Shown here: piece by piece, positions 1 through 64,000 of the stretch | How positions within the stretch are numbered: the first letter of the stretch is position 1 | Layout: each line of letters opens with the position of its first letter | Virus record (IMG/VR): IMGVR_UViG_3300035670_000060 | Coordinates: 1-64,000 of that record | DNA length: 64,000 nucleotides | Source of the DNA: a virus | Reading direction: 5' to 3' (one strand) | The notes under the pieces: generated by a model | What the model was told of the DNA's origin: nothing | Seen by the model: only the letters and a program-made list of their open reading frames with translations | Databases searched by the model: none | Program-made: the position numbers and the translations under genes

Positions 1-25
1 AAAATCTTCATCTAGCAGTAGATGT

Positions 26-331
26 TTAAGTATCTTGCTTTCGATCCGCATTCTCTTTTTCTTTCTCAATTTGTGATTCAAGAATTGATAATACTACATC
101 ACCCATCATCTTGTCAAAGTCTTTTTTATCCGATTCATTGAGAGTTTTTTCATAATCACCGATTGTATTGTACTCAAAATGAAGTATCGCTTCTTCACCA
201 GTTTCTTCTACATTCATTACGCCAAAATAAAATTTAACACCATCATGTATACCACTAATCAATTCTAAAACTGCGGTATTGGCTACGGTATGATCATAGT
301 CGGTAACTCGATAGTCAACATTAATCTTCAT
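26..331 (-). CDS. Hypothetical protein downstream of uvsX
   Basis: A 101-residue acidic protein that I do not recognise. An upstream in-frame extension is open, but I place the start at the ATG at 331 (MKINVDYR), which has a purine-rich site (GAGGAAGAAGAGC) directly before it and overlaps the uvsX stop by 11 bases. The protein has a mixed beta/alpha look and a charged C-terminal helix ([19 protein letters not shown]). There are no membrane segments and no catalytic motif I can name. The overlap with uvsX suggests translational coupling and an accessory role in the recombination operon, but that is inference. Confidence 0.7.
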
Positions 332-1373
332 GCTCTTCTTCCTCAGGTGGTTGTTCAAATTGGCCATACAAGAATTCTTTCTTGCATACTTCATCAATCA
401 TATCCAGGAGTTCTTTCGTCCAGTATTTTTCAGGGTTGTCATTGATTGATTTACCAAAGACTTTTGTGCCGTCTGGTAATTCATATCGTGTGGATACTTT
501 CTTGATAATGTTATACTTTTCTGCAATGTCAAGAAGCCCGTAGTATCGATCCAACCCTTTGTCATAGGTAATTTTGACTTCCACATCTTTATTCTCCTTA
601 GTCAATCGGCTTTTATACAACCTAGCCTTTACAATGTTACCAATCACTTCAGTTCCATCTTTCTCTTTTTTCTTTGAAAGATATACAATCGTCGATGCGG
701 TATACTTTAGACCAGAACCACCAGACATTTCTTTAGTTGGTACATAAGCACCAACAACATCATACACATGATTTGTTACAATTAATGGTACGTTAATTTT
801 AGCAAGTTTCAAATTCAGTACACGAAATGTAGCCTTAATCAATTGTGATTTAGTCATGTCTCGTGTTTCTTTACCCTCCGAACTATCTTCCATTTCTTTG
901 GTTGAAGATAATTGGCCTTGAGAATCAAGCACCATCATCATCGGTTTACGTTTATCTTTTGATTGCGCTGCATACTTATCAATGATTTGCAATGCGGTAT
1001 GCCTAAACTTTTGAATGGTATCTGGTTCTGATATGACGATTCGTTTGGTATCAATGCCTCTTGATTCCATCATATGTTTTGTAACTGCTGCTTCAGTGTC
1101 AAAGTAAATCACACCACCTTCTGGATTATCATCAAGAAACTGTTTGACTACACCTAAAACAAAGAATGTTTTACCTGTCGCTGATTCACCAGCAAATGCT
1201 GTTACTTTGTTATTAGGTACGCCGCCATATATACTGCCGCTGAGTAGACCATTAAGTGCATAAGACCCGGTGTCGATGCAACCCGTATACTCAGCACTAG
1301 CACCTCCATCAGCAAGAATTTTAGTGTCTTCATCTTTCAACTGCTCCACTAACGTTGTAAAAAAATTACTCAT
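321..1373 (-). CDS. uvsX: UvsX, RecA-like recombinase
   Basis: A 350-residue strand-exchange ATPase of the T4 UvsX type. It forms presynaptic filaments on single-stranded DNA during recombination-dependent replication and repair. The Walker A loop GESATGKT is at residues 62-69, followed by a Walker B-like strand ([10 protein letters not shown]) and the L1/L2 loop region with TNHVYDVVG and EMSGGSGL. The C terminus is very acidic (PPEEEEHED), as in RecA-family proteins where that tail tunes DNA access. Its partners in this window are UvsY (24951-25388) and UvsW. The start lies 2 bases from the stop of the upstream membrane-protein gene, so it is probably co-transcribed. The family assignment is secure. 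Confidence 0.95.
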
Positions 1374-1375
1374 AA

Positions 1376-2116
1376 CTAATCTCCAAATTTTGTAACATTC
1401 TTTAGTTGATTTTCATCCATTGCTATGGGTTCAATTGTTGTCACACCAGCGTTGGTAATTCTCAATGTGTGATTTGCAGCAATCAATAGCAGAATGGCTA
1501 AAGGATCAAATACACATATTAACATAATAATGATCCACTGTACAGATTTTTCTATCGTATCGAAATCATTCTTATCATATATCAATTCAGCAACATATCG
1601 AATTGCACCAATTTCAGCATTACCTTTATTCTTGGCTTCACGAAGTGGTAAAATCTCTTTCGTTAAGGTTTCAATCTTGTTTTGCGACTCAGTGATCTGT
1701 CTTTCCAATTTTTGGTTGGGTTGAGCATATCCTTCAGATTGCTTGAGTAAAATCGCCAATCGATTTTTTTCGATAGATAATCGTTCGTTAAGGCTATCGA
1801 TTCTGGTAGTGTTCGTAACATAGTCCACACCGGAACCAGAATGAGACTGAGACAAATAGCCAAAAATACCAAGACTAGTAATAATACTGAGAATGATAAC
1901 AGTAGCAGTGAAGTAAATCCGCATAGTAAGGTGAATACTGTGCCAATACCGATAGAGAAAAGACGCAGTGACAAGTTTGCCAATTTCAAGTGAGCCTCCC
2001 ATAATTGCAATTGCGATTGGACTTGCTGTAAAGATTGATATCAATCCTACAATAGAAAAGTATGCTGCAACCGCTGATATACCTACAGCGGTAAAAAATA
2101 GAAGAAGTGTGAACAT
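1376..2116 (-). CDS. Predicted multi-pass membrane protein
   Basis: A 246-residue membrane protein of unknown role. Three hydrophobic segments lie near the N terminus (about residues 3-30, 34-55 and 66-88). A charged, coiled-coil-like stretch follows (about 95-160, with [18 protein letters not shown]), and a fourth segment (about 190-215, [19 protein letters not shown]) comes before a short tail. The coiled region between TM3 and TM4 would lie on one side of the membrane. It sits between uvsX and a small coiled-coil gene in the replication operon, so it could be an early host-interaction or membrane-attachment protein, which is inference only. No signal peptide cleavage site is evident. Confidence 0.75.
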
Positions 2117-2514
2117 TATCGTGTCAGTGATAACACACGGTCAATTTGTTCTTGAATTTTTTCTTTTCGATTTGGCCAATAGATATATTCTTTATCAGGA
2201 TTCTTCATGAGATTAACCAACAAAGGCATGATAAGTTTTTCAAGTTCATTTAGTCTACTCTTAACATCATCTTGCATTTGCTTTCGTTCAGCATCAAGCC
2301 CTAATTTACCATCATTGTATAATGATAAAATTTGATCCATCTTCGCTTCAATTCTTGCAACTGTTTCATTTGATGTTGATACAGCTTCACGTATGACTGT
2401 AGTTTCTAAAGTATTTGGATCGGTGATTTGCTTAACTTCACTTTCATCTACTGCACTAAAACCAAAATCTTCCGATGTTCTAATTCCTAGATACTCTTGT
2501 GGTATGGTACTCAT
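2116..2514 (-). CDS. Hypothetical coiled-coil protein
   Basis: A 132-residue unrecognised protein. The N-terminal half is polar and the C-terminal half is a predicted long helix with heptad-like spacing (residues about 45-100). It ends in a basic segment (WPNRKEKIQEQIDRVLSLTR). The start overlaps the stop of the polymerase C-terminal gene by 4 bases (ATGA), and its own last base is shared with the next gene's start, so it is embedded in a tightly coupled operon from gene 43 to uvsX. No enzymatic motif is visible. Confidence 0.7.
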   Translation of the reverse strand: MSTIPQEYLGIRTSEDFGFSAVDESEVKQITDPNTLETTVIREAVSTSNETVARIEAKMDQILSLYNDGKLGLDAERKQMQDDVKSRLNELEKLIMPLLVNLMKNPDKEYIYWPNRKEKIQEQIDRVLSLTR

Positions 2515-3596
2515 GCGAAAAAACTCTCCAATGTCGCAACTGGTTCTGTGTTCCAGTTAATAGTTGAAATAACATTACGCAATGGTTCAACAAATGTTTT
2601 ATCAAACTGCGTATCATAATCAATATAAATTTCAAAACCAAATTCTTTGGGAAGTACCGTCGGAATCGACAGCACATTCTCTTGAAATGGATTAGGCGTT
2701 TTCATGTAGCAGAATTTAATCTTTTCACCTTCTTTGATTGTTTGATACTTCTTTGTCAGTTTGTGCTTTTCTAACAAATGATTATAGACAAGTGCGCCAC
2801 GAACATGAATTGGTGTTCCTTTTACATAAAGATCCTTTGCGTCACGATATTTAGTTAGACCAGAAACACCTCTAGGAAATGCAACATCTTCAAATGATAG
2901 TGAATGAAACTCAGTTCTAAAGTTTGCAATGTAGTCTTGCAATTCGGATTCATCACCTTTCATTACAATCTTTAGAGCGTCTTTAATTTTATCACGGCAC
3001 ACAGCGGGCGTTGAAGACTTGACTGCTTCAATACCCAGGATCTTCATTTTTGGTTCAGCAAAGCGAACACCTTCAGAATCGTAGACGTTTAGAATGTAAT
3101 GCTTCTTACCAGTCCAGATACCTTTGTCTGCAATGACTTCACGCTTCATTTGCATTTTCTGGTCAAATGCATTCATATAATTTTTAAGTTCTTCGTATGA
3201 TTTATCTATGAAGGGTTCAATCTTCGCATCACACGCACGATTTAACAAGTCAACAATTTCATTTGTTGATTTATCTGGCCATACTTTTTCAACAAGAGGA
3301 CCAAGATTGAGATATATTGAATCTGTGTCGGCTGCTATGACGTAATCTATACCATTTGTTTTCAACAGTTTATTCATAAACTCGTTAAGTTTATTTTCTA
3401 TCCATCGAATAGACAATTGACCTGATAGCGTAATAGCTTCGGCTTGACGAATATCAAAAAATCGAAAGTATTGATTACCAAGGGCACCGTAAGCGGAGTT
3501 CAGTTGCACTTTTTTCGCTAACTGTAGATTTTTATACTTTGATATATTTTTGATCAGTTCTTCTTTTCGCTTTAGAAGTTGCTCTTTTTCAGACAT
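2511..3596 (-). CDS. 43B: DNA polymerase, C-terminal part (split gp43, fingers-palm-thumb)
   Basis: The downstream half of a T4-type family B DNA polymerase, 361 residues from the ATG at 3596. It carries motif B (AKKVQLNSAYGALG, about residues 27-40), motif C (AADTDSIYL, catalytic aspartates 90 and 92), the KKxY-type motif GKKHYIL and the thumb. It ends in LESFFA, a good sliding-clamp-binding tail. Motif A and the 3'-5' exonuclease are missing because they lie in the gene at 4098-5537. The start overlaps the oxygenase stop (ATGTCTGA) and has no clear ribosome-binding site, so I infer termination-reinitiation. The first 25 residues are a charged helix that would cap the fingers. The two proteins must assemble to give an active enzyme. 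Confidence 0.93.
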   Translation of the reverse strand: MSEKEQLLKRKEELIKNISKYKNLQLAKKVQLNSAYGALGNQYFRFFDIRQAEAITLSGQLSIRWIENKLNEFMNKLLKTNGIDYVIAADTDSIYLNLGPLVEKVWPDKSTNEIVDLLNRACDAKIEPFIDKSYEELKNYMNAFDQKMQMKREVIADKGIWTGKKHYILNVYDSEGVRFAEPKMKILGIEAVKSSTPAVCRDKIKDALKIVMKGDESELQDYIANFRTEFHSLSFEDVAFPRGVSGLTKYRDAKDLYVKGTPIHVRGALVYNHLLEKHKLTKKYQTIKEGEKIKFCYMKTPNPFQENVLSIPTVLPKEFGFEIYIDYDTQFDKTFVEPLRNVISTINWNTEPVATLESFFA

Positions 3597-4101
3597 AATG
3601 GAAGTATGTGCTTGCAATGTATTTTGGTTTAGATGTTGGCTTGAGACCTTCATGTGGCAAAAACCACATTGGAGGAAACACTAGTATATTACCACACTCA
3701 GCATTAAAAGTCAATACTTCATCTTCTGGTAAGTAGAATTTGGTACCAGCTTCATTATCATTTAAGTAAATTAGAAATGAAAGATATCGAGTACAGGTTT
3801 CCATACCGGCAACATCAACATGCAAAGGAAATGAATGTATATTTGGTGTATAACGTTTAATTCTGATACCTTCTATTCTACGTTTTTTTGGTAATAAAGA
3901 AAATTTATCGTAAATAGAACAGTAATGATTTGCTAAGTCTTTACATATACCAATGATATCAGCAGACTCTTTTTCCCAGTGAACAATCTCTAACTGGTCA
4001 AACATATCATAACTTTTATCAAGTTCTTTTTCTGATTCGAACTTATCGATTAGATAGTCACAGAAATACTGTGGTAAAATTTTTTCGTATAACTGAATCA
4101 T
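3589..4101 (-). CDS. 2OG-Fe(II) dioxygenase (prolyl-4-hydroxylase-like) between the polymerase halves
   Basis: A 170-residue iron and 2-oxoglutarate-dependent oxygenase of the P4H type. The metal-binding triad reads His94-x-Asp96 (PLHVDVAG) and His150 (FLPHEGLKP), with Lys158/Lys160 in the usual 2-oxoglutarate-binding position. The core strands RYLSFLIYLND, AGTKFYL and GNILVFPP are typical of the double-stranded beta-helix. Length is normal for phage members, and no residue of the triad is missing. Its ATG overlaps the stop of the polymerase N-terminal gene (ATGA), and its TGA overlaps the start of the C-terminal gene, so it is translated between the two halves. The substrate is unknown; protein side chains or modified bases are both possible. 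Confidence 0.88.
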   Translation of the reverse strand: MIQLYEKILPQYFCDYLIDKFESEKELDKSYDMFDQLEIVHWEKESADIIGICKDLANHYCSIYDKFSLLPKKRRIEGIRIKRYTPNIHSFPLHVDVAGMETCTRYLSFLIYLNDNEAGTKFYLPEDEVLTFNAECGNILVFPPMWFLPHEGLKPTSKPKYIASTYFHYV

Positions 4102-5537
4102 AGAGCATTCAACTTTTCATTTATTAGTTCAAGTTCTTTTTGACATTCAATCATAAGTCTTTTATACTTAGACCTATCATTATACATTGTTTCCATCATT
4201 TCAGGTAAAAAGCCCTGTGCATCTCTTCGAAATAAATGACCGTTTGCAGCCATGCAATGTTCACCATGATAAGTTTTTTCATGATTCAATAAATTATCAA
4301 CAGTTATATTATAATGTTCACCATCAATGATAGTATCTGGGCTGATGTTGTATTGCATAATCAAATGTGGATATAGACTGTTTAAATCAAACGAAACAAC
4401 CCAGTCATACATACCAACAATTGGTTCTTTTACATAACCGCCAGCATACTGTGCGTCTTTACTTGTATTAACCTTTTGTGGTACAACAATCTTTTTATCC
4501 ATCAGATGGTTATGTATCAACGTATCCCACATTCGTACCTGAGTAAATACATCCGTGATATTTACTTTTGCGTCATATGCAAGAGCCAATACCATTTCAA
4601 TTAACTTCATCTTATCTTCAAGTCTATCAACTAATTCAACATCTTTGATGTTGTATTCAATAAACTTTTGATGATTTAATTTATATAACTGATGGAGACT
4701 CTCGTACTCGGAGTAGTCAAGTTTCTTTTCACCAAGTTCAACATTAGCAATATGATCAAGTCTGTACGCTTCTTGTTGCGAATATGTAAATTTCCTGTAC
4801 ATCTCTAAGTAATCAAGCGTAGCAATACCTGTGAGTTCAAATACGGTTTGTGATTTGCCTGAAATGGTTGTAGTTCTTTCACCAATAAGTTTCCATGGTG
4901 AAAGTCTTTTTGCAGTTGCTTCACCAAACAATCGATATATTCTATTGTACAAATATGGTATGTCAAAGAATTGAATATTCCAGCCTGTAATGATATCTGG
5001 TGCAGTCATCTCCCATTCTTCGAGAAAGCGAAGAACCAATGATGATTCGTCTTTACATTTTTGATACCATACATCATCACGACGATTATTAAAATCACCT
5101 AAACCAAATACTTGAATTTTATTATCGCATTTGAACGTAATAGCCGTGATCGGTTCAACAGCATCAGCTGGTTCAGGAAAACCATTCTCTGAGCCAACTT
5201 CAATATCAATGTTTGCAATTTTAATTAGGGATGGATCATAGTCTACTTTACCAGGATAAGTTTCATTGATATAAGCGTAAGCATACTGTGTAGTGCCGTA
5301 AACTTTGAAGTTTTTAACCTCTTCATACTTACTTATAAATTCAGCAGCATCACGCATGGTACCTTGCTTCACAGGTGAAACAAAGTAGCCCTCAATGGTA
5401 CGATAATCAGTTTTGGTTCGTGATGGTATGTAAAGTGTTGGATTGTATTCAATTTTATCTTTGAATCGTTTACCATTCTCATAACCACGAACAAGAATCT
5501 GATTACCGTGTCTTGCAAAGTTTGTATAGAATTTCAT
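4098..5537 (-). CDS. 43A: DNA polymerase, N-terminal part (split gp43, exonuclease and palm motif A)
   Basis: The upstream half of the T4-type family B replicative polymerase, 479 residues. The exonuclease is complete: Asp111-x-Glu113 (NIDIEVGSE), ExoII GWNIQFFD (185-192) and ExoIII YNIKD (295-299). Palm motif A is SFDLNSLYPHL, with the catalytic Asp at 384. The protein stops after MYNDRSKYKRLMIECQKELE and a few more residues, in the fingers helix before motif B, which is encoded at 2511-3596. The two halves add to 840 residues, a normal length for gp43 of this group. The start shares a base with the stop of the LSm-like gene (TAATG). Nothing indicates decay, so this looks like a functional split. 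Confidence 0.94.
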   Translation of the reverse strand: MKFYTNFARHGNQILVRGYENGKRFKDKIEYNPTLYIPSRTKTDYRTIEGYFVSPVKQGTMRDAAEFISKYEEVKNFKVYGTTQYAYAYINETYPGKVDYDPSLIKIANIDIEVGSENGFPEPADAVEPITAITFKCDNKIQVFGLGDFNNRRDDVWYQKCKDESSLVLRFLEEWEMTAPDIITGWNIQFFDIPYLYNRIYRLFGEATAKRLSPWKLIGERTTTISGKSQTVFELTGIATLDYLEMYRKFTYSQQEAYRLDHIANVELGEKKLDYSEYESLHQLYKLNHQKFIEYNIKDVELVDRLEDKMKLIEMVLALAYDAKVNITDVFTQVRMWDTLIHNHLMDKKIVVPQKVNTSKDAQYAGGYVKEPIVGMYDWVVSFDLNSLYPHLIMQYNISPDTIIDGEHYNITVDNLLNHEKTYHGEHCMAANGHLFRRDAQGFLPEMMETMYNDRSKYKRLMIECQKELELINEKLNAL

Positions 5538-5833
5538 TATGTTATCAATTTACCTTGTGCAACCACTATTCCTGAACCATAAATCTCATTATACTTGTTT
5601 TGGATATCAATTGCAACACTCACATCAAATATAACATGTTGTCGGTTTATTTTTACAATCTTTTGTTCAGAAAAAAACAGCATTGGTTGCATGTTCAATG
5701 CAGGCTTACCAGATTGTGTCATAGCAAGCCCAAGCGTACATGGATTTTCTATCGTATAATGGTTTGCATCTTCACTTGTAATGTCGCCAACAACTTCTTC
5801 ACCCGTTAATAATCTTAGAATTCTGAGGGCCAT
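5537..5833 (-). CDS. LSm-like small beta-barrel protein (paralogue of 23100-23474)
   Basis: A 98-residue protein predicted to be nearly all beta. It opens with RILRLLTGEEVVGDI and continues with alternating short strands, ending in GSGIVVAQGKLIT. The opening pattern (hydrophobic strand, turn with TGEE, V-G-D-I strand) resembles Sm/LSm-like barrels found in T4-like marine phages. The second small protein at 23100-23474 starts the same way (VRLIKLTTSDDLLAEVI). The start at 5833 lies inside the upstream gene and has the site GGAAGGA. It could bind RNA or act as a small oligomer next to the polymerase, but I cannot assign a function. The fold call is tentative. Confidence 0.75.
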   Translation of the reverse strand: MALRILRLLTGEEVVGDITSEDANHYTIENPCTLGLAMTQSGKPALNMQPMLFFSEQKIVKINRQHVIFDVSVAIDIQNKYNEIYGSGIVVAQGKLIT

Positions 5834-6011
5834 GATGTTTTCCTTCCGTCAAATAAATTTGGTCTTTTACTTTGAGTTTTTTCTTTTTGAGTTCACTGAT
5901 TGCTTCATAATATTTTTGAGGATCCATTTCAAGAATGGATATTGCTTTATCTAATTGTAAATGCTCATTGCGGAGATGCTCAAGGTATTCGTCATATTGC
6001 TGCTGTGTCAT
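5799..6011 (-). CDS. Small coiled-coil protein, DUF465/YdcH-like
   Basis: A 70-residue helical protein. Its pattern (YLEHLRNEHLQLDKAISILE, then a KKKKLKVKDQI helix) matches the bacterial DUF465/YdcH type: a helix with HxxLD, a short loop after the D-P pair, and a second helix with LK-x-KLxxKDxI. The last 15 residues are extra. It overlaps the LSm-like gene by 35 bases. DUF465 members are small cytoplasmic proteins of unknown function, frequent in proteobacteria, so this may be host-derived. A terminator lies just upstream (6050-6070), so this gene should begin a new transcript or be reached by read-through. Confidence 0.7.
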   Translation of the reverse strand: MTQQQYDEYLEHLRNEHLQLDKAISILEMDPQKYYEAISELKKKKLKVKDQIYLTEGKHHGPQNSKIING

Positions 6012-6049
6012 ATCAGTCTCCTCTGGTGGTTAATGACAACAGTATGTAT

Positions 6050-6070
6050 AACAAAGGGCCCGAAGGCCCT
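6050..6070 (-). terminator. Rho-independent terminator with UUCG loop
   Basis: On the minus strand AGGGCC-TTCG-GGCCCT forms a perfect 6-bp stem closed by a UUCG tetraloop, followed by TTGTTATA. It lies just downstream of the 39-residue gene and would end the hsp20 transcript before the polymerase operon. Confidence 0.8.
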
Positions 6071-6076
6071 CTGAAA

Positions 6077-6196
6077 TCACTTCATCATAATTTCTTTAGC
6101 TTCTTTGATTCTACCATATCTTGTAGCGATTGCTGCTGCTCTTGCTTCACCGATAAGTTCAAGCCAAGATATAAATTTGTGCCAATATTGTTTCAT
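6077..6196 (-). CDS. Small helical protein (39 residues)
   Basis: A 39-residue reading frame with a good site (AGAGGTG) and a start that overlaps the stop of the previous small gene (ATGA). The product begins MKQYWHKFISWLELIGEARA and ends GRIKEAKEIMMK. It is one amphipathic helix with an Ala-Arg core followed by a second short helix. Small proteins with this W-x-E-x-x-G-x-A-R-A-A pattern occur in proteobacteria and their phages, but I know no function. It sits between a DUF3563-like gene and a terminator, so it is the last gene of the hsp20 transcript. Confidence 0.65.
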   Translation of the reverse strand: MKQYWHKFISWLELIGEARAAAIATRYGRIKEAKEIMMK

Positions 6197-6333
6197 AGCA
6201 CACCTCTATGCTTGAGTTGATTTTCTCTGTAAGCAAAGTCTGCTCTATCTACAGATTTAGCTAAGTATGATTCGATATAGTTTCTGGATGCCTTCACAAA
6301 GTAGTCACTGATGATCTTAAAGATTGGTATCAT
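6193..6333 (-). CDS. DUF3563-like small protein (46 residues)
   Basis: A 46-residue product whose centre, SYLAKSVDRADFAYRENQL, fits the DUF3563 pattern (Y-L-A-x-S-x-D-x-x-D-x-x-x-R). This short family is mostly known from proteobacterial chromosomes and has unknown function. The N terminus is a hydrophobic helix (MIPIFKIISDYF). The reading frame starts inside the end of hsp20 (17-base overlap) and ends in ATGA with the next small gene, so three genes are translationally linked. The tight packing and clear match make it a likely real gene despite its size. Confidence 0.7.
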   Translation of the reverse strand: MIPIFKIISDYFVKASRNYIESYLAKSVDRADFAYRENQLKHRGVL

Positions 6334-6805
6334 TTTCACTCAAAAATTGTCTTTTTGAAGTTTTAGATTCACCGTTCTTTACTTCAATCTTGCGAGGCTT
6401 CTTATGCTCAGGAATAATTCTGTCTAGAGCAATTTTCAACATACCGTTAACCATTTCAGCATTATCGATAACAATCTGATCATCAAGTGCAAAAGTGCGT
6501 GTGAATGCACGATTAGCAATTCCCTTGAACAGGAAATTATCTGTATCGTCATGCGTTTTGCCTGATACGATTAGTTTATTATCTTCAAATGTGATTTCAA
6601 CATCGGAAGTGGAGAAACCTGCAATTGCAAGTTCGATAACGTATTTGTTATCGTCTACTTTGCGAATGTTGTATGGAGGATAGTTTGGAATGTTTTTTGT
6701 GATATCATCATGTAATTTTGACAGCCTATTGTAAGTGTCATCAAAGCCGACAAAGAATTTATCGAAGTCTTTAAATGCGGCTGGTAGTTGTGGTACAAAT
6801 GTCAT
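6317..6805 (-). CDS. hsp20: Hsp20 family small heat shock protein
   Basis: A 162-residue small heat shock protein. The alpha-crystallin domain spans about residues 45-140: YVIELAIAGFSTSDVEITFE, then LIVSGK, and the closing strand GMLKIALDRIIP. A C-terminal I-x-V contact motif (KIEV) is followed by a polar tail. It is an ATP-independent holdase that keeps unfolding proteins soluble, and marine T4-like phages often carry it. The start has the site AAAGGAGAACGAT and follows a terminator, so it probably has its own promoter in the hairpin-rich region upstream. DUF3563-like and 39-residue genes follow in the same transcript. Confidence 0.92.
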   Translation of the reverse strand: MTFVPQLPAAFKDFDKFFVGFDDTYNRLSKLHDDITKNIPNYPPYNIRKVDDNKYVIELAIAGFSTSDVEITFEDNKLIVSGKTHDDTDNFLFKGIANRAFTRTFALDDQIVIDNAEMVNGMLKIALDRIIPEHKKPRKIEVKNGESKTSKRQFLSENDTNL

Positions 6806-6833
6806 ATCGTTCTCCTTTATTAAGCGAGGTTAA

Positions 6834-6860
6834 AAAATTGCCAACCCATAAGGCGTTGGC
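6834..6860 (-). terminator. Rho-independent terminator upstream of hsp20
   Basis: The minus strand reads GCCAAC-(9 nt)-GTTGGC and then AATTTTTTAACC, a 6-bp stem with a U tract. It would stop transcripts coming from the HTH and 49-residue genes. The loop is somewhat long. Confidence 0.7.
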
Positions 6861-6861
6861 A

Positions 6862-6915
6862 CCAGTGGATATTTGAATAGCCTTCACTGGCATGCTATTT
6901 CCCATCCCGATGGGA
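6862..6915 (-). other. Two additional inverted repeats next to the terminator
   Basis: CCAGTG (6862-6867) pairs with CACTGG (6885-6890), and TCCCAT (6900-6905) pairs with ATGGGA (6910-6915). With the terminator this makes three hairpins in about 80 bases between the 49-residue gene and hsp20. The second and third lack U tracts, so they may be mRNA-end stabilisers or protein-binding sites. Confidence 0.55.
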
Positions 6916-6924
6916 TAAAACTAT

Positions 6925-7074
6925 TTAGAAAAATCTTTTAAGAATTTCGTTGGTTTGTTCTTGAATTTGTTTGTGCTGATCAATGATTTTTGCTTCTTGT
7001 TCAACAATTTCAGTTGCTTGATCGAATGCTGTCACTTCATCTGCGCTTGGTAGTTTATTTAAATCGATAGTCAT
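6925..7074 (-). CDS. Small coiled-coil protein (49 residues)
   Basis: A 49-residue acidic-to-basic helical protein beginning MTIDLNKLPSADEV and containing FDQATEIVEQEAKIIDQ, with clear heptad spacing up to LKRFF at its end. The start ATG at 7074 follows AAAAAGGATTGAACT, a usable ribosome-binding site. It fills what would otherwise be a 290-base gap. I do not recognise a family; a small dimeric helix is the only structural statement possible. The hairpins and terminator at 6834-6915 follow it directly. Confidence 0.6.
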   Translation of the reverse strand: MTIDLNKLPSADEVTAFDQATEIVEQEAKIIDQHKQIQEQTNEILKRFF

Positions 7075-7095
7075 AGTTCAATCCTTTTTAAAAAA

Positions 7096-7323
7096 TTATT
7101 TAAATGATGCTTTTTTGCGAGATACCAAATAAGTTGTATTGCCTCTCTTATTTGTTCCACGGCTAACAGTGAAACCTTCTTTTCTAATTTCACTCATGCG
7201 AGCACTTAGATTTTTTACACCAAAACGTGCTTCAGCTTGAGGACCAGAAATGGTCCTACCAGTGTCACACAAGTAAGAAATTAAAAGTTCTTTCTGACTC
7301 TTATCAGATTTTGTCATTGCCAT
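7096..7323 (-). CDS. Small helix-turn-helix protein (HTH_39-like)
   Basis: A 75-residue predicted DNA-binding protein. QKELLISYLCDTGRTISGPQ is the first helix pair, ARFGVKNLSARMSEIRKEGF is the recognition region, and VSRGTNKRGNTTYLV forms a small wing. The pattern (Leu-x-x-Tyr-Leu, Gly, then L-S-A-R-x-x-x-I-R-x-x-G) agrees with the HTH_39 domain common in phages. The start follows GGAGATTTAAAT. It may be an early regulator, since it lies between RegA and hsp20 beside a strong sigma70-type promoter unit. The target is unknown. Confidence 0.75.
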   Translation of the reverse strand: MAMTKSDKSQKELLISYLCDTGRTISGPQAEARFGVKNLSARMSEIRKEGFTVSRGTNKRGNTTYLVSRKKASFK

Positions 7324-7362
7324 ATTTAAATCTCCATCAAAATGAATAACGAATGCTAAAAA

Positions 7363-7620
7363 TTATTTTTTAGCTGCTGGTTCAGCGGGTTTTGCTTCCG
7401 CTGCTTTTTTAGCTTCAGCCTCTGCTTTGCGTTCTTCCGGACGCTTCACTTTTGGCTTTGCTTTCTCGTCAGCCTTAGCGTCTGCTTTAGGAGCATTCGC
7501 TTTTGCTGCTGGAGCCGGTGCTGCTGCAGGTGTCGCCGACGCTGCTGGCGCTTTTGGTGCATCTGCTGCAAAAACTGTAAAAGGGACTGCGAATAATAAA
7601 ACTGCTAATGCTTTCTTCAT
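7363..7620 (-). CDS. Secreted/periplasmic Ala-Pro-Lys-rich protein
   Basis: An 85-residue protein with a textbook signal peptide (MKKALAVLLFAVPFTVFAAD, cleavage expected after AFA/A). A low-complexity chain of Ala, Pro, Lys and Glu follows, ending KPAEPAAKK. The mature part would be an extended, positively charged, disordered periplasmic peptide. The base composition is unlike its neighbours: 7501-7560 is 39/60 G+C. Such proteins are common in proteobacterial genomes and rare in T4-like phages, so acquisition from the host is likely (inference). It has its own strong sigma70-like promoter (7652-7680) and an AAGGAG site. It could act in superinfection control or envelope alteration. Confidence 0.8.
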   Translation of the reverse strand: MKKALAVLLFAVPFTVFAADAPKAPAASATPAAAPAPAAKANAPKADAKADEKAKPKVKRPEERKAEAEAKKAAEAKPAEPAAKK

Positions 7621-7651
7621 TTAAGACTCCTTTTGTTTTGAATAGAGATAC

Positions 7652-7680
7652 AGTATCTCATACTATTTAACGCATGTCAA
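7652..7680 (-). promoter_or_regulatory. Sigma70-like promoter of the signal-peptide gene
   Basis: Minus strand: -35 TTGACA (7680-7675), 17-base spacer ending in TGA, and -10 GATACT (7657-7652). The -35 is perfect and the -10 is of the extended TGn type. It lies 32 bases before the start at 7620. Confidence 0.75.
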
Positions 7681-7699
7681 GACATTTCGTTGACAGGAA

Positions 7700-8104
7700 T
7701 TAAGATATTTTTTTCTTACCTATGTTATACTTAGTAGTAAGTTGCCATTCATCACGTTCTTTATGTGAGATGATTTTGATTTGTGATAATGGTGCTGTGA
7801 TTTCTTTTGCTTGTTCATGCTTTACGATTTCAATAAGACCCCATTCTTCTAAAAGATTTGCTATAGTGTTTCTACGACCCATATCATTATCAGTAAAGTC
7901 GGTAGGTTTACCATCTAATGCAAATAATTCTTTAAAGTGTACCACATAATATTTACCTTTTTTGTGTAGGATATGGCAAGACTGATAAAGCGTTCTATCT
8001 TTTCTGGATGCTACACCAATTCGTGTAAGTGTTTCACGCACTTTAAGAAAATCGTCCTCTTGCTTAAGTCTCACCTCCAATAAATCATCGATGTTAACTG
8101 CCAT
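7700..8104 (-). CDS. regA: RegA translational repressor
   Basis: A 134-residue homologue of T4 RegA, the RNA-binding protein that represses translation of early messages at their start regions. Diagnostic stretches are KVRETLTRIGVASRKDRTLY, SCHILHKKGKYYVVHFKEL, RRNTIANLLEEWGLIEIV and the end EWQLTTKYNIG, all collinear with T4 RegA. It lies directly downstream of gene 62, in the T4 order 45-44-62-regA, here interrupted only by small extra genes. Its targets in T4 include replication mRNAs, and many of the early genes here are candidates. Confidence 0.95.
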   Translation of the reverse strand: MAVNIDDLLEVRLKQEDDFLKVRETLTRIGVASRKDRTLYQSCHILHKKGKYYVVHFKELFALDGKPTDFTDNDMGRRNTIANLLEEWGLIEIVKHEQAKEITAPLSQIKIISHKERDEWQLTTKYNIGKKKIS

Positions 8105-8105
8105 T

Positions 8106-8495
8106 TCATTTCTCCTTACTTTTCAAACCACCTTTTTCTAGTTTTAACTTCATCTGGTGAATTTGTTCTTCCGTGAAGAGATTCATTACATCTTTAGCCT
8201 TGGTGTAACTATATCCAAAGTATTGAGAAATCACTTCAACGGTGTCAATTTTTTCACTCTTTAACCATTTGCTATACCGCTTTTTTGGTCTGATGCTATT
8301 TAGTAAATAGAGAAATTGTGCCTTTGATTCTAGGAAATGATACCGATTCATCTCATTAGCATAGAGAATCGTATCAGGAAAGAATGACAGTCCACGATTG
8401 ACAATGAATGGTGCGTATGCTTTTTCGGATGGTTCATCAACAATCAGATTTTCTTTTGTCTGATTGATAGCATTAATAAAGTCAAATGGTGTCAT
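8106..8495 (-). CDS. 62: gp62, clamp-loader small subunit
   Basis: A 129-residue small subunit of the sliding-clamp loader, which with four gp44 subunits opens the gp45 clamp. It begins MTPFDFINAINQTKENLI and has the conserved YAPFIVNRGLSFFPDTI and MNRYHFLESKAQFLYL segments. It is shorter than T4 gp62 (187 residues), which is usual for marine T4-like phages. It sits immediately upstream of regA, and its start is 2 bases from the stop of the PD-(D/E)XK-like gene. Confidence 0.9.
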   Translation of the reverse strand: MTPFDFINAINQTKENLIVDEPSEKAYAPFIVNRGLSFFPDTILYANEMNRYHFLESKAQFLYLLNSIRPKKRYSKWLKSEKIDTVEVISQYFGYSYTKAKDVMNLFTEEQIHQMKLKLEKGGLKSKEK

Positions 8496-8496
8496 G

Positions 8497-8967
8497 TTAG
8501 TAATTGGATGTGGTATACTTCATCATTTCATTGATAACAGAATCTTGTACTTTATGTATCGGCACCACTGCATCCTGTTCAATAGGCACCAATGCCATCT
8601 CATCAATCCATCCATTGGATCTGGTAACTTTTCTAACTCTGTACTTGAATGTATTTTCAATTCTAAACAACCAGCCACTCCATCTATACTTATACTTCGG
8701 TGCAGGAATTGTAACGTAATAAAATTCATCTACACTTCTACATTTCATCAACTGACTTTTCTTAAATGCAATTGCACCTTCGGTAATAAATGGTGTACCG
8801 ACTTTGACTTCAACTGTCTTATCGTCAGCCATCAAGTCTTTTTCGGAGTCAAAGTTGTCTAATGAAAATTGAACTTTGCGATTCTCAGCAAGATAATTAC
8901 CAACATACTTCTCACCCATCTTGCCAAGAATCTCAATCTTTTGTTCTCTTGTTAGTGGTGCTCTCAT
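8497..8967 (-). CDS. Restriction-endonuclease-fold (PD-(D/E)XK-like) protein between gp62 and gp44
   Basis: A 156-residue protein with a possible nuclease core: an N-terminal helix with Glu (GKMGEKYVGNYL), then DNFDSEKDLMADDKTVEVKV, where Asp and the E-V-K triplet match the D...ExK signature of PD-(D/E)XK enzymes, followed by KKSQLMKC. The C-terminal half is mostly strands. It separates genes 62 and 44, which are adjacent in T4, and overlaps gene 44 by 4 bases, so it is part of the clamp-loader operon. A DNA-repair or Holliday-junction type nuclease is a reasonable guess; it could also be a catalytically inactive relative. Confidence 0.7.
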   Translation of the reverse strand: MRAPLTREQKIEILGKMGEKYVGNYLAENRKVQFSLDNFDSEKDLMADDKTVEVKVGTPFITEGAIAFKKSQLMKCRSVDEFYYVTIPAPKYKYRWSGWLFRIENTFKYRVRKVTRSNGWIDEMALVPIEQDAVVPIHKVQDSVINEMMKYTTSNY

Positions 8968-9905
8968 GATTTAAACTCACAATCAGCCATGACTTGCGTC
9001 AAAAATGCAACCAGATTAATTTCTTGGTCTGCTACAAATGCTGCTTTGTATTGATAGTCAGCAAGATATAAAATCAGTTGCGGTATAGAATTCGGTGTCA
9101 ATGCATCATTAGCACCATCAAAGATTTGTCGAAAGATTGCTTGTGGTTCATTATCTAAATTCTCAACAACCCACTTACGCATACCAGAAAAGTTCTTATC
9201 TTTCAATTGCTTGAATAGATCCTTGATGTTTGCATTTGCTACACTTGTTAGAATGCCTGCATCAATCTTACCTGTGACTGAGTACCGCTGCAATTCATTT
9301 AGCACACGGCGCCAATCAGGAAGATACTTCATGATCATTTCAGCAACAACTGCTTTATCATATTCAACGTTCTCTTTTTTGAGAATGTCTTCAACTCGCT
9401 TGATAAATTGAACAGCTAACTTCTTCTTGTTACCATTGACAATCTTAAAATGAACAACTGAACACCGACTGTGAAGTGGTGTAATGATCCGATTGACATA
9501 ATTACAAGTGAGAATGAAACCACAATTTGAAGAGAATTCTTCCATGAAGTTTCGAAGTGCTGGTTGAGTAGACTGAGGATTCAGATAATCAGCTTCATCA
9601 AGTATAACATACTTCCTACCACCAACAAATGAAATAGTAGATGCATAGTTTTTAATTTCATTGCGAAGTGTATCAATGTTACCATTCATACTACCATTGA
9701 TAATGATATAGTCTGCACCAATTTCATCAAGCATGGCCCTAGCAACGGTTGTTTTGCCAACACCAGGACCACCTGCTAGAATGAGATTCGGTACGTTTTT
9801 GGTATTGACAAACTCTTGAAAGGTTGCTTTCAGATCCGCAGGAAGAATGGTATCTTCAACAGTCTTTGGTCGATACTTCTCGACCCATAAAAAATCTTCA
9901 CGCAT
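8964..9905 (-). CDS. 44: gp44, clamp-loader large subunit (AAA+ ATPase)
   Basis: A 313-residue AAA+ ATPase that loads gp45 onto primed DNA. Walker A GGPGVGKT is at 45-52, Walker B is KYVILDEADYL, and the SRC box reads HSRCSVVHF. The C-terminal collar follows. The N terminus FLWVEKYRPKTVEDTI is typical of clamp loaders. Its length equals that of T4 gp44. The upstream region holds an extended -10 promoter (9929-9957), so genes 44, the nuclease-like gene, 62 and regA may form one early transcript in addition to read-through from gene 45. Confidence 0.96.
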   Translation of the reverse strand: MREDFLWVEKYRPKTVEDTILPADLKATFQEFVNTKNVPNLILAGGPGVGKTTVARAMLDEIGADYIIINGSMNGNIDTLRNEIKNYASTISFVGGRKYVILDEADYLNPQSTQPALRNFMEEFSSNCGFILTCNYVNRIITPLHSRCSVVHFKIVNGNKKKLAVQFIKRVEDILKKENVEYDKAVVAEMIMKYLPDWRRVLNELQRYSVTGKIDAGILTSVANANIKDLFKQLKDKNFSGMRKWVVENLDNEPQAIFRQIFDGANDALTPNSIPQLILYLADYQYKAAFVADQEINLVAFLTQVMADCEFKS

Positions 9906-9928
9906 AACTTCTCCATAATAAAAATAAC

Positions 9929-9957
9929 ATTATATCACTTCGTGACGGATTCGTAAA
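9929..9957 (-). promoter_or_regulatory. Extended -10 promoter before gene 44
   Basis: Minus strand: TTTACG (9957-9952), 17 bases, then TATAAT (9934-9929) preceded by TGA, an extended -10. The -35 is weak. It overlaps the end of the DsbA-like gene, 24 bases before the gene 44 start. Confidence 0.5.
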
Positions 9958-10192
9958 GAGTCTCCAAGTCTTGTTGATCCTGTTGTACCTGATTGAAGTT
10001 TTGCTTATGAAAAACTTTAGCCAATCTGCGAGTGTATTTCTTCTTGATTTTGTAATTGTCTTCAACGGTTTGAAGAATATCTTTAATCAAGTCTCGTTCA
10101 GCCTCCATGCGAGTCAGACTGTCCGAGATTTCTTGTAACGCTTGGCGAATTTTTTTCTTGTCTTCTGGTGAAGATGGTACGACTACGCTCAT
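9935..10192 (-). CDS. dsbA: DsbA-like double-stranded DNA-binding protein
   Basis: An 85-residue helical basic/acidic protein. The C-terminal half (KDILQTVEDNYKIKKKYTRR then LAKVFHKQN and DLETLYESV) lines up with T4 DsbA (KDI...RLLALYHKDN...VVELYDTV), a small DNA-binding protein that modulates late promoters. The N-terminal helix (KKIRQALQEISDSLTRMEAE) is more divergent. In T4 dsbA lies near gene 33, whereas here it is between genes 45 and 44, which fits a role with the clamp-dependent late transcription machinery. The assignment rests on my memory of the T4 sequence, so it should be checked by profile search. Confidence 0.65.
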   Translation of the reverse strand: MSVVVPSSPEDKKKIRQALQEISDSLTRMEAERDLIKDILQTVEDNYKIKKKYTRRLAKVFHKQNFNQVQQDQQDLETLYESVTK

Positions 10193-10866
10193 GCTTCATA
10201 CCTCGATCCAGGTTCCATTGCAACCCAATACTCAAGTGTTGGTGAAACAAAATGTGCGATGCCTTTTGAAGATGCACTAACAGCATAATCACTCGGAATC
10301 AATTTGATGTTACCGACACTAAATGTAAATCGGAAGTCTGCTGTAGTCTCACCAACTTCTTGTGAGTATGTATCAGAGCCATCGTTCTTACTATCAACTG
10401 CTGCTAACGTAATCTTAGACCTATCACCAACGATTGCAATGTGAGGCAAACCAAGAATGCCTGCAAGTTTCAATACTTGTATCAATGCATCTTTCTTTAA
10501 TGTGAACTGGACTTCTGCACTTGAAACTTTAATGTCTTTGTCTGGTGCTGCTACAATCATTGATTCATCAGTCAATCGATATACCAATTTAGATGAGTCG
10601 GACTGAATCACTGCACTTCCTGCTGAACCGTCACCAGTCTTCTTGATTGTGATATCAGGTTTGTCTAGTGAACTAACGACAGATAAAAATCGATTCAAAT
10701 CATAGATACAAAATTCATCTACGATTGCATCAGGAATGGTTGCTTTACCTACTACGGCTTTCTGCGCTGAAATTACCCTCAACAAATTGCCTTTGCGGAA
10801 CATCATACCCGTGTTGATTGTCGAAAAGTTTTTCAGAACCTCTAATGTCTTGTCGCTCAATTTCAT
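10189..10866 (-). CDS. 45: gp45, sliding clamp
   Basis: A 225-residue processivity clamp that forms a trimeric ring around DNA. It tethers the split polymerase (its LESFFA tail fits the clamp pocket) and serves as mobile activator of late transcription with gp55. It begins MKLSDKTLEVLKNFSTINTG like T4 gp45. Two related halves are visible, with EVQFTLKKDALIQVLKLAGI opening the second. The start ATG at 10866 and its site GGAGAAGTGAAGA lie inside the reading frame of the DUF3310-like gene, which runs on for another 122 bases. Confidence 0.95.
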   Translation of the reverse strand: MKLSDKTLEVLKNFSTINTGMMFRKGNLLRVISAQKAVVGKATIPDAIVDEFCIYDLNRFLSVVSSLDKPDITIKKTGDGSAGSAVIQSDSSKLVYRLTDESMIVAAPDKDIKVSSAEVQFTLKKDALIQVLKLAGILGLPHIAIVGDRSKITLAAVDSKNDGSDTYSQEVGETTADFRFTFSVGNIKLIPSDYAVSASSKGIAHFVSPTLEYWVAMEPGSRYEA

Positions 10867-11149
10867 TCTTCACTTCTCCATAAAATTTATCATGTATATA
10901 AACCATCATAATAGCATAATGTATAACTTTAAGCAAGTCTTTTCGATTCCTACCTCCTTTCTTACCATATCGCTGTGCATATTTCATTACATTACCAATA
11001 GTAAAACCTTCACCGTGACCACAGTCAATAATGAACTCAGTCGCCTGAAATTGGTTTTGTGAATAGTGTTCACCGTAGGTCGCTTCGATATAAGTCTCAA
11101 GTTCTTTTAGAATTCGAGGCTCATCATACTTATACGGCAAATTCTTCAT
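10745..11149 (-). CDS. DUF3310-like protein overlapping gene 45
   Basis: A 134-residue protein whose core EGFTIGNVMKYAQRYGKKGG followed by RKDLLKVIHYAIMM is the DUF3310 signature (G-N-V-x-K-Y-x-x-R-Y ... DL-x-K-x-x-Y), a family common in phages and possibly nucleotide-related. The recognised domain ends at about residue 95. The remaining 40 residues are encoded in a region that also encodes the first 41 codons of gp45 in another frame, a 122-base overlap, unusual even for this compact genome. The start overlaps the glycosyltransferase stop by 4 bases. Confidence 0.75.
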   Translation of the reverse strand: MKNLPYKYDEPRILKELETYIEATYGEHYSQNQFQATEFIIDCGHGEGFTIGNVMKYAQRYGKKGGRNRKDLLKVIHYAIMMVYIHDKFYGEVKNEIERQDIRGSEKLFDNQHGYDVPQRQFVEGNFSAESRSR

Positions 11150-11982
11150 CGTTTTGGTGCTGTTTTAGATGCGGTTGGAGATGCGCCGACTGCTGCTAAC
11201 GCTGATAGAGAACCGCCCCATGTATACGAACCAGTGTGTTTTAATTCAAGCCATGGTAACATCCAAACTTTCAATCCAGATTTTCTTGCATACTGACAAA
11301 ACATGTAGTCTTCAGATAGATATCGCTTTGATTCAGGATCTATAACACAATCGAAGAATGCCATAATTTCTCGACTACCATCGAATGCTTTGGTACGTAC
11401 ATGATCTGGTTTGTATGATCGCTCAGGATAATCTTGCGACATTTTTTCAAATACATTTTTTCGAATCAACATGAATCCAGTACCGCCTTCTTTTACTTCA
11501 GCAGGTTCATTCAATGGAATTCGTTCAGTGCCATCCACGGGATTGAATACATAGTCGCCTGTAAAGTTTTCGAGAATGAGAGGATCCTTATCAGCAAAGC
11601 CTTTGTCTACCGCAGACTTTACTTTCTCCCACGATATAGCCTTCTTAGGATATGGTCCGCATACAATATCTTTATCTTCTCCTTCAGAATAGTGAAGCAT
11701 TACCAAAACGTCTTGGGCTGCAAATGTGATATCACTATCAATGAAAAGTAGGTGAGTGTAATCACTACGAATAAATTCGTCGGCTAAGTAATTTCTGGCT
11801 CGTGTGATGAGTGATTCATTGAACATGAAAAACAATTTACATTCAATTTTGTATCGAGTGCATAGTACCATTAAGTCAGCAATAGATTTGGTATAACCTC
11901 CGTAACATTGACCGCCATACATTGGCGTTGCAACGAAAAGTTTTTTGTCTCTCATTTTTTCTAGATCAATCGATATTTCCAT
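11146..11982 (-). CDS. GT-A fold glycosyltransferase
   Basis: A 278-residue family 2-like glycosyltransferase. The N-terminal Rossmann part starts KLFVATPMYGGQCYGGYTKS, and the DxD-type metal site is LLFIDSDITF. A conserved GGTGFMLIRKNVFEKM and SEDYMFCQYARKSG complete the acceptor side (ED/xxD catalytic region). The last 25 residues (GGSLSALAAVGASPTASKTA) are a low-complexity tail. It is clearly related to the protein at 58587-59249 (same ATP-x-x opening, FxxNESLxTxARN, FIDxDxxW/F). It may glycosylate virion proteins, surface sugars or DNA. It is preceded by a strong terminator, so it starts a transcript that continues into gene 45. Confidence 0.85.
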   Translation of the reverse strand: MEISIDLEKMRDKKLFVATPMYGGQCYGGYTKSIADLMVLCTRYKIECKLFFMFNESLITRARNYLADEFIRSDYTHLLFIDSDITFAAQDVLVMLHYSEGEDKDIVCGPYPKKAISWEKVKSAVDKGFADKDPLILENFTGDYVFNPVDGTERIPLNEPAEVKEGGTGFMLIRKNVFEKMSQDYPERSYKPDHVRTKAFDGSREIMAFFDCVIDPESKRYLSEDYMFCQYARKSGLKVWMLPWLELKHTGSYTWGGSLSALAAVGASPTASKTAPKR

Positions 11983-12021
11983 GATAACTCCATAATAATG
12001 TTATTGTAATATTATATATGC

Positions 12022-12050
12022 AAAAAAGGTGGCTGATTGAATCAGCCACC
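12022..12050 (-). terminator. Strong rho-independent terminator after cobS
   Basis: Minus strand: GGTGGCTGATT-CA-ATCAGCCACC followed by TTTTTT. The near-perfect 10-bp stem and U6 tract end the cobS transcript and separate it from the glycosyltransferase-gene 45 unit. Confidence 0.9.
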
Positions 12051-12067
12051 GAGAAAAGTTTTAAATT

Positions 12068-13270
12068 TTAGAAAGGCACTTCTTCGGTATGTACTTCTGG
12101 TGTACTTACCACCGGTGAAACATTTACAGGCTCAGGAACCAACTTTGTGTAGAGGTCCATAAATGCAGTCTTGGTTTCAGCATCAAAGCGGTTGATACAG
12201 TATGTAATCGCTTCGGTGCGGTCACCAAAAATCTGGTATGCTTTCGCAATGGACACCAGACGGCGAGTGGAAATCAATTCATCAATTGCACCTTCTTGAA
12301 AAGTCTTCCGAATGATATCAGCCCACTTGACAAGAATCTCCGAAAATTCTTTATCTTGCAAACCAAGACTATCAAATACACGGGTAAGAATCTTACTCTC
12401 AACGGTTGTAGAAGGATACTCCTGTTCAACCGTGATAGGAAACCGCTCAAGGAATGCATCATCAAGAATGGTAGCAGCCATGAACCGACCGGTTTCATCG
12501 CCCTTACCTTTGGTGTTAGCGGTTGCTATCACATTGAAGCCGGGTGCAGGACGAACAGTCTCACCAGTTTTCTTTACGAAAATTGGCTTGCCCTCAAGGA
12601 TACCTTGCAAGCACATAAGTTTATTAGAACCACGGTCAATTTCATCAAGGCAGAGGATTGCACCGGACTTCATGGCCTGGAGCACTGGACCGTCGTACCA
12701 GCGGGTTTCGCCATCAATCAAGCGGAAACCACCAATCAAGTCATCCTCATCCGTCTCCGGTGTGATGTTCACTCGCATAAATTCACGCTTGAGTTTGGCG
12801 CAAACTTGCTCTACCATCATAGTCTTACCGTTGCCGGAGAGACCGGAAACGAACACTGGGTAGAACTGATTGGATGTTACCACCTTCAGCATTTTATCGA
12901 AGAAACCAAAGGGTACGTACAACGGATCCACATTAGGAACCGAGGGGCCTTCATCAATTCGAATGACTTTGGCAATCTTAGCCACTAGTTTTTCTCGCAA
13001 TTCGACCACTGGAGCAACCGCCGGTGAAGCCATCGGAGTCACTGGAGCGGGTTGTTTAATGGCAGTTACGGTAGCAGTCATGTCCACACCGTACTCAGCC
13101 AGAGGGAGCTGGTAGACACCACGGCCAATACGATACTTATCGCCAGAGACCCACACTTGGCGCTTTACGCCTTCGTTCTCCAACTCCAACAATTGTTGCA
13201 TTGTCACGGTATTGCCAAAGCGACTCTGGAGAGTCTTAAGGTACTGGACCTTATCAGCACGGCTAGTCAT
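12068..13270 (-). CDS. cobS: CobS-type AAA+ ATPase (MoxR/cobaltochelatase-like)
   Basis: A 400-residue AAA+ protein of the class annotated CobS in T4-like marine phages. Residues 1-110 are a variable N-terminal part with a Pro-rich linker. Walker A GLSGNGKT is at 143-150, Walker B LCLDEID is at 206-212, then sensor-1 NVIATANTKG, and an arginine-rich lid with TRRLVSIAKAY. It pairs with the VWA-domain protein just upstream, the classic ATPase/MIDAS partnership of cobaltochelatase and MoxR systems. A protein-remodelling role is as likely as cobalt insertion, since no other cobalamin gene is seen. It is distinctly G+C-rich (36/60 in 12661-12720), suggesting transfer. It has its own sigma70-like promoter. 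Confidence 0.85.
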   Translation of the reverse strand: MTSRADKVQYLKTLQSRFGNTVTMQQLLELENEGVKRQVWVSGDKYRIGRGVYQLPLAEYGVDMTATVTAIKQPAPVTPMASPAVAPVVELREKLVAKIAKVIRIDEGPSVPNVDPLYVPFGFFDKMLKVVTSNQFYPVFVSGLSGNGKTMMVEQVCAKLKREFMRVNITPETDEDDLIGGFRLIDGETRWYDGPVLQAMKSGAILCLDEIDRGSNKLMCLQGILEGKPIFVKKTGETVRPAPGFNVIATANTKGKGDETGRFMAATILDDAFLERFPITVEQEYPSTTVESKILTRVFDSLGLQDKEFSEILVKWADIIRKTFQEGAIDELISTRRLVSIAKAYQIFGDRTEAITYCINRFDAETKTAFMDLYTKLVPEPVNVSPVVSTPEVHTEEVPF

Positions 13271-13302
13271 TTCAAAGTTCCTTTCTCAAAGTTCATACTA
13301 TA

Positions 13303-13332
13303 ATCATACACTGGTAGCCAAAAAATGTCAAC
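13303..13332 (-). promoter_or_regulatory. Sigma70-like promoter of cobS
   Basis: Minus strand: TTGACA (13332-13327), 18-base spacer, TATGAT (13308-13303), 32 bases before the cobS start. It matches the consensus in 6/6 and 5/6 positions. Confidence 0.7.
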
Positions 13333-13345
13333 ATATGTTGTATTT

Positions 13346-15520
13346 TTACGACACCCGTTCAATAAACTTCTTGAGCAACACACGGTTGGTCAATCGGTTC
13401 TGGTTCATCTTCAGGAATGCACCACGCAACTTGCGAGCGGTGGCTTTAGTCTCACCAATCAATTCATCCAAATCATCATCATTCACACGGAGACTGCTAC
13501 CACCAGGAATAATGTAGTATTCATCAAAGCCCCAATTATTGACAACGCAAACTTTGTCTTCTTTCCATTTGCGGAACTCACCATCAGCAAAATTGTAATC
13601 ACTATTACGGTCATATCTAAGATCACCAGTCAATTGAACCATCACATTGGTAAAATTTGAACGATAATTGTTCGTAATATAAAAACCAATCAAATTGCAA
13701 CCAGTCTTATTTTTAAGAATCTTTAAAAGTGTAGGTGTAACGGCATTAGCTTTCGCAGGAATTTTATAAGTTTTTTTGGTCTCTTGGTCAATGATAATAC
13801 AGTCCCTATTTGCTGTAGATTGACTCATATGATGTTTAATTCTGCCATTGTCACCGTAGACACGGATCCCTGAACTGTCTTCACCATCAGTAAGAAATAC
13901 GGTGTTCACAATTTGTAGGCGATGTTTTGTACGGAACGCATTGATATACTTCGGAAGAATTATAATGGTAGTATTCAACGGCGTACTACCTAAACCAAGG
14001 GAACGGTCGTTGATAGAAATACCACGATAATATGAAACCGCTGCTAACATATCAGCACATTGTTTCCGATATACACGGTCTGGCATTGTTGAGGAAAGAA
14101 AATTCAGCAACCGAGTATTCTCTAAAGAAATTTCACCAGAAGTGAAGGTTGAAATTTGTTGGTCACTTTTACCATATTCACTTGAGAATGCTACAACCTC
14201 AAATGGCACACCAACCTTCTTACAAAATTGTGTAAGGGTAATCAACTGCTCAACGGTACCTTTGAGATGGTCACCCATTGAACCAGACCAGTCTAACACA
14301 AGAAACAAGCCATGATTCTTACCCTGAGATACATTGGCTACACGACGGAAGATATCGTCATTGAATTTATAAGTATGCAACTTATTGGTATCAAGTTGAC
14401 CAGTTTGAGCAACTGACACACGGCGCAACTCAGCGGCCTTCTTCCGCATTTCAAATTCCTTGACAAGGTACATCAAAGCATTTTTGTTTTTTGCTTCGAA
14501 TTCCTTGAGATACCGCATGTTACTGCCCGGTGCTTCCTCGTAAGCAATACGGTTAATCAATTCTTTCCAGTGGACAAATGGCTCAAATGCTGTAGTCTTA
14601 GGAATCTTGCCAGTTAAAATTTCACCATTGCTTGATGATAGTTTTTTGACTTTGTTCTGGAATGATTCATCCGTTACAGATTTTGGATCATACGAAGTCA
14701 ATGGATTTGACTTAGTATCATTGGTGCTGCTGTCTTTACCAGAAGTGATGTCCGAATTATCTTCATCTTCACCTTCGCCATCATCATTGGGTGAACCACC
14801 ATTACTGTCTTGATCCGTTCCACGCATTTGGTTACCATCGGATGATTCACCATTGCCTTCACTATCATCTTGGAAAGGATCGCCGACTGAATCTGAATCT
14901 TCACCTTCGCCAGGCTCACCGGGCTGAGGCTCTGGTGCTTGTTCCAACTTGTCCTTCATTTCTTGTTGGCAATATTCGTACAACTCTTTAGCCACTTGAT
15001 ATACATCTTCGAAGGTTTCGGTATCAGCAACCTTGTCCACAAAGTATTGCTCTTCAGCATTGAAGTGGACATCGGCTGAAACGCCGAGTTTAAAGTGCAT
15101 GTTGATTCTATCAATCAATAGGAAGCCGTTGATATCTTTACCTTTGATGGAAAAGAAATCACGCTCATTGAGTTCACGGTAGCCGATGCCAAATGATTTA
15201 CGAATACCTGGGTACCGTGTTTTGATTTTACGCTCGATCCGAGCATCCTCTACCACATTGAGGAATGTCTTGAATCCTGGCTTCATGTTGTCCATTACAG
15301 CATCATGCCAACCTTCTTCTGGAGTGTCCAGTGCATGGCCAACTTCGTGGCCGACAAGTAAATCATAGAGTTCGGGCGAAGTATCTTCCCAGAGAGGGAG
15401 AGTGAGCGTCCGAGTCTTGGTATTGAAGGATGCAGTTTCCGCTTTACGGATGTCTATGTTAAGATTCTCCGTGGCCAGAAGTCTGGCCAGCGTGGATTTT
15501 GTGGTTTGTAGATTGTCCAT
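13346..15520 (-). CDS. cobT: CobT-like VWA protein with N-terminal HExxH metallopeptidase motif
   Basis: A 724-residue partner of the CobS-type ATPase. The N-terminal domain has His58-Glu-Val-Gly-His62 (LVGHEVGHALDTP) and, 30 residues on, NVVEDARIE, a plausible third ligand, so it looks like a zinc-dependent hydrolase domain. A long acidic, disordered linker spans about 193-275. The C-terminal half is a von Willebrand A domain with the MIDAS motif DWSGSM (410-415) and the later VFLTDGEDSSG. CobT-type proteins share the VWA part, but the HEVGH is not typical of cobaltochelatase, which argues for a protease or chaperone role. It has its own promoter (15545-15573). Codon use looks G+C-richer than neighbours. 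Confidence 0.82.
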   Translation of the reverse strand: MDNLQTTKSTLARLLATENLNIDIRKAETASFNTKTRTLTLPLWEDTSPELYDLLVGHEVGHALDTPEEGWHDAVMDNMKPGFKTFLNVVEDARIERKIKTRYPGIRKSFGIGYRELNERDFFSIKGKDINGFLLIDRINMHFKLGVSADVHFNAEEQYFVDKVADTETFEDVYQVAKELYEYCQQEMKDKLEQAPEPQPGEPGEGEDSDSVGDPFQDDSEGNGESSDGNQMRGTDQDSNGGSPNDDGEGEDEDNSDITSGKDSSTNDTKSNPLTSYDPKSVTDESFQNKVKKLSSSNGEILTGKIPKTTAFEPFVHWKELINRIAYEEAPGSNMRYLKEFEAKNKNALMYLVKEFEMRKKAAELRRVSVAQTGQLDTNKLHTYKFNDDIFRRVANVSQGKNHGLFLVLDWSGSMGDHLKGTVEQLITLTQFCKKVGVPFEVVAFSSEYGKSDQQISTFTSGEISLENTRLLNFLSSTMPDRVYRKQCADMLAAVSYYRGISINDRSLGLGSTPLNTTIIILPKYINAFRTKHRLQIVNTVFLTDGEDSSGIRVYGDNGRIKHHMSQSTANRDCIIIDQETKKTYKIPAKANAVTPTLLKILKNKTGCNLIGFYITNNYRSNFTNVMVQLTGDLRYDRNSDYNFADGEFRKWKEDKVCVVNNWGFDEYYIIPGGSSLRVNDDDLDELIGETKATARKLRGAFLKMNQNRLTNRVLLKKFIERVS

Positions 15521-15544
15521 TTGCTTTCTCTCAGTTACCTATGT

Positions 15545-15573
15545 AGTGTACATGGGTCGAGGTGCAAAGTCAA
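15545..15573 (-). promoter_or_regulatory. Sigma70-like promoter of cobT
   Basis: Minus strand: TTGACT (15573-15568), 17-base spacer, TACACT (15550-15545), 25 bases before the cobT start and overlapping the last codon of the endonuclease gene. Confidence 0.6.
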
Positions 15574-16541
15574 GACTGTTGTTTTTCTGCTACAGTGTCA
15601 AGTTGAGTTGACGGTTCTTCCAGGAAAGATTGTAGGTTTGCTTGAGCCGCCAATTTTTCGGCTCGTTCTCTTAATGCTCTTTTTCTACGGGCAGCAATTA
15701 ATTTCGCTTTTACTTCAGGTCTATTTAGTGCTTCTTTGGCTGCTACACTCATTTTTAATCTTGCTTCAGGACTACTAAGTGCTTTTTTCAATGATACACT
15801 CTTTTTTTCTTTTACTTCAGGTCTATTCATTGCTTCACGCTGTTTTTCCCTTACTTCAGGTCTATTTATTCTTTCAAGAAATTTTTTCTTTACTTCAGGT
15901 CTATTATTTACTTCTTTCGACGCAGCACACAATTTCGCTTTTACTTCAGGTCTATTCAGTGCTTCTTTGGCTGCTGCACTCATTTTTAATCTTGCTTCAG
16001 GACTACTAAATGCTTTTTTCAATGATACACTCTTTTTTTCTTTTACTTCAGGTCTATTCATCGCTTCTTTGGCTGCTGTCCTTTTTTTTAATCTTGCTTC
16101 AGGACTACTGAGTGCTTTTTTTAATGCAGCACTTAATTTTGCTTTTACTTCAGGTCTATTCAGTGCTTCTTTGATTGATGCACTTAATTTTGCTTTTACT
16201 TCAGGCCTATTCATTACTTCTTTAGAAGTTGCACTCTTTCTCGCTCTTTCTTCTTCAGAGGCTATATAGCCCCTAACACCATCACCGCCGGCCGTCAAAT
16301 TTCTGAGTATACCTGTATCATTATCAACTCTACCATATTTTTTAATTTGTTCAATTTCTATAGCAAACGCTTCTTCTTCAGTCAAATTTTCAGCATGAAA
16401 AATAATCCTACTTAAGTCTTTAGGCGCTTTGGTTGTTCTATTTTTACTATATGCCCTATCGCCAGTGCCTTTACCCACATAATATGGCGTACCATCTTCT
16501 CTTAAGTACATGTAAACATAGTATTTTCTTTCTTCATCCAT
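15570..16541 (-). CDS. GIY-YIG homing-type endonuclease with expanded NUMOD3-like repeat domain
   Basis: A 323-residue free-standing endonuclease. The GIY-YIG domain covers residues 7-90: YVYMYL (8-13), YYVGKG (20-25), Arg29, the catalytic Glu in FAIEIEQIKKYG and Asn81 in LRNLTAGGDG. From residue 95 on the protein is a chain of short units with the pattern (R/S)PE(V/A)(K/R)xK(L/M/K)SxxxKxAxx, about eleven copies, most 17 residues long. This is a NUMOD3-like DNA-binding motif that normally appears two to four times. The tail LRERAEKLAAQANLQSFLEE is a helix. It lies between cobT and the TAGT gene and is likely mobile. The start follows CGGAG. Confidence 0.88.
   Translation of the reverse strand: MDEERKYYVYMYLREDGTPYYVGKGTGDRAYSKNRTTKAPKDLSRIIFHAENLTEEEAFAIEIEQIKKYGRVDNDTGILRNLTAGGDGVRGYIASEEERARKSATSKEVMNRPEVKAKLSASIKEALNRPEVKAKLSAALKKALSSPEARLKKRTAAKEAMNRPEVKEKKSVSLKKAFSSPEARLKMSAAAKEALNRPEVKAKLCAASKEVNNRPEVKKKFLERINRPEVREKQREAMNRPEVKEKKSVSLKKALSSPEARLKMSVAAKEALNRPEVKAKLIAARRKRALRERAEKLAAQANLQSFLEEPSTQLDTVAEKQQS
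15672..16208. repeat. 51-bp imperfect tandem repeats in the endonuclease gene
   Basis: About eleven tandem units, mostly 51 bp with two of about 39 bp, are visible as the recurring stretch TTTTACTTCAGGTCTATT (plus strand). They encode the RPEVK/SPEAR units. Some blocks are duplicated in register (the pair around 15771-15825 repeats at 16005-16065), so unequal exchange has expanded the array while keeping the frame. Confidence 0.85.
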
Positions 16542-16544
16542 AAA

Positions 16545-17447
16545 TTAAACTCCGAAGTTTGTAATCAATTTCATACCGAAATTGTTGACTCCTTTTTGTA
16601 TGTTCACACCAGACTTTAGAATCAACTTGTTTTTCTTGAACGGACCATAGTCAACATAATGATGCCACCGACCGTATCTCCATACAACTCTTGCAACATC
16701 AGGATGCAAGTCAGCAAGCATTTTGGACTTTTTGATGGTACCCTCAGAATTCAAACGACCATCACGCCATTTGCTTTTATCTAAGTCACCTTCAGCATGA
16801 TAAAATTCTGCGGTGTTGCCACCCTTAACTGTTTGTGTTGCTGCTTTGCCTTGGAGAAATGCATTGAACTGAATAGTGCAATCACCATCTTTCAATACAC
16901 GAAGGCAAATATCGGTATCTTCATTATAACGACCACGCCATCTATGCTTACAATCATTTGAAATTAACAGCGTAGAATAGATTCGTGTATTCTTCACATA
17001 CGGTGGATACTTTTGATTCGGTGCAATGAAGAACCGATACTGAAAGCCAGAGATTGGCACATTCTCGAATCGGTCAATGAATTGTTCAGCAGCATAGAAT
17101 ATTGCACCAGACTCCACACGAATTCTTTTGTTTTCATGCAGCCGATAAAAGTCTGCGATATTATCATCAAGGACCCAGTGCTTTTCAGCACCAATAGAAA
17201 TAGAATGATCCCATGCCCAGTTTCTTGCTCGACCAGGTCCATCACCATGATTGCTGAATGGTGCAACTAGAAGGGTTACATAATCACGGATGTTAAAGGT
17301 GTCTAGTGCTTTGTCATAATCTTTTAAGTCTTGTGGCTCAATGACAATGTAGTGTGGCACTTTCATACGTGAAAGTGACTTTGATGTAATCATTGTATCG
17401 GATCTACCCTTTGATACAATATACACTGGATGGTCTGGATTAATCAT
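16545..17447 (-). CDS. TET-associated-type glycosyltransferase (TAGT)
   Basis: A 300-residue protein that matches the TAGT pattern described for phage and eukaryotic TET/JBP-linked loci: PVYIVSKGRSDT at the N terminus, then GPGRARNWAWDHSISIGAEK, HWVLDDNIADFYRL, a central YPPYVKNTRIYSTLLISND, RWRGRYNEDTDICLRVL and AFLQGKAATQTVKGGNTAEF. The DDN pair is the metal/nucleotide-sugar site. In the family, proposed substrates are hydroxymethylated or hypermodified bases in DNA. I place the start at 17447 (MINPDHPVY), which overlaps the methyltransferase stop (ATGA) and has GGAAAAG before it. An upstream in-frame ATG at 17459 is possible. It adds to the oxygenase at 3589 as a possible DNA-modifying activity. 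Confidence 0.82.
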   Translation of the reverse strand: MINPDHPVYIVSKGRSDTMITSKSLSRMKVPHYIVIEPQDLKDYDKALDTFNIRDYVTLLVAPFSNHGDGPGRARNWAWDHSISIGAEKHWVLDDNIADFYRLHENKRIRVESGAIFYAAEQFIDRFENVPISGFQYRFFIAPNQKYPPYVKNTRIYSTLLISNDCKHRWRGRYNEDTDICLRVLKDGDCTIQFNAFLQGKAATQTVKGGNTAEFYHAEGDLDKSKWRDGRLNSEGTIKKSKMLADLHPDVARVVWRYGRWHHYVDYGPFKKNKLILKSGVNIQKGVNNFGMKLITNFGV

Positions 17448-18208
17448 ATTCTTTTCCATACTGTAGGCTTGTTATTCCATATGTTACAATTCAATTTCTC
17501 ATATCCACTCATTCTTATGTAGCGATTAAACAACCGACTAATCTTACTTTGATCAACTGTGGTGTTATCATACTCATAAGTTTTATAATGTCCAATAGAC
17601 CATGTATTGAATGCATTTGCTATGATAAAATATTGTGGATGAATTGCGTCTACAATTTCTTGAAAGTGTTTCGTGGGATTTCTGATATGTTCAAAGTATT
17701 CGGAAGCAAAAACAAAATCAACATCATGCTTAATATCATGAACTGATTCAATTAAATTAAAATCATAAGTTTCGCTCATTCGTTCACAAAAGGACCACTG
17801 TTTGGTATTCTTTAGATTGATAGCGTATCCTTTTGCTTGCGGTAGAATTTGCTTCAACGCACATGTACTATAACTCAATCCGCAACCAATGTCAACGAAC
17901 GATTTGGAATCTTTGATGAGTTGGTATGCTGAAGACTTTACAATACGCTTGATATATTCTCTGCTATAAGTTGCATAACAATTGAAGATGTCTACAAAGT
18001 AGTAATCATCATCATATACACGATAAGCATTCTCACCACTCTCAAGTTTATCATACCATTCTTCAGTCAGTCTTTTGAATAGTTCTCCATTCTTCAGTAA
18101 GTTTGCTGCTTCAACTTCGCTAACATCATGAATCGTTTTATATTCTTGAATGAATGATTGAAACAGGTTTTGTTTTTTGGTATTTAAAAAATCTATTCTA
18201 CTATCCAT
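17444..18208 (-). CDS. SAM-dependent methyltransferase
   Basis: A 254-residue class I methyltransferase. Motif I is FVDIGCGLSYSTCAL, followed by a motif II-like KGYAINLKN and motif IV/V region DVDFVFASEYFEHIRNPTKH. The N-terminal 90 residues are helical and have no named domain. This is not a DNA methylase of the N6A/N4C type, since no DPPY/SPPY is present, so a small molecule, sugar or protein substrate is more likely. It shares overlapping ends with the TAGT gene downstream and the small gene upstream, so these three are one operon, perhaps acting on the same substrate. Confidence 0.8.
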   Translation of the reverse strand: MDSRIDFLNTKKQNLFQSFIQEYKTIHDVSEVEAANLLKNGELFKRLTEEWYDKLESGENAYRVYDDDYYFVDIFNCYATYSREYIKRIVKSSAYQLIKDSKSFVDIGCGLSYSTCALKQILPQAKGYAINLKNTKQWSFCERMSETYDFNLIESVHDIKHDVDFVFASEYFEHIRNPTKHFQEIVDAIHPQYFIIANAFNTWSIGHYKTYEYDNTTVDQSKISRLFNRYIRMSGYEKLNCNIWNNKPTVWKRI

Positions 18209-18561
18209 CGTAATAACGCATTCTCTGTTCTATCAAGTTTAGGATGCCAAATTGATTTTGTTTTGTCACTCAAATTCTGACCAATTAGCTTTGCAAATTC
18301 TTCGTAATCTTCTTTATTACGAAAGTGGACGTAGATTGTTTTGTATGTAGGATTATCCTCTTGCTTATATTCTGGCATACCTTGCCAGAGTTTCTTCCAT
18401 TCTGCTTCTTCTTCAACTTCTAATAACTTCTTGTCTTCTTCAGTTAGATCCATCATCTCAGTCAAATCTAAAGAACCCGTAGCGGCTTCTTTCACGCCCA
18501 TAAGACTCTCATAGCGTGTAGACTCATCGACTGGTTTGATTTCAACTTTCTTTTTTGCCAT
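18193..18561 (-). CDS. Conserved phage protein of unknown function
   Basis: A 122-residue protein that is acidic and disordered in its first half (SLDLTEMMDLTEEDKKLLEV). The second half is a compact domain with WKKLWQGMPEYKQED, KTIYVHFRNKEDYEEFAKLI and a closing SIWHPKLD. The W-x-x-M-P-x-Y/F ... I-x-V-H-F ... T-x-S-I-W-x-P pattern is one I associate with phage genes near ParB-like or modification enzymes, but I cannot name it. It shares a base with the dCMP deaminase stop (TAATG) and overlaps the methyltransferase start, suggesting a link to those enzymes. Confidence 0.65.
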   Translation of the reverse strand: MAKKKVEIKPVDESTRYESLMGVKEAATGSLDLTEMMDLTEEDKKLLEVEEEAEWKKLWQGMPEYKQEDNPTYKTIYVHFRNKEDYEEFAKLIGQNLSDKTKSIWHPKLDRTENALLRWIVE

Positions 18562-19031
18562 TATTCAATCTCCAATTTTCTTACTGGAATGTTACATTTT
18601 GTGAGAAATTCAATACCATTATTGTTTCGGTACTCTTGATTATAAAATACTTCTAAAATACCACTTTGATAGATAATTTTAGCACAATCTAAACATGGAG
18701 AGCAAGTCACAAATAAAGATGCACCATTTCCACTCTCGGATGAACGTGCTAATTTAGCAATTGCATTTGATTCTGCATGAAGGACTTCTGGTTTAGTTTT
18801 CCATTCATGAGTGAGTTCATTATTAAAAATACCAGGTTCAATTTCTTTTCTATATACAACTAAGTCCTCACAGTCATTAGTCCATCCTGTTGGCATACCA
18901 TTATATCCAATTGATATGATTCTATCATCTTTCACAATCACTGCACCCACTTTTCTTCTTTTTGCATAACTATGTTCTGCAAAAAGTTTAGCAGTCTTCA
19001 TATAGGTGCCTAAGTATTTTTCTTTAATCAT
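18561..19031 (-). CDS. cd: dCMP deaminase
   Basis: A 156-residue zinc enzyme converting dCMP to dUMP, feeding thymidylate synthesis. The zinc site is His85-Ala-Glu87 (LHAESNA) and Cys113/Cys116 in TCSPCLDCAKII. The substrate-side KRRKVGAVIVKDDRIISIGY and NGMPTGW are typical of dCMP deaminases, distinguishing it from cytidine deaminase. It overlaps the peptide deformylase gene by 8 bases. In T4-like phages the enzyme helps set the dCTP/dTTP ratio, and with a low-G+C genome a shift to dTTP is reasonable. Confidence 0.93.
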   Translation of the reverse strand: MIKEKYLGTYMKTAKLFAEHSYAKRRKVGAVIVKDDRIISIGYNGMPTGWTNDCEDLVVYRKEIEPGIFNNELTHEWKTKPEVLHAESNAIAKLARSSESGNGASLFVTCSPCLDCAKIIYQSGILEVFYNQEYRNNNGIEFLTKCNIPVRKLEIE

Positions 19032-19542
19032 CTTTTTGGCCTTTAGCCCGTCTTCTCAATATAGTTCTTTTTCTTAATGCCCTATCCGCCTCAAATTTTG
19101 ATGCTGCTTGTGTAAACACTTTACCCTGCATATGATCATATTCATGAAGAACCACTCGACAAGTTATACCCATAAAACGTTTCGTTTCTGTTTCACCATA
19201 TTGATTTGTATAACGAACTCTTACCCATTCAGGTCTTTTGATATTCAGATATAAAAGAGGAAAACTTAAACATCCTTCTTTCAATGATATCATCTTATCT
19301 GATATTGCTACAATCACTGGATTAAATAATGCTGTTGGATTTGTTTCTTCAGATCGTATCACAAAAACACGATAGGGTAATCCGATCTGATTTGCAGACA
19401 AACCTAAACCATCATTTGCTACCATTGTTTCATTTAGATCAAAAGCAAGTTCTACAGGATCACATGGAGGATCAGAGAAATTAAAGTGTTCGCATGGTAC
19501 TCTTAATATAGGCGCAGTTTCTTTCAATAGTTCATATTTCAT
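19024..19542 (-). CDS. def: Peptide deformylase
   Basis: A 172-residue iron/zinc metalloenzyme that removes the formyl group from nascent N termini. Motif 1 is GLGLSANQIG (45-54), where the usual GxGxAAxQ is slightly altered to GLGLSANQ. Motif 2 is EGCLS (89-93), and motif 3 is HEYDH (133-137). The enzyme looks complete. Phage deformylases usually lack the C-terminal helix of bacterial ones; here a basic RALRKRTILRRRAKGQK tail is present. It is a known auxiliary gene in marine phages, thought to support fast translation of virion proteins. Its start overlaps the gp46 stop (ATGA). Confidence 0.94.
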   Translation of the reverse strand: MKYELLKETAPILRVPCEHFNFSDPPCDPVELAFDLNETMVANDGLGLSANQIGLPYRVFVIRSEETNPTALFNPVIVAISDKMISLKEGCLSFPLLYLNIKRPEWVRVRYTNQYGETETKRFMGITCRVVLHEYDHMQGKVFTQAASKFEADRALRKRTILRRRAKGQKDD

Positions 19543-21251
19543 TTTGCAATCCTTGAAAAATTATTTACCTTTTCAAATTTTATCACGTTATCAAATCTAT
19601 CTTGGAGAGCATCACCTTTATGACTGATAACAAATAGATTGCTATCATCCAACATTGCAAGAATTTTCATTAAGTCTTCTGTACCATTTGCATCTAACGA
19701 TGAATCAAAAATCTCATCAAGTATCAGTAGATTGGTATTTGCTGAGTTTTTCAGTTTTGCAACTGCTCTCCATGTCAGCATCAACGCCATATCTATACGC
19801 TGTTTTTCACCTTCACTAAATGACGCATAACTAAAATCATCACGATGTCTAGACTTAATTGTTTCTTTAAAAGATTCGTCAAGCGTAAAGTTCACAAAGA
19901 AATCCATCGCTTGAAGATTCTTATTGACTAACTTGTTAATGATTGGTATATATTGTTTTACGATTCTTGTTTTGATACCACCATCCTTGAGTAAAGATGT
20001 AGCAGCATCATAATACGATTTTTGTGTGTTCAGTTCCGTATGTCTTACTTGAAAATCTTTCAATTGCTCTTCAACCAAATTCAATTTTTCTTTTTGTTCA
20101 TTCAAGTCTGTCTTAGAATTCTTTACGGATTCTAATTCACGATTCAAAGAATCGAGAACACTCTTTGCTGCAAATGCTTTTATTTGCCATTTAGAGATTG
20201 CAGTATTGTTATTTGCAATCGCACTTGCTATGCCCTCATACAAATTTATTTTATGTTTGAGTGCTAACGACTCCTCTTCAAGCGTTCTTATTGCGGTGTT
20301 GACTTCTTCATGCTTAGATGTTTTATCTGATATAACTTTTTGCTTGAATGATTCTGTGATTGTCTGCTTGCATGTCGGACATGTTTCAGTGTTATGATAG
20401 AATGCAATGTCATTGCAAATTTTATCACTTGTTTTTGTCAAGTTAACTTTGATTGTTTGCTGCTTCTCCAACTTCTTTTGTGATGATGCTAAATCAACAA
20501 TTTCTTGTGTTAATAATTCATTTTCAGCAGCAAGCGTTCCATGATTAGTTTTACATTCAGCAATTTCATTTGTTGTGTTTGCGATATGACTTTCAAGTGC
20601 TTTGATTTTATCAGCACTATTTCGTTCTAATGTTTGTATCAAAGCAACAATGCTCTGCATACGTTCGGTATGTATAGCAACATCGCTTTTGATTTGTGTC
20701 ATTGCATCTTTCAATGATTGGACTTTATCTTTAAGTACCGTATTCATTTTTGAAAAGATTTGAATGTCCAATAAATCTTCAATGATTTGTCTACGGTCTG
20801 CTGCACTCAATTGCATAAATGGTGTAAATGATGCGCTACCCAAAACGACAATCTGCGTGAAAGACTTATGATTAAGTTTGAGAATGTTTTTCTCTAAATG
20901 GTCTTGATAATCTTTTGCAGATGCGTTTTGAGTAACCAATTCATAGTTACAATAAACTTCAAAGATTCCTGGCTTCAAACCACGAATGACTTTATAGAAT
21001 TTGGTACCAATCATAAATTCAATTTCTACAACACAATCACGTTGATTGATGCTGTTCAACAATTGTGGCTTGTTGATATTGCGAAACGGTTTACCAAATA
21101 GACCAAAGCACAAAGCATCAAGCATGGTAGACTTGCCTGATCCATTTGCGCCAATGATAAGTGTGTTTGGTGAATCACATAGATTCAACTCAGTAAAATA
21201 ATTACCAGTTGATATGAAATTCTTCCATCTAAGTTTTTTAAAAGTTATCAT
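19539..21251 (-). CDS. 46: gp46, recombination exonuclease subunit (Rad50-like)
   Basis: A 570-residue SMC-type ATPase that with gp47 resects DNA ends. Walker A is GANGSGKST (34-42), with the Q-loop in the region after ASFTPFMQLSAADRRQIIED. Two coiled-coil arms flank a zinc hook TCPTCKQTI. The ABC signature is FSEGEKQRIDMAL and Walker B is LLILDEIFDSSLD. Length is normal for phage gp46 (560-590). It overlaps gp47 by 4 bases, as in T4. It acts at the origin of recombination-dependent replication together with UvsX/UvsY. Confidence 0.96.
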   Translation of the reverse strand: MITFKKLRWKNFISTGNYFTELNLCDSPNTLIIGANGSGKSTMLDALCFGLFGKPFRNINKPQLLNSINQRDCVVEIEFMIGTKFYKVIRGLKPGIFEVYCNYELVTQNASAKDYQDHLEKNILKLNHKSFTQIVVLGSASFTPFMQLSAADRRQIIEDLLDIQIFSKMNTVLKDKVQSLKDAMTQIKSDVAIHTERMQSIVALIQTLERNSADKIKALESHIANTTNEIAECKTNHGTLAAENELLTQEIVDLASSQKKLEKQQTIKVNLTKTSDKICNDIAFYHNTETCPTCKQTITESFKQKVISDKTSKHEEVNTAIRTLEEESLALKHKINLYEGIASAIANNNTAISKWQIKAFAAKSVLDSLNRELESVKNSKTDLNEQKEKLNLVEEQLKDFQVRHTELNTQKSYYDAATSLLKDGGIKTRIVKQYIPIINKLVNKNLQAMDFFVNFTLDESFKETIKSRHRDDFSYASFSEGEKQRIDMALMLTWRAVAKLKNSANTNLLILDEIFDSSLDANGTEDLMKILAMLDDSNLFVISHKGDALQDRFDNVIKFEKVNNFSRIAK

Positions 21252-22339
21252 GCATTTGATTCAGTTTCAAGTGACAATGCTTCAACATAAAGTTCTTGCA
21301 TCAGGTTCTTCAATCTATTTGGTGCAACATTCAATTCTTGACCATCAATGTATTTGGAAAGAATTGTCATGGTGTCTTCCGCTTGATTGATTATATCATC
21401 ATTTGACTCTACTTGTGAAGTAAAATCTTCTACAATTTGTAAGTCTGCTGGTTCAGTTTTCATAATTGCATTGACAACATTATCAAAAAGATTTTGGTCA
21501 GTCTTATTCACAGCTATAAGTTTCACATAAGTGTCCTTGTACAAACCATTCGCTTTCATGGTATACTGAAGATTGCCTAAGAATCCATTCTCACCATAAT
21601 CTTTGGTATCATCATAATTTACTTTGTAAAACATACGATATGGATTCTCAATGAATTCAACAACATACGTGTCGGTATCCAAAATGGCAATGTATTTCTG
21701 ATCACGGTAATCATTCCAATATAGTTCATAGGGTGTACCAAGATATGTCACATTGTTTCTTTGCGAAAACGTATGAAAGTGCCCACTGTATACGCTATGA
21801 TAATTAGAAAGAATTTGGTCATTTAATCCCTCATGATGTGGCGCCACATTTTTTATCATAGCATAACCTGATAACTCAAAATGCCCACAGCACACATACG
21901 ATTTACTTTCGTTGATAAAATTCATAACGTCAGATTGATTCTCTTTACATATCCATGGTATAAGATCCATATTCCATTGTTCAATGGTTGTTGGATCTTT
22001 TACTACAGTGATATTGGAATAGTCTGAAAGTAATAATTCTGGTGAATTGACTGATACACTTTCTTTCCAAAATATATCATGGTTACCTAGAAGCGTGTGC
22101 ATGTCAATATCATTATCGTACATAGGCTGAAAGAAATATTTTCTAGCCTCTGTCAATGTTTGAAAATTGATATACTTTCTTCTATCAAACAAATCACCTA
22201 ATTGGATGATTTTTTTGACACCAAGTTCGTTTAGTTTAGGAAAAAAGAATTCGCTATAAAACTTTTCATAATAATTATGGAATACTTTGCTGTCGTTTCT
22301 TACACCAAAATGAGTATCACCGAGTAGACATACTTTCAT
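21248..22339 (-). CDS. 47: gp47, recombination nuclease subunit (Mre11-like)
   Basis: A 363-residue calcineurin-like nuclease, partner of gp46. The phosphoesterase motifs are in order: GDTHFGVRND, QLGDLFDRRKY, LLGNHDIFWKES, CCGHFELSG and VYSGHFHTFSQ. The C-terminal region (from about 250) contains a capping domain and a helix for gp46 binding. The start overlaps the upstream small gene by 23 bases. All metal-binding residues appear intact. Confidence 0.96.
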   Translation of the reverse strand: MKVCLLGDTHFGVRNDSKVFHNYYEKFYSEFFFPKLNELGVKKIIQLGDLFDRRKYINFQTLTEARKYFFQPMYDNDIDMHTLLGNHDIFWKESVSVNSPELLLSDYSNITVVKDPTTIEQWNMDLIPWICKENQSDVMNFINESKSYVCCGHFELSGYAMIKNVAPHHEGLNDQILSNYHSVYSGHFHTFSQRNNVTYLGTPYELYWNDYRDQKYIAILDTDTYVVEFIENPYRMFYKVNYDDTKDYGENGFLGNLQYTMKANGLYKDTYVKLIAVNKTDQNLFDNVVNAIMKTEPADLQIVEDFTSQVESNDDIINQAEDTMTILSKYIDGQELNVAPNRLKNLMQELYVEALSLETESNA

Positions 22340-22499
22340 AACGTTTTTTCAACTTTGCACTGGTTAAATGTTTGTCGATTGTATCACGAATGTTCTTTAA
22401 ATGCAACATCGCCTGTTCTTTTAAATCACTTGGCGATTTCTTGTTGTCTATAATTCTAATCCAGTGTTCAACTTGCACTGGTAATGGCGTTTGCATCAT
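22317..22499 (-). CDS. Small hypothetical protein between gp55 and gp47
   Basis: A 60-residue basic helical protein beginning MMQTPLPVQVEHWIRIIDNK. A longer frame opens further upstream inside gene 55, but I chose the ATG at 22499 because it follows TGGAGGACG at ideal spacing. It overlaps the end of gene 55 by 32 bases and gene 47 by 23. The central RIIDNKKSPSDLKEQAML and later LKNIRDTIDKHL form helices. No family recognised; a small gene in the equivalent position exists in several T4-like phages. Confidence 0.6.
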   Translation of the reverse strand: MMQTPLPVQVEHWIRIIDNKKSPSDLKEQAMLHLKNIRDTIDKHLTSAKLKKRYESMSTR

Positions 22500-23043
22500 C
22501 GTCCTCCATAAACTCTTCAAGTTTGCTCTTACGCTTGCGAACTTTTCTTCGTTTGTTATCTTCAAATGTGTTAATAAAATCTCTAATGAATTCTTCGCTA
22601 TAACTATCATGAAGAATACCATTAAGATGCCCAGCTACTAAATCTTCACCATTATTTTCAATCAGTGAATTGATGACTTCGTTTTCCATTGACTTGTACT
22701 TAACATACAACTGCTTCTTTTCTTTTTGAATTCTTCGAAGAAAAGCATAGTAGATAATTTGTGTAAAGTATGCAAATGGATTGCTTGATTTTTCTGGATC
22801 AAAATTATCAATGTAAAGAAGGCAGTTTTCTACACCATCAGAAATCATATCGTCTTTAAATGTATAATTTGCAAAATTTGGTTTTCGTGCAAGATGTGAT
22901 GCAATCTTGAAAATGCACTCACCAATATATTCTGGTACCCTTGGTCTTTGTTTACCATTTTCTTTTGCTTCAATCACATTCAGTCTGAATGCTTTCATCT
23001 GCTCTAAAAATTTTTCGTTATTTACATAATGTGCTTTAGCCAT
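22468..23043 (-). CDS. 55: gp55, late-promoter sigma factor
   Basis: A 191-residue minimal sigma factor that lets host RNA polymerase recognise TATAAATA late promoters, seen at many places in this window. It is collinear with T4 gp55: AHYVNNEKFLEQMKAFRLNV, then ARKPNFANYTFKDDMISDG, then a region 2-like FDPEKSSNPFAYFTQIIYYA and RRIQKEKKQLYVKY. The C terminus (KLEEFMEDDD) is acidic as expected for the clamp-contacting end. The start is the ATG after AAGGAGTATTG; one upstream in-frame TTG is less likely. Confidence 0.92.
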   Translation of the reverse strand: MAKAHYVNNEKFLEQMKAFRLNVIEAKENGKQRPRVPEYIGECIFKIASHLARKPNFANYTFKDDMISDGVENCLLYIDNFDPEKSSNPFAYFTQIIYYAFLRRIQKEKKQLYVKYKSMENEVINSLIENNGEDLVAGHLNGILHDSYSEEFIRDFINTFEDNKRRKVRKRKSKLEEFMEDDDANAITSAS

Positions 23044-23099
23044 CAATACTCCTTTATCTTGACAAAATCATCTACCATTGTTATAATGGCTGTGTTAGT

Positions 23100-23474
23100 T
23101 TAATGAAGAGTTCTATTGATATTAGATAGCATAGATTCATCTATATCATCAATCTCTATCGATTCATCCTCTTCTTTATTCTTCTTCATGTTTAAATATT
23201 TTTGATATGCTTCGTAGTATGAAACTCTGATATCTTGTCCAACAGGACCCATAGATACAATAGTAAATTTATTAAAATGTATAGGACTATCGTAATCTAA
23301 AAATACATCCCACTTCATCATGCCAATACTAAATCCATTGCCACCACGTGATGGCATAGGTACAATTTTTAATGGAAAGTTTACAACTATAGTTGAAGAA
23401 GATTCTTCAATGACTTCAGCAAGTAAATCGTCTGATGTTGTAAGTTTAATTAATCTGACGTTTTCTAATAACAT
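23100..23474 (-). CDS. LSm-like protein next to uvsW
   Basis: A 124-residue protein starting with VRLIKLTTSDDLLAEVIEE, a strand-turn-strand that resembles the start of the LSm-like protein at 5537-5833 (ILRLLTGEEVVGDI). Continuing strands (TIVVNFPLKIVPMPS, FTIVSMGPV) support a small barrel. The last 40 residues are charged and acidic (KKNKEEDESIEIDDIDESML). It lies one base from uvsW. An RNA- or nucleic-acid-binding accessory role is guessed from the fold only. The two paralogues share their position beside core replication genes. Confidence 0.7.
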   Translation of the reverse strand: MLLENVRLIKLTTSDDLLAEVIEESSSTIVVNFPLKIVPMPSRGGNGFSIGMMKWDVFLDYDSPIHFNKFTIVSMGPVGQDIRVSYYEAYQKYLNMKKNKEEDESIEIDDIDESMLSNINRTLH

Positions 23475-23475
23475 C

Positions 23476-24930
23476 TTAGTCCTTTAAATTGATTGTATAT
23501 ATTTTATAATCAAACTTTTCATCATTATAAATTTTCATTCTCTCTTTAAAATGTTGAAGTGTAAAATTACTTTTACTTTTATAACTAATATCATCGGCTA
23601 TATCATATAATACAGCATTCTCTTTATTCTCACCAAGTCTCAAGCCACGACCAATTGATTGAAGTGTTCTAATTTTACTTTTACTGGGTGATGCAAAAAT
23701 AATGTTATGTAAATTACGAATATTAATACCAGTAGAAAATGTACCATAAGATGCTACGATAATTGCATTGGTTTGATTTTCTGTTAATTGACGAATGTGT
23801 TCTCTATCATCAACGTTTACATCACCATAAACAAAAGAAACTTCTCTATTTTTTACAAAAGATTGGATCATATCAAAAAGAACTTTACCATGCTTTTCAA
23901 CTAATTGAAATAAAACAAGAGTGTTACCTTTGAGACTTGCTGCAAGATTTCTTATGAACCTGTTTCTTTCATGGTTTGAAACCAAATAATCTATTTCTTC
24001 TTGATACTTATAACTTTTGCATTGTCTGGATTTTTCTTCACTGTGTTTCAATATCAACGCTTTAATAGAAAACTTAGCAAGTCTACCAGTATCAATGAGT
24101 TCTTTTGTTGTTGTAACTGAAAATTGTTTACCAAATAATCCTTCAAGAACTAACTTATGTGTCTGAGTGCCGTCAAGTGTGCCTGTCAATCCAAAACGAT
24201 ACTTGCATTGTGTCATTTTAGATAACAATGTCGTAAGTGACTTTGCTTTGAACTGGTGTGCTTCGTCGCCAATGACAACCGAAAATTGATTAAACCATTC
24301 TTTAGGCAGTGTGTAGATACTTTGCCAAGTGGAGATTACAATTTGTTTGTCTGTTGCTTTATCAGCGCCAGCCATAATTTGATGTATGTATTTATCGCTA
24401 GCAATTCCGTAGTCTAACATGTCTTTTGCTAACTGTGCGACAAGAGATATTGTTGGTACGATGATAAGCGTTCTTTCGTTGTACCATCGTGTCAGCAAAT
24501 AGATAATGAGTGACTTGCCTGATGCTGTCGGTGAAACCAATAACGCTCTTCGCTTTCTCACGCACCTAATAAATGAGTTTAATTGATAGTCACGGACTTC
24601 GAATGGTATTTGAAGCATTGATATAAAATCTGTCGCTTCTTTTACTGAAAATTCATCATCAACATTTAAATTGTCGTGAATTTCTATTTTATATTCTCTT
24701 TCTGTCGCAAATTTTTGAACATAATCTATCAAGCCACCATAGAGTGTATGATCTTGCGTATTGAATAGTCGAATCTTACCATCCCAAATTTTATTTCGAA
24801 ATGCTGGCATAAATTTGTAACCAGGCACATAGAAAGTGAAATACTCGGACAACTCCGCTGCCATAGACCTTTCACATTCTATCTTAACATAGACTTCGTT
24901 ATAATGTTTAATGATTAGTTTATTGTGCAT
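23476..24930 (-). CDS. uvsW: UvsW, recombination DNA helicase
   Basis: A 484-residue SF2 helicase that branch-migrates and unwinds R-loops and D-loops, turning off origin replication late. The N-terminal KVY-type domain (VKIECERSMAAELSEYFTFY) aligns with T4 UvsW. Helicase motifs: I SPTASGKSLI, Ia IIVPTISLVAQ, II IGDEAHQF, III LTGTLDG, V NAIIVASYGTFSTGINI and VI QSIGRGLRLG. The start ATG at 24930 spans the junction of a 31-bp tandem duplication (24899-24960). It is preceded by UvsY in the same transcript. Confidence 0.95.
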   Translation of the reverse strand: MHNKLIIKHYNEVYVKIECERSMAAELSEYFTFYVPGYKFMPAFRNKIWDGKIRLFNTQDHTLYGGLIDYVQKFATEREYKIEIHDNLNVDDEFSVKEATDFISMLQIPFEVRDYQLNSFIRCVRKRRALLVSPTASGKSLIIYLLTRWYNERTLIIVPTISLVAQLAKDMLDYGIASDKYIHQIMAGADKATDKQIVISTWQSIYTLPKEWFNQFSVVIGDEAHQFKAKSLTTLLSKMTQCKYRFGLTGTLDGTQTHKLVLEGLFGKQFSVTTTKELIDTGRLAKFSIKALILKHSEEKSRQCKSYKYQEEIDYLVSNHERNRFIRNLAASLKGNTLVLFQLVEKHGKVLFDMIQSFVKNREVSFVYGDVNVDDREHIRQLTENQTNAIIVASYGTFSTGINIRNLHNIIFASPSKSKIRTLQSIGRGLRLGENKENAVLYDIADDISYKSKSNFTLQHFKERMKIYNDEKFDYKIYTINLKD

Positions 24931-24960
24931 TATAATGTTTAATGATTAGTTTATTGTACA
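24899..24960. repeat. 31-bp tandem duplication at the uvsY-uvsW junction
   Basis: Copy 1 (24899-24929) and copy 2 (24930-24960) are identical except for one base (TGTGCA versus TGTACA near the end). Copy 1 encodes the first residues of UvsW; copy 2 contains the uvsY stop. The uvsW ATG is formed across the copy junction. Confidence 0.9.
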
Positions 24961-25388
24961 CCTTGCGTAAATTTCTTCCATTCTATAGCATTTTTAATTT
25001 GAAAATTTCTTTGATTGAGATTCTTCACAATCTCTTCAAGTAGTTGCATTTTTTCTTTTTGGTTCGCAATCTTTACATGATGTTTGATGATGTCTTTGTC
25101 TGATTCAATGTACATTTCAATCTCATGCTTTAATAGTCTTTTTTGAAATGGCATCCATTCCAATTCATCTAGTTCATCTTGCGACATTCTACCATTATAA
25201 TATTCATGTTTTTTCAATGATATATCTTTGATTTCAAACTCATATGCTTTGAGTTTGCGTCTTTCTTCAAAGTAAATCTTCATGTATTTACTATGTAGTT
25301 GTGGTATTTTAATTGATTCTTCACCGAGTTCAGTTGAATCAATTTCCGCATCTTTGCGCCATTCTTCAAGTATTTGATCAAGTGTCAT
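24951..25388 (-). CDS. uvsY: UvsY, recombination mediator
   Basis: A 145-residue mediator that loads UvsX on gp32-covered single-stranded DNA. It begins MTLDQILEEWRKDAEIDSTE, matching T4 UvsY (xLEDLQEELKKDxxIDSTK), has HEYYNGRMSQDEL like DYYSGRGDGDE, and a later MYIESDKDIIK. The start at 25388 has GATGAGGTATAC before it; an upstream in-frame extension (MVIIFCDEVY) lacks similarity and is not used. A strong sigma70-like promoter (25417-25445) serves it and uvsW. Confidence 0.92.
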   Translation of the reverse strand: MTLDQILEEWRKDAEIDSTELGEESIKIPQLHSKYMKIYFEERRKLKAYEFEIKDISLKKHEYYNGRMSQDELDELEWMPFQKRLLKHEIEMYIESDKDIIKHHVKIANQKEKMQLLEEIVKNLNQRNFQIKNAIEWKKFTQGVQ

Positions 25389-25416
25389 GTATACCTCATC
25401 ACAAAATATAATGACC

Positions 25417-25445
25417 ATTATATCATATTATATTTTATATATCAA
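25417..25445 (-). promoter_or_regulatory. Sigma70-like promoter of uvsY-uvsW
   Basis: Minus strand: TTGATA (25445-25440), 17-base spacer ending TGA, TATAAT (25422-25417). The -35 matches 5/6, the -10 is perfect with an extended TGn. It lies 29 bases before the uvsY start and overlaps the stop of the tail-tube-like gene. Confidence 0.75.
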
Positions 25446-25960
25446 GCATCATCTATGGTATAATATGTGTATCCAAAAGTTACGGATGTTGTATTGAATT
25501 CTTGACCAGAATCAATTGATGTAAAGTTGATTTCACCAATCTCTACAGGAAACAAATCATAAAAACTTATTTTCTTATTAGGATTATTTGCATTTGTTTT
25601 AATGATGAGTGTCGCATCTGAAGTGATACTATTATTTTTTCCTGGTGTTTTTGTTAATGTTCCAATTTTATCTTTTGTAACTGGATTACCTAATTGCGTT
25701 ATCCAATAATAAATTTCAGTCCATGCTTCCATATTCTCATCAACGATAAAATTTGCAGATAATTGACCAAAAACAAGTTGATTACCCGGTAAGGGTGTAA
25801 GTACAAAGGGATTGTTTACTGATGGATTCAATAATGTTATGCCAGGCAAATTAATTTGTTGAACAAAAAATGTGAGATTAGGCAATCTTTTGATAACAAA
25901 TTCATATTTGTTATTTGAAAGAAAACTTTTGTTTGTTGGTTCAAATGAAAATTCTGCCAC
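25442..25960 (-). CDS. Tail-tube-like (gp19-type) protein, third copy
   Basis: A 172-residue protein of the gp19 tail-tube fold family. It begins MAEFSFEPTNKSFLSNNKYE and continues with the typical VIKRLPNLTFFVQQINLPGI, the first strand pair of the tube domain. The end is IDSGQEFNTTSVTFGYTYYT, as in gp19. I use the GTG at 25960 (after AGGAGAATACA) rather than the GTG six codons upstream, since it has ideal spacing. It lies far from the two gp19 genes at 47-48 kb, directly after gene 23, with its own late promoter. A specialised tube end or completion protein is possible. Confidence 0.8.
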   Translation of the reverse strand: MAEFSFEPTNKSFLSNNKYEFVIKRLPNLTFFVQQINLPGITLLNPSVNNPFVLTPLPGNQLVFGQLSANFIVDENMEAWTEIYYWITQLGNPVTKDKIGTLTKTPGKNNSITSDATLIIKTNANNPNKKISFYDLFPVEIGEINFTSIDSGQEFNTTSVTFGYTYYTIDDA

Positions 25961-25978
25961 TGTATTCTCCTGTTTCAC

Positions 25979-25986
25979 TATTTATA
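25979..25986 (-). promoter_or_regulatory. T4-type late promoter before the tail-tube-like gene
   Basis: TATAAATA on the minus strand, 19-26 bases before the start at 25960. Late promoters of this type are read by gp55-RNA polymerase. Confidence 0.8.
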
Positions 25987-25991
25987 GTAAC

Positions 25992-26017
25992 AAAAAAGGG
26001 GATCTTGCGATCCCCTT
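25992..26017 (-). terminator. Rho-independent terminator after gene 23
   Basis: Minus strand: AGGGGATC-GCAA-GATCCCCT then TTTTTG. An 8-bp stem with a GNRA-type loop and U tract, 30 bases after the major capsid gene, just before the next late promoter. Confidence 0.9.
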
Positions 26018-26046
26018 CAAGCCCGATATACTTCGGTTCAATAAAA

Positions 26047-27381
26047 TTACATTAAATTCTGGATTGCAAAACGACGGTAGTAAATATTTTTCTTGCTGAA
26101 AGAAATATCACCGTCAGCGTTTGATGTGGCAAATGGGTTTGCTACCATACCATAACGTGTTTTGAAACCGATTTTTGGTTGGAATGTATCTTGACCAACT
26201 GCACGAACCATCTGTAGTGGCACATATGGGCAGTAGAACAAACCAGCATCAAATGCTGAAGTGCCTTTGTAGCCCATTGTAGCATAGTGTACACCACTTG
26301 ATGCTGCAAAATAAGGATCAATATAAACTTTGATACGACCATTTAGAACACCTGCAAATGTGTTACCTGTGTCATCAACTTGTAGGTTATTTGACAATGC
26401 TGGTGTATAATCTAGAACACCTGCCATCTGAAGTGCTGATGCAACGTCTGATGAACAAATCATGATGTTACCTTTACCACGACGAGTAGCTTTTGCAATT
26501 GCATTTGCTTCACGCTCTAGTTGGAACATCAAACCTTTGAATTTTTCAACTGACCAACGACCATTAGCGTCAACGTCTAAGTCAAATCTACCTGCAACTG
26601 CAACGTTTTCTTGTGCGCCAACTGTTGCTGAAATGTTAATTTGACGAACAACTTCACGATTGATTTCAGCAAGAATTTCTGTTGAAAGAATGTTAGCAAG
26701 TTCTTGCTCTGCATCAAGACCATGAACTGCTTTAAGATCCTGTGCAAGTTCCATTGTGTATTCTGCTTTAAGAGCACGACTCTTAGCAACAACGGAAATC
26801 TTTTCAATGCTGAATGCCATTTCTTGGAATGCATTGTTTGATGCATCGCCAAGTGCTTCAGCCTGTGCTGTTGTCATACCTGTACCAACTGTATAGTTAC
26901 TTGACGTAGCAAGAGCTGGTGTAGCACCGCTTTGCTCTACACCAAATTCACCGTCTCTGTTTGTAGCAGAGAATGTTGTATTTGCTTCGTTAAACAATGC
27001 TTCAGTACCGCCTTGTGTGCTATAACGTGAACGCATTGCAAAAATTAGACCAGTTGGACCTGTCATTGGCTGAACACCACAAATATCATAAGCGATAAGA
27101 TTTGGTGCTGCACGACGAATCAAACTGATAAGAACTGGATCGTAAATATCGATTGCGCCATCACCAGCTGTAGAAGATGATGCTCCCATAGCATTTGTTG
27201 GTGCTGTTTCTAGCAAAGACTGTGGATTGCGATATCCTGCTGAACCATTTGTGCGTGAATCGATTTCCTGATTCTCTAAAAGTTGTGCTGTAACTGCACG
27301 ACGATGTGGATCTTTAATTGTTCCAAGATCAGGGTGGTCTAAAACTGGTGCCCATTTTTTAACTAGGGAATCAATATTCAT
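26047..27381 (-). CDS. 23: gp23, major capsid protein
   Basis: A 444-residue HK97-fold major capsid protein. It begins MNIDSLVKKWAPVLDHPDLG, with the prohead region expected to be cut by gp21 near residue 50-60. The conserved DICGVQPMTGPTGLIFAMRS and SFSKKNIYYRRFAIQNLM C terminus are typical of T4-like gp23. It forms hexamers of the shell. It lies downstream of gp22 and gp21 in T4 order, with a late promoter (27424-27431) of its own and a strong terminator after it, consistent with high expression. Confidence 0.97.
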   Translation of the reverse strand: MNIDSLVKKWAPVLDHPDLGTIKDPHRRAVTAQLLENQEIDSRTNGSAGYRNPQSLLETAPTNAMGASSSTAGDGAIDIYDPVLISLIRRAAPNLIAYDICGVQPMTGPTGLIFAMRSRYSTQGGTEALFNEANTTFSATNRDGEFGVEQSGATPALATSSNYTVGTGMTTAQAEALGDASNNAFQEMAFSIEKISVVAKSRALKAEYTMELAQDLKAVHGLDAEQELANILSTEILAEINREVVRQINISATVGAQENVAVAGRFDLDVDANGRWSVEKFKGLMFQLEREANAIAKATRRGKGNIMICSSDVASALQMAGVLDYTPALSNNLQVDDTGNTFAGVLNGRIKVYIDPYFAASSGVHYATMGYKGTSAFDAGLFYCPYVPLQMVRAVGQDTFQPKIGFKTRYGMVANPFATSNADGDISFSKKNIYYRRFAIQNLM

Positions 27382-27423
27382 TTCTATCTCCTTAATTGAA
27401 TGAGTATTCTTTAACTCTTTTAT

Positions 27424-27431
27424 TATTTATA
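27424..27431 (-). promoter_or_regulatory. T4-type late promoter of gene 23
   Basis: TATAAATA on the minus strand, followed by an AT-rich stretch and an AAGGAG site, 43-50 bases before the gene 23 start. Confidence 0.85.
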
Positions 27432-27436
27432 AAAAA

Positions 27437-28204
27437 TTATTTTCTGAGAATCCGTGAGATGCTATTCACATAATGCTGCATCTGTGGGCTGTATGATTCA
27501 TCAAGCGATTCACTTGATTCTTCCATAGAAGTTTTTGTTTCAGGTTCTGTTGCTGATTCAAAGTATTTTTTTCTAACCAAAAGAAGTTTTTCTTTGTAGT
27601 CTTCTTCTGATACGAATTCAATATTTTCTGATAGTGATTCTAATTTAGCTTGCTGTATTTCTGTAAGTCCTTCTGAGACTTCAGACGCAATCAAAGCCAT
27701 TTTGAAACTACTAATTTCAGCACGAAGTGAAACATTATCTGCTACAGCATTATTTAATTCTTCTTCAATTGTTTCAATTCTTGTAGCAAATTCTTCTATT
27801 ACATCAACTTTATCCTCAGGAATGTCAACATAATGTTCTGCAAAAAGATTCTTTAGCCCTAGCATAAAATCTTCTACCAATTCAGCCTTAAGACCTTTTT
27901 CAATTGCAATTTTATTATCTTCCACCCACTCAGCAACAACATAGTCTAAATATTCATCAATTTTAGATACCATGCCGTCGTTGAATTCTTGTTTTGCTTC
28001 TTCGAGTTTTGTTTCAAATTCTTCTTGAAGTTGTGCTTGATGTTCTTCTACTTTAGCAAGAACGGCTGCTTCAAAAATTGCTTTTGCTTTTGTTTTAAAT
28101 TCTTCTGAAAGTTCTTCGCCAGAAAAAATTGCAGACACTTCAGCGTCTACATCTTTCTTTAACTGAGAATCATCTTCAGTGATTTCTTTTTTCTCAACAC
28201 CCAT
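27437..28204 (-). CDS. 22: gp22, prohead scaffolding core protein
   Basis: A 255-residue highly charged helical scaffold. It is rich in Glu/Lys with an extended coiled-coil (AIFEAAVLAKVEEHQAQLQE, then LEEAKQEFNDGMVSKI) and the conserved tail end QMQHYVNSISRILRK. It assembles the core of the prohead and is digested by gp21. I chose the ATG at 28204 (MGVEKKE) with AAAGGAGAGACCC before it over an upstream in-frame start. Position between 21 and 23 is as in T4. It has a late promoter at 28247-28254. Confidence 0.92.
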   Translation of the reverse strand: MGVEKKEITEDDSQLKKDVDAEVSAIFSGEELSEEFKTKAKAIFEAAVLAKVEEHQAQLQEEFETKLEEAKQEFNDGMVSKIDEYLDYVVAEWVEDNKIAIEKGLKAELVEDFMLGLKNLFAEHYVDIPEDKVDVIEEFATRIETIEEELNNAVADNVSLRAEISSFKMALIASEVSEGLTEIQQAKLESLSENIEFVSEEDYKEKLLLVRKKYFESATEPETKTSMEESSESLDESYSPQMQHYVNSISRILRK

Positions 28205-28246
28205 GGGTCTCTCCTTTGCGTATATTGAATAAATCAATTTGTAATA

Positions 28247-28254
28247 TATTTATA
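28247..28254 (-). promoter_or_regulatory. T4-type late promoter of gene 22
   Basis: TATAAATA on the minus strand, 43-50 bases before the gene 22 start and just after the gene 21 stop. Confidence 0.85.
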
Positions 28255-28258
28255 AAAA

Positions 28259-28906
28259 TCATAGTTTTGAAATAAAGTCTTCAAATACACGCATTTGTGT
28301 TGTCTCTAAGTCTTTTTTAGAGGCTTTAACAATCTGCTTTTTATAATTGTCAACTTGCATTTCCTTAATAATTCCATTATCCCACACCCATTCTTTGCCT
28401 TCCATAATGCCACGAACGAATGCGTCTGGTGCTGATGGATCTGCTACAATATCTGCTGCTGTTGCTAACCAAAAATCATCTTGTACTTCCATGACACCGT
28501 TCTTTTCTTTAAGTGATCCCATGCCTCTTGACGATACACCTAAACAAGCACCCTCTGCCATAAGTTTACTTACAATATTTCCATATGGTGTGTCCATAAT
28601 TTTTGCTCTACCAATGTAGTCTGTACCTTCTTTTCGGAGACTTTTTGTCATGTGCGATACACGCTCAAGATTAATTGTTGGTCCTGATGGATGTCCTAAT
28701 TCACCATATGCTCTATTTTTATCAATGTACTCTGTTACATAACGGTTTACTTCACGTTCCATCACACTCATTGGATAAACTCTACCATTTCTATTCTTCT
28801 TTTCTGCTTGTAAAAAAGGTCCTTCAATGAAAAACTCTTTTTTGCCACTCTCGGTATCTTCTTTGATAATATTGATTTGTTCGGTAACTTCTGTTATAAG
28901 TTTCAT
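28259..28906 (-). CDS. 21: gp21, prohead protease
   Basis: A 215-residue serine protease of the herpesvirus-like fold that matures the prohead. The catalytic His is in YGELGHPSG (His72) and the Ser in LGVSSRGMG (Ser125 or 126). KNRNGRVYPMSVMEREVNRY is the conserved opening. It cuts gp22, gp67-type proteins and gp23, and probably the CTS-bearing proteins encoded nearby. The start overlaps the previous gene's stop by 4 bases. Confidence 0.95.
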   Translation of the reverse strand: MKLITEVTEQINIIKEDTESGKKEFFIEGPFLQAEKKNRNGRVYPMSVMEREVNRYVTEYIDKNRAYGELGHPSGPTINLERVSHMTKSLRKEGTDYIGRAKIMDTPYGNIVSKLMAEGACLGVSSRGMGSLKEKNGVMEVQDDFWLATAADIVADPSAPDAFVRGIMEGKEWVWDNGIIKEMQVDNYKKQIVKASKKDLETTQMRVFEDFISKL

Positions 28907-29172
28907 TTTAGCCCTGACCTTTTTCTAACTCTCATTGAAAGATTTCTCTTTCTCAGAATTTGTCTAAGTAATGGTTTTCTTTTTCTTGCAGCCTTAATTT
29001 GAGCATAATGTCTACGCATTCTTTCTTGCTGAGACATTTTTATCAATTTACCACTCTGAACACGATATCCTGGACGTAATGATATCATTCGTCTTCGCTG
29101 AACCTTTTGATTACGTACTCTATTTGTTCGAGCGGTAGTGCCTTCTTCTAAAAATTCTTTAAATCGCATCAT
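28903..29172 (-). CDS. Basic prohead/internal protein with capsid-targeting-like N terminus
   Basis: An 89-residue, very basic protein (about 27 Arg/Lys). The opening MMRFKEFLEEGTT resembles the T4 capsid-targeting sequence MKTYQEFIxE of internal proteins and Alt. The rest is a chain of Arg-rich helices (VRNQKVQRRRMISLRPGYR, then LLRQILRKRNLSMRVRKR). It occupies the place of T4 gene 68, just upstream of gene 21, so I read it as a prohead core or internal DNA-binding protein, targeted and clipped by gp21. There is no clear ribosome-binding site, only an upstream stop 5 bases away, so coupling is likely. Confidence 0.7.
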   Translation of the reverse strand: MMRFKEFLEEGTTARTNRVRNQKVQRRRMISLRPGYRVQSGKLIKMSQQERMRRHYAQIKAARKRKPLLRQILRKRNLSMRVRKRSGLK

Positions 29173-29175
29173 ATA

Positions 29176-29637
29176 TCAAGGAGAAATACCGTCATCTGTT
29201 GTTTCACGACTTGAATATCCAGCAACTTTCTTACCCTCAATAATTAAGGTGTAACCTGCACTTGCTGTGAAACCATTGGTTGTTAAAAGTATATCACCAT
29301 TTGCTGCTGGTGCGTTATTGATAAGTGGACATTGACCACTTGATACCAAATCCCAGTAACCACTACCAGACAATGTTGTAATCAGTGTATTTGTAGAACC
29401 TCTCCAGAGTAAATTTACTCTTGGTGTGTATGTAGGACTAGAGCCTGCACTTACATTCCAGAATAATTTTGTAATGGTTAATCGTTGACTTGTGCCGTCA
29501 CCAGTAGATGCAACAAGATTATTAGCACTAACTTTTACAACGTTAGTTTCACCAGTTGCGTCTGATATGTTTGTAAGTTTTACAGCCCATCGATTAGCAT
29601 TATCAACAAGCGTTTGTGATGTTACTGTATCAGCCAT
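29176..29637 (-). CDS. Predicted virion structural protein
   Basis: A 153-residue protein rich in Ser/Thr/Asn/Gly and beta strands. It begins MADTVTSQTLVDNANRWAVK and contains RVNLLWRGSTNTLI and GYWDLVSSGQCPLI. Similar proteins occur among the structural genes of marine T4-like phages; no function is known to me. It stands between prohead core genes, and the overlap with the preceding CTS-bearing gene suggests it is made with the head proteins. It could be a capsid decoration or a neck-associated protein. Confidence 0.7.
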   Translation of the reverse strand: MADTVTSQTLVDNANRWAVKLTNISDATGETNVVKVSANNLVASTGDGTSQRLTITKLFWNVSAGSSPTYTPRVNLLWRGSTNTLITTLSGSGYWDLVSSGQCPLINNAPAANGDILLTTNGFTASAGYTLIIEGKKVAGYSSRETTDDGISP

Positions 29638-29995
29638 TTGATTCTTCCAAATTATTAATGAAGTCTAAAAGCACATCTGGATTTTCTTCCAATTGAATCA
29701 TGAAAATTTCACGATTTTCTTCATTCAATTCGTTATAAAGATTGAATAAAGCGTCTACATTCGCTTGCTCTTTCATTTTGCCTTTAATTGTTTTATATGC
29801 TTTTGCGGCTGATTCTGGTTTATCACGCACCATTGCTGTTGCAACTGCATATGGTCCACCTTTATATTTGTCGCCGACACCTTTCTTTTCAAACTCTTTA
29901 CCGATGGTATGTGCCATCTTCGTTTGTTGTTTAGTGAAGTCAGCCTCATCAATTTTAGCTTCTTCTTTTATTAAAAAACTTTTAAAGGTTTTCAT
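29630..29995 (-). CDS. Prohead/internal protein with capsid-targeting-like N terminus
   Basis: A 121-residue protein with MKTFKSFLIKEEAKIDEA at its N terminus, matching the T4 capsid-targeting sequence (MKT-x-x-x-F-I/L-x-E) known from internal proteins, Alt and related core components. The middle is basic and Gly/Lys-rich (KKGVGDKYKGGPYAVATA) and the end acidic (FMIQLEENPDVLLDF). It likely travels into the prohead core and is clipped there. It overlaps the gp67-like gene at its start and the structural gene at its end. Confidence 0.7.
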   Translation of the reverse strand: MKTFKSFLIKEEAKIDEADFTKQQTKMAHTIGKEFEKKGVGDKYKGGPYAVATAMVRDKPESAAKAYKTIKGKMKEQANVDALFNLYNELNEENREIFMIQLEENPDVLLDFINNLEESNG

Positions 29996-30194
29996 CTACA
30001 TTTTCCTCGTCTGTTGAAGTGTCAGCAGTTTCTTGTTCTTCTTCAGGATCAACAAGTAATTTAGATCCTATTTCCATTTTCTTAAGATATAGAGCATCTT
30101 GTATTTTATCTTGTAACGCTGCAAGAATTGATGACTTAAAGTCTGCTGCTTGCGATTGCGTTGCAAATTCTATAGCACTTTTGATGTGTTCCAT
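29982..30194 (-). CDS. 67: gp67-like prohead core protein
   Basis: A 70-residue acidic protein. The N-terminal half is helical (SAIEFATQSQAADFKSSILA, then LQDKIQDALYLKKMEIGSKL) and the C-terminal half is a Glu/Asp tail (DPEEEQETADTSTDEEN). T4 gp67 has the same plan: a helix ending in K-x-x-I-A-x-x-L followed by a Glu/Asp run. It is shorter than typical acidic tails in T4. The position just before gene 21-side genes and after a late promoter (30213-30220) agrees. Function in T4 is core assembly and control of head length. Confidence 0.6.
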   Translation of the reverse strand: MEHIKSAIEFATQSQAADFKSSILAALQDKIQDALYLKKMEIGSKLLVDPEEEQETADTSTDEENVDENL

Positions 30195-30212
30195 AATATT
30201 CTCCTATTTCTT

Positions 30213-30220
30213 TATTTATA
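30213..30220 (-). promoter_or_regulatory. T4-type late promoter of the gp67-like unit
   Basis: TATAAATA on the minus strand, 19-26 bases before the gp67-like start, followed by AGGAGAAT. Confidence 0.85.
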
Positions 30221-30235
30221 AAATTAAATATAATT

Positions 30236-30700
30236 TTAATTCAATGTTGGCCAAACAATGTTGAATGGATCTTCTTGATTTGTAATATCTCTCAATGCTT
30301 GTGCGTATGTATCTAAATTTAGAATGTTATCAGTAGGAGTTAATCCTAAACGAACTTGACTGTGATATCTGAGAAATCTCCAATCTAATTGATTTAAATA
30401 ATTATCCCTACCTTTTCTAATTAATTGCCATTGTGACTCTATTGTCGGTTCAACTGGCGTATCATTCATTTTTAATTGTTGTTCTAATTCTACTATTTTC
30501 CATTCATTATTTTCAGAAATGAAAGTCTGTGTGCTTGGAGAAAAGGAAGAAGAATTTTGTATTAAAACATAACCAGCAGAAATCAATTCTTCTTCAGTAT
30601 ATGTTTCACGATCTGTTCGTGTTAGCCCATTTTCTAATCTAATTCTATTTGGAATTTGATCTTTATGGATAGGGTAATTATTTTTATAAGAATAATACAT
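30236..30700 (-). CDS. Tail-fibre assembly chaperone-like protein
   Basis: A 154-residue protein. The C-terminal part, QWQLIRKGRDNYLNQLDWRF then a run to TYAQALRDITNQEDPFNIVW, has the R-x-x-x-L-x-x-x-D-W-x-x-L ... Y-x-Q-A-L-R-D-I pattern of phage tail assembly chaperones (Phage_TAC/tail_APC type). The N-terminal part is a small domain with RLENGLTRTDRETYTEEEL. In such phages it folds or attaches tail fibres. It begins the 15-kb fibre block, the last gene in transcriptional order before the head genes, so it may serve the giant fibres upstream. Confidence 0.75.
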   Translation of the reverse strand: MYYSYKNNYPIHKDQIPNRIRLENGLTRTDRETYTEEELISAGYVLIQNSSSFSPSTQTFISENNEWKIVELEQQLKMNDTPVEPTIESQWQLIRKGRDNYLNQLDWRFLRYHSQVRLGLTPTDNILNLDTYAQALRDITNQEDPFNIVWPTLN

Positions 30701-30720
30701 TTTTTTTCCTTAATATATTT

Positions 30721-31452
30721 TTAATATCCTGTTCCGCTGAAGTAATAACCTGTATAAACCGTCCAAGCCGTACCTGTTGCATCTCCTATTAATACATAAC
30801 TCTGATTTTGTGAAAGAGTAAATGTAGTATAGTACGCCGAAGTAGATGCTATACCTACTTGTCCAGCAAGTCGGGCATGTGTGCCTACTAATATTTCTAC
30901 AGCTGGTACGTTACCTGTAAGAGTTTGATTGAAAAAAGTTGCTTCCCAAACTATATTGGGGCTTCCTGGAGTACCGCTAGTACTAGCGGTACCTTCAAAT
31001 CTGAATCTTGAAAAATCTACACCTTCAAATCTAGAAACTCGTTGATACGAATTATCGGCTGCTCCTATATGAATTTTATTGAATCCTGGGTTGGATCCAG
31101 ATAAACCACTATATGCGCTTGAACCGCTTCCAAAAGTTATATAGCTATTTGAGCCTATATATGCTGTGGTATAGTTTGTACTAGTAATAGTAAATGTTGG
31201 TATAGTTCCAGAAACAAAACTGTCATCTACTGAACCGTCCTGTAATCCAGTCCATCCACTAGGAGGATATGCTCCTCCATTAGCACCAAAAACCGGCGCT
31301 TTTGTACCTGCGGTTAATGTATAACCAGTAACTACAATTGGCCAATTACTACTCTTTTTCCAATTAAAAGCATCAAATGTGTCAAACACACCAGAAGCGG
31401 ATGATGTTGTAACTGTTCTCAAAGATCCTATAATCCCAGAATTTCTTTTCAT
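30721..31452 (-). CDS. Predicted virion/fibre surface protein
   Basis: A 243-residue protein rich in Ser, Gly, Thr and Tyr with the look of a beta-sandwich ectodomain. It contains GYTLTAGTKAPVFGANGGAY, SNSYITFGSGSSAYSGL and RVSRFEGVDFSRFRFEGTAS. The end reads YVLIGDATGTAWTVYTGYYF. It may be a receptor-binding or tip protein of the fibre set. No family name is available from the sequence. Aromatics and small residues, and the absence of charge runs, suit a secreted or virion-exposed protein. Confidence 0.7.
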   Translation of the reverse strand: MKRNSGIIGSLRTVTTSSASGVFDTFDAFNWKKSSNWPIVVTGYTLTAGTKAPVFGANGGAYPPSGWTGLQDGSVDDSFVSGTIPTFTITSTNYTTAYIGSNSYITFGSGSSAYSGLSGSNPGFNKIHIGAADNSYQRVSRFEGVDFSRFRFEGTASTSGTPGSPNIVWEATFFNQTLTGNVPAVEILVGTHARLAGQVGIASTSAYYTTFTLSQNQSYVLIGDATGTAWTVYTGYYFSGTGY

Positions 31453-31459
31453 AAGATAT

Positions 31460-31630
31460 TTACCATTTCTTTAATGGGCATTCTGCATATTCAAATTTCC
31501 ATTTTAAAGGCATAACGCATCCACATTCAGTACATACATTTAATTTGTAACTGTTACAAGTTTCACATGTATTTTTTCTATCTTCAATTTTAGACTCATC
31601 TTTTAATAATTTTAAATTTGTTAATAACAT
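31460..31630 (-). CDS. Small zinc-ribbon protein (56 residues)
   Basis: A 56-residue product with four Cys pairs arranged as NTCETCNSYKLNVCTECGCV and later EYAECPLKKW. Two C-x-x-C knuckles plus a final Cys-Pro form a compact zinc ribbon. The frame opens at 31630 in TAATG with the stop of the Gly-rich gene, so translation is coupled. Short proteins ending C-P-x-x-K-W are repeatedly found in the structural or fibre regions of T4-like marine phages, but I know no function. A role as assembly factor or metal-binding tail component is inferred. Confidence 0.7.
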   Translation of the reverse strand: MLLTNLKLLKDESKIEDRKNTCETCNSYKLNVCTECGCVMPLKWKFEYAECPLKKW

Positions 31631-32649
31631 TATAATTTTTCCACTAAAATGCTGCCGTGAGTTGTTGTATTATAAATTGCTGTAGATGTAATTAAAGTTC
31701 CATAACTTGTATTAATATATGATGCTCCACCACCTCCAGCACCTAATGATGTACATGAACAAGTTGCTAATCCACCACCACCTCCTCCAGAGAAACCTCC
31801 ACCACCTCCACCCATATACTGGGAAGTGCCTCCACCGCCTCCAAATCCACCATCAGCAATCTGGCCCAGCCCTCCTATAAATCCTGCAGTATAAGTATTT
31901 CCACCATTTGTAGTACCCGACGCTGATGCTCCGCTAGTAATAATACCAGCACCACCACCACCGCCAGGAACACATCCTGCTGCATAAATTCCACCACCAT
32001 TACCTCCCGTTCCGCCAGTTCCACCAGGTGCACCGCCTGCTGCACCATTATTACCATTATTAGTTGTTGTAGCATTGTGATCGCCGCCAGACACAGTATA
32101 AGAACCTCCACCTCCACCACCTGCGACTAATAAAAATCCAAGGGCTATGCTTCCAAAATAAGAACCTCCACCGCCACCACCCGTTTGATAACCACATGGA
32201 TTTGCAGTTGCATTTCCTTGTTGACCTACAACAAAAATATAAACTTCACTTTTGGTTAAAGAAAACGTTGCTTGCATGTATGCACCAGCACCAGTACCAG
32301 AAAATCCAGTACCACCTTTTGCACCGATAGCAGTAATTCTATAAGTAGCGGTTTCAGGTACGGTCCACTCTTGATATCCTTGTGTTACAACATTAAAATA
32401 TGCGGTATTGTTTATCCACGGATATGTAACAGCATTATAGAATGCTAAACAATTTGCTAGTGTTGGACCAGTTCTACCTGTTATATTAGCATTACTAAAA
32501 GTGAATGACGTAAATGAGTAAAGTGGTCCGGTAGGTGATATTGCAGGATAATATCTAGATGTGTCCAAATCAATGATTCTACTAGAATTAAAGTTTACTG
32601 TAGAATCATCTCCAATATAACTGCTATATCTGTAATAATTAAAAGTCAT
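31630..32649 (-). CDS. Glycine-rich fibre/adhesin protein
   Basis: A 339-residue protein. The N-terminal 110 residues are a beta domain ending QEWTVPETATYRITAIGAKG. Then comes a long run of poly-Gly motifs (GGGGGGSYFG, GGGGGGSY, GGTGGTGGNGGG, GGGGGTSQYMGGGGGGF), with Ala/Ser/Thr turns, ending GGGASYINTSYGTLIT. This architecture is like the Gly-rich adhesins of T-even phages (gp38-like polyglycine-II sandwich) and the Gly-rich domain family. It is a good candidate for the host-binding tip. The 56-residue zinc ribbon gene is coupled to it downstream. Confidence 0.8.
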   Translation of the reverse strand: MTFNYYRYSSYIGDDSTVNFNSSRIIDLDTSRYYPAISPTGPLYSFTSFTFSNANITGRTGPTLANCLAFYNAVTYPWINNTAYFNVVTQGYQEWTVPETATYRITAIGAKGGTGFSGTGAGAYMQATFSLTKSEVYIFVVGQQGNATANPCGYQTGGGGGGSYFGSIALGFLLVAGGGGGGSYTVSGGDHNATTTNNGNNGAAGGAPGGTGGTGGNGGGIYAAGCVPGGGGGAGIITSGASASGTTNGGNTYTAGFIGGLGQIADGGFGGGGGTSQYMGGGGGGFSGGGGGGLATCSCTSLGAGGGGASYINTSYGTLITSTAIYNTTTHGSILVEKL

Positions 32650-32650
32650 A

Positions 32651-33013
32651 TTAACTTATTTCTTCGTAACTCACGATACCATGTAAATCACTTACTGCAC
32701 TCGCAATGAGTCTTATACTGTCATTTTCTTCAAGGTAGATAGAAGTATCTTTTGATATAACGACTAGTGTCGCATCAGCAGGAACAGTTACAGTATATGC
32801 GAGATAGAATATTGTAGTTTGATTTTTATAAAGTTCAACGGTGACATCAGCGTTATTAGCACCATCACGATTTGCAATAATCAAAGAGTTTATTTTAAAT
32901 ATTTTGCCGCTAGCCGCACTATTACTTACAATTGCTGATGCAGTAGTTCCAATATCTAATCCAGCTACTTTACCACGAATGTCTGAAACATTAACAATAT
33001 TTGGATTTGCCAT
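32651..33013 (-). CDS. Hypothetical structural protein
   Basis: A 120-residue predicted beta protein: NIVNVSDIRGKVAGLDIGTT, then IFKINSLIIANRDGANNADV, TVELYKNQTTIFYLAYTVTV and SIYLEENDSIRLIASAVS. Small proteins of this type are found beside fibre genes of marine T4-like phages. It lies between the giant fibre and the Gly-rich adhesin. It may be a fibre-associated head-tail or attachment subunit. No catalytic motif is visible. Confidence 0.7.
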   Translation of the reverse strand: MANPNIVNVSDIRGKVAGLDIGTTASAIVSNSAASGKIFKINSLIIANRDGANNADVTVELYKNQTTIFYLAYTVTVPADATLVVISKDTSIYLEENDSIRLIASAVSDLHGIVSYEEIS

Positions 33014-33027
33014 TTATGTATCCTTTT

Positions 33028-36000
33028 TTAACCAAAAATCATTGCCATTGCAATGCTCTTACCTGTAGTTATGCCACCACCACCACCGCCAGATAACAGT
33101 GAACCGTTAACATATATTCCTGTGTCGTTTACGCAAATTCTTTGACATGTTCCAGCATAAATTGCTACAATGTTTTGTAGTCCGGAAGTTCCTGCCCAGT
33201 TTCCAATAATTGTATTATTAGATCCTGTCGTGACCGAAAATCCTGCATCTGAACCAAAGAAATTATTATGAATGCCAGTGGTGTTAGAGTAACCAGCATA
33301 ATTACCAATGAAAATATTACAACTACCAGTGGTGTTAGAGAAACCAGCACGATTACCAGCAAAGAAGTTATGACTGCCAGCGGTGTTATTTAAACCAGCA
33401 AATCGACCTAAGAAATTATTGTTAGAGCCAGTGGTGTTACAGCAACCAGCACTGTTACCAAAAAAGTTATTATGACATCCAGTGGTGTTAGAGAAACCAG
33501 CACGATTACCAAAGAAATTATTATAACAGCCAGTGGTGTTGCAGTGACCAGCAAAAACACCAATGAAATTATTATTACTGCCAGTGGTGTTGTTGTAACC
33601 AGCAAAACCACCAATGAAATTATTACAACTGCCAGTGGTGTTAGCACGACCAGCAGTTGCACCGAAGAAATTATTATAACTGCCAGTGGTGTTAAAGTAA
33701 CCAGCACCGTTACCAAAGAAATTATTAGAAAAGCCAGTGGTATTGCCATAACCAGCACTTGAACCAATGAAATTATTAAAATATCCAGTGGTGTTAGCAG
33801 CACCAGCAGCATTACCAATGAAATTATTGTTAGAGCCAGTGGTGTTACAGCAACCAGCATTGTTACCAATGAAATTATTATGACATCCAGTGGTGTTAGA
33901 GAAACCAGCACGATTACCAAAGAAATTATTATAACAGCCAGTGGTGTTAGAGCAACCAGCATAATGGCCAAAAAAAGTATTATGACTGCCAGTGGTGTTA
34001 AAGTAACCAGCACTACGACCAAAGAAGTTATTATATGCACCAGTTGTGTTACAACGACCAGTATAGCGACCAAAGAAAGTATTAGCGAAAGCAGTTGTGT
34101 TTGCCGCACCAGCACCAAATCCGAAAAAGTTATTATAACGACCAGTGGTGTTATTACGACCAGCAAATTGACCAATGAAATTATTATGACTGCCAGTGAT
34201 GTTAAAGTGACCAGCACAGAAACCAGCAAAGAAGTTATAAGTACCAGTGGTGTTACACAAACCAGCACATGCACCAATAAAAGTATTATGACTGCCAGTG
34301 GTGTTAAAGCGACCAGCACACAAACCTGCAAAGAAGTTATTACTACCAGTGCTATTGGCTAAACCAGCACTGTTACCGAAGAAATTGTTATAACAGCCAG
34401 AATTCGAATAACCAGCAAAATGACCAAACATATTATTATTACAACCAGTAATGCTAAGAAAACCAGCATAGCGACCAAAGACATTATTATGACAGCCAGT
34501 GGTGTTACTGCGACCAGCTTGATTACCAAAAAAGTTATTATAACAACCAGTGGTGTTAAGACGACCAGCAGCTAGACCAAAGAAATTATTAAAACTGCCA
34601 GTGGTGTTACTGCAACCAGCACTTTGACCAAAGAAATTATTACTAGAGCCAGTGGTGTTACGAAAACCACTATTACATCCTAAAAAATTATTAAAAGTGC
34701 CTGTGGTGTTAGCAAAACCTGAAGAAAAACCTGCAAAGAAGTTATGACATCCAGTGGTGTTACAGTAACCAGCATTGTTACCAAAGAAATTATTATTAGC
34801 GCCAGTGGTGTTATAGTAACCAGCACGATTACCAATGAAAACATTATTATTGCCAGTGGTGTTAGAGTAACCAGCATAAACACCAATGAAAACATTATGG
34901 CAGCCAGTGGTATTACAGTAACCAGCATTTAGACCAAAGAAATTATTATAACAGCCAGTGGTCATATAGCGACCAGCAGATGAACCAAAGACATTATTAT
35001 ACCTGCCAGTGGTGTTATTACATCCACTGGTGACACCAAAGAAATTATTGTTACTGCCAGTGGTGTTACATAGACCAGCACCACGACCAAAGAAATTATT
35101 AAAAGTGCCAGTGGTATTGTTGCGACCAGCATTGCAACCAAAGAAATTATTATTACTGCCAGTGGTGTTACATAGACCAGCAAATAAACCAAAGAAATTA
35201 TTAAAACAGCCAGTGGTGTTACTGCGACCAGCACATGAACCAAAGAAATTATTACTACAGCCAGTGGTGTTACATAGACCAGCAAACAAACCAAAGAAAT
35301 TATTATTACTGCCAGAGGTATTGCTATAACCTGCACATAAACCAAAGAAAATATTAGAACTGCCAAGCGTGTTAGACCTTCCCGCTTGATTACCTATAAA
35401 AATATTATTGGAGACGGTGGTATTGGAATAACCAGCACAATTACCAGCAAAGAAGTTATGACTTCCCGTAGAATTACTATAGCCTGTACGATTGCCTATG
35501 AAAATATTATTACTACCGATTGTATTATTATAGCCTGTATTGAAACCAAAAAAATTATTATCATTTCCAGATGTATTGTATCGACCCGTTTCAGCGCCAA
35601 TAAAATTGTTATTGATACCTGTGGTATTATTTCCGCCGGCCCAAGCACCAATAAAATTGTTACAATTACCCGTCGTATTGTAATAGCCAGCAAGAGGACC
35701 AAAGAAATTATTATAAGTGCCTGTGGTATTACATGTTCCAGCAAAATATCCAAAAAAATTATTACAGCCGCCAGTTGTATTACTACTACCAGCATCACGA
35801 CCAAAGAAATTATTATAACCACCAGTGGTATTGCAGGCACCAGTACATTGACCAGCAAAGAAGTTACCACTGCCAGTGGTGTTTTTGAAACCAGCACTGT
35901 TACCAAAGAAGTTATTATGAGATCCTGTGGTGTTATAGGAACCAACTTGGTAACCAATGAAATTATTGTGACAGCCAGTGGTGTTACAGTAACCAGCATT

Positions 36001-39000
36001 TATACCAAAGAAATTATTATAACGACCATTGGTGTTATATTTTCCTGCTGATCGTCCAAAGAAATTATTATAACGGCCAGTGGTGTTACGGTAACCAGCA
36101 TAATAACCAAAGAAATTATTATTCTGGCCAGTGGTGTTAAATGAACCAGCACCACAACCAAAGAAATTATTATAACGACCAGTGGTATTACAGCGACCAG
36201 CATTTAGACCAAAAAAGTTATTCCAACCGCCAGTTGTGTTACTGTAACCAGCGCATTGACCAATGAAAACATTATGGCAGCCAGTGGTATTACAGTAACC
36301 AGCATAATAACCAAAGAAATTATTATAAGCGCCAGTGGTGTTCTTGTAACCAGCAAATAAACCAAAGAAATTATTACTACGGCCAGTGGTGTTATAGTAA
36401 CCACTACCTTTACCAATGAAATTATTATGATTGCCAGTGGTGTTACTGTAACCAGCACTACAACCAAAGAAATTATTATAAGCGCCACCAATATTACAGA
36501 AACCTGCTTGACGACCAATGAAGTTATTATGTCTAGCATAAGTTCCATGTCGTCCACTATTAATACCAATGTAAATATTACCACATCCAATGGTATTACA
36601 ACAACCAGATAAAGAACCAATAAAAATATTTTCAGAAGCGGTGTTAATGCGACCAGCACACAAACCTAAGAAAATATTATAGCCGCCAGTCGTGTTACAG
36701 ACACCAGCATTTTGACCAATGAAAATATTATGATTACCAGTGGTGTTACAGACACCAGCACATTGACCAGCAAAGAAGTTATTTGTTCCGGTACCACCGA
36801 TTCCACTTATGCAACTTACTATATTATTTGATCCACATACATTAAATACTGACGATCCACCTCCTATACCTGTCAAAGATGATCCATCACCAAAAAATTT
36901 TGTAGCGGTTATGTTATTGGCAGTAAAAGATCCTGAAGCATCTCTAGCAACAATCGTTGAAGCACCATTAGCTGATGCTGCACTAGTTCTAGCGTTTGCT
37001 AAAGTACCTGAAGATATATTAGATGCATTTGTGGTATCTGTTGTCGCTGATGCTGCTAATCCTGAAACTGCACTTGAACTAATTGCAATGTTTACGTTTG
37101 CTACACTCGTCGCTCTACCGTATGTATCAACAACAATTCGTGGTACAGATGATGCTGATCCATAAGTGTTTGCACTGACACCTGATGTTGGAAGTCTTGC
37201 AGCATTTAAAGTACCTGAGGATATGTTTGATGCATTTGTTGTATCAGTTGTAGCTGACGATGCTAAACCAGAAACTGCACCTGAACTAATGGCAATGTTT
37301 ACGTTTGCTACACTTGTTGCTCTACCGTATGTGTCAACGACAACCTGAGGTACTGCTGATGCTGAACCATAAGTACCTGCTGTTGCACCTGATGTTGGAA
37401 GTCTTGCGGCATTTAAAGTTCCGGAAGATATGTTGGATGCATTTAGTGTTGTTAATGATGCGCCACTACCAGAGAATCCTGTACTTGCAGTAATTGTATT
37501 TGCTGTTAAGTTTGCAATTCTAAATTGTGTATTTGATGTATCAATGTTTGTGTTTGTTCCAGGCTCAATAGGATAATTTTCAAAAAACTTCCATATACCG
37601 TCTGAAGCATCCCTAAACAAGCCAGCATGTACATTTGCACTATCCGAAAGTCTTCGATAATGTCCAATAAAACCAATATCAACTGCATCGGTTAGATTAT
37701 CTTTTCCTAATTGAATAATGTTATCTTCAATCACAAGATTATTTGCAGTTACGGAAATAACGTTACCTGTGAATGATACGTTTCCTGTTACAGTTAAATC
37801 TTGAAGAGTTACATTACCTGCTGAAAATGCTCCTGACGCATCTCTCAAAACAATTGTTGATGCCGTATTAGATGCCGTAGCAGTTGTTCTAGCGTTTGCT
37901 AAAGTACCTGAGGATATATTAGATGCATTTGTGGTATCTGTTGTAGCTGATGATGCTAAGCCTGAAACAGCACCAGATGAAATTGCAATTGAGACATTGG
38001 CTACACTCGTCGCTCTACCATATGTATCAACAACAATTTGTGGTACTGCTGATGCTGAACCATAAGTACCTGCTGTTGCACCTGATGTTGGAAGTCTTGC
38101 AGCATTTAAAGTTCCGGAAGATATGTTGGATGCATTTAGTGTTGTTAATAATGCGCCATTACCAGAAATAGTTGTTGATGTTATAACGTTTGCTGTAAAA
38201 GATCCTGAAGCATCTCTAGCAACAATGGTAGAAGCACCATTAGCTGATGCTGCACTAGTTCTAGCGTTTGCTAAAGTTCCGGAAGATATGTTGGATGCAT
38301 TTGTTGTATCAGTCGTCGCTGATGATGCTAAGCCTGAAACAGCACCAGATGAAATTGCGATTGAGACATTGGCTACACTTGTCGCTCTACCATATGTGTC
38401 CACAACAATTTGTGGTACAGATGACGATGATCCATAAGTGTTTGCACTGACACCTGATGTTGGAAGTCTTGCGGCATTTAAAGTTCCACTTGAAATATTA
38501 GATGCATTTGTTGTATCAGTCGTCGCTGATGTTGCTAAACCAGAAACTGCATTTGAACTAATTGCAATTGAGACATTGGCTACACTTGTCGCTCTACCAT
38601 ATGTATCAACAACAATTTGTGGTACTGCTGATGCTGAACCATAAGTACCTGCTGTTGCACCTGATGTTGGAAGTCTTGCAGCATTTAAAGTTCCGGAAGA
38701 TATATTAGATGCATTTGTTGTATCAGTCGTCGCTGATGTTGCTAAACCAGAAACTGCATTTGAACTAATTGCAATTGAGACATTGGCTACACTTGTCGCT
38801 CTACCTTTAGTGTCCACAACAATTTGTGGTACTGCTGATGCTGAACCATAAGTACCTGCTGTTGCACCTGATGTCGCTAATCTATCAGCACTCAATGTAC
38901 CTGAAGATACATTAGAAGCATTTATATTTGTAAGAGTTGAGGCATTTATATTTGTTAATGCTGATCCATCACCACTAAATGTTGTAGCTGTAATAACGTT

Positions 39001-39393
39001 CGCTGAAAATGATCCAGCACCATCTCTGAGCACAATAGTAGAAGCGCCGTTCGCTGAAGATGCTGTTGTTCTTGCGTTTGCTAAAGTTCCGGAAGATATA
39101 TTAGATGCATTTGTTGTATCAGTAGTCGCCGATGTTGCTAAACCAGAAACTGCATTTGAACTAATAGCAATGTTTACGTTTGCTACACTTGTTGCTCTAC
39201 CTTTAGTGTCCACAACAATTTGTGGTACTGCTGATGCTGAACCATAAGTACCTGCTGTTGCACCTGATGTCGCTAATCTATCAGCACTCAATGTACCTGA
39301 AGATACATTAGAAGCATTTATGTTGGTTAAGGTATTACCAGAACCAACAAAATGTAAAGCCGAAACGGCTTCTTTGACTTTAAAATTTGCCAT
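33028..39393 (-). CDS. Giant tail fibre with about 70 NTTG repeats
   Basis: A 2121-residue fibre protein. Residues 1 to about 850 are long repeats around NASNISSGTL and GTYGSASAVPQIVVDT, mixed with domains such as NLVIEDNIIQLGKDNLTDAV and FIGHYRRLSD that are shared with other fibres. From about residue 860 to 2080 it is a chain of 17-residue units, consensus NNFFGxxAGxxNTTGxx, about 70 copies. The C terminus has INGS-LLSGGGGGG and ends GITTGKSIAMAMIFG, a tail seen on marine phage fibres; there is no S74 chaperone. The repeats suggest a beta-solenoid rod. Cys is frequent at variable positions. It is probably co-transcribed with the fibre upstream. It is distinct from T4 long-tail fibre genes. 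Confidence 0.88.
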   Translation of the reverse strand: MANFKVKEAVSALHFVGSGNTLTNINASNVSSGTLSADRLATSGATAGTYGSASAVPQIVVDTKGRATSVANVNIAISSNAVSGLATSATTDTTNASNISSGTLANARTTASSANGASTIVLRDGAGSFSANVITATTFSGDGSALTNINASTLTNINASNVSSGTLSADRLATSGATAGTYGSASAVPQIVVDTKGRATSVANVSIAISSNAVSGLATSATTDTTNASNISSGTLNAARLPTSGATAGTYGSASAVPQIVVDTYGRATSVANVSIAISSNAVSGLATSATTDTTNASNISSGTLNAARLPTSGVSANTYGSSSSVPQIVVDTYGRATSVANVSIAISSGAVSGLASSATTDTTNASNISSGTLANARTSAASANGASTIVARDASGSFTANVITSTTISGNGALLTTLNASNISSGTLNAARLPTSGATAGTYGSASAVPQIVVDTYGRATSVANVSIAISSGAVSGLASSATTDTTNASNISSGTLANARTTATASNTASTIVLRDASGAFSAGNVTLQDLTVTGNVSFTGNVISVTANNLVIEDNIIQLGKDNLTDAVDIGFIGHYRRLSDSANVHAGLFRDASDGIWKFFENYPIEPGTNTNIDTSNTQFRIANLTANTITASTGFSGSGASLTTLNASNISSGTLNAARLPTSGATAGTYGSASAVPQVVVDTYGRATSVANVNIAISSGAVSGLASSATTDTTNASNISSGTLNAARLPTSGVSANTYGSASSVPRIVVDTYGRATSVANVNIAISSSAVSGLAASATTDTTNASNISSGTLANARTSAASANGASTIVARDASGSFTANNITATKFFGDGSSLTGIGGGSSVFNVCGSNNIVSCISGIGGTGTNNFFAGQCAGVCNTTGNHNIFIGQNAGVCNTTGGYNIFLGLCAGRINTASENIFIGSLSGCCNTIGCGNIYIGINSGRHGTYARHNNFIGRQAGFCNIGGAYNNFFGCSAGYSNTTGNHNNFIGKGSGYYNTTGRSNNFFGLFAGYKNTTGAYNNFFGYYAGYCNTTGCHNVFIGQCAGYSNTTGGWNNFFGLNAGRCNTTGRYNNFFGCGAGSFNTTGQNNNFFGYYAGYRNTTGRYNNFFGRSAGKYNTNGRYNNFFGINAGYCNTTGCHNNFIGYQVGSYNTTGSHNNFFGNSAGFKNTTGSGNFFAGQCTGACNTTGGYNNFFGRDAGSSNTTGGCNNFFGYFAGTCNTTGTYNNFFGPLAGYYNTTGNCNNFIGAWAGGNNTTGINNNFIGAETGRYNTSGNDNNFFGFNTGYNNTIGSNNIFIGNRTGYSNSTGSHNFFAGNCAGYSNTTVSNNIFIGNQAGRSNTLGSSNIFFGLCAGYSNTSGSNNNFFGLFAGLCNTTGCSNNFFGSCAGRSNTTGCFNNFFGLFAGLCNTTGSNNNFFGCNAGRNNTTGTFNNFFGRGAGLCNTTGSNNNFFGVTSGCNNTTGRYNNVFGSSAGRYMTTGCYNNFFGLNAGYCNTTGCHNVFIGVYAGYSNTTGNNNVFIGNRAGYYNTTGANNNFFGNNAGYCNTTGCHNFFAGFSSGFANTTGTFNNFLGCNSGFRNTTGSSNNFFGQSAGCSNTTGSFNNFFGLAAGRLNTTGCYNNFFGNQAGRSNTTGCHNNVFGRYAGFLSITGCNNNMFGHFAGYSNSGCYNNFFGNSAGLANSTGSNNFFAGLCAGRFNTTGSHNTFIGACAGLCNTTGTYNFFAGFCAGHFNITGSHNNFIGQFAGRNNTTGRYNNFFGFGAGAANTTAFANTFFGRYTGRCNTTGAYNNFFGRSAGYFNTTGSHNTFFGHYAGCSNTTGCYNNFFGNRAGFSNTTGCHNNFIGNNAGCCNTTGSNNNFIGNAAGAANTTGYFNNFIGSSAGYGNTTGFSNNFFGNGAGYFNTTGSYNNFFGATAGRANTTGSCNNFIGGFAGYNNTTGSNNNFIGVFAGHCNTTGCYNNFFGNRAGFSNTTGCHNNFFGNSAGCCNTTGSNNNFLGRFAGLNNTAGSHNFFAGNRAGFSNTTGSCNIFIGNYAGYSNTTGIHNNFFGSDAGFSVTTGSNNTIIGNWAGTSGLQNIVAIYAGTCQRICVNDTGIYVNGSLLSGGGGGGITTGKSIAMAMIFG
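33175..36800. repeat. 51-bp tandem repeats encoding NTTG units (fibre 1)
   Basis: About 70 imperfect copies of a 51-bp unit, seen on the plus strand as CCAGTGGTGTTA followed by ACCAGC and AAAGAAATTATT. A 150-base segment at about 33410-33560 recurs at about 33815-33968, so there have been internal segmental duplications. Confidence 0.9.
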
Positions 39394-39435
39394 TACCTCG
39401 TCCCATTAGTTATAAACTCAGAGGTCTATATTGTG

Positions 39436-41760
39436 TTACACTGTGCTGTAATTTGTTCCTACTAGTTTCACTGTGATAGTTGCATTAGTTCCTTGAGCAA
39501 AAAGTCTTAGATTTCCGGAACTAATGTTTGCAGTGAAGATTACTAAATCATCATTTACATTAGTCGATACGATACCATATTCTGATATATATACGTTTGT
39601 ATCATCATGTACAACATGAATTTTTCCAGTTGAAAAATATGGTGTGCCTGTTGTAGTTTTTATATGGTATGTATATTCTGCCGTTCGATATGTAGCAATC
39701 GCAAAACTATCAACAATTGTTGCTGATCCTGTTGTTATGCCAGATGTAGATGATTCTAAAGAACCTGCACCTGTAAATACAATATTATCACCAGATTTGC
39801 TTACTGTGACTGTTCCAGCGCCAACAAAGTTTACATTACTCGTTGCACCACTTGTCAATGCTGTTAGTGTAAGATTTGCACCAGATGTCGCTGTTGTAGT
39901 TGATATAGAATATGTATCATATTCAACCGGAATAGGTACATTATAATAATTAGTACCATTATTTGTAAAGTTCCAACGATCACTAGATTCGTTCCATAAA
40001 AATTTAACGTTTGTTGATGTGCCACGCTCAACTTCAATACCTGCGTCTTGTGACGGAGAACCAGTCTCATCACTGTTCAACAATAAAACGCTGTCACCAA
40101 TGTCAACTTGATTTGAATTAACCGTTGTAGTTGTACCATTAACAGTTAGATTTCCTGTAATAACAGTATTACCGTCAACACTCAGATCATTGACTGTTAC
40201 ATTACCCGCTGAAAATGCTCCAGCAGCATCTCTAAGAACTATCGTTGAAGCGCCGTTTGCTGAAGCAGCGGTTGTTCTAGCGTTATCTAATGTGCCTGTT
40301 GATATATTTGATGCGTCTAGATTTGTTAACGCTGCGCCGTTGCCAGAGAATGTGGTAGCCGTTATAGCGTTTGCAGCAAAAGATCCTGAACCATCTCTTG
40401 CGACAATTGTGGATGCACCGTTAGCGGATGCGGCTGATGTTCTAGCGTTTGCTAAAGTTCCTGTTGAAATATTTGATGCATCTAAATTTGTTAATGCTGC
40501 ACCATTACCTACATGAGTTCCTGATAATGTTGTACTCGTTATAACATTTGCTGCGAATGAACCAGAAGCATCCCTAGCAACGATGGTAGAAGCACCATTT
40601 GCTGATGCTGCTGTTGTTCTAGCGTTATCTAATGTGCCTGTTGATACGTTAGATGCATTTAAATCTGTAAGTGCTGCTCCGTTACCTGAAAACGTTGTCG
40701 CTGTTATAGCATTTGCAGCAAAAGATCCTGAACCATCTCTTGCAACAATAGTCGAAGCACCATTTGCTGATGCTGCTGTTGTTCTTGCGTTATCTAATGT
40801 TCCAGTTGCTACGTTAGATGCATTTAAATTTGTTAATGCTGAACCATTACCAGAAATTGTTGTTGATGTTATAGCATTAGCTGTGAATGATCCTGATGCA
40901 TCTCTTGCGACAATTGTTGAAGCGCCGTTTGCTGAAGCGGCGGTTGTTCTAGCATTGTCCAGTGTGCCAGTTGATACATTTGACGCATTTAAATCTGTAA
41001 GTGCTGCACCATTACCAGAAATTGTTGTTGATGTTATAGCATTAGCTGTAAATGAACCAGAAGCATCTCTAGCAACAATCGTTGAAGCGCCGTTTGCTGA
41101 AGCAGCAGTTGTTCTATCATTTGATAAAGTTCCTGATGTTACGTTTGATGCATTTAAATTTGTAAGAGTTAACCCATTACCTATAATATAAGTTGCTATA
41201 ACATTTCCTGATATCGTTAAGTCAGCATCAGACGTTGTTAAAGTTGTACCACCAATTTTTAAGGAACTGCCTGAAAGATATAAATCTCTGAATCTATGTG
41301 TGTCATCACCTAGATCGTAAGTTACATTAGCATCTGGTAAAATATGACCTGATACAGTAAGGCCGTTCAAAATTCCTACTTGAGTAATATTTGATTGTGT
41401 TGTTGTAATTAATGTACCAGTAATTTGATTTGCGCTAAAATTTCCAGCCGCATCTCTTGCAACAATCGTTGAAGCACCATTTGCTGAAGCTGCCGTTGTT
41501 CTAGCGTTTGCCAAAGTACCTGATGATATATTGGACGCATTTAAATCTGTAAGTGCTGAGCCATTACCAGATATTGTTGTTGATGTTATAGCGTTTGCGC
41601 TAAAACTACCAGAAGCATCTCTAAGAACAATGGTAGAAGCGCCGTTCGCTGAGGCCGCGGTTGTTTTATCATTTGTTATTGTCGAACCTATCCAGTATCC
41701 AGCTGAATTAACAACATCTACGCTGTTAACCTTGATACCACTTTTGACCTTAAATGTCAT
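39436..41760 (-). CDS. Tail fibre with NASN/GTL repeats
   Basis: A 774-residue fibre protein. It begins MTFKVKSGIKVNSVDVVNSA, followed by repeat units of about 54 residues built on NASNxxTGTLDNARTTAASA then NGASTIVARD and SGSFxANAITSTTISGNGAA. The middle contains ILPDANVTYDLGDDTHRFRD then LYLSG, a fibre motif shared with the 41796 protein. A C-terminal block contains DIGDSVLLLNSDETGSPSQD and AGIEVERGTSTNVKFLWNE. The shared NASN repeats show homology with the N-terminal part of the 2121-residue fibre, suggesting gene duplication. It has its own late promoter. Confidence 0.85.
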   Translation of the reverse strand: MTFKVKSGIKVNSVDVVNSAGYWIGSTITNDKTTAASANGASTIVLRDASGSFSANAITSTTISGNGSALTDLNASNISSGTLANARTTAASANGASTIVARDAAGNFSANQITGTLITTTQSNITQVGILNGLTVSGHILPDANVTYDLGDDTHRFRDLYLSGSSLKIGGTTLTTSDADLTISGNVIATYIIGNGLTLTNLNASNVTSGTLSNDRTTAASANGASTIVARDASGSFTANAITSTTISGNGAALTDLNASNVSTGTLDNARTTAASANGASTIVARDASGSFTANAITSTTISGNGSALTNLNASNVATGTLDNARTTAASANGASTIVARDGSGSFAANAITATTFSGNGAALTDLNASNVSTGTLDNARTTAASANGASTIVARDASGSFAANVITSTTLSGTHVGNGAALTNLDASNISTGTLANARTSAASANGASTIVARDGSGSFAANAITATTFSGNGAALTNLDASNISTGTLDNARTTAASANGASTIVLRDAAGAFSAGNVTVNDLSVDGNTVITGNLTVNGTTTTVNSNQVDIGDSVLLLNSDETGSPSQDAGIEVERGTSTNVKFLWNESSDRWNFTNNGTNYYNVPIPVEYDTYSISTTTATSGANLTLTALTSGATSNVNFVGAGTVTVSKSGDNIVFTGAGSLESSTSGITTGSATIVDSFAIATYRTAEYTYHIKTTTGTPYFSTGKIHVVHDDTNVYISEYGIVSTNVNDDLVIFTANISSGNLRLFAQGTNATITVKLVGTNYSTV

Positions 41761-41792
41761 AATTTTCTCCTACCTTTGATTAGGTTTTTTAT

Positions 41793-41800
41793 TATTTATA
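41793..41800 (-). promoter_or_regulatory. T4-type late promoter of the fibre pair
   Basis: TATAAATA on the minus strand, 33-40 bases before the start at 41760 and overlapping the end of the gene upstream. Confidence 0.85.
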
Positions 41801-42917
41801 ATAATCTTCTAAACTTGAACGTATAAAGCACTGCTCCGGAAGTGTTGATAGTGCCAGATATTTGAAGTTTCAAATCATCACTATCAGATGTTTCGGTGCG
41901 TTGAACTCTTAAGAATAGAACACCAGAACCTGGACCTCGCCCTGCACGATGCAAAACGATTTCATCAAAGATTGTTGAATCTGTATCCGAAGAAAACCAT
42001 GACATAAGTCCAGAGTAATATTCGTTATAATGTTCTCCACCAACTAAGTTGTCGTTTGCAAAAACTTGAACAACATATGTTCCAGTCGGTAAAGATGTTG
42101 ATTTAATAGCTGTGTCTTGCCAGGAATCAGTAATTTGTAAACTCACGCTTGTTTCATAATATTGATCAATATTTGTTCCTTGTGTCATTACAAGGCCGCT
42201 ATGCTGAACTGTATTAAAAGTTACATCAGATGTAACTTTTAACGGTTGACTCAATCTCACTTGACTTGTATTTCCACTAGGAATTACATTTAAACCGTCA
42301 TCAATATTGAATTGAATTTTGCCTACGTTTGATATTGTATTTGAAGTGGCGCTCGTATTATTGACATTTTCAACTTCAATTTTTAAATCTAATGTTTCGC
42401 CAGGAACTAAATTTATACCAGTGTCTAAAAGCGATTCTACATAGTTATAGTCTATAATACCGCCTGTTGTATTGCTTGTAAAAATATTACCATTACTTGT
42501 TACAATAAGTGCAGTAGGATTAGGATTAGATATAGTTGAGTTAGGAACAATTCCTATAACTCCGCTATTTGAATTTGTTGAAAATGTTGAACCGCCGAGA
42601 TTTATTGTATTACCACTTAAAAATAAATCTTTAAATCTGTAAGAACTGGAACCAATGTTATAAACTGAATCAACTGTCGGTATAATATTACCCGACATAT
42701 TTAAATCTGTAACATTAATTGTATTTGCTGTAAGTACATCTACATTAGCTGTTGTAAATGTTACATTCGCTGAAACACCTACTGTAATACCACCAACTGT
42801 ACTTCCATCACCAATAAAAACTGTTTTAGTGTCGGTTGAATAGATGAGTTCGCCTTCAGCCGGAGTTATCGACAATCTTTCAGCATTCGTTCCTCTTCTA
42901 AGTTTAAGACCAGACAT
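41796..42917 (-). CDS. Fibre/baseplate protein with Mtd-like N terminus
   Basis: A 373-residue fibre-type protein. The N-terminal 45 residues, SGLKLRRGTNAERLSITPAE, GELIYSTDTKTVFIGDGSTV, resemble the short attachment domain found at the N terminus of phage fibres and major tropism determinants. A middle domain has DSVYNIGSSSYRFKDLFLSG, shared with the neighbouring fibres, and the C-terminal part is beta (FRDAGRG-type, HRAGRGPGSGVLFLRVQRTE). It would join the virion by its first domain. It may be the link between baseplate and long fibres. Confidence 0.8.
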   Translation of the reverse strand: MSGLKLRRGTNAERLSITPAEGELIYSTDTKTVFIGDGSTVGGITVGVSANVTFTTANVDVLTANTINVTDLNMSGNIIPTVDSVYNIGSSSYRFKDLFLSGNTINLGGSTFSTNSNSGVIGIVPNSTISNPNPTALIVTSNGNIFTSNTTGGIIDYNYVESLLDTGINLVPGETLDLKIEVENVNNTSATSNTISNVGKIQFNIDDGLNVIPSGNTSQVRLSQPLKVTSDVTFNTVQHSGLVMTQGTNIDQYYETSVSLQITDSWQDTAIKSTSLPTGTYVVQVFANDNLVGGEHYNEYYSGLMSWFSSDTDSTIFDEIVLHRAGRGPGSGVLFLRVQRTETSDSDDLKLQISGTINTSGAVLYTFKFRRLL

Positions 42918-42925
42918 ATATATCC

Positions 42926-45379
42926 TTATACAAAAGAACCAAAATCAACTGTAAGACCGGCTGTAGGTGAAGTAAAAGATCCAAAATCAAGTTCAATGAT
43001 TGCGTTATTGGAAGGTGTTATGCTATTTATCGAATCAAATCTTATTGATTGATTTATACTATTCGCTGTAATTGTTATACCAGTACCAGCTAAAAAATTT
43101 ACTGTGTCTAAACCAACAGCAGTCAATCCTGGATTTGAATTTACATTCCAATATTTAAATGAAGTAATTGTATTTGCGTAATCATAAGCTGCTTGTGCTA
43201 AACTGTTTGCAGTGTTTGCTGTATCATATATGCTATTTGCATCAGTTCTTAGCAAATATTGTGGATGATCATCGTCCGTAAGGCCCGTAAGTAAACCATG
43301 ATCACTCAAAGTTGCTGGTAAAGTTGTTATAGAATTAAAACTTCTTAAATCCCAAACAGAAACTAATCTTGCATTGACGCTGTTTATATAACTTGTTTTG
43401 CATTCGTAAACAAGTTTGTATAACGGACGCATTTCAACAACAGGAAATCCCGTAAGAATCAAATCTGAGAATTGAATTCCTTCAGCATCACCTATGTTAG
43501 ACCTTTGATCTTGACCAATAATACCTATAACAGGATAATTGATGTTGTTTGTTGCAACAATAAAAGTTACACCAAATTTATTGTTATCAATGTCTACGGT
43601 AGACCATGTACCACCGCTGAATTGATTATATTGTGGTCTTGCAGATCCTTGTTTAATTGGAAAGTTAGTTGGTGTATCAATCACCCAAGCATCATTGCTT
43701 AAATAAAACATTGGAATTCTTGCGGGGCCTTGCAAGTCTTGTTCCCATGTATTTGCTGTCGGTGTGTTTGAATGCGTGATATCAACTTGCAAATCTTCAT
43801 CAAAAAACGTACCATCCTGAATATCAATTTGAAGGTGTGTATCAAGAGAACCATCGCCATTAACTATATAATTTGTAGCACCAAAACCATTTGCAATCGC
43901 TGCACCTCTTGTACGATGCAAATATTCGTGCGTCTGCCAATCTAAAGTAATGCCGTGACGTTCATCTGCAACAAACGGCGCTGTTTGTGTATTTTGATTC
44001 CAATACACATAAGCAACCATACAATCATCATCCCAATCAAAAAATGTTGTTCTATATTGAAGAACACCACTAGGATCAAAATAAATGTAATAAAGACCTG
44101 TTGTATTTGGTATAGTGACGGATCTGCTATTTGTAATCTGTCTTTTGATACCTTTAGTGTAAATGTAATATGATGCACTAACTGGTGATATAGTAAATGT
44201 CCTTGATACATCATTAAATGATATAGCGGAATCTGTTCTTTCAACAATTCCCATTGGCTCTTTTGTATCAGCAAAAATTGCATTGATTGTATCAAGGAAT
44301 GGTGAAGAAATTGTTAGTGTGTCAGTGCTCGCATCAGTAGTAATAACAATATTATTGCCAGCAGCAATAGTTAATGTATCAGTATTTGAATCAGCAACTA
44401 TATCATCTTGTCCTGTTACTGATATTGTTTTAAATAAAATAATTGTATTAGCATAATCATATGCCGCTTGAGCTAAAGAATTTGCGTTGTTGGCTTGGTC
44501 ATATGCTGAATTTGATGTATTCCAAATTTGATATACTGTAGTATTAACTGCATATCCAGTTAAATCAACATCAAATGTTAAAGAGTCTGCTACCGTGTCT
44601 GTTGTTATAATTAAATTATTACCAGATACAACACTCAATGTAGCGTTTGTAGAATTCGCTGTAACTAAATCGGTATTGTTTACTAAAACATTTCTAAAAG
44701 CTGGACCACCTTCTCCTGTGCCAGTTTGTTGTATAAAAGTAAATTTTTTAGTTGCGTTGTTATAAGAAAGAACATAACCTTCTTGAATACTATCACGGTC
44801 AACATCATCTAGCCAACGAAAATTAACTTCACCACCACCAGAACTACCGCCTACAATATTTTTAGATATTATAGCATTGACTTTATTTTTGTATTGAACA
44901 ACATCTTTGAGAACTAATGATTTAAAGTTTTTAAAATCTTTTTCAAATTCTTTGGTATCAGCATCTCTGCCAGAATCACCTTTATCACCTTTTTCGCCTT
45001 TATCTCCCTTTTCACCTTTTGGACCTTGAATTCCAGGAAGACCTTTGTCTCCTTTAGGACCACGTGAACCTGTCTCACCTTTCTTACCTTGCGGACCCTG
45101 GATACCTTGAGGACCTTGCTCGCCAGTATCACCTTTTTCACCAGAAAATCCACGTGGACCAATTTCGCCTCTATCACCTTTTAAAACACGAACGAGTCCT
45201 TCCTGATCAGTAGGATCTTTTATTGCACCTGATTCAACAATTGTTTTTGCGTATTCTTCTAAAGATTCTAGTCGTTTTAAAAGTTTATCAACTTCTTTTT
45301 TTGTATATGCTATAGAAGTTGCTATAGATAACGCTTCATCAATTGCTTTTACATGAAGATTACTTTTCTCCTCGCTCAT
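42926..45379 (-). CDS. Collagen-like fibre protein
   Basis: An 817-residue fibre protein. After an N-terminal helix ([20 protein letters not shown], heptads to residue 50) there is a collagen-like run of about 23 G-x-y triplets ([20 protein letters not shown] and [20 protein letters not shown]), followed by beta domains and repeats such as [20 protein letters not shown]. The collagen stretch would form a trimeric rod. The start overlaps gene 20 by 20 bases; I chose the first ATG, which fits the coiled N terminus. It is the first gene of the fibre block after the portal gene. Confidence 0.83.
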
Positions 45380-47018
45380 TTCTTGTCTCTTCTGTTAATG
45401 TATCAAAAAATCTAGTCATAGATTTTGCTAAATCTTTTTGGTCACTATCATCAAATTTTCTAGATTCTAGATTTTCTTTTTTTACACTCACAACGACTTC
45501 TTGAGGAGGTGGCGGTGAAGGTGGTGGAGGTTGAACTGGCTCCATCGGTTCATCTTCCATATTTGCTTTATCTTCTTCCATTTCTTTGTCCATATCTTTG
45601 ATTTCATCTTCAGATTGACGAAGAATGTTCTTACGAATATAAGCAACGGAAAAATATTTACCTACATACGGATCAATTTCACCGAGCAGTCCAAGTCTAT
45701 CTTTCATAATTTCAGATTGTTTCAGTTCTACAAAATAAGAATCAGAAATGAAATCATAATTGATTTCTTCTTTGAGTTGAAGCCATTCTGCCCTTGTGCA
45801 TATACCCTTAAGAAGTAATTGTGTTTCTAAAAGTTTATCAAATAAATGTGTAAAACGCAAGCGCAGTCTTGAAACAAATTTTGAAAACTTGATTTCATCT
45901 CTAGAGATTTCACTTGCACGACCTAAAGAGAAACCTTGATCCGATTCTAATCTTGAAATTGGTACGTTCAATGATTTATAAAGTTTCTTTTGAAAGTATA
46001 GAACGTCTTCAATCTCACCTAGATTTTGACCAGCAGGAAGCGTTGTAATTTCTGTACCTTTACCACCTTCTCTACGTGGCAACCAGAAATCTTCAAGCAT
46101 TGTTTGAAATCTTCTATCATCACGAATTTCACCAGTTTGTGCATCATAGACAAGTTTGTTCTTGTATTTTTGCATAATCTCACGGAGATATTGCTCTGCT
46201 TTTATTTTAGGTAAATTACCGACATCGATATAAAAAATTCTTCGTTCAGGTGCTCTTGAGATTCTGTAAATGACTGTAGCATCTTCAAGCATTCTTAACT
46301 GATTCAGTGGCTTGATTGCCTTATGTAGATGTGATATAACAACTTTACCATCTTTATCAAACTGACCGCAATGAACATAGCAAATGGAATCTGCTGCTAT
46401 CTTAAGACCTTGTGCACCATCTTTTGCAAAACCTTTGTCTGAAAAAATATAATACTCATTTGGTTTAGTATAAATTTGTGCAATACCAGTTGTATCTTTC
46501 TTCTTTACTGACTCACGGACTTTGCGAATCTTTCTTGGATCAATGTAACGAATCTCACGAAGACCTGAGCGTGGAGATTTTTCATCAATAATCATGTGAT
46601 AGTATAATCGTCCATCAATGTACCAGCGTCGAAAAATGTCATAGCCCATATTATTGAAATCAAGAAGTTTCATAATGTGTGTATATTCATCACGAATTTT
46701 CTTTTTGATTGATTCTGGCTGTTTAAGTTCGTCCAGTACAATTTCAACAGGATACTTATGTTCTTCGTATACAATCGCTTCGTTAACTATATCATCAATC
46801 GCTAAATCACACTCTGGCTGCATAGCCATTTCACGATACTTATTGATGAGTTCAGAGTCGGAACGTATTTGACCTTCTAAGTCAACATATGTACCATAGA
46901 TTCCGCCTGCTGATATTGCAACAGCACCATCATCTTCCGCTTTAGGCACAAATGATTGTACTTGTGATTGTTCTGGCTCATCTTTTCCAATTTTAAAACC
47001 AAATAAACGAATTGCCAT
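45360..47018 (-). CDS. 20: gp20, portal protein
   Basis: A 552-residue portal (connector) protein that nucleates the prohead and serves as the DNA channel. Landmarks: [56 protein letters not shown] and [21 protein letters not shown]. The C terminus has a Pro-rich acidic stretch ([20 protein letters not shown]). The N terminus begins [14 protein letters not shown]. It precedes the fibre block; in T4 the next genes are 67 and 68, so the fibres are inserted. A weak late-promoter-like site and a hairpin lie upstream. Confidence 0.96.
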
Positions 47019-47042
47019 TTAAGTCTCTCTTTAAAATGAAAA

Positions 47043-47058
47043 GGGGCGTAATAGCCCC
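47043..47058 (-). terminator. Hairpin after the tail-tube genes
   Basis: Minus strand: GGGGC-TATTAC-GCCCC followed by TTTTCATTTT. A 5-bp stem with a U-rich tail; it would end or attenuate the tail-tube transcript before gene 20. Confidence 0.6.
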
Positions 47059-47082
47059 TCTTGTGAATAACTATTACGCAAC

Positions 47083-47090
47083 TATTTATT
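47083..47090 (-). promoter_or_regulatory. Possible degenerate late promoter before gene 20
   Basis: AATAAATA on the minus strand, one base off the late consensus and upstream of a terminator-like hairpin. Weak call because the hairpin lies between it and the gene 20 start at 47018. Confidence 0.35.
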
Positions 47091-47114
47091 CGTTGCGAAA
47101 AGTTTCTTATAACA

Positions 47115-47711
47115 TCATACCGATGCCGCTGAATTTACTTCAGTTTCATCTGAAATTGAACCATTACTTACAGCCGTCAATGAATGATACTGGAATGTAA
47201 CTGTAAATTCAGAAATTGTATCAGATGAATCATAAGATAAATCAATAGCGCCAATATCCGTAGGAAAACATTCAAATAATTGATATGATCTGGAAACTGT
47301 ATTATCTTGTTTTAAATGATCAACTCTTAAATCAACCATATAATCAAAACCAGATGATCCTGTTGGTCTAATTGCTTCATTATCATAGTTATTTAATTTG
47401 ATGTAGCTTACCCATTGATTGAATAATCCTCTAAGTGTATGAGCATCGTCAGAAATAAATGTTGCTGTCCAGTCTGCAAACGTTCTATCTCCAGGAACTT
47501 TAATTCTTCTACCACCACGATAAGGAACTTCAATAACACCTAATGTGAATGCTGGTATCGCTGCTGATTTACATAGATATTTTGCTCTATTGGCCGCTGA
47601 TATAATATTTACACCAACACTTGAAGGCCATAAAAAAGTAATTTCAAATAGATTTGGTCTAGCACCAATTCCTAACTGTTCTTTTAAATTTGAAATCGTC
47701 GATAGTGCCAT
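47115..47711 (-). CDS. 19: gp19, tail tube protein (copy b)
   Basis: A 198-residue tube protein with MALSTISNLKEQLGIGARPN LFEITF, then VIEVPYRGGRRIKVPGDRTF and DWTATFISDDAHTLRGLFNQ, the strands of the gp19 tube fold. The C-terminal ISEFTVTFQYHSLTA is shared with the next copy. It lies directly downstream of the second copy, and both follow the sheath gene. Two tandem gp19-like genes in T4-like phages suggest one major tube protein and a specialised variant at an end; which is which cannot be told. Confidence 0.85.
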   Translation of the reverse strand: MALSTISNLKEQLGIGARPNLFEITFLWPSSVGVNIISAANRAKYLCKSAAIPAFTLGVIEVPYRGGRRIKVPGDRTFADWTATFISDDAHTLRGLFNQWVSYIKLNNYDNEAIRPTGSSGFDYMVDLRVDHLKQDNTVSRSYQLFECFPTDIGAIDLSYDSSDTISEFTVTFQYHSLTAVSNGSISDETEVNSAASV

Positions 47712-47726
47712 TTTATTTTCCTTTTA

Positions 47727-48284
47727 TTATAAATTTATATTAGCTTCATCGCCTACGAGATAATAATCGTAAGACCAAGTAACTGTAAATTCTTCGACGG
47801 TATCTGTTGTATCAAAAGACAGATCAATAGATGATATATCGCTGGGCCAACAATTAATTAATTTATACTCAGCATTTGGCCCAACAGAATTACCATCGGC
47901 ATCTAATTGAAATATTTCAACGGTGCCTGAAACGAGAGTTCCTGTTCCAACTGTTCTATTGCCCACAGAAGGTAAATTGTAATTAGTTTTGGATATTGTT
48001 GATTGCCATTCCTCAAATCTTGATCGAATGTAAAAATTTTCGTCATTGAGTACCGTTGTTGTCCACTCAGCAAACTGTCTATCACCACCCATTTTTAATC
48101 TTCTACCACCTACCGTTGCAACTTCAATTAATCCAACGGTTGCTGATGGTAGAGATGCTGAACGGCAAACATATTCAAATCCAGTAAAAGTGAACGCTGC
48201 TGGTGGATTAACTTTGACAAGAAACAGGTTCGGACGTGAACCTGCTCCTAATGCCTCCCTAAACGCTTGAATTGTAAATGCCAT
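47727..48284 (-). CDS. 19: gp19, tail tube protein (copy a)
   Basis: A 185-residue tube protein with AFTIQAFREALGAGSRPNLF, IEVATVGGRRLKMGGDRQFA and EWTTTVLNDENFYIRSRFEE. It has the same strand order as the copy at 47115-47711, and the end VEEFTVTWSYDYYLV corresponds. The start has GGAGAAACAAT. It precedes the other gp19 gene in transcription order and follows the sheath gene by 28 bases, exactly the T4 order 18-19. It is therefore the likelier main tube subunit. Confidence 0.88.
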   Translation of the reverse strand: MAFTIQAFREALGAGSRPNLFLVKVNPPAAFTFTGFEYVCRSASLPSATVGLIEVATVGGRRLKMGGDRQFAEWTTTVLNDENFYIRSRFEEWQSTISKTNYNLPSVGNRTVGTGTLVSGTVEIFQLDADGNSVGPNAEYKLINCWPSDISSIDLSFDTTDTVEEFTVTWSYDYYLVGDEANINL

Positions 48285-48311
48285 ATTGTTTCTCCTTTAC
48301 TCTATTTCTAT

Positions 48312-50201
48312 TTAAGCGCCAATTTCAGCGAAAGCGGCTGCACCTCTAACAGAAACAAAGTTCAATTGAATGAAGTTGACTGATCCAATTGGTTGTACAA
48401 AGATATCAGCAACAAATCCATTTGAATTTACAATGTCTTCAGTGTTATTTGTTTCATTACATATAACTCTGAAATCAACAATACCACGTCTTGCTTGAAC
48501 ACTTCTTAGATATGGTGTTACAAGATTAACAAACGTTGATCTTGTTGTTGCATCATTTTGATCGAATAGAATACTTTCAGCAGTAGCAGTAATTGTTTTC
48601 TGAAGTTCAATAAACAATTTACGAACGTTAATTCGATTGAGTGATTGATTCTTTGTAATAAATGTTTTGTCACCATATAAAACTGTGCCACGACCAACTT
48701 TATTGAGTACAGCATTTACTGAGATTTTATATAGCGCATCTCTATCTGTTGGGCTTGGATTGTAAGCAAGTTTTACAACATTTGAAATAACGCCATTTGT
48801 TGTTCCTGCTGGTGAAAGCCAAGGATCTCTTGTACCATCGTTACGTGCAATAACTCCAGCAATATCTGGATTTAATGGAACATAAACGTATGTATCGTTA
48901 TATCTATCGTATTGATATTTCCAGCCTGTATCAGCAAAGCCGTATGTAGAACGTGTGATTCCACCAAACCATGTTTCAAGATTTGCAAGTGGACTTGGCA
49001 CGTTTACAACATATGATTTTGGTGGTGAGAACGTAACGATAGCATCTTTTCTGATTTCAGCAATGTCTGAAATTAAAGAATTAATAACGGTATTTGATGA
49101 CTGACCAGCAATTATAACGCTAACTTCAACAGATTCTTTACTTTCGAATTTATCGTAGCCTGAAAGTCTTTCTGTGTCGCCAATGTCTGTGCCATCTGCA
49201 CCGCCACTTAAACTAAAATTGATTGTATTTGAATTTCTACCAAATGCACCTGCATTGATAAGTGAAGTGCCCCATGCAGTAGCAGAATCAGGATTTGTAT
49301 TTGTTGAATCATGCCCTACCCAGTAAATATACTGTGAACGTGCGTTAATTACATCTTTATAATAATTTGTACCGCCGTCTGGTGAACGTGCATCAACACC
49401 TTTTGAAAGACCTTCGTATTTTTCTAAAACAAGACCAATTGTTCCTGTGATTGCAGCATCTTCATCAACAACTGCTACGTGAAGTTCATCATACAATGCA
49501 TTTGCTGAGGCTGCACTAGCTGAAGTACCTGGTGCTGCTGCGAATTCATCGTAATATTCCCAACGACGTTTTCCTGTTACGCCTGTTAATGTCACAGGAT
49601 ACGCTGAAGTGAGCGTGAAATGTGTAGTATTAGTAATCGAAGCAACTTTAATTGAACGACCTTCACATACGAAATAGTCTCCAACTCTCATTTCAGTGTT
49701 TGCTGCTGAACTTGTTCCTACAACTAAAGTGGATGCTGCTGTAGTGGCATAAGTTCCAGAAAGGTCGCTTTGCCAAGCATTTGCTGATGAACATACGGAA
49801 ACTTTAAGTGAATTGCCTAATGCGCCTGGATACTTAGCAATCCATAATCCATTATTAAATGATGTCGTATTATTATAATCGTCAATATTTTCAACAAGCG
49901 TGGCTGAGCCAGTAGACACTGCATTAAATGCTGTAGTGGTATTCGCTGCTCTAACTACATAGAGATTTCCAGTATAATTTAGAAAGTTACCGGCACAAAG
50001 AAAATCAACGATACAGTTTGAATTTGGCTTACCAAATTTTGTTGCCAATTCATTTTCACTTGTAATTTGAGTGACTTCGTTCACTGGACCCCAACGGAAT
50101 TGTCCCGTAAAGGCACCAGCAACAGTACCAGTAGATGGCGCTACGGAAGTAAAGTCTCTTTCAGTAACCTTTACTCCAGGTGAAACTAGACTGATTGCCA
50201 T
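48312..50201 (-). CDS. 18: gp18, tail sheath protein
   Basis: A 629-residue contractile sheath protein. It begins MAISLVSPGVKVTERDFTSV, typical of sheath subunits, and ends with the conserved LNFVSVRGAAAFAEIGA. The region NRINVRKLFIELQKTITATA and the IDFRVICNETNN C-terminal domain belong to the sheath fold. It surrounds the tail tube and shortens on infection. It has an exact late promoter 50 bases upstream (50251-50258), shared with nothing else, so it and the tube genes are one late unit. Confidence 0.96.
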   Translation of the reverse strand: MAISLVSPGVKVTERDFTSVAPSTGTVAGAFTGQFRWGPVNEVTQITSENELATKFGKPNSNCIVDFLCAGNFLNYTGNLYVVRAANTTTAFNAVSTGSATLVENIDDYNNTTSFNNGLWIAKYPGALGNSLKVSVCSSANAWQSDLSGTYATTAASTLVVGTSSAANTEMRVGDYFVCEGRSIKVASITNTTHFTLTSAYPVTLTGVTGKRRWEYYDEFAAAPGTSASAASANALYDELHVAVVDEDAAITGTIGLVLEKYEGLSKGVDARSPDGGTNYYKDVINARSQYIYWVGHDSTNTNPDSATAWGTSLINAGAFGRNSNTINFSLSGGADGTDIGDTERLSGYDKFESKESVEVSVIIAGQSSNTVINSLISDIAEIRKDAIVTFSPPKSYVVNVPSPLANLETWFGGITRSTYGFADTGWKYQYDRYNDTYVYVPLNPDIAGVIARNDGTRDPWLSPAGTTNGVISNVVKLAYNPSPTDRDALYKISVNAVLNKVGRGTVLYGDKTFITKNQSLNRINVRKLFIELQKTITATAESILFDQNDATTRSTFVNLVTPYLRSVQARRGIVDFRVICNETNNTEDIVNSNGFVADIFVQPIGSVNFIQLNFVSVRGAAAFAEIGA

Positions 50202-50250
50202 TTATATTCTCCTTGTTATAATGATATTCAATCTTGCGATTTGTTTATTT

Positions 50251-50258
50251 TATTTATA
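50251..50258 (-). promoter_or_regulatory. T4-type late promoter of gene 18
   Basis: TATAAATA on the minus strand, 50-57 bases before the gene 18 start, just before the gene 17 stop. Confidence 0.85.
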
Positions 50259-50270
50259 AAAAACGCAATT

Positions 50271-51914
50271 TTATAATCTGAAGAAGTCTTTTTCTCGCCT
50301 TTCCAAGTCTCTATCTATTTCCCAAAGTTGACCGGAACCATCAACAATTCTATCTTCATCGTGGCCATCATTAATAATTCCAAATGGAGTGACTTCATCC
50401 TCGATTGCTTTCATTCTTTGTTCGTACAATTCTTTTCTTATATTGGTATTTGTTAGTTCTTTAAAATATGGATTGGTTGTAAGCCAAGAAAAGAGCACCA
50501 GTGGCATGACTAAATCATCATGATAGCCTTCGTCTGCACTGTAACTATTTTTTCGTTCAATAAATGTTGAAATTTCCGCAATGGTATCCGCATCTTGAAT
50601 CAGCATTTTCTTGCCTTCAACAAGCGATTTAAAATTCATACAGCCAATCCGTTTGACTTTTTTATCTGTATTCACGCCCAATTGTGTCTTACCACCACCA
50701 AATCCACCCGAAACAACTTGACCCTGTGGTGTTCGATTGACGAATATAATGTTCTCATATTCATATTCACTATGTAGAATTTCTGCTACTTGCTCTGAAG
50801 TGTTGGTTTCAATGAGTACCCAAGCACTGTTATATTCTTTAGCAACTTTATAAATCATAGAAGGGTATAATAGTGGACTGATTGTATTGTCTCTGAATTT
50901 ACCAACTTGACGATAAGGCATTTCAGTTACATCAAGCACTGTAAATGCTGAATAGTCTCCACCGACACCTTTTGCAACATCGGCAACCAACACATAAGAA
51001 TGATCACGTTCTACTTTATCATAAACATCTAAACCATCTTTACTGTAAATTGGACTACCTGCTGACATCTGTGCTATAGAATCTGCATCAATTAATGTCA
51101 GACTTGATCCTAAGAATGCACAAAGAATCTCTTGGTTAAACTTAAGATTACCCAACTGTCTACGCTGTTCTTCAGCCCATTTCTCATCACGCCCAGGTAT
51201 CTTCCAGTATGGTATAAACAATGGTACAAAATCGTTTCTCTTCTTTTCAGCATCGTTCCAGAATTTCCAGAAGTGGTTGTATCCAAGAGGTGTAGAAGAT
51301 AGTAGAATTTTGGTTGTAGAACCAGCAGAAATGGTTGGTGAAACTGCTGTAAAGAATTCTTCTGCTATATTATTTGGTATAATTGCTGTTTCGTCAACAT
51401 ACAATAAATTAACAGACTTACCACGAATACCCTGGCGACTTGTTGCTGCTGTGAAAACAATCGATCCATTTTCAAGTGCAATGTCACCTTTGTTCCATGT
51501 CTTGACGCCTTGCTGCAACCATTGCGGAAGGTGTTCGTACATAAGTTGATAACGTGATAAAACTTCTCTTGCTGCTGTTGCTTTGTTTGCAAGGATTGCT
51601 ACAGTTTTGCTGCCCTGAAAAAGTGTGTACCAAAGAATATATGCAGCCGAAGTTGTAGTCTTTCCTTGCTGCCGTGGCTCCATCAGAATGACTTTCCGGT
51701 TGTTATGGATTATATCCAGTTTTTCTTTCTGACAATCGTAAAGATTGAACGGCTGCAAACCATAATCTAATGTTACAATTTTACAATATTTTTCAATAAA
51801 GTAAATGTAATCCTCTGAACACTTAATATATTCTTCGATGTTCTCTTTTGTAAACGGTACTGAAACACCCGCTGCTTTGAGGAGCGGATTTCCTAAATAA
51901 ATTTTCTTAGCCAT
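50271..51914 (-). CDS. 17: gp17, large terminase subunit
   Basis: A 547-residue packaging motor ATPase and nuclease. Walker A is EPRQQGKTT (79-87), Walker B is NLLYVDETAII, and the coupling motif is STPLGYNHF. The nuclease domain has VADVAKGVGGDYSAFTV, with the catalytic Asp triad continuing at EGYHDDLVMPLVLFSW. C-terminal length is shorter than T4 gp17 (610). It pumps DNA through the gp20 portal. It overlaps gp16 by 8 bases. Confidence 0.96.
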   Translation of the reverse strand: MAKKIYLGNPLLKAAGVSVPFTKENIEEYIKCSEDYIYFIEKYCKIVTLDYGLQPFNLYDCQKEKLDIIHNNRKVILMEPRQQGKTTTSAAYILWYTLFQGSKTVAILANKATAAREVLSRYQLMYEHLPQWLQQGVKTWNKGDIALENGSIVFTAATSRQGIRGKSVNLLYVDETAIIPNNIAEEFFTAVSPTISAGSTTKILLSSTPLGYNHFWKFWNDAEKKRNDFVPLFIPYWKIPGRDEKWAEEQRRQLGNLKFNQEILCAFLGSSLTLIDADSIAQMSAGSPIYSKDGLDVYDKVERDHSYVLVADVAKGVGGDYSAFTVLDVTEMPYRQVGKFRDNTISPLLYPSMIYKVAKEYNSAWVLIETNTSEQVAEILHSEYEYENIIFVNRTPQGQVVSGGFGGGKTQLGVNTDKKVKRIGCMNFKSLVEGKKMLIQDADTIAEISTFIERKNSYSADEGYHDDLVMPLVLFSWLTTNPYFKELTNTNIRKELYEQRMKAIEDEVTPFGIINDGHDEDRIVDGSGQLWEIDRDLERREKDFFRL

Positions 51915-52314
51915 TACCTTTGAGCAATTTCTGTAACTCTGCTGTACTACCTACAAATAAAGCGTTGGTTACATGACTTGGTTGCTTGTCTTCTTCTTTG
52001 TGTTTGATTTCTTTGACTTTCTTAGAAAGTTCTAATAAATCTTTATTTGTTTCTGCTAATGTTTTGATAAGTTGACCGACAACTTCAAATGCTCTTGGAG
52101 ATTCTACGTCTTTGGCCAAATAAAGAGCATCTTCCATAGCCTCTTTACCACGTTCAATAAAATGGCGAAGATTGTCCCGAGCATATTCAAAATCATCGTC
52201 AATAGAATCATTCTGTTTTTCCATAATAGATGCGACAGGATATTCTTTAGGGCTATTTTCAATATAAGGTATATCCAATGCATCGCTTAATTTTTTGTCT
52301 ACGGGAGTTTTCAT
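51907..52314 (-). CDS. 16: gp16, small terminase subunit
   Basis: A 135-residue small terminase. It has an acidic N-terminal part and the conserved helical core DDDFEYARDNLRHFIERGKE, AMEDALYLAKDVESPRAFEV and VGQLIKTLAETNKDLLEL, which forms the oligomeric ring. The C terminus (VTNALFVGSTAELQKLLKG) is typical. It recognises concatemeric DNA and stimulates gp17. The overlap with gp17 and gp15 shows coupled translation. Confidence 0.92.
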   Translation of the reverse strand: MKTPVDKKLSDALDIPYIENSPKEYPVASIMEKQNDSIDDDFEYARDNLRHFIERGKEAMEDALYLAKDVESPRAFEVVGQLIKTLAETNKDLLELSKKVKEIKHKEEDKQPSHVTNALFVGSTAELQKLLKGNG

Positions 52315-53057
52315 GGTGTTGTCAATGTTGTTGAAAATCCAAAATCGGAGTTTGAAACTATGGATGTTGTACTTACGAGTGCTGGTTCTGTTACGCTTTT
52401 TGAATCATTCTTAATGTTAATTGTAGCATTACCGATATATCTATTTGTTGTAACTGGTCCAAATAAGTATCCTTTTACGACAAATGATAAGTCCCAACTA
52501 ATGATTCTGCGAGAATCAAAATCTCCTTCGTATGTATCTTCGGAAGAAATTGATAAAAGTTCTATAGGAATGTCCATATTCAGCGACAGACTTGGCAAAA
52601 CTTTCATCGTAACAGTGAAATCTGGTGCAAAAAATGGTATAATTTTTTCTATAATTTGCGTTCCGTCTTCAGCATTTCTTACCAACGCACTCAGTGTAAA
52701 ATTCATATCGTAAGGAACTGGAGAATATACGCTTGTAAAGTTTATTGCATCAGGATTTAAATTCTTTTTTATCTTAAATCCGGTGTTTAATTTTCTTGCT
52801 GGAGCATAAGTTATACCGTTCATTTCAAATCCTAATCGTGGAAGTTGTGTGCTAAATTGTTCTCTTCCGATTTGAGGATCAGTTGTAACTCTACGAATAA
52901 ATTTTTGTTTTGGTCCATATTCTATAGGAACATTCACGTTTTGTATGACGCTCCCATTTGAATCATATCGCTCAACTTGAATTTCATTGAAGATATTTCC
53001 AAACATTATAATATATCGACGTAGCGTGCCGTGATAGAAATCATGACCGAATATCAT
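52311..53057 (-). CDS. 15: gp15, tail terminator/completion protein
   Basis: A 248-residue protein capping the tail and joining it to the head. The opening MIFGHDFYHGTLRRYIIMFG followed by NIFNEIQVERY parallels T4 gp15 (FGYFYNSSFRRYATLMGDLFSNIQIKR). Conserved GDFDSRRIISWDLSFVVKGY and FGPV follow near the end. The residue run PVPYDMNFTLSALVRNAEDG is also characteristic. It stands between gp16 and gp14 in strict T4 order, overlapping gp16 by 4 bases. Confidence 0.92.
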   Translation of the reverse strand: MIFGHDFYHGTLRRYIIMFGNIFNEIQVERYDSNGSVIQNVNVPIEYGPKQKFIRRVTTDPQIGREQFSTQLPRLGFEMNGITYAPARKLNTGFKIKKNLNPDAINFTSVYSPVPYDMNFTLSALVRNAEDGTQIIEKIIPFFAPDFTVTMKVLPSLSLNMDIPIELLSISSEDTYEGDFDSRRIISWDLSFVVKGYLFGPVTTNRYIGNATINIKNDSKSVTEPALVSTTSIVSNSDFGFSTTLTTP

Positions 53058-53903
53058 TTACCACTCCTTAGTTGAAGCAAATGGATTCGCTTCGCTAAAA
53101 TCTAAAATGTCATCATCATTAATTTGTGATGTAATGAAATCATTATCTGCTGTATTTGCTCTATTTTCAAAGAAATATCCTTCTAGTAGAATACTACTTA
53201 AATCTTGATGGACTAATTTATATCCATCTTCCATTAACAATTCATCAAGGACATTTGTAGCGAGACTGTAGGAGTCTTCGATTTCGTCAATGTCTGAAAC
53301 GTCAGTATCAATAACTTCTGCTGAGTAATCAAATCTATCACATCGTAATTCGTATGTATATGTTTTACCTAATTGAAAAAAGTATTCATTATCTTCACAA
53401 AATTTAATTTCATACATTGATTTTACCAAAGGCAACCAAATTAAGTCACCCTCTCTTGGTCTGTAGATACCTGAATAATCGTAATCTGAGTTTTTTCTGC
53501 CATCTATCTGTGATAGTTCTTCATCTTGAAACAGCAATTCATTACCATCTTCAAGCAAAAGATTGTAATTATATTCCGTCATGAGGCATGGTTTCATTGC
53601 CTGTTGAAATCTTTTTTGCGGCAATGAAAATGTAATTTGTTCATCGACTTGCAAACCAAACTTTGATATGAAATCCAATTGACCTTGAAAGCCGTCAAAT
53701 GTTTTAATATACATTTCAAGTTCTATAGCATCATCAAAATACATTGAACCATCTTCGCCATAAAGTTTGTCAAGATTGACATGTGTTCTTGGTAAATAAT
53801 AAGCTGGTACACCATAAATCTTTATAGCTTCAATAATCAAATCTTCATAAACATTTTGTTCAGTGGATGTTGAATATTGATTGAAGTGCCTATTTCGTGC
53901 CAT
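53058..53903 (-). CDS. 14: gp14, neck protein
   Basis: A 281-residue neck protein. It starts MARNRHFNQYSTSTEQNVYE and has YGVPAYYLPRTHVNLDKLYG, DAIELEMYIKTFDGFQGQ and the LSQIDGRKNSDYDYSGIYRP block seen in gp14 of T4-like phages. It joins gp13 and the neck after packaging and helps connect tail to head. It lies immediately after gp13. An acidic C-terminal region (DVSDIDEIEDSYSLATNVL) is present. Confidence 0.92.
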   Translation of the reverse strand: MARNRHFNQYSTSTEQNVYEDLIIEAIKIYGVPAYYLPRTHVNLDKLYGEDGSMYFDDAIELEMYIKTFDGFQGQLDFISKFGLQVDEQITFSLPQKRFQQAMKPCLMTEYNYNLLLEDGNELLFQDEELSQIDGRKNSDYDYSGIYRPREGDLIWLPLVKSMYEIKFCEDNEYFFQLGKTYTYELRCDRFDYSAEVIDTDVSDIDEIEDSYSLATNVLDELLMEDGYKLVHQDLSSILLEGYFFENRANTADNDFITSQINDDDILDFSEANPFASTKEW

Positions 53904-53905
53904 GA

Positions 53906-54649
53906 TTATCCAATCATATCAGATACAGGTAATGAATATGAAGATATCATCTCAGCTTCTAATGCTGTTATTTCATCTGTTGCTTCATCCCAAATTTTTT
54001 GACCGTTGAATGTCAGACCACCCGGCATTTGGAGACCTTCAAACTTTTTTAAATTTTCGCCCCACTGTTTTTTAATTTGTGCTGTTGCATATCGTTGAAG
54101 CCATCTGTCACCCCATACATCTGAGTATGTATCAGGATCCACTTTCTGGTATGCTTCAATAATAATATATTCGCCAGTCACAACTTTTGCTGACCAATCC
54201 ATATCGATATAAAGTCTGTTTACATGGCGATTATATCTGAGACTTTGGCGCCCAACAAAAAGTTCTTCAGCAAGCGCAACATTCTGAAGTGCCATGTAGT
54301 ATGGTGCGAAAGGTCCATAATTGAATGCAAACAGATCGTTCAGTGCGATTTGATATCGAATGTTGAACAGATTGTTTGAAGAATAAGAGTCACCAATATC
54401 AAATATATTAATGATACCAATGACTGCTTCTGGAATGGTTATGTATTTGTTTGTCTTGTCTTCAGCAGTGACTGGATGTGCTAAATAAACTTTCTGTGTA
54501 CCATCAAAATGATAATCGTGATAATACGCTAATGCTTCGTCAATTCTATCTTCAACTTGTTCATCCGCTACATTAATTTCAAGTACAGGTTTCCCTAACT
54601 TACGTAAGCAATATTCTTTAAATTCATCTCTACTGGTAGGTTTAGCCAT
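53906..54649 (-). CDS. 13: gp13, neck protein
   Basis: A 247-residue neck protein with SRDEFKEYCLRKLGKPVLEI, the conserved EDRIDEALAYYHDYHFDGTQ, and GDRWLQRYATAQIKKQWGEN. It assembles at the portal end of the packaged head together with gp14. It is the first gene of a late unit, preceded by an exact late promoter (54676-54683) and followed by gp14 after 2 bases. It is complete. Confidence 0.95.
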   Translation of the reverse strand: MAKPTSRDEFKEYCLRKLGKPVLEINVADEQVEDRIDEALAYYHDYHFDGTQKVYLAHPVTAEDKTNKYITIPEAVIGIINIFDIGDSYSSNNLFNIRYQIALNDLFAFNYGPFAPYYMALQNVALAEELFVGRQSLRYNRHVNRLYIDMDWSAKVVTGEYIIIEAYQKVDPDTYSDVWGDRWLQRYATAQIKKQWGENLKKFEGLQMPGGLTFNGQKIWDEATDEITALEAEMISSYSLPVSDMIG

Positions 54650-54675
54650 GGCATTTTCCTTTAATGCGACATGAC

Positions 54676-54683
54676 TATTTATA
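54676..54683 (-). promoter_or_regulatory. T4-type late promoter of the 13-14-15-16-17 unit
   Basis: TATAAATA on the minus strand, 27-34 bases before the gene 13 start. Confidence 0.85.
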
Positions 54684-54685
54684 AT

Positions 54686-54898
54686 TTAACAGATTAGTGC
54701 TTTGCCATCAATCAATAGTAAATTGCCTTTGCATGCCAGATTCCATTTTTTTACACCATGCTCGTAAGTACATTCGTCATACACGGGCACGTTGATTTCT
54801 AAACTTTTAGCTAAGACTTCTTCGCCATTTTCAAAAATTCTCCAGAAAAAATCAGTGTCGCCGTGCTGTGTATTAAATCGAATATGGTATTGCTTCAT
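54686..54898 (-). CDS. Small hypothetical protein with the APS kinase-like gene
   Basis: A 70-residue protein: YHIRFNTQHGDTDFFWRIFE, then NGEEVLAKSLEINVPVYDEC, EHGVKKWNLACKGNLLLID. The pattern R-x-N-T ... W-R-x-x-x-x-G-x-E-x-L ... G-V-x-K-W-N-x-x-C-x-G recurs in marine T4-like phages beside the APS kinase-like gene. It is likely beta-rich and Cys-containing. Its start overlaps the stop of that gene by 4 bases, so the two are translated together. It may be an accessory factor for that pathway (inference). Confidence 0.7.
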   Translation of the reverse strand: MKQYHIRFNTQHGDTDFFWRIFENGEEVLAKSLEINVPVYDECTYEHGVKKWNLACKGNLLLIDGKALIC

Positions 54899-55731
54899 TC
54901 AATTCCCATTTCTTTTCGAATTTTGGTTGCTGAAATAGCATGTATCGTATCATCGAAAACTTCTTGTTCAATCTTGTAGCCGACATCTCTACCGTATGTG
55001 ATGTTTACAATGTTTGGAACAATCAAAATTTCATACTGACCTTGATAGAGTGGATCTAAGTCTCTTCGAATATAGTTTTTAACTTCTTCAATTGCAAATG
55101 GATTACTTCCATTCCAACCCTGACAATCACGAATCATGATACATACTTGACCAGTTTTTGCTAACGCTCTTTCAAATAACGCACGATGACCTTTGTGCCA
55201 TGGTTGCCAACGACCTAACATCTGCACAGTTTCTTTGCGCCAATCAAAAGTTGGTCTTCTTTTACGACTTAAAATTGCTTCACCTACATACTGCACCCAC
55301 TTTTCAGCATTCTTTTCGTTGATTCTAAAATCATAGATTTCTGGTGGCACAAATGCTTTGTTCGTATCTTCATAACGACCAGCATCAATCGTATCCATCC
55401 AGATTGTCCAGTCTGCTTTAAAGTTGTGACGCATTTCAGCAAGTGGTGCTACAAAATCACAAATGACATATTCGCCAGTGCATCGCATTGCAAATTCTGC
55501 CATCCTCAACGACTGCCGAATGCGACCTTCTTTTGAAAAGTCCCAATCATTGAATCGCTTTCGAATGTCATCAGCATTGAACCAATCAACTCGTGCGTTC
55601 ATTCGAGGATATGGAGCGTCACTAAGTGTGTTTAAAGGACGCTCTCCGTGAATCTCAAGATAAGTCTTTAATCGTTCTGCAAAATATGTTTTACCTGAGC
55701 CAGGCAAACCCATAATCAATATTTTTTCCAT
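54895..55731 (-). CDS. APS kinase-like P-loop domain fused to an HxGH nucleotidyltransferase
   Basis: A 278-residue two-domain enzyme. Residues 1-155 are an adenylylsulfate-kinase-like domain: Walker A GLPGSGKT (8-15), FNADDIRKRFNDWDFSKEGR and EYVICDFVAPLAEMRHNF, the APS kinase pattern. Residues 165-278 are a nucleotidyltransferase with GRWQPWHKGHRALF (HKGH at 179-182) and ISATKIRKEMG (ISxTxIR). Together they could form APS and then PAPS, or charge a different sulfate or sugar donor; the second domain's substrate is not visible. The start is the ATG at 55731, not the upstream TTG. It is 18 bases after an 81-residue gene, and a sulfotransferase gene lies just upstream. Confidence 0.82.
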   Translation of the reverse strand: MEKILIMGLPGSGKTYFAERLKTYLEIHGERPLNTLSDAPYPRMNARVDWFNADDIRKRFNDWDFSKEGRIRQSLRMAEFAMRCTGEYVICDFVAPLAEMRHNFKADWTIWMDTIDAGRYEDTNKAFVPPEIYDFRINEKNAEKWVQYVGEAILSRKRRPTFDWRKETVQMLGRWQPWHKGHRALFERALAKTGQVCIMIRDCQGWNGSNPFAIEEVKNYIRRDLDPLYQGQYEILIVPNIVNITYGRDVGYKIEQEVFDDTIHAISATKIRKEMGIE

Positions 55732-55748
55732 TATATAAAACTCCAAAA

Positions 55749-55994
55749 TTATTGAGCGATTGCTGCACTTCCCTGAGTGATTGCGTTATGCAAATCAGAA
55801 ATGTCTTCGCCAGATCCGGACACATCTGGATTTCCAACTACTAGTTTAAGATGCTCAACATTTCGATCAATGTTTCCACGAAGTTCGTCAGAAAGTGTTG
55901 CGCCTGCTGCAATCTTTGCTAAAGAATCTTCAATGACCCAAACGCTATCTCTTGCTGCTCGAATTGTATATAGAACTTCTGGTGTTGCTGGCAT
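55749..55994 (-). CDS. Small conserved hypothetical protein
   Basis: An 81-residue helical acidic protein, beginning MPATPEVLYTIRAARDSVWV with IEDSLAKIAAGATLSDELRG and a terminal DISDLHNAITQGSAAIAQ. It has one predicted long helix pair and no Cys. It occupies the place between the sulfotransferase and the APS kinase-like gene in one operon (2 bases from the sulfotransferase stop). No function known to me. The Ala/Gly-rich, low-charge middle suggests a small structural or virion-associated protein. Confidence 0.68.
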   Translation of the reverse strand: MPATPEVLYTIRAARDSVWVIEDSLAKIAAGATLSDELRGNIDRNVEHLKLVVGNPDVSGSGEDISDLHNAITQGSAAIAQ

Positions 55995-55995
55995 A

Positions 55996-56946
55996 TTAGC
56001 CTCCTATGAGTTTAGTATCTTCGGTTTCTGTTGGTGCATCCGATTCGGATGTTGGTTCTTCAAAATTTGCGTCAATCTCTTGTAGATTTCTCCAAAATGC
56101 TGTATTTTCACATCGCTTTAAAATTTCTTCTGAAAGAACTTCTTTAGGATCGACTGACGCTCTATTTATTGTACTACGAACTTCATGCATGTCTGCAAGC
56201 CCATAAACTTCAGCATCTTTTTCTTTATGTATGTTTTCAATTTTGCTAAAGTCATGTGCGAAATATTCTTCACCAAGAAATTCATAAATCTTTCGCATTG
56301 TATCATCTGGATTCTCAAGCAAATCGTTATATTCAATGAAGTGAAGATTTTTCTGTCTACCTTCCATTAGTGCTTGTTGAATGCCAAAATAGCTTTGGCC
56401 AAGAATTCCATTTGGACTAGCTAAGAACGTACATCGATTATCATCGTTTAAAGGCGTGTTTGTTTTGATAAGCATTTCATCAATGAAATTAATCTTACCT
56501 TCACCGCCGTATGGATTTCTGCGTTGCATTGTAATAAATGATGTAAGAATTTCTTCAATGTCACGAACTGGGCATAAAACTTTTGGTTCAATTCCAAAAT
56601 ATCCAGGAATGTAATGTAGTCGATTCACCCATGACCGATTCTTGTCAATGATGACAGGCTTATCTACGTCAGAATAATAATTATCCATGACACTAGAAAT
56701 AATTTTTGCAGCTTGTGGTAACTTAGGAAAAGCCATAAAAAGTTCATCGTTTGAAAAAGAATTTTCAAGCGTGAGCATTGTAGGTACCACAGGAGAACTT
56801 GGACCAGAATAGACTCTTGGATTTTGATTTAGAATCGATGATAGAAGTGTACTTCCTGATCTTGGAAGCCCAGACATAAAGTAGTATGTCTTCATTGACG
56901 CTCTCATCATTTCTTCTCTTATAATTTCTTTAATCATTTCTTTCAT
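55996..56946 (-). CDS. Sulfotransferase
   Basis: A 316-residue PAPS-dependent sulfotransferase. The 5'-phosphosulfate loop is YYFMSGLPRSGSTLLSSI (P-loop 26-33), followed by a 3'-phosphate site near KPVIIDKNRSWVNRLHYIPG and PVRDIEEILTSFI. The region LLENPDDTMRKIYEFLGEEY is the conserved C-terminal helix of the family. An amphipathic N-terminal helix (MKEMIKEIIREEMMRA) is extra. Its substrate (carbohydrate, protein tyrosine or other) is not readable. It is in one operon with the APS kinase-like fusion and glycosyltransferases. The start follows GAGGTGATGAACA, with a late-promoter match 44-51 bases upstream. Confidence 0.88.
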   Translation of the reverse strand: MKEMIKEIIREEMMRASMKTYYFMSGLPRSGSTLLSSILNQNPRVYSGPSSPVVPTMLTLENSFSNDELFMAFPKLPQAAKIISSVMDNYYSDVDKPVIIDKNRSWVNRLHYIPGYFGIEPKVLCPVRDIEEILTSFITMQRRNPYGGEGKINFIDEMLIKTNTPLNDDNRCTFLASPNGILGQSYFGIQQALMEGRQKNLHFIEYNDLLENPDDTMRKIYEFLGEEYFAHDFSKIENIHKEKDAEVYGLADMHEVRSTINRASVDPKEVLSEEILKRCENTAFWRNLQEIDANFEEPTSESDAPTETEDTKLIGG

Positions 56947-56957
56947 TGTTCATCACC

Positions 56958-57860
56958 TCATTGTTGATTGTTTACAGATTCTATAATTTTATTTATATCA
57001 AATAATTTAACGTCATCTGTATAAGGATATTCAATTTCATTTCCGTTGAAGTCAAAGTCAAATAAGTAACTGCCAGGAAGTTTGAAGTTATATGGCACAT
57101 CGGTACAAATATTATCATGCATATCATAACCAAAAACTTTAGGGCTTGTACCATTCCATAAAACAGTGGATTTCTTTCTAAGTGCTGCTGCTGCATGTTG
57201 CAACGAAGAGTCTATAAGAATTCTCTTTTTGCTATGTAAAAGAATACTAAAAAATTCCATTAGACTGAGTGCTTGTTGCTGCGTAGCAAAAACATGTTCA
57301 GCGCCTTCAAGTTTTGGTGAGTTCATCTTGGTAACTTGGTAAATATGATAGTCTTTTTTGTAATAGTCTATCAATTCTTGTGCTAATTCTGGCGGCATGT
57401 CTCTTGTCCATGAATAAGGCTTAGCATCTGTTGTCATTGGACCGCCACTTGTATGTATAACCATGATAGGCTTTTTTCTCAACCAAAATTTTCTTGAAAG
57501 ATCCCATTGAAGTTTATTAAACTTTACCTCTGGGCGCTCATTGTCGAATTTTAATTGATGCATTTCGCACCAATTTTCAATCAGTCGTTTCCGTTTATGT
57601 ATATGATTTGTCGTATAGTATGGTTCGTGATGAAAAATCAGAGAATCTTTATCTTGAATGTATTCTTGGTAGAAATATTGTGTGCCACCTAACAGAAAAA
57701 CTCTGTCAACAAAAGAAAGATTAATAAAAATATCAGGATATGCACATACGACAATGAGTTTTCTGTCAGGAAAATTGTTTTTAATTGCTTTTGCAACAGC
57801 GGTTGCTGCTACGTGTTTTCCAATACCGCCTTGAAGATGAAAAATACTATATTTCTTCAT
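56958..57860 (-). CDS. GT9-like (heptosyltransferase-type) glycosyltransferase
   Basis: A 300-residue GT-B fold enzyme. The N-terminal domain has FHLQGGIGKHVAATAVAKAI, a nucleotide-sugar Gly-rich loop, and the C-terminal half has IHTSGGPMTTDAKPYSWTRD, and RILIDSSLQHAAAALRKKST then VLWNGTSPKVFGY, the donor-binding pattern of ADP-heptose-type transferases. It probably transfers a sugar to a lipopolysaccharide-like or virion acceptor. The adjacent two enzymes are GT2-like. In the operon it is followed by the sulfotransferase, suggesting that the glycan is later sulfated. Confidence 0.8.
   Translation of the reverse strand: MKKYSIFHLQGGIGKHVAATAVAKAIKNNFPDRKLIVVCAYPDIFINLSFVDRVFLLGGTQYFYQEYIQDKDSLIFHHEPYYTTNHIHKRKRLIENWCEMHQLKFDNERPEVKFNKLQWDLSRKFWLRKKPIMVIHTSGGPMTTDAKPYSWTRDMPPELAQELIDYYKKDYHIYQVTKMNSPKLEGAEHVFATQQQALSLMEFFSILLHSKKRILIDSSLQHAAAALRKKSTVLWNGTSPKVFGYDMHDNICTDVPYNFKLPGSYLFDFDFNGNEIEYPYTDDVKLFDINKIIESVNNQQ
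56990..56997 (-). promoter_or_regulatory. Late-promoter match before the sulfotransferase gene
   Basis: TATAAATA on the minus strand inside the 3' end of the GT9-like gene, 44-51 bases before the sulfotransferase start. Exact to the late consensus, but it lies inside coding sequence. Confidence 0.6.
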
Positions 57861-57861
57861 A

Positions 57862-58590
57862 TTATAACCTTTCTTTTGTTGCTTTCACGATGTCCCACGT
57901 TCTCGCATTTTTGATATGATGAAAATGATATGCATTACTTGCGTCTAAAGCTAGTCTTTTAGTTATGTCATAATTTTTATGCTCTGAAACAAGCGTTTTT
58001 GATATCTCACCTTTGATCCTATTCGTCTTGAATATGTATATATGTTCGTTGTTCTGCGTCAGATATTCATCACCGAACCAGATTTGATATAGTCTTGGTA
58101 TCACCTTATACGAAGTTCGCTTTATAAACATACATACACCAAATGCATATCCTTGACCACCTATAGGTTGAGTTTTATCATGTTTGAGTTTGAACAATTC
58201 ATCTTCACCTTCATGAACACCAACTGTATAATTATCTGGTGTGTTTTTTAAATGAACGCCTACAACATCAATCTCTTTAAAATCTACTGCTGAGAAATCA
58301 CGAAATACACTCGATTCAACTTCTATGTCATCATTGATAATGGAAAGAACATTCGCTTTTGATCTATAGTAACCTTCATTCCACGAAGGATTTACGTAGT
58401 TGTTTTTACCATAACAAATGATATGCAACTTAGATGAATTCAATTCGTCAACTCTTTTTGGTCGATTTGCTTTGTCATTGTCAATCAAAAAGATATTTCC
58501 AATATACTCGCATTCAATGTAGGTGTCAAGTGCGGATAGAAAATTTTTAGACTTCCACATTGTAGGAATTACAACGTCAATTGTATTCAT
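57862..58590 (-). CDS. GT2-like glycosyltransferase
   Basis: A 242-residue GT-A glycosyltransferase. It begins NTIDVVIPTMWKSKNFLSAL, has the metal-binding region LSIINDDIEVE (DD pair for the DxD site), a conserved GGQGYAFGVCMFIKRTSYKV and WFGDEYLTQNNEHIYIFK, the acceptor/catalytic ED-like part. It overlaps the upstream GT gene's stop by 4 bases and is 2 bases from the GT9-like gene. The three transferases together could build a short oligosaccharide. Confidence 0.82.
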   Translation of the reverse strand: MNTIDVVIPTMWKSKNFLSALDTYIECEYIGNIFLIDNDKANRPKRVDELNSSKLHIICYGKNNYVNPSWNEGYYRSKANVLSIINDDIEVESSVFRDFSAVDFKEIDVVGVHLKNTPDNYTVGVHEGEDELFKLKHDKTQPIGGQGYAFGVCMFIKRTSYKVIPRLYQIWFGDEYLTQNNEHIYIFKTNRIKGEISKTLVSEHKNYDITKRLALDASNAYHFHHIKNARTWDIVKATKERL

Positions 58591-59249
58591 AAATCTTCTA
58601 TGTTATAATTTTTCATTGTCGATTCAAAATTACCTTTATACATCTTATTGCCTAAATGGTAAACTGTATGATTCGGTTTGATCCAGATTTTGTAACCGAG
58701 TTCTCGAATCTTATTTGAAAGTGTAATATCTTCACCAACAAAAGCTCCGTTTATGTATGTAAATTCACATATGTTTTTTAATTTCTTACTACGAAAATCT
58801 AATTCAACATTAGAGATCCATAAATCTTTAATGACTTTTTTGGAAAGTTTTAGAAAGCCTGTTCCTACACGAGATGCTGTCAGATAACCATCTTTCGGAT
58901 CTCTCTTGACCACACTGTTAAAATAAACGTTATACTGTATATTTGTATCACCTTTATTTACAACTGGTATAGCGATGACATCTTTTGGTGAAGAAAGAAT
59001 TTCAATCAATGCTTTCTCATCCCACATTTCATCATCGTCAATGAATACCATTGCATCATAATTTTCTTTGTATGCTAAATTAAAGAGTTCATTTCTGGCC
59101 ATTGGAAGAATACTTTCATTGGCCAGAAACACTACATTGATTGACAAATCGTGTTTCAATCCTAACTTAATAGATTCACATAAACTATGAACGAAATATG
59201 CGTCTACTTTTTGATCTAAACATGGTGTAGCAATTAATATACGTTTCAT
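58587..59249 (-). CDS. GT2-like glycosyltransferase, paralogue of 11146-11982
   Basis: A 220-residue GT-A enzyme opening KRILIATPCLDQKVDAYFVH, with FLANESILPMARNELFNLAY and VFIDDDEMWDEKALIEIL (DDD metal site) and GTGFLKLSKKVIKDLW. This order is the same as in the glycosyltransferase at 11146-11982 (ATPMYGG, FFMFNESLITRARN, FIDSDITF, GTGFMLIRKNVFEKM). It lacks the low-complexity tail of that protein. It is the first gene of the glycosyltransferase-sulfotransferase operon and has a good sigma70-like promoter. Confidence 0.83.
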   Translation of the reverse strand: MKRILIATPCLDQKVDAYFVHSLCESIKLGLKHDLSINVVFLANESILPMARNELFNLAYKENYDAMVFIDDDEMWDEKALIEILSSPKDVIAIPVVNKGDTNIQYNVYFNSVVKRDPKDGYLTASRVGTGFLKLSKKVIKDLWISNVELDFRSKKLKNICEFTYINGAFVGEDITLSNKIRELGYKIWIKPNHTVYHLGNKMYKGNFESTMKNYNIEDL

Positions 59250-59284
59250 AACATACCTTTTCTTTCATCATTGTTCACACAGCC

Positions 59285-59313
59285 ATTGTATATATTGTCA
59301 CATAAAATGTCAA
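59285..59313 (-). promoter_or_regulatory. Sigma70-like promoter of the glycosyltransferase-sulfotransferase operon
   Basis: Minus strand: TTGACA (59313-59308), 17-base spacer, TACAAT (59290-59285). Consensus 6/6 and 5/6. It overlaps the stop codon of the giant fibre gene and lies 36 bases before the start at 59249. Confidence 0.75.
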
Positions 59314-62300
59314 GTAACTCTTTTCTCTAGTGCTTCAAGTCTACTCTTAAGTGCATCTATTTCATTCGACATCTCATTAATTGTATTGACAAGAACTGGT
59401 ATCAAATGATCATTTGTCATTTGAAGTTTTTCCGGCATCTCTTTACTTACGATGACAGGATTGTCACCTTCAGCCTCTAGAATGTTTTGTGCGCTGAAAC
59501 CATATCGTTTTCTGGTATCCGTAATTTCACCAGTGTCTCGATTTTTAAATGAGAATTCAATTGGTGTAATCTTTCGAAGAAAATCTCTACCGTGTGGAAC
59601 AGGTCCGAAGATTGTTTTGTCACGAACATCTGAAACAGTAGTCCAACCAATTTGAATTTGAGCGCAAGTATGTGCATTATTGCCCATGATGATGCGATTT
59701 GATTCAGTTGTGATATTAGCTAGACCAATTGTTCCAACAGCAGCATTGCATCCAAAGAAAAGATTGTTGCTGCCAGTGGTGTTACAGTAACCAGCACATT
59801 GACCAGCAAAGATGTTATTATTGCCAGTGGTGTTAGCAGCACCAGCAGCATTACCAATGAAATTATTGTTAGAGCCAGTGGTGTTATTTAAACCAGCACT
59901 TTGACCAAAGAAATTATTACTACAGCCAGTGGTATTGCCATAACCAGCACTTGAACCAATGAAATTATTAAAACCGCCAGTGGTATTGTAGCGACCAGCA
60001 CTTGCACCAAAGAAATTATTACTAGTGCCAGTGGTGTTGTTTAGACCAGCACTTGCACCAAAGAAATTATTACTAGTGCCAGTGGTGTTACTGCAACCAG
60101 CATTCACACCAATGAAATTATTGTAACTGCCAGTGGTGTTCTTGTAACCAGCACGATTACCAATGAAATTGTTATGTCCGCCAGTTGTGTTATAGTAACC
60201 AGCACGATTACCAAAAAAATTATTTTGGCTGCCAGTGGTATTATAGTAGCCAGTTTGCCTACCAAAGAAATTATTATAATTGCCTGTGGTATTATAGAAA
60301 CCTGCTAATGGACCAAAGAAATTGTTACAATTACCTGTTGTGTTACAGTAACCAGCACATGCACCAAAGAAATTATTAAAAAATCCAGTGGTATTATTGT
60401 TACCAGCCACGTAACCCATAAAATTATTATAAGCGCCTGTGGTGGTATTGCGACCAGCACATAAACCAGCGAAGAAGTTGTAACAGGCATCGTTACAGTA
60501 ACCAGCTGCTAAACCAATAAAAATATTACCAATGCCTGTGACGTTAAAGCGACCTGCATCTTTTCCAAAGAAAGTATTATTGCTACCAGTTGTATTTTTA
60601 CAACCAGCAAGATTACCAATGAAAGTGTTATAACTGCCATTAGTATTACAGAGACCAGCACATTGACCAATGAAAGTATTGCCACTGCCAGTGGTATTGC
60701 CATAACCAGATACAAGACCAAAGAAATTATTATGACATCCAGTGGTGTTGCTGGAACCAGCTTGATTACCAAAGAAATTATTACAACTGCCAGTGGTATT
60801 AGTTATGCCAGCAGCATTACCAAAGAAATTATTATGACAGCCACTGCTATTGCCGCGACCAGCATATCGACCAAAGAAATTATTAAAACAGCCAGTAGTA
60901 TTGTAGCGACCAGCACAACAACCAATGAAATTATTATAACTGCCAGTGGTATTGTAGCGACCAGCACAAAAACCAATAAAATTATTACTAGTGCCAGTGG
61001 TGTTAGAGAAACCAGCACATTGACCAAAGAAATTATTATTACAGCCAGTGGTATTGGAGCGACCAGCACTTGGACCAAAGAAATTATTATTGCTGCCAGT
61101 GGTGTTACAGAAACCAGCCCATCTACCAAAGAAATTATTAAAACAGCCAGTGGTGTTATTGCGACCAGCACATAGACCAAAGAAATTATTATAGCTGCCT
61201 GTTGTGTTAACCAAACCAGCACTATTACCAATGAAATTATTATTGCTACCCGTCGTGTTACAGTAGCCAGCCGACTCACCAAAGAAATTATTATGACTGC
61301 CTGTTGTGTTAAAGCGTCCGGTATAATAACCAAAGAAATTATTATTGCTGCCTGTTGTGTTCAAACAACCAGCACTTCCACCAAAGAAATTATTCTTCCA
61401 GCCTGTTGTGTTACATAAACCAGCACAACGACCAAAGAAATTATTATAGCTGCCTGCTGTGTTAAAGTAACCAGCACTTAGACCAAAGAAATTATTACAG
61501 CCGCCTGTTGTGTTACAGAAACCAGCACTTTGACCAAAGAAATTATTATTACAGCCAGTGGTGTTACTGTAACCAGCAGCGCAACCAAAGAAATTATTGT
61601 GATTGCCAATTGTATTGGAAAAACCAGCACTTTGACCAAAAAAGTTATTCCAAGCACCACTGATATTACACATACCAGCACAAAGACCAGCAAAGAAGTT
61701 ACAACCGCCAATGATATTGTAGCGACCAGCATTTAAACCGATAAAAGTATTATGACAGCCTGTTGTATTACAGAAACCTGCACATCGATTAATAAAGGTA
61801 TTATATTTGCCATTGGTATTAAAACGACCAGCATCACGACCAAGGAAAATATTATCATTACCATCGATATTAGCGTAACCAGCACATTGACCAGCAAAGA
61901 AGTTATAACTGCCAGTGATGTTACAGTAACCAGCAGCGCAACCAAAGAAATTATTATTACATCCAGTGGTATTATTAATACCAGCAAAATGACCAAAGAA
62001 ATTATTAAATCTAGCAGTGGTGGTAGAACGACCTGCTTGATTACCAATGAAAGTATTACCAAATCCAGTGGTATTAGCGTAACCAGCATAGTAACCAATG
62101 AAATTATTAGAACCACCAGTGGTGTTACAGTAACCAGCACATGTACCAGCAAAGAAGTTATGACAGCCAGTGGTATTACTGTAACCAGCAAGATAACCAA
62201 AGAAATTATTCATACTGCCAGTGGTGTTACTGTAACCAGCACATAAACCTGCGAAAAAGTTATGACTACCAGTGGTGTTACATAAACCAGCACATGCACC

Positions 62301-63839
62301 AATAAAAGTATTATGACTGCCAGTGGTGTTAAAGCGACCAGCGCATAAACCTGCGAAAAAGTTATAGCTACCGTAGTTATTGGCTAAACCAGCACTGTTA
62401 CCGAAGAAATTATTGTGACTGCCAGCATTCAAATAACCAGCAAAATGACCAAAGCTATTATTATTACAACCAGTAATGCTAAGAAAACCAGCATAGCGAC
62501 CAAGGTAATTATTATGACTGCCAGTGGTATTGGAGCGACCAGCTTGATTACCAAAAAAGTTATTATAACAACCAGTGGTGTTAAGACGACCAGCAGCTAG
62601 ACCAAAGAAATTATTAAAACTGCCAGTGGTGTTATTGCAACCAGCACTTTGACCAAAGAAATTATTACCAGCGCCAGTGGTGTTACGAAAACCACTATTA
62701 CATCCTAAAAAGTTATTAAAACTGCCAGTGGTGGTGGCAAAACCTGAAGAAAAACCTGCGAAGAAGTTATGACATCCAGTGGTGTTACAGAAACCAGCAC
62801 ATTGACCGAAGAAAATATTACCAGCGCCAGTGGTGTTATTGTAACCAGCATATTGACCAATGAAAATATTAAAACATCCTGTGGTGTTGTAGCGACCAGC
62901 ACAGGAACCAGCAAAGAAGTTGTGACTACCAGTGCTATTGGCATAACCAGTATAACAACCAAAGAAATTATTATGAGATCCTGTGGTGTTATTGAGACCA
63001 GCAGCAAGACCTAAAAAATTATTCCAACTACCTGTAGTGTTATTTCTACCTGAATTATTACCAATGTAATTATTATTACAGCCTGTAGTATTGTTACGAC
63101 CTGTATATTTTCCAATAAAATTATTGTTAGATGCTGTTTCATTATATAATCCAGCACCTTTACCAAAGAAATTATTGTAAGAACCTGTGCTATTATACTT
63201 ACCAGCTTCATGACCAAAGAAATTGTTATAACATCCGCTACTATTACATCGTCCAGCATTTAAACCAAAAATATTATTAAAACATCCTGTAGTGTTAATA
63301 CAACCAGCATTTTGACCTAAGAAAATGTTCCAACTACCAGCTAAGTTGCATCGGCCAGCAGATTCACCTAAAAAGATATTACTGACGCCAGTGGTGTTAC
63401 AAAAACCAGCTCGTGATCCTGCAAAAAAGTTGCTGCTTCCTCCACCAAAATTACATGACATGCCACTTATTATATTGCAATTACCTTTAGTTACAAATGC
63501 ACTTGTAGTTTTTTCTGTATACCATGCACCACCTGATGCAAAAATTCGTGTGCCTTGTTCTCTATACAATATAATAGATGCTCTACCGTCATCGATAGTT
63601 TCAGCACCTTGCGGATCAATAGTTAAATTAAACGCTACGTTATTGAAAATTTTAAATGACATTCCCTCGGAACTTGCTGCTGGAGGTAAATTGATCGTCC
63701 CCGCTGCTGTTCCGTTATAAACAATGATGTCATTATTATCTTCAGGAGATACCGTATATGCACTCGCAGTGATATTTTTGGTAAGTTCTCTATAAGGAAC
63801 TTGACTGTTGAGTGCCGATATCTGATAAGGTCTTGCCAT
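59310..63839 (-). CDS. Giant tail fibre with about 70 NTTG repeats and S74 chaperone domain
   Basis: A 1509-residue fibre protein. The N-terminal 120 residues are a beta domain (SALNSQVPYRELTKNITASA, ending FASGGAWYTEKTTSA). From about 130 to 1370 it is built of 17-residue units, consensus NNFFGxxAGxxNTTGxx, about 70 copies. The C terminus is an intramolecular chaperone of the endosialidase/S74 type: TVSDVRDKTIFGPVPHGRDF, IEFSFKNRDTGEI, RYGFSAQNI and LVNTINEMSNEIDALKSRL. The Ser in SDVRDK and its Lys form the self-cleaving dyad, so the last 120 residues should be cut off after trimer folding. A 525-base stretch is almost shared with the 33028 fibre. Confidence 0.9.
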   Translation of the reverse strand: MARPYQISALNSQVPYRELTKNITASAYTVSPEDNNDIIVYNGTAAGTINLPPAASSEGMSFKIFNNVAFNLTIDPQGAETIDDGRASIILYREQGTRIFASGGAWYTEKTTSAFVTKGNCNIISGMSCNFGGGSSNFFAGSRAGFCNTTGVSNIFLGESAGRCNLAGSWNIFLGQNAGCINTTGCFNNIFGLNAGRCNSSGCYNNFFGHEAGKYNSTGSYNNFFGKGAGLYNETASNNNFIGKYTGRNNTTGCNNNYIGNNSGRNNTTGSWNNFLGLAAGLNNTTGSHNNFFGCYTGYANSTGSHNFFAGSCAGRYNTTGCFNIFIGQYAGYNNTTGAGNIFFGQCAGFCNTTGCHNFFAGFSSGFATTTGSFNNFLGCNSGFRNTTGAGNNFFGQSAGCNNTTGSFNNFFGLAAGRLNTTGCYNNFFGNQAGRSNTTGSHNNYLGRYAGFLSITGCNNNSFGHFAGYLNAGSHNNFFGNSAGLANNYGSYNFFAGLCAGRFNTTGSHNTFIGACAGLCNTTGSHNFFAGLCAGYSNTTGSMNNFFGYLAGYSNTTGCHNFFAGTCAGYCNTTGGSNNFIGYYAGYANTTGFGNTFIGNQAGRSTTTARFNNFFGHFAGINNTTGCNNNFFGCAAGYCNITGSYNFFAGQCAGYANIDGNDNIFLGRDAGRFNTNGKYNTFINRCAGFCNTTGCHNTFIGLNAGRYNIIGGCNFFAGLCAGMCNISGAWNNFFGQSAGFSNTIGNHNNFFGCAAGYSNTTGCNNNFFGQSAGFCNTTGGCNNFFGLSAGYFNTAGSYNNFFGRCAGLCNTTGWKNNFFGGSAGCLNTTGSNNNFFGYYTGRFNTTGSHNNFFGESAGYCNTTGSNNNFIGNSAGLVNTTGSYNNFFGLCAGRNNTTGCFNNFFGRWAGFCNTTGSNNNFFGPSAGRSNTTGCNNNFFGQCAGFSNTTGTSNNFIGFCAGRYNTTGSYNNFIGCCAGRYNTTGCFNNFFGRYAGRGNSSGCHNNFFGNAAGITNTTGSCNNFFGNQAGSSNTTGCHNNFFGLVSGYGNTTGSGNTFIGQCAGLCNTNGSYNTFIGNLAGCKNTTGSNNTFFGKDAGRFNVTGIGNIFIGLAAGYCNDACYNFFAGLCAGRNTTTGAYNNFMGYVAGNNNTTGFFNNFFGACAGYCNTTGNCNNFFGPLAGFYNTTGNYNNFFGRQTGYYNTTGSQNNFFGNRAGYYNTTGGHNNFIGNRAGYKNTTGSYNNFIGVNAGCSNTTGTSNNFFGASAGLNNTTGTSNNFFGASAGRYNTTGGFNNFIGSSAGYGNTTGCSNNFFGQSAGLNNTTGSNNNFIGNAAGAANTTGNNNIFAGQCAGYCNTTGSNNLFFGCNAAVGTIGLANITTESNRIIMGNNAHTCAQIQIGWTTVSDVRDKTIFGPVPHGRDFLRKITPIEFSFKNRDTGEITDTRKRYGFSAQNILEAEGDNPVIVSKEMPEKLQMTNDHLIPVLVNTINEMSNEIDALKSRLEALEKRVT
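59745..63440. repeat. 51-bp tandem repeats encoding NTTG units (fibre 2)
   Basis: About 70 imperfect 51-bp units, same family as at 33175-36800 and about the same total length. Non-coding strand view: CCAGTGGTGTTA, then ACCAGC, then AAAGAAATTATT. The block 62270-62790 is collinear with 34243-34768. Confidence 0.9.
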
Positions 63840-63843
63840 TTTT

Positions 63844-64000
63844 AGTAGTCTCCGCCTATTGCGTCTATTGCGATTGCGATATTTGTGCCGCCAGCAGCGA
63901 CAGTAGTTCCCGCATAAATTCTATAAGTTGCAGGTAAATTCAATCCACCTAATGGAAGTAACAATGGGTATGTAGTCATTCCTGCTGTCGCTAAAGCTGC
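63844..64000 (-). CDS. 3' end of a gene upstream of the S74 fibre (partial)
   Basis: An open frame entering from the right edge and ending with TAA at 63844-63846, 4 bases before the giant fibre start. The last part encoded is LPATYRIYAGTTVAAGGTNI followed by AIAIDAIGGDY. Small hydrophobic and Gly/Ala/Thr-rich, resembling the C-terminal end of a virion or fibre protein. The start and the rest lie outside the window, so no more can be said. Confidence 0.6.

Follow-up and report, generated by a model that had tools for sequence, protein, structure and literature searches.

How does a replicative DNA polymerase come to be encoded by two genes with an enzyme gene of another kind between them? The question is raised by IMG/VR virus record IMGVR_UViG_3300035670_000060 (113,653 bp), of which positions 1 to 64,000 were analysed here and are called the window. 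A sequence-only reading of the window claimed that gene 43 is split around a 2OG-Fe(II) oxygenase gene, with the break in the fingers, and the open reading frames, phmmer and PHROGs all confirm this. The answer that we prefer, with a probability of about 0.8, is that the virus has a working two-polypeptide polymerase, and that the split and a passenger oxygenase were gained as a cassette by horizontal exchange. In the sequences, this answer is backed by near relatives with an intact gene, by sharp breakpoints and conflicting trees, and by conserved catalytic residues, purifying selection, a recurring gene order and the varied cargo of the gap.

Layout of the Locus

Table 1. Features of the split gene 43 locus (window coordinates).
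Feature	Position	Strand	Remarks
uvsX-like recombinase	321..1373	-	Same replication cluster as split gene 43
Membrane protein gene	1376..2116	-	Downstream of C-half
Gene 43 C-half (gp43B-like)	2511..3596	-	361 aa; second fingers helix, motif B, motif C, thumb, C-terminal tail
N-terminal end of C-half	within 2511..3596	-	New head MSEKEQLLKRKEELIKN; from junction comparison
Overlap ATGTCTGA	3589..3596	-	8 bases; C-half start interleaved with oxygenase stop; from ORF comparison
2OG-Fe(II) oxygenase, prolyl-4-hydroxylase-like	3589..4101	-	170 aa; between polymerase halves
Putative transferred cassette	3542..4133	-	592 bp; N-half tail, oxygenase and C-half head; from blastn breakpoints and alignment
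Gene 43 N-half (gp43A-like)	4098..5537	-	479 aa; N-terminal part, 3'-5' exonuclease, first palm part with motif A
C-terminal end of N-half	within 4098..5537	-	First fingers helix and new tail CQKELELINEKLNAL; from junction comparison

The overlaps of 4 and 8 bases that had been described on the two sides of the oxygenase gene agree with the ORF coordinates (Table 1). The overlap with the N-half reads ATGA. The frame of the C-half is open upstream as far as 3653, and its conserved start is at 3596. Both overlaps are identical in L104, L105, L166 and L254 (L numbers designate related loci). The oxygenase gene would be co-transcribed with the two halves and is probably translationally coupled to them through these overlaps.

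The Polymerase Halves

The two proteins together make up a T4-type gp43, that is, a family B DNA polymerase. The motif placement of the sequence-only reading proved right: the N-half holds the exonuclease motifs (DIE, D192, D299) and palm motif A (D384), and the C-half holds motif B (KKVQLNSAYGALGN) and motif C (D90-T-D92). That reading had counted a missing catalytic residue in either half as fatal to its claim, and the exonuclease and palm motifs are all found across both halves. Residues 3-503 of RB69 gp43 match the N-half and residues 555-899 match the C-half in phmmer, while the full-length gp43 family phrog_262 is covered at 7-496 by the former and at 498-851 by the latter. PHROGs also keeps separate families for the halves of gene 43 (phrog_2062 and phrog_1918), and split forms are accordingly not rare.

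The N-half aligns to 43A of Aeromonas phage 44RR up to residue 491 of 498, and the C-half aligns to 43B from residue 24; the break coincides with that of 44RR and separates one fingers helix from the other. In an AlphaFold model of the fused polymerase of the near relative L002 (mean pLDDT 76, pTM 0.58; fold match to RB69 gp43 with TM 0.82), the fingers contain two long helices, 443-471 and 475-506, and the insertion point is the turn between them. On this model, the part that gives way to the cassette is the turn together with the neighbouring helix ends. Through CQKELELINEKLNAL, the new tail of the N-half, and MSEKEQLLKRKEELIKN, the new head of the C-half, the fingers helices would become longer. 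The suggestion that both halves have helical ends is plausible, since the model places the insertion at the turn of two long helices. The polymerase would be made as two polypeptides in contact via the palm and via both helices of the fingers.

The dN/dS values between the window and L002 are 0.036 for the N-half and 0.066 for the C-half, close to those between the fused L002 and L003 (0.058 and 0.075, respectively). Values of 0.04-0.07 indicate that the split polymerase is under normal constraint, which argues, on the evidence of substitution patterns, that both halves are functional. The split gp43A/gp43B of Aeromonas phages co-purifies and polymerises, according to PMC2988022. By analogy with this active pair, and given the purifying selection, two-subunit polymerase activity is likely in the window virus.

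Unsplit Near Relatives and Breakpoints

The closest polymerases in IMG/VR (L002, L003 and L228) are encoded by single ORFs of 832-834 aa, without an oxygenase. On the two sides of the junction, DNA identity to the window is 88.6% and 87.4% for L002, and 83.0% and 85.3% for L003; L228 is 89.7% identical over 4134-6927 and 93.3% over 1-3541. Between these flanks, 592 bp of the window correspond to 54 bp of L228 (L228 3973-4026). As judged from this alignment, the junction reflects an allelic replacement with sharp limits, inside the tip of the fingers. The tails of the window halves resemble those of split phages (EAQKELEEVN.QLKEL / MSEK.ELLKRK), unlike the fused linker WQKKKE..KTPEDKFECDKQ, and the nearest likeness is the L254 tail and head, IQAQKELEKVNERLAQL / MSEKEQLLLKKEQLLKD. 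Because such near-identical relatives are unsplit, the split appears to be recent in the window lineage and to have come together with the oxygenase.

We propose that the split of the window gene 43 was not formed in place. A module consisting of an N-half tail, the oxygenase gene and a C-half head would have come from a related phage already split in gene 43. In an intact gene it would have taken the place of some 54 bp at the tip of the fingers, presumably through homologous exchange within the conserved helices on either side. It is in this direction, from a split to an intact gene, that we infer the transfer to have gone. Neither a recombinase nor a homing endonuclease that would explain the transfer lies close to the junction.

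The Oxygenase and Its Possible Role

The claim that a non-endonuclease enzyme occupies the polymerase gap holds: the oxygenase is complete, matches PF13640 and belongs to phrog_61. Its H94-x-D96, H150 and K160 are invariant in all seven gap homologues compared, so that the HxD...H iron ligands are joined by a lysine ten residues past the second histidine, as in prolyl-4-hydroxylases (P4H). We take K160 to be the 2OG-binding lysine, and the spacing of ten residues after the second histidine presumably is that of P4H. The AlphaFold model (pLDDT 85) shows the P4H-type double-stranded beta-helix fold, its best PDB matches being 5c5t (a viral P4H) and 4j25/4iw3 (P. putida P4H), with TM of about 0.67. 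Entry 4iw3 is the P. putida enzyme crystallised with EF-Tu, which makes a protein substrate the natural guess for the window oxygenase; by this analogy, a phage or host protein is the likeliest substrate. The GC content of the oxygenase gene is 32%, as compared to 34-36% in the neighbouring genes, a difference that is not informative.

In our preferred reading the oxygenase would be a passenger, a protein hydroxylase of the prolyl-4-hydroxylase type, protected against loss by its position inside an essential gene pair. Another explanation is that it is kept between the halves as a modifier of the polymerase, or of another replication protein, in a complex. Its distribution gives this idea some substance: all relatives found with an identity of 56% or more sit in the polymerase gap, those of 43% identity (L262 and others) immediately follow a gene 43 that is unsplit, and many of 35-39% identity lie within about 300 bp of uvsX, being also seen in isolates. 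However, the L265 and L271 oxygenases have neither the polymerase nor uvsX nearby, fused relatives work without the enzyme, and other split relatives carry unrelated cargo or none. Since the family also adjoins an intact gene 43 or uvsX, action beside the polymerase is not shown to require the split. We regard a modifier role as unlikely, albeit worth keeping in mind.

Conflicting Trees and the Probable Transfer of the Cassette

In polymerase core trees, among them one of 80 cores from which the junction was left out, the window groups with the fused L002 and L003 with support of 98-100, while the oxygenase tree joins the window with L254, also at 98-100. The AU test rejects a polymerase clade of the window with L254 (p = 6e-74) and one of the window with all near oxygenase-bearing split phages (p = 5e-37); for the oxygenase, it rejects a clade that unites the other split phages and excludes the window (p = 6e-4). 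The 80-core tree strongly groups the window with L002 apart from L003, a point that two other analyses leave open.

These trees bear on the explanation that the split and the oxygenase are ancestral to the window genus and the L104/L254 group, with a later loss of the oxygenase and re-fusion of the polymerase gene in L002, L003 and L228. The polymerase divergence between the window and L104 is comparable with that of the oxygenase, and the deep branches of the polymerase tree are weakly supported, leaving room for re-fusion. Against this, the oxygenase makes the window a sister of L254 and the polymerase sets the two far apart, re-fusion would be required in many fused lineages, and the linkers of L002, L003 and L228 are mutually homologous and resemble those of L031, L036 and L039. 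An ancestral split is therefore quite improbable, and gain of the cassette by the window lineage fits better.

The nearest sampled oxygenase, that of L254, shares only 69% identity with that of the window, which implies that the actual donor is unsampled. The L104 group was considered as a direct recent source and rejected, since its oxygenases are 57-59% identical and L254 is nearer. Some samples contain fused as well as split relatives, namely 3300012012 (L002, L163), 3300042465 (L026, L105) and 3300023179 (L004, L166), so exchange partners coexist. A single clade of gap oxygenases is rejected (p = 0.024), and on the tree those of L067 and L175 look like a separate capture. Ratios of oxygenase to polymerase divergence, compared to tell vertical from horizontal descent, favour neither, although by this measure L067 and L175 have unusually similar oxygenases.

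Recurrence of the Split and Cargo of the Gap

A single script sorted 232 relative loci, not deduplicated by contig, into 160 fused, 65 split and 7 incomplete ones. The starred branches of the 80-core tree force at least eight changes between split and fused forms, and four for the oxygenase-in-gap state. The same three-gene order, which the sequence-only reading had proposed to seek in related phages, is complete in 19 IMG/VR contigs (L082, L254, L255, L104, L257, L258, L259, L260, L163, L164, L105, L166, L167, L168, L169, L170, L171, L067 and L175), a count that includes the window's own phage (L082) and repeats of the same phage across samples. In L172, L173 and L261 this order is interrupted by the contig end.

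In most other split relatives the gap holds a conserved 90-aa protein. A kinship of the L048-type 90-aa protein with window 5537-5833 was considered and is unsupported by BLAST. The gap of L177 contains a probable GIY-YIG homing endonuclease (phrog_314, E = 3e-7) in addition to the 90-aa protein, that of L080 a HAD/phosphomannomutase-like phosphatase, that of L049 another 2OG-oxygenase-like protein (a weak PF13640 match, below the cut-off), and that of L050 a tail-chaperone-like ORF. The L065 gap carries a membrane protein 52% identical to the product of window 1376-2116, a gene whose homologues are normally downstream of gene 43; gap cargo may thus be drawn from neighbouring genes. The gap is empty in the split relatives L044, L047, L092, L093, L183 and L189. 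Closely related polymerases can differ in cargo, as in the pairs L049/L154 (91% polymerase identity), L177/L041 (85%) and L175/L187 (81%).

Judging by these gene contents, the polymerase gap is a recurrent cargo slot. A broader idea, to which we give about even odds, is that the fingers-tip split is a transmissible module that turns an intact gene into a two-gene form by allelic replacement. It would carry interchangeable cargo (oxygenases, a phosphatase, a membrane protein, a nuclease), an endonuclease would be dispensable in the cassette, and the essential gene would serve as a protected landing site.

Endonucleases, Introns and Assembly

The gap gene of the window is the oxygenase and not a homing endonuclease. 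The GIY-YIG and HNH_3 endonucleases, the two families searched, gave no match in the window's virus record, which is possibly incomplete. The suggestion that an ancient endonuclease was replaced is possible inasmuch as the L177 gap has an endonuclease of the GIY-YIG type, but the window itself carries no trace of one.

Translational bypass is known from T4 gene 60, and the 592-bp segment might be skipped in this manner, or removed as an intron, to leave one polymerase chain. Introns are indeed known in gene 43 of phage 25 and JSE (PMC2993671). However, no intron or other RNA family of Rfam was matched in window 1-12000, hence no group I or II intron at the junction; the segment is a conserved enzyme gene, catalytically intact by its residues, that overlaps both neighbours, and each half has a stop or start of its own and a helical extension that the fused proteins lack. 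Either route is very improbable, and we reject both.

An assembly error or a chimera of two phages, conceivable for a metagenomic record, is practically negligible, since a second record (L082, contig 3300034073_002164) is 100% identical to window 1908-8008 (6.1 kb), the same order and overlaps recur in divergent contigs from many samples, and the junction genes have no frameshifts: the split gene 43 with its oxygenase is real and no artefact.

Significance

A split gene 43 is in itself no novelty, having been described in Aeromonas phages 44RR and 25. New are an enzyme as cargo, near-identical relatives whose intact gene reveals the likely transfer, and the variety of cargo in one slot. Genes essential for replication are generally expected to resist being broken up, and homing endonucleases are made responsible for the known splits. 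In this case a fused and a split allele exist side by side at about 90% DNA identity, so that the transition between them can be tested. Questions within reach are whether the cassette suffices by itself to turn an intact polymerase into a two-subunit enzyme, how costly the split is, and whether auxiliary genes benefit from a place inside an essential gene pair. The locus moreover provides a naturally occurring split site within the fingers of a family B replicative polymerase.

Comparison with Known Systems

In the literature searched, with most subscription journals outside the search, no description of an enzyme gene in the gene 43 gap was found. The family A polymerase of the OM43 phages MEP401 and MEP402 is likewise encoded by two ORFs around a small gene (PMC10580990); that polymerase family is unrelated to that of the window, and the authors suspected an intron.

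Homing endonuclease genes split essential phage genes in the cases of Aeh1 nrdA/mobE and T4 gene 39/60/mobA (PMC2988022), and islands of such genes occur in phages (PMC10448857). The window seems alike in that an essential gene surrounds an inserted one and function would be provided by two polypeptides. The known inserts carry a nuclease, whereas that of the window is an oxygenase in a record without GIY-YIG or HNH_3 matches.

Other isolates, too, have non-polymerase genes between the halves of a split gene 43. The gp43 halves are separated by two small genes in Synechococcus phage ACG-2014f, nine small genes in Acinetobacter phage AB2I3, one hypothetical gene in Pectobacterium phage POP12, and a truncated GIY-YIG gene with a small gene in Aeromonas phage Aes517. 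In these four phages the cargo is a nuclease or includes no identified enzyme, in contrast to the oxygenase of the window.

The phrog_61 oxygenases common beside uvsX in T4-like cyanophages share the family and the replication cluster with the window oxygenase. The latter differs by lying inside gene 43, and it belongs to a distinct gap clade, with a best identity of 69%.

The closest parallel is found in the Aeromonas phages 44RR and 25 (Petrov, Ratnayaka and Karam 2010, as reviewed in PMC2988022), whose gene 43 encodes the same family B polymerase, cut at the same fingers tip into the same two parts. The sequence-only reading had the Aeromonas halves separated by a homing endonuclease; according to the review this is true of phage 25 only, while 44RR has just a short untranslated spacer. 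Between 43A and 43B of 44RR there are 49 nt. The Aeromonas gap holds a spacer or a homing endonuclease, whereas that of the window holds an enzyme gene. Unlike 44RR and 25, the window has near-identical unsplit relatives, beside which its split is visible as a probable recent transfer.

Oxygenase Sites and Possible Recombination in the Replication Cluster

Two sites in one replication cluster gain and lose oxygenases. In L002, a near relative with a fused gene 43, an oxygenase (see the table) is flanked by the membrane gene and uvsX, and no similarity between this protein and the oxygenase of the window was found by BLAST. The L002-type oxygenase is missing from the membrane gene/uvsX site both in the window and in L228, another fused relative, since positions 1–3541 of the window align to L228 DNA without a break.

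In the C-terminal half of the window's gene 43, positions 2700–3200 contain blocks of 94–98% DNA identity to the fused relative L003, vs. 71–84% in the remainder of the gene. This pattern of identity may be taken as a sign of additional recombination inside gene 43.

Features located in the window and its relatives
Genome	Position	Feature	Basis or remark
L002	5058–5660	2OG-Fe(II) oxygenase, distinct from that of the window	PF13640
L177	1774–2328	Candidate GIY-YIG-type homing endonuclease	Within polymerase gap
L080	3679–4419	HAD-type phosphatase gene, phosphomannomutase-like	Within polymerase gap
L048	5732–5998	Conserved 90-aa gap protein	Sequence GDVVxVVTxAGEFVGK...
Window	33028–39393	Very large structural protein, 2121 aa	Virion and tail-spike PHROGs
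Window	59310–63839	Very large structural protein, 1509 aa	Virion and tail-spike PHROGs

The two very large structural proteins of the window match the same PHROGs.

Occupants of the Polymerase Gap

The commonest occupant of the space between the gene 43 halves is the conserved 90-aa protein, present in L048 and most split relatives. No Pfam or PHROG match was found for it; weak relatives (28%) occur in the Methylophilales phages Melnitz. In the split relative L177, the protein adjoins the endonuclease candidate. L097, a relative (79%) of the phosphatase-bearing L080, has a fused polymerase.

Among isolates, Aeromonas phage Aes517 has a three-piece gene 43, in which 43A is followed by a truncated GIY-YIG gene with a small gene and then by 43B, which is itself broken where a putative split intein encloses a VSR-like endonuclease. 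In Acinetobacter phage AB2I3, gp43A and gp43B are separated by nine small hypothetical genes (3 kb).

Follow-up and report, generated by a model that had tools for sequence, protein, structure and literature searches.

Introduction

In pelagimyophages and cyanomyophages, a host recognition cluster has been described in which tail fibres and glycosyltransferases are encoded between VrlC and gp14 (PMC7029224). By what means a phage can keep its long adhesins evolvable is an open question. In a cyanophage fibre gene of the YadA type, recombination between repeats was inferred in experimental evolution (PMC6224464). The fungal HNWD receptors (het-d, het-e) are built of WD40 repeats with high internal conservation, for which diversifying selection has been reported (PMC12222747). 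The 17-residue repeat analysed below is itself of a known type, as the same unit type is present in proteins of PHROG 23837, 4636 and 6002 from the pelagiphages HTVC111P and HTVC112P, the Prochlorococcus phage P-SSM2 and the archaeal virus vir515. We analysed a window of 64,000 bases, bases 1-64000 of a viral record of 113,653 bases, in which two giant fibre genes with such repeats had been predicted from the letters of the DNA.

Three array genes in a T4-like myophage

The record encodes T4-like portal, sheath, tube, large terminase, major head, baseplate wedge, gp15 sheath stabiliser and neck proteins, and on this gene content the virus is a T4-like myophage. A megablast search with 25 kb against phages gave zero matches. 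The original prediction described twin genes, each with an NTTG-type repeat array of 3.6-3.7 kb and about 70 copies. Both reading frames are indeed intact, and exact counting gave 71 units in 3.6 kb and 73 units in 3.7 kb; gene 1 also has the NASN modules and the GKSIAMAMIFG tail that had been described, and gene 2 the S74 chaperone (Table 1). The genes are not twins. A third array gene, gene 3 (positions 64327-68664 of the record, 1445 aa), contains 53 units with irregular insertions and lies just past the window end, and the impression of a pair arose from where the window stops.

Table 1. Positions of the array genes, their parts and the neighbouring enzyme genes in the window
Feature	Position	Strand	Description
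Putative fibre gene 1	33028..39393	-	2121 aa, ORF intact; N-terminal NASN modules, 71-unit array, tip GKSIAMAMIFG
Gene 1, N-terminal region	36781..39393	-	NASN/SSGTL modules, 69-residue repeats
Array 1	33166..36780	-	71 units of 17 residues, aa 872-2076, 3.6 kb
Shared block in array 1	34210..34824	-	~12 units, 205 aa, 92% DNA identity with array 2
Putative fibre gene 2	59310..63839	-	1509 aa, ORF intact; N-terminal 136 aa, 73-unit array, C-terminal S74 chaperone
Array 2	59715..63431	-	73 units of 17 residues, aa 137-1375, 3.7 kb
Shared block in array 2	62235..62849	-	same ~12-unit block, at an offset different from that in array 1
Peptidase_S74 (intramolecular chaperone) in gene 2	59472..59633	-	aa 1403-1456; 24.6 bits, cut-off 22
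GT-A-fold glycosyltransferase	58587..59249	-	PHROG 1574 relative; directly downstream of gene 2
Probable second GT-A-like glycosyltransferase	57862..58590	-	weak; profile match to glycosyltransferase E 0.04, NDDI motif in alignment
GT9 (heptosyltransferase)-like	56958..57860	-	weak; Pfam Glyco_transf_9 E 0.026, below cut-off
Sulphotransferase	55996..56946	-	clear; Pfam Sulfotransfer_3 E 8e-15
APS-kinase-like and nucleotidyltransferase-like domains	54895..55785	-	Pfam APS_kinase E 2e-6

The unit has the consensus N-x-F-x-G-x-x-A-G-x-x-N-T-T-G-x-x, and units were counted with the anchor N-x-[hydrophobic]-[hydrophobic]-G-x-x-A-G. The spacing is exactly 17 residues in 66 of 70 cases in array 1 and 68 of 72 in array 2, and none of 790 shuffled ORFs contained at least four exact tandem units. 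Gene 1 matches the virion structural protein family PHROG 23837 (E 3e-67) and the tail spike family PHROG 4636 (E 2e-24), and gene 2 matches PHROG 23837 over the array and the C-terminus (E 4e-105). The profile search found Peptidase_S74 in neither gene 1 nor gene 3. Matches of gene 1 to Pfam NinH and NCBIfam YtfR were below threshold and were taken as repeat artefacts.

Six positions of each unit (6, 7, 10, 11, 16 and 17) are variable. Their composition in genes 1, 2 and 3 taken together (S 16, C 15, Y 13, N 12, F 8, R 8, A 5, L 5 and H 4%) bears out the residue preference that had been predicted, with Ser, Cys, Tyr and Asn highest. Cys makes up ~5% of the arrays compared with <1% of seven other proteins from the same phage. 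Genes 2 and 3 are flanked by a very large PHROG-358 protein, beside the baseplate wedge genes, and by neck/adaptor genes, and gene 1 lies elsewhere in the genome, with the gene for the major head protein on one side and that for the portal on the other.

Enzyme genes downstream of gene 2

The identity of the GT-A protein comes from a fold search. Its AlphaFold2 model has a pLDDT of 90, and the best Foldseek match was the collagen galactosyltransferase COLGALT1 (E 2e-8), followed by LH3, mimivirus R699 and, lower, polypeptide GalNAc-transferase. Profiles of the GT9-like and GT-A proteins searched against PDB sequences gave nothing useful. The second GT-A-like protein is longer in relatives, where an additional C-terminal region resembles a methyltransferase. 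The nearest solved relatives of the sulphotransferase are protein-tyrosine sulphotransferases (E 2e-4, residues 22-68 only), and the APS-kinase-like protein, whose nucleotidyltransferase-like domain contains an NMN-adenylyltransferase-like region (E 3e-7), could supply the sulphate donor PAPS.

The neighbourhood recurs in other viruses. At five loci (L013, L014, L017, L022 and L023), the array genes are followed by homologues of two to four of the first four enzymes with 44-78% identity. Among 42 loci with the GT-A gene, 34 contain an array and 31 have the end of the array ORF 19-138 bases upstream of the GT-A gene, although a single virus, sampled repeatedly, accounts for 11 of the 42 and the independent number is lower. 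No array was present at 80 control loci around the single-strand DNA-binding protein gene (789 kb). At some loci, the enzymes are placed beside other fibre types or sugar genes instead of an array.

Two readings of the cassette have to be weighed. There is a fair chance, somewhat short of an even one, that the enzymes alter the host surface (O-chain), thereby blocking superinfection, and merely share a host-recognition island with the fibres. This is the view published for the pelagimyophage and cyanomyophage cluster, located beside the neck gene (PMC7029224), and neck and adaptor genes adjoin the cassette here too. Against it, the short distance from array to GT-A gene across divergent viruses is tighter than island-sharing needs. 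If the enzymes do act on the host, the cassette marks a fibre-plus-receptor-editing module.

The second reading, an extension of the rod account proposed below and possible rather than likely, is that the enzymes decorate the fibre, placing a glycan on the repeat at Asn12 or at variable Ser, Thr or Tyr residues, which is then sulphated. The N-T-T at Asn12 fits an N-x-T sequon, although this motif may be structural. The contrast between the GT-A loci and the controls, the recurrence of cassette homologues after array genes and the sulphotransferase in the cassette all point in this direction, whereas the loci at which the enzymes accompany sugar genes or fibres of another type and the repeated sampling of the same virus weaken it. 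That the GT-A model comes closest to collagen galactosyltransferase and to LH3, and that a polypeptide GalNAc-transferase is among the matches, also counts in its favour, but the Foldseek TM-scores are only ~0.5 and GT-A folds are general. If the fibre is their substrate, the phage would make sulphated glycoprotein fibres and carry the enzyme set for doing so. Fibre decoration and host-surface editing cannot be told apart from sequence alone.

Predicted fold of the array

AlphaFold2, given 12 units together with 17 additional in-register segments, predicted a monomeric parallel beta-solenoid with good confidence (pLDDT 82.7, pTM 0.84), in which unit positions 2-4 of each rung form a strand. 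When aligned with VIA-align, which was run on Foldseek's own candidates only, the model superposes on beta-helix proteins with Z of ~12-15 across ~200 residues, including AlgE4 (Z 14.6), antigen 43 (Z 14.4) and the Dettilon tailspike (Z 14.1). These superposed proteins are right-handed. The Foldseek search of the model against the PDB gave no significant match, and no solved structure matching the array by sequence was found; the predicted fold and handedness thus come from a single monomer model, which supports the beta-solenoid of the original prediction. A beta-solenoid rises ~0.48 nm per rung and, from the unit counts, the rods of genes 1, 2 and 3 would be ~34, 35 and 25 nm long. A phage protein named Chlorovirus glycoprotein repeat is a structural neighbour of the array model. 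YadA chains were absent among the Foldseek candidates listed, which says little against a YadA fold.

Strong coupling links positions 2 and 4, both inside a rung and from one rung to the next, which fits a stacked core. Coupling among the six variable positions is weak at most, mainly at position 11, where Cys-Cys pairs in adjacent rungs were observed 7 times with 21 expected (p 1e-5, one of many tests). The patterned outer face that had been proposed gains indirect support only, in that the variable positions, unlike positions 2 and 4, are little coupled between neighbouring rungs. S74 chaperones act on trimers and, because of this, a trimer of gene 2 is plausible.

It is doubtful that the array, instead of being a solenoid of the beta-helix type, forms a trimer with the left-handed beta-roll of YadA. 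YadA domains are a frequent annotation in the fibres of cyanophages and pelagiphages (PMC6224464, PMC7029224, PMC3909814), but array segments matched no Pfam model, including YadA_head and Chlorovirus glycoprotein repeat, at E up to 10, and the model superposes on beta-helix proteins.

Change in unit number and in codons

Genomes of a related virus from different metagenomes carry arrays of 22 and 24 units. The difference is a single two-unit duplication of 102 bases whose copies differ at one base, while the flanking DNA is identical over 6.4 kb upstream and 99.99% identical over 8.7 kb downstream, and each allele was found in several assemblies. Other relatives have ~20-87 units, where the figure for one gene depends on the handling of interruptions. 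The near-equal length of arrays 1 and 2 had been taken to suggest a functional constraint such as paired rods. This is not supported: gene 3 has 53 units, copy numbers in related phages differ widely, an outcome that the original prediction had named as refuting it (no close relative with both genes was found), the sister genomes of one relative differ by two units, and the block common to genes 1 and 2 sits at different offsets in the two arrays.

The framing codons are homogenised, synonymous sites included. Thr13 is encoded by ACC in ~67% of units, compared with 8% of Thr codons in control genes, and Ala8 mostly by GCT, which accounts for 33% in control genes. Other viruses fix different codons at identical unit positions, and a universal constraint on codon usage at each position was rejected for this reason. 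Position-specific codons that differ among viruses indicate instead that the units of an array share recent ancestry or are homogenised. At the six variable codons, bases 1 and 2 are almost random and base 3 is mostly T or C. In genes 1 and 2, the four-fold synonymous difference is 0.29 in the framing codons, compared with a difference of 0.65 at bases 1 and 2 of the variable codons; the corresponding values in the relative L014 are 0.07 and 0.59, and the ratio of variable to framing difference reaches 8.4 in one array.

These differences suggest, but do not prove, positive selection at the variable codons. A stronger reading was toned down, as pN/pS within the variable codons is ~0.9-1.4 (NG86, 41 non-redundant arrays) and, in the block that genes 1 and 2 came to share recently, no more than 0.66. 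With such values, the variable codons may also drift without constraint in homogenised frames. The NASN modules of gene 1, with 46 synonymous and 9 nonsynonymous codon changes in the longest pair, have the signature of ordinary constrained sequence. Mutation of the variable codons by a diversity-generating retroelement, as their T/C third bases and varying first two bases might suggest, is highly improbable and mostly refuted, since a reverse transcriptase is absent from this record and ten related records (which may be fragments), no template copy was found outside the three array genes, the Asn1 adenines are invariant in 178 of 178 units, and variable positions 6 and 10 of L014 often end in A.

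A rod that would evolve by whole units

Taken together, genes 1-3 probably encode host-contact fibres or tailspikes of the T4-like myophage, in the form of solenoid rods that evolve by whole units. Each 17-residue unit would form a single rung of the predicted parallel beta-solenoid, the arrays would be stiff rods, and three pairs of variable residues per rung would run along the rod surface; we infer this surface position, as well as the trimer and the host contact. Recombination or slippage would add or remove whole units, sometimes two together, and blocks would be exchanged between array genes. This would keep the framing sequence homogeneous. The variable residues, in contrast, would be free to diverge or be driven apart by diversifying selection, and the outcome would be a rod with a quickly changing surface. 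In gene 2, the S74 chaperone would fold the chains and set their register. The whole-unit variation between sister genomes and the six free residues per rung make the rates and consequences of such change directly measurable.

The fuller picture, a fibre of interchangeable hypervariable rungs to which dedicated enzymes encoded next to it add sugar and sulphate all along the rod, is rather unlikely as a whole; if true, the fibre surface would be diversified twice, through its sequence and through a coat of sulphated glycan.

Comparison with known systems

Repeats of this type are known, but the literature searched did not yield a description of such arrays, and the same holds for its copy number, Cys content, pattern of constant frame and hypervariable residues, natural unit polymorphism and fixed enzyme neighbourhood. 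The arrays share 29-42% identity with fibres of pelagiphages, P-SSM2, roseophages and an archaeal virus. As in gene 2, several of the PHROG 23837, 4636 and 6002 proteins end in S74, but their units are often of the NTAIGxxAL type with 0-2.6% Cys compared with ~5% here, and the longest chains in HTVC111P, HTVC112P, Venkman, CRP-1 and vir515 contain 12-19 units compared with 71-73 here.

Genes 2 and 3 resemble the host recognition cluster in that fibres and glycosyltransferases lie between baseplate and neck genes, whereas gene 1 is outside this island; the available part of the cluster report (PMC7029224) does not mention a sulphotransferase/APS-kinase-like pair or a fixed order of fibre and enzymes. 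With the beta-helix tailspikes and adhesins (6f7k tailspike, antigen 43 7koh and AlgE4 2pyg), the array shares the predicted parallel beta-solenoid (Z ~14), but it is unrelated to them in sequence, has strict 17-residue rungs and contains no recognised enzyme site. The likeness to the HNWD receptors consists of homogenised repeats, hypervariable positions and repeat-number polymorphism, the last seen in a related virus, while the fold and role differ and diversifying selection in the arrays is suggested rather than firm.

Array fibre genes and neighbouring features

Past the window end, the same record encodes a third array fibre gene, which has N-terminal modules in common with gene 1, the first array fibre gene; its array is interrupted by irregular insertions. 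In arrays 1 and 2 (33166-36780 and 59715-63431), cysteine at position 11 of the repeat unit is avoided in adjacent rungs and over-represented at every other rung, a spacing that may reflect two-unit duplications or disulphide avoidance. The 774-aa structural protein is built of repeats whose module type also occurs in gene 1, in its N-terminal region.

A second period-51 array, unrelated to the fibre arrays, lies in the 323-aa protein, where a start that looks like a GIY-YIG endonuclease is followed by ~10 repeats of type NRPEVKAKLSAALKEAL, mostly of 17 residues. The second PHROG 1574 protein is encoded far from the fibre genes, and the APS-kinase-like fusion gene adjoins a sulphotransferase gene. 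The direct repeat overlaps the start of the helicase gene.

Features in the window and, for the last row, beyond its end (L009, the record's sequence past the window; + 64,000 gives the record position)
Feature	Position	Strand	Details
Second PHROG 1574 protein	11146-11982	minus	glycosyltransferase-like
323-aa protein	15570-16541	minus	GIY-YIG endonuclease-like start, then repeats
Direct repeat	24899-24957		perfect, 31-base, 1.9 copies
Structural protein	39436-41760	minus	774 aa; 55-residue NASN/ASANGASTIVARDASG repeats
Tail fibre	42926-45379	minus	collagen-like Gly-x-y stretch
Fusion protein	54895-55785	minus	APS-kinase-like and NMN-adenylyltransferase-like domains
Third array fibre gene	L009:327-4664 (record 64327-68664)		53 units

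Follow-up and report, generated by a model that had tools for sequence, protein, structure and literature searches.

Does a phage that encodes an APS kinase joined to an HxGH nucleotidyltransferase, close to a sulfotransferase, make its own activated sulfate, and on what would this sulfate be spent? The question is raised by a cassette of seven genes in an uncultivated virus (IMG/VR record IMGVR_UViG_3300035670_000060) of 113,653 bases; the window analysed here, 64,000 nucleotides from position 1 of the record, falls inside this record, and a nucleotide search against known phages returned no match. A search of the open-licence literature for a phage PAPS module retrieved just generic reports of cysC/cysH AMGs.

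Organization of the cassette

The seven ORFs were confirmed on the minus strand where the first-pass annotation had placed them, encoding proteins of 220, 242, 300, 316 (sulfotransferase), 81, 278 (fusion) and 70 aa, with little or no space between neighbours (-4 to +17 bp, negative values being overlaps). Directly upstream lies the gene of the S74 fibre (59310-63839, minus strand, 1509 aa), in which the Peptidase_S74 domain expected from the annotation was found (3.5e-6), and directly downstream that of the head-tail adaptor Ad2 (53906-54649, minus strand; phrog_211, 1.8e-42), which served as same-site control. The giant fibre is made of NTTGxxNNFFGxxAG-type repeats and a second repeat fibre is present in the same record (64327-68664). 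A sigma70-like promoter match (TTGACA-17-TACAAT, positions 59313-59285, minus strand, 11 of 12 consensus positions) does exist ahead of the cassette; however, since promoter-like sites in this region are no commoner than in shuffled sequences (17 found vs 20.1 +/- 3.9 expected), the annotated transcription of all seven genes as one operon from this promoter is only plausible.

The sulfotransferase (55996-56946, minus strand, 316 aa) is the next enzyme gene upstream of the fusion and its label is firm (PF13469 8e-15, 56.1 bits vs a cut-off of 27; PF00685 1.5e-11). In an alignment, its PAPS-binding motifs are intact, with the 5'-PSB loop GLPRSGST and the 3'-phosphate motif R128...S136 at a spacing of 8. 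It is 40% identical to marine phage sulfotransferases, e.g., of Synechococcus phage S-SKS1; in contrast to our cassette, no fusion was found in those records by tblastn.

The three genes annotated as glycosyltransferases are present, but their labels are weak. The 300-aa GT9-like protein (56958-57860, minus strand) reached an E value of 0.026 in Pfam and of 0.012 to heptosyltransferases in a profile comparison, the 242-aa GT2-like protein (57862-58590, minus strand) 0.016 in a profile comparison to GT2 enzymes, and the first, 220-aa GT2-like protein (58587-59249, minus strand), which carries a FIDDDE motif and belongs to phrog_1574 of unknown function, gave neither a Pfam nor a PDB match. Two small proteins of unknown function accompany the fusion: the 81-aa protein (55749-55994, minus strand) recurs just upstream of it, and the 70-aa protein (54686-54898, minus strand), for which a Pfam search gave no match, just downstream.

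The kinase half of the fusion

The fusion (54895-55731, minus strand, 278 aa; start ATG at 55731, a TTG farther upstream would give 283 aa) is a candidate compact PAPS synthase. Its description as an APS kinase-HxGH fusion was borne out for the kinase half (PF01583, 1.6e-6, 28.7 bits vs a cut-off of 21.1), while HxGH nucleotidyltransferase models were matched weakly. The kinase-fold domain (aa 1-157; 55261-55731, minus strand; P-loop GLPGSGKT) was modelled by AF2 with a mean pLDDT of 87 and superimposes best on APS kinases (Z 18.4, rmsd 1.9, 141 residues), followed by gluconate kinase (Z 15), so that structure prediction did not lead to an unrelated kinase, a doubt that the first-pass annotation had itself raised. 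The profile search against the APS kinase family, which had been proposed as a check, likewise agreed: a profile of 45 relatives retrieved the APS kinases in the PDB with 8.4e-16. The domain nevertheless scores below the curated NCBIfam equivalog TIGR00455 (17.9 bits vs 138.7 needed).

In CysC of Mycobacterium tuberculosis, APS is contacted by Asp480, Arg483, Phe492 and Arg497, and the lid provides Lys562 and Phe576 as further contacts (PMC4373884). The counterparts of the first four, D54, R57, F65 and R70, are invariant in the 45 sequences, as are the Gly and Lys of the P-loop; the phosphosulfate and adenine contacts predicted from this comparison are invariant. The fusion kinase thus shares with CysC the fold, the P-loop and the APS-contacting Asp, two Arg and Phe. 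It differs in a short lid that lacks the usual KGLY...FTGI stretch, where the APS-contacting Lys and Phe are not alignable and a DTNK-F motif is conserved instead, and in always occurring, in phages, with or near an HxGH domain. Indeed, searching the phage collection gave no kinase half separate from the nucleotidyltransferase (NT) half.

The nucleotidyltransferase half

The NT domain (aa 158-278; 54898-55260, minus strand; motifs GRWQPWHKGH, YGRDVGY and ISATKIR), a candidate ATP sulfurylase, is about 110 aa in size and was modelled with a pLDDT of 90. Its nearest relatives by sequence are NMN adenylyltransferases (profile 7.8e-11) and by fold PPAT (Z about 11) and NMNAT (Z about 10), yet it stays far below the curated NMN adenylyltransferase scores (26-30 bits vs cut-offs of 127-397). 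With the archaeal-type enzyme NadM it shares a GRFQPFHKGH-type HxGH motif, the ISxTxxR motif and the Rossmann-like fold of NMN adenylyltransferases; it differs from NadM by a shorter second half, by neighbours from sulfur metabolism and by its own YGRDVGY motif, which is invariant apart from a replacement of the D by G in some members.

The profile search that had been proposed against the ATP sulfurylase family gave no PF01747 match, and hhalign comparisons with eight SAR11 Sat proteins remained under 5% probability. The QxRNPxHxxH sulfate/ATP motif is not present in NT, which has GRWQPWHKGH instead, whereas the SAR11 Sat motif reads TRNVPHRAH; the human ATP sulfurylase has an HNGH motif and R421 (PMC11697783). 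An orthologous ATP sulfurylase was therefore rejected, also in view of the NMN-adenylyltransferase-like profile, and since it does not match this family, NT is classed as working like an ATP sulfurylase without being counted among its members. With Sat and CysDN it would have in common the proposed reaction, and NT and Sat share the HxxH and IS.T..R signatures; it differs from them in that sequence homology is undetectable beyond these superfamily motifs and in having neither a PUA-like domain nor a GTPase. The annotation had named a close match to an NAD nucleotidyltransferase lacking any connection to sulfur as evidence against its reading: the likeness was found, but NT is also strongly tied to sulfur metabolism, by aprMBA and by sulfotransferases, as described below.

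Gene neighbourhood in phages

Relatives of the fusion were found in viral contigs at at least 593 places, and cultured carriers include the Stenotrophomonas phages Suzuki, Bhz60 and DLP_6, the Xanthomonas phage AhaSv and the Clavibacter phage 33. More distant phage matches to NT alone carry the annotation NMN adenylyltransferase. Sat was not found in the 50 phage records that were searched.

Sulfotransferase-like genes are enriched around the fusion (31/246 non-redundant genes within 3 genes vs 4/197 at a distance of at least 7 genes; Fisher 2.4e-5), as counted with a motif that was tuned on examples near the fusion and then applied equally to near and far genes. By Pfam only, Sulfotransfer_3 accounts for just 6/120 near neighbours and is not among the 25 commonest far-control families listed, so that the motif count weighs more. 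Across unrelated phages the neighbours belong to Sulfotransfer_1, _2, _3, _4 or Stf0, i.e., five Pfam families, and the cultured phage Suzuki is among the carriers in which a sulfotransferase-like gene flanks the fusion. One sulfotransferase cluster (c15) initially had no Pfam match and one of its members matches Stf0 weakly, and another (c160), mainly Asp/Asn hydroxylase with weak sulfotransferase similarity, was left out of the firm count. The sequence of locus L361 was left out of the context alignment as out of frame.

At the same site above Ad2 in relatives of this phage, the fusion and the sulfotransferase occur together in 9 cases, the fusion without sulfotransferase in none, the sulfotransferase without fusion in 2 and neither in 32 (Fisher 9.8e-8), and the gene in these 2 sulfotransferase-only loci is a weak sulfotransferase-like one. 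The phages and genomes in all these counts are related to each other and often incomplete. A minority of phages keeps a glycosyltransferase-sulfotransferase cassette without the fusion, one of them in a 236-kb record, so that the link is not obligatory; use of host PAPS would fit these cases.

Further genes were noticed in the neighbourhood. A DUF2061 membrane protein (PF09834) is encoded directly downstream of the fusion at 25 loci (e.g., L156:3840-4043, L075:1902-2105, L144:6755-7000) and might be a functional partner. In Casjensviridae phages, a NADAR-domain gene (8.4e-26; L098:7559-8002) separates the fusion from the sulfotransferase-like gene. Two fusion genes stand in tandem or near-tandem in single phage loci (L013, L019, L025, L026), the second copy being 316-338 aa long. 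Near the fusion, a region of weak sulfotransferase similarity is joined to an Asp/Asn beta-hydroxylase domain (L062:6123-7439, L033:6114-7430), and in other phages apparently fibre-like RCC1-repeat proteins adjoin sulfotransferase and fusion (L051:1705-2907 and related loci).

The two domains in SAR11, SAR86 and other bacteria

SAR11 is an abundant ocean bacterium, and both domains occur on chromosomes of SAR11, SAR86 and other bacteria; 25 of 80 loci encode them as a fusion and 48 as two mostly adjacent, overlapping ORFs. In the tree, phage sequences are interspersed with bacterial ones, so the kinase-NT unit has moved repeatedly. Among 33 bacterial genomes with both domains, Sat was found in 3, CysD in 1 and another APS kinase in 4, but Sulfotransfer_3 in 25. 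On the complete SAR86 chromosome G075, which encodes two sulfotransferases, the kinase-NT pair is the sole sulfate-activation route found. Operons are ordered kinase-NT-sulfotransferase (L359) or sulfotransferase-kinase-NT (L361). Just upstream of a SAR86 kinase-NT pair lies a gene for a YeiH-family membrane protein (PF03601, L308:5049-5948), and a similar protein is encoded a few genes upstream in L313 (2397-3302).

In 118 SAR11 genomes the two halves follow different partners: NT tracks the APS reductase AprA (59/75 vs 5/43; Fisher 5.5e-13) and the kinase tracks the sulfotransferase (33/51 vs 14/67; Fisher 1.7e-6), with P values that ignore relatedness and genome gaps. NT occurs without the kinase in 25 of the 118 genomes, 22 of which have AprA; in 19 of these 22, aprA is at most 7 kb away from NT, whose typical position is immediately upstream of aprM-aprB-aprA, the adjacent genes being identified as AprA (1e-299) and AprB (7e-56). 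APS is the one metabolite common to APS reductase, APS kinase and the PAPS route. A CADD/TenA-like gene (TIGR04305, 1e-89; L346:4195-4860) adjoins NT and aprMBA in SAR11. In a few SAR11 genomes (G208, G097), a separate Sat and another APS-kinase-like gene stand side by side (L365/L368), in G208 near a weak sulfotransferase match; this pair is a candidate alternative PAPS island.

Proposed function and alternative explanations

From the observed folds, conserved residues, gene linkage and co-occurrence we infer the catalytic activities, their order and the acceptor as follows. The C-terminal HxGH domain would catalyze ATP + sulfate <-> APS + PPi like an ATP sulfurylase, though from a different superfamily branch; the N-terminal APS-kinase-like domain would phosphorylate APS at the ribose 3'-OH to PAPS and thereby pull the unfavourable APS-forming step; and the neighbouring sulfotransferase would use PAPS on an acceptor. 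We consider it likely that the fusion is such a compact bifunctional PAPS synthase with a non-orthologous ATP sulfurylase as second domain. On balance, though with somewhat less confidence, the HxGH protein of about 110-130 aa probably represents a previously unrecognised non-orthologous ATP sulfurylase in general: alone beside aprMBA in SAR11 it may convert APS to sulfate + ATP, closing the sulfite-oxidation pathway, whose final enzyme SAR11 seemed to be missing; where SAR11, SAR86 and hundreds of phages have it paired with, or fused to, the small APS kinase, it may supply PAPS for sulfation.

The proposed enzyme resembles animal PAPSS1/2 in that an N-terminal APS kinase and a C-terminal sulfate-adenylylating HxGH-type domain would be united in one chain with the same expected net reaction. 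It differs by its length (278 aa vs over 600), its short kinase lid and its NMNAT-like NT domain of about 110 aa, which is no orthologue of their ATP sulfurylase domain; with this second domain outside the ATP sulfurylase family, the fusion lies outside the domain definition of PAPS synthetases.

The kinase might instead make PAPS from host APS while NT performs an unrelated nucleotidylation, such as that of NMN to NAD. The NMNAT-like sequence of NT would agree with this, as would the NADAR gene that separates the fusion of phage Suzuki from its sulfotransferase-like gene, but most of the SAR11 and SAR86 genomes that carry the pair have no other source of APS, NT by itself adjoins aprMBA, and no NAD pathway is among the top neighbour families of the fusion, so that we regard this explanation as unlikely.

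Slightly less probable still is a different 3'-phospho-nucleotidyl donor. The cytidine diphosphoramidate kinase of Campylobacter is a relative of APS kinase, and by analogy a lid unlike that of APS kinases could reflect a shifted substrate, and NT is not an ATP sulfurylase by family; against this, the residues for contact with phosphosulfate and adenine do not vary, and the unit is partnered by sulfotransferases of the PAPS type and by APS reductase. It is very improbable that the fusion and the sulfotransferases only occupy a common moron hot spot by the fibre genes, metabolically unlinked: many phages do have both in variable, fibre-proximal regions, but the two are also linked at other locations, where the sulfotransferases come from unrelated families, and in the chromosomes of SAR11 and SAR86 (e.g., L359, L361). 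Equally improbable is a NadR-like NAD enzyme (nicotinamide riboside kinase plus NMN adenylyltransferase), rejected as first choice despite the NMNAT similarity of NT, because the kinase is by fold and residues an APS kinase and not a NadR kinase and the genes around it belong to sulfur metabolism. A DNA/RNA end-healing enzyme, considered for the DNA ligase and phosphatase beside the fusion in DLP_6 and L105, is unsupported elsewhere.

The PAPS synthase reading agrees with the central claim of the first-pass annotation, that the phage makes activated sulfate for its sulfotransferase. This prediction is well supported by the kinase fold, the APS-contact residues, the recurrent sulfotransferase linkage and the way the two halves are distributed among SAR11 and SAR86 genomes. 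The most plausible acceptor would be a glycan on which the products of the neighbouring GT-like genes act and which sits on the fibre or the host surface; building of such a glycan and sulfation of the virion or LPS are conceivable extensions, and the S74 fibre is a possible candidate acceptor.

Implications

If the proposed function is correct, phages would carry a self-contained sulfation module near their fibre genes, and a full PAPS route would be available to organisms that possess sulfotransferases but no known sulfate-activating enzymes. Most SAR11 bacteria were described in 2023 as being without ATP sulfurylase despite having AprAB (PMC10356861), and the sulfate pathways of Pelagibacteraceae were called incomplete in 2025 (PMC12636525). 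The NT half is a strong candidate for this seemingly missing enzyme, and its assignment would put a name to the ATP sulfurylase reported absent from most AprAB-bearing SAR11.
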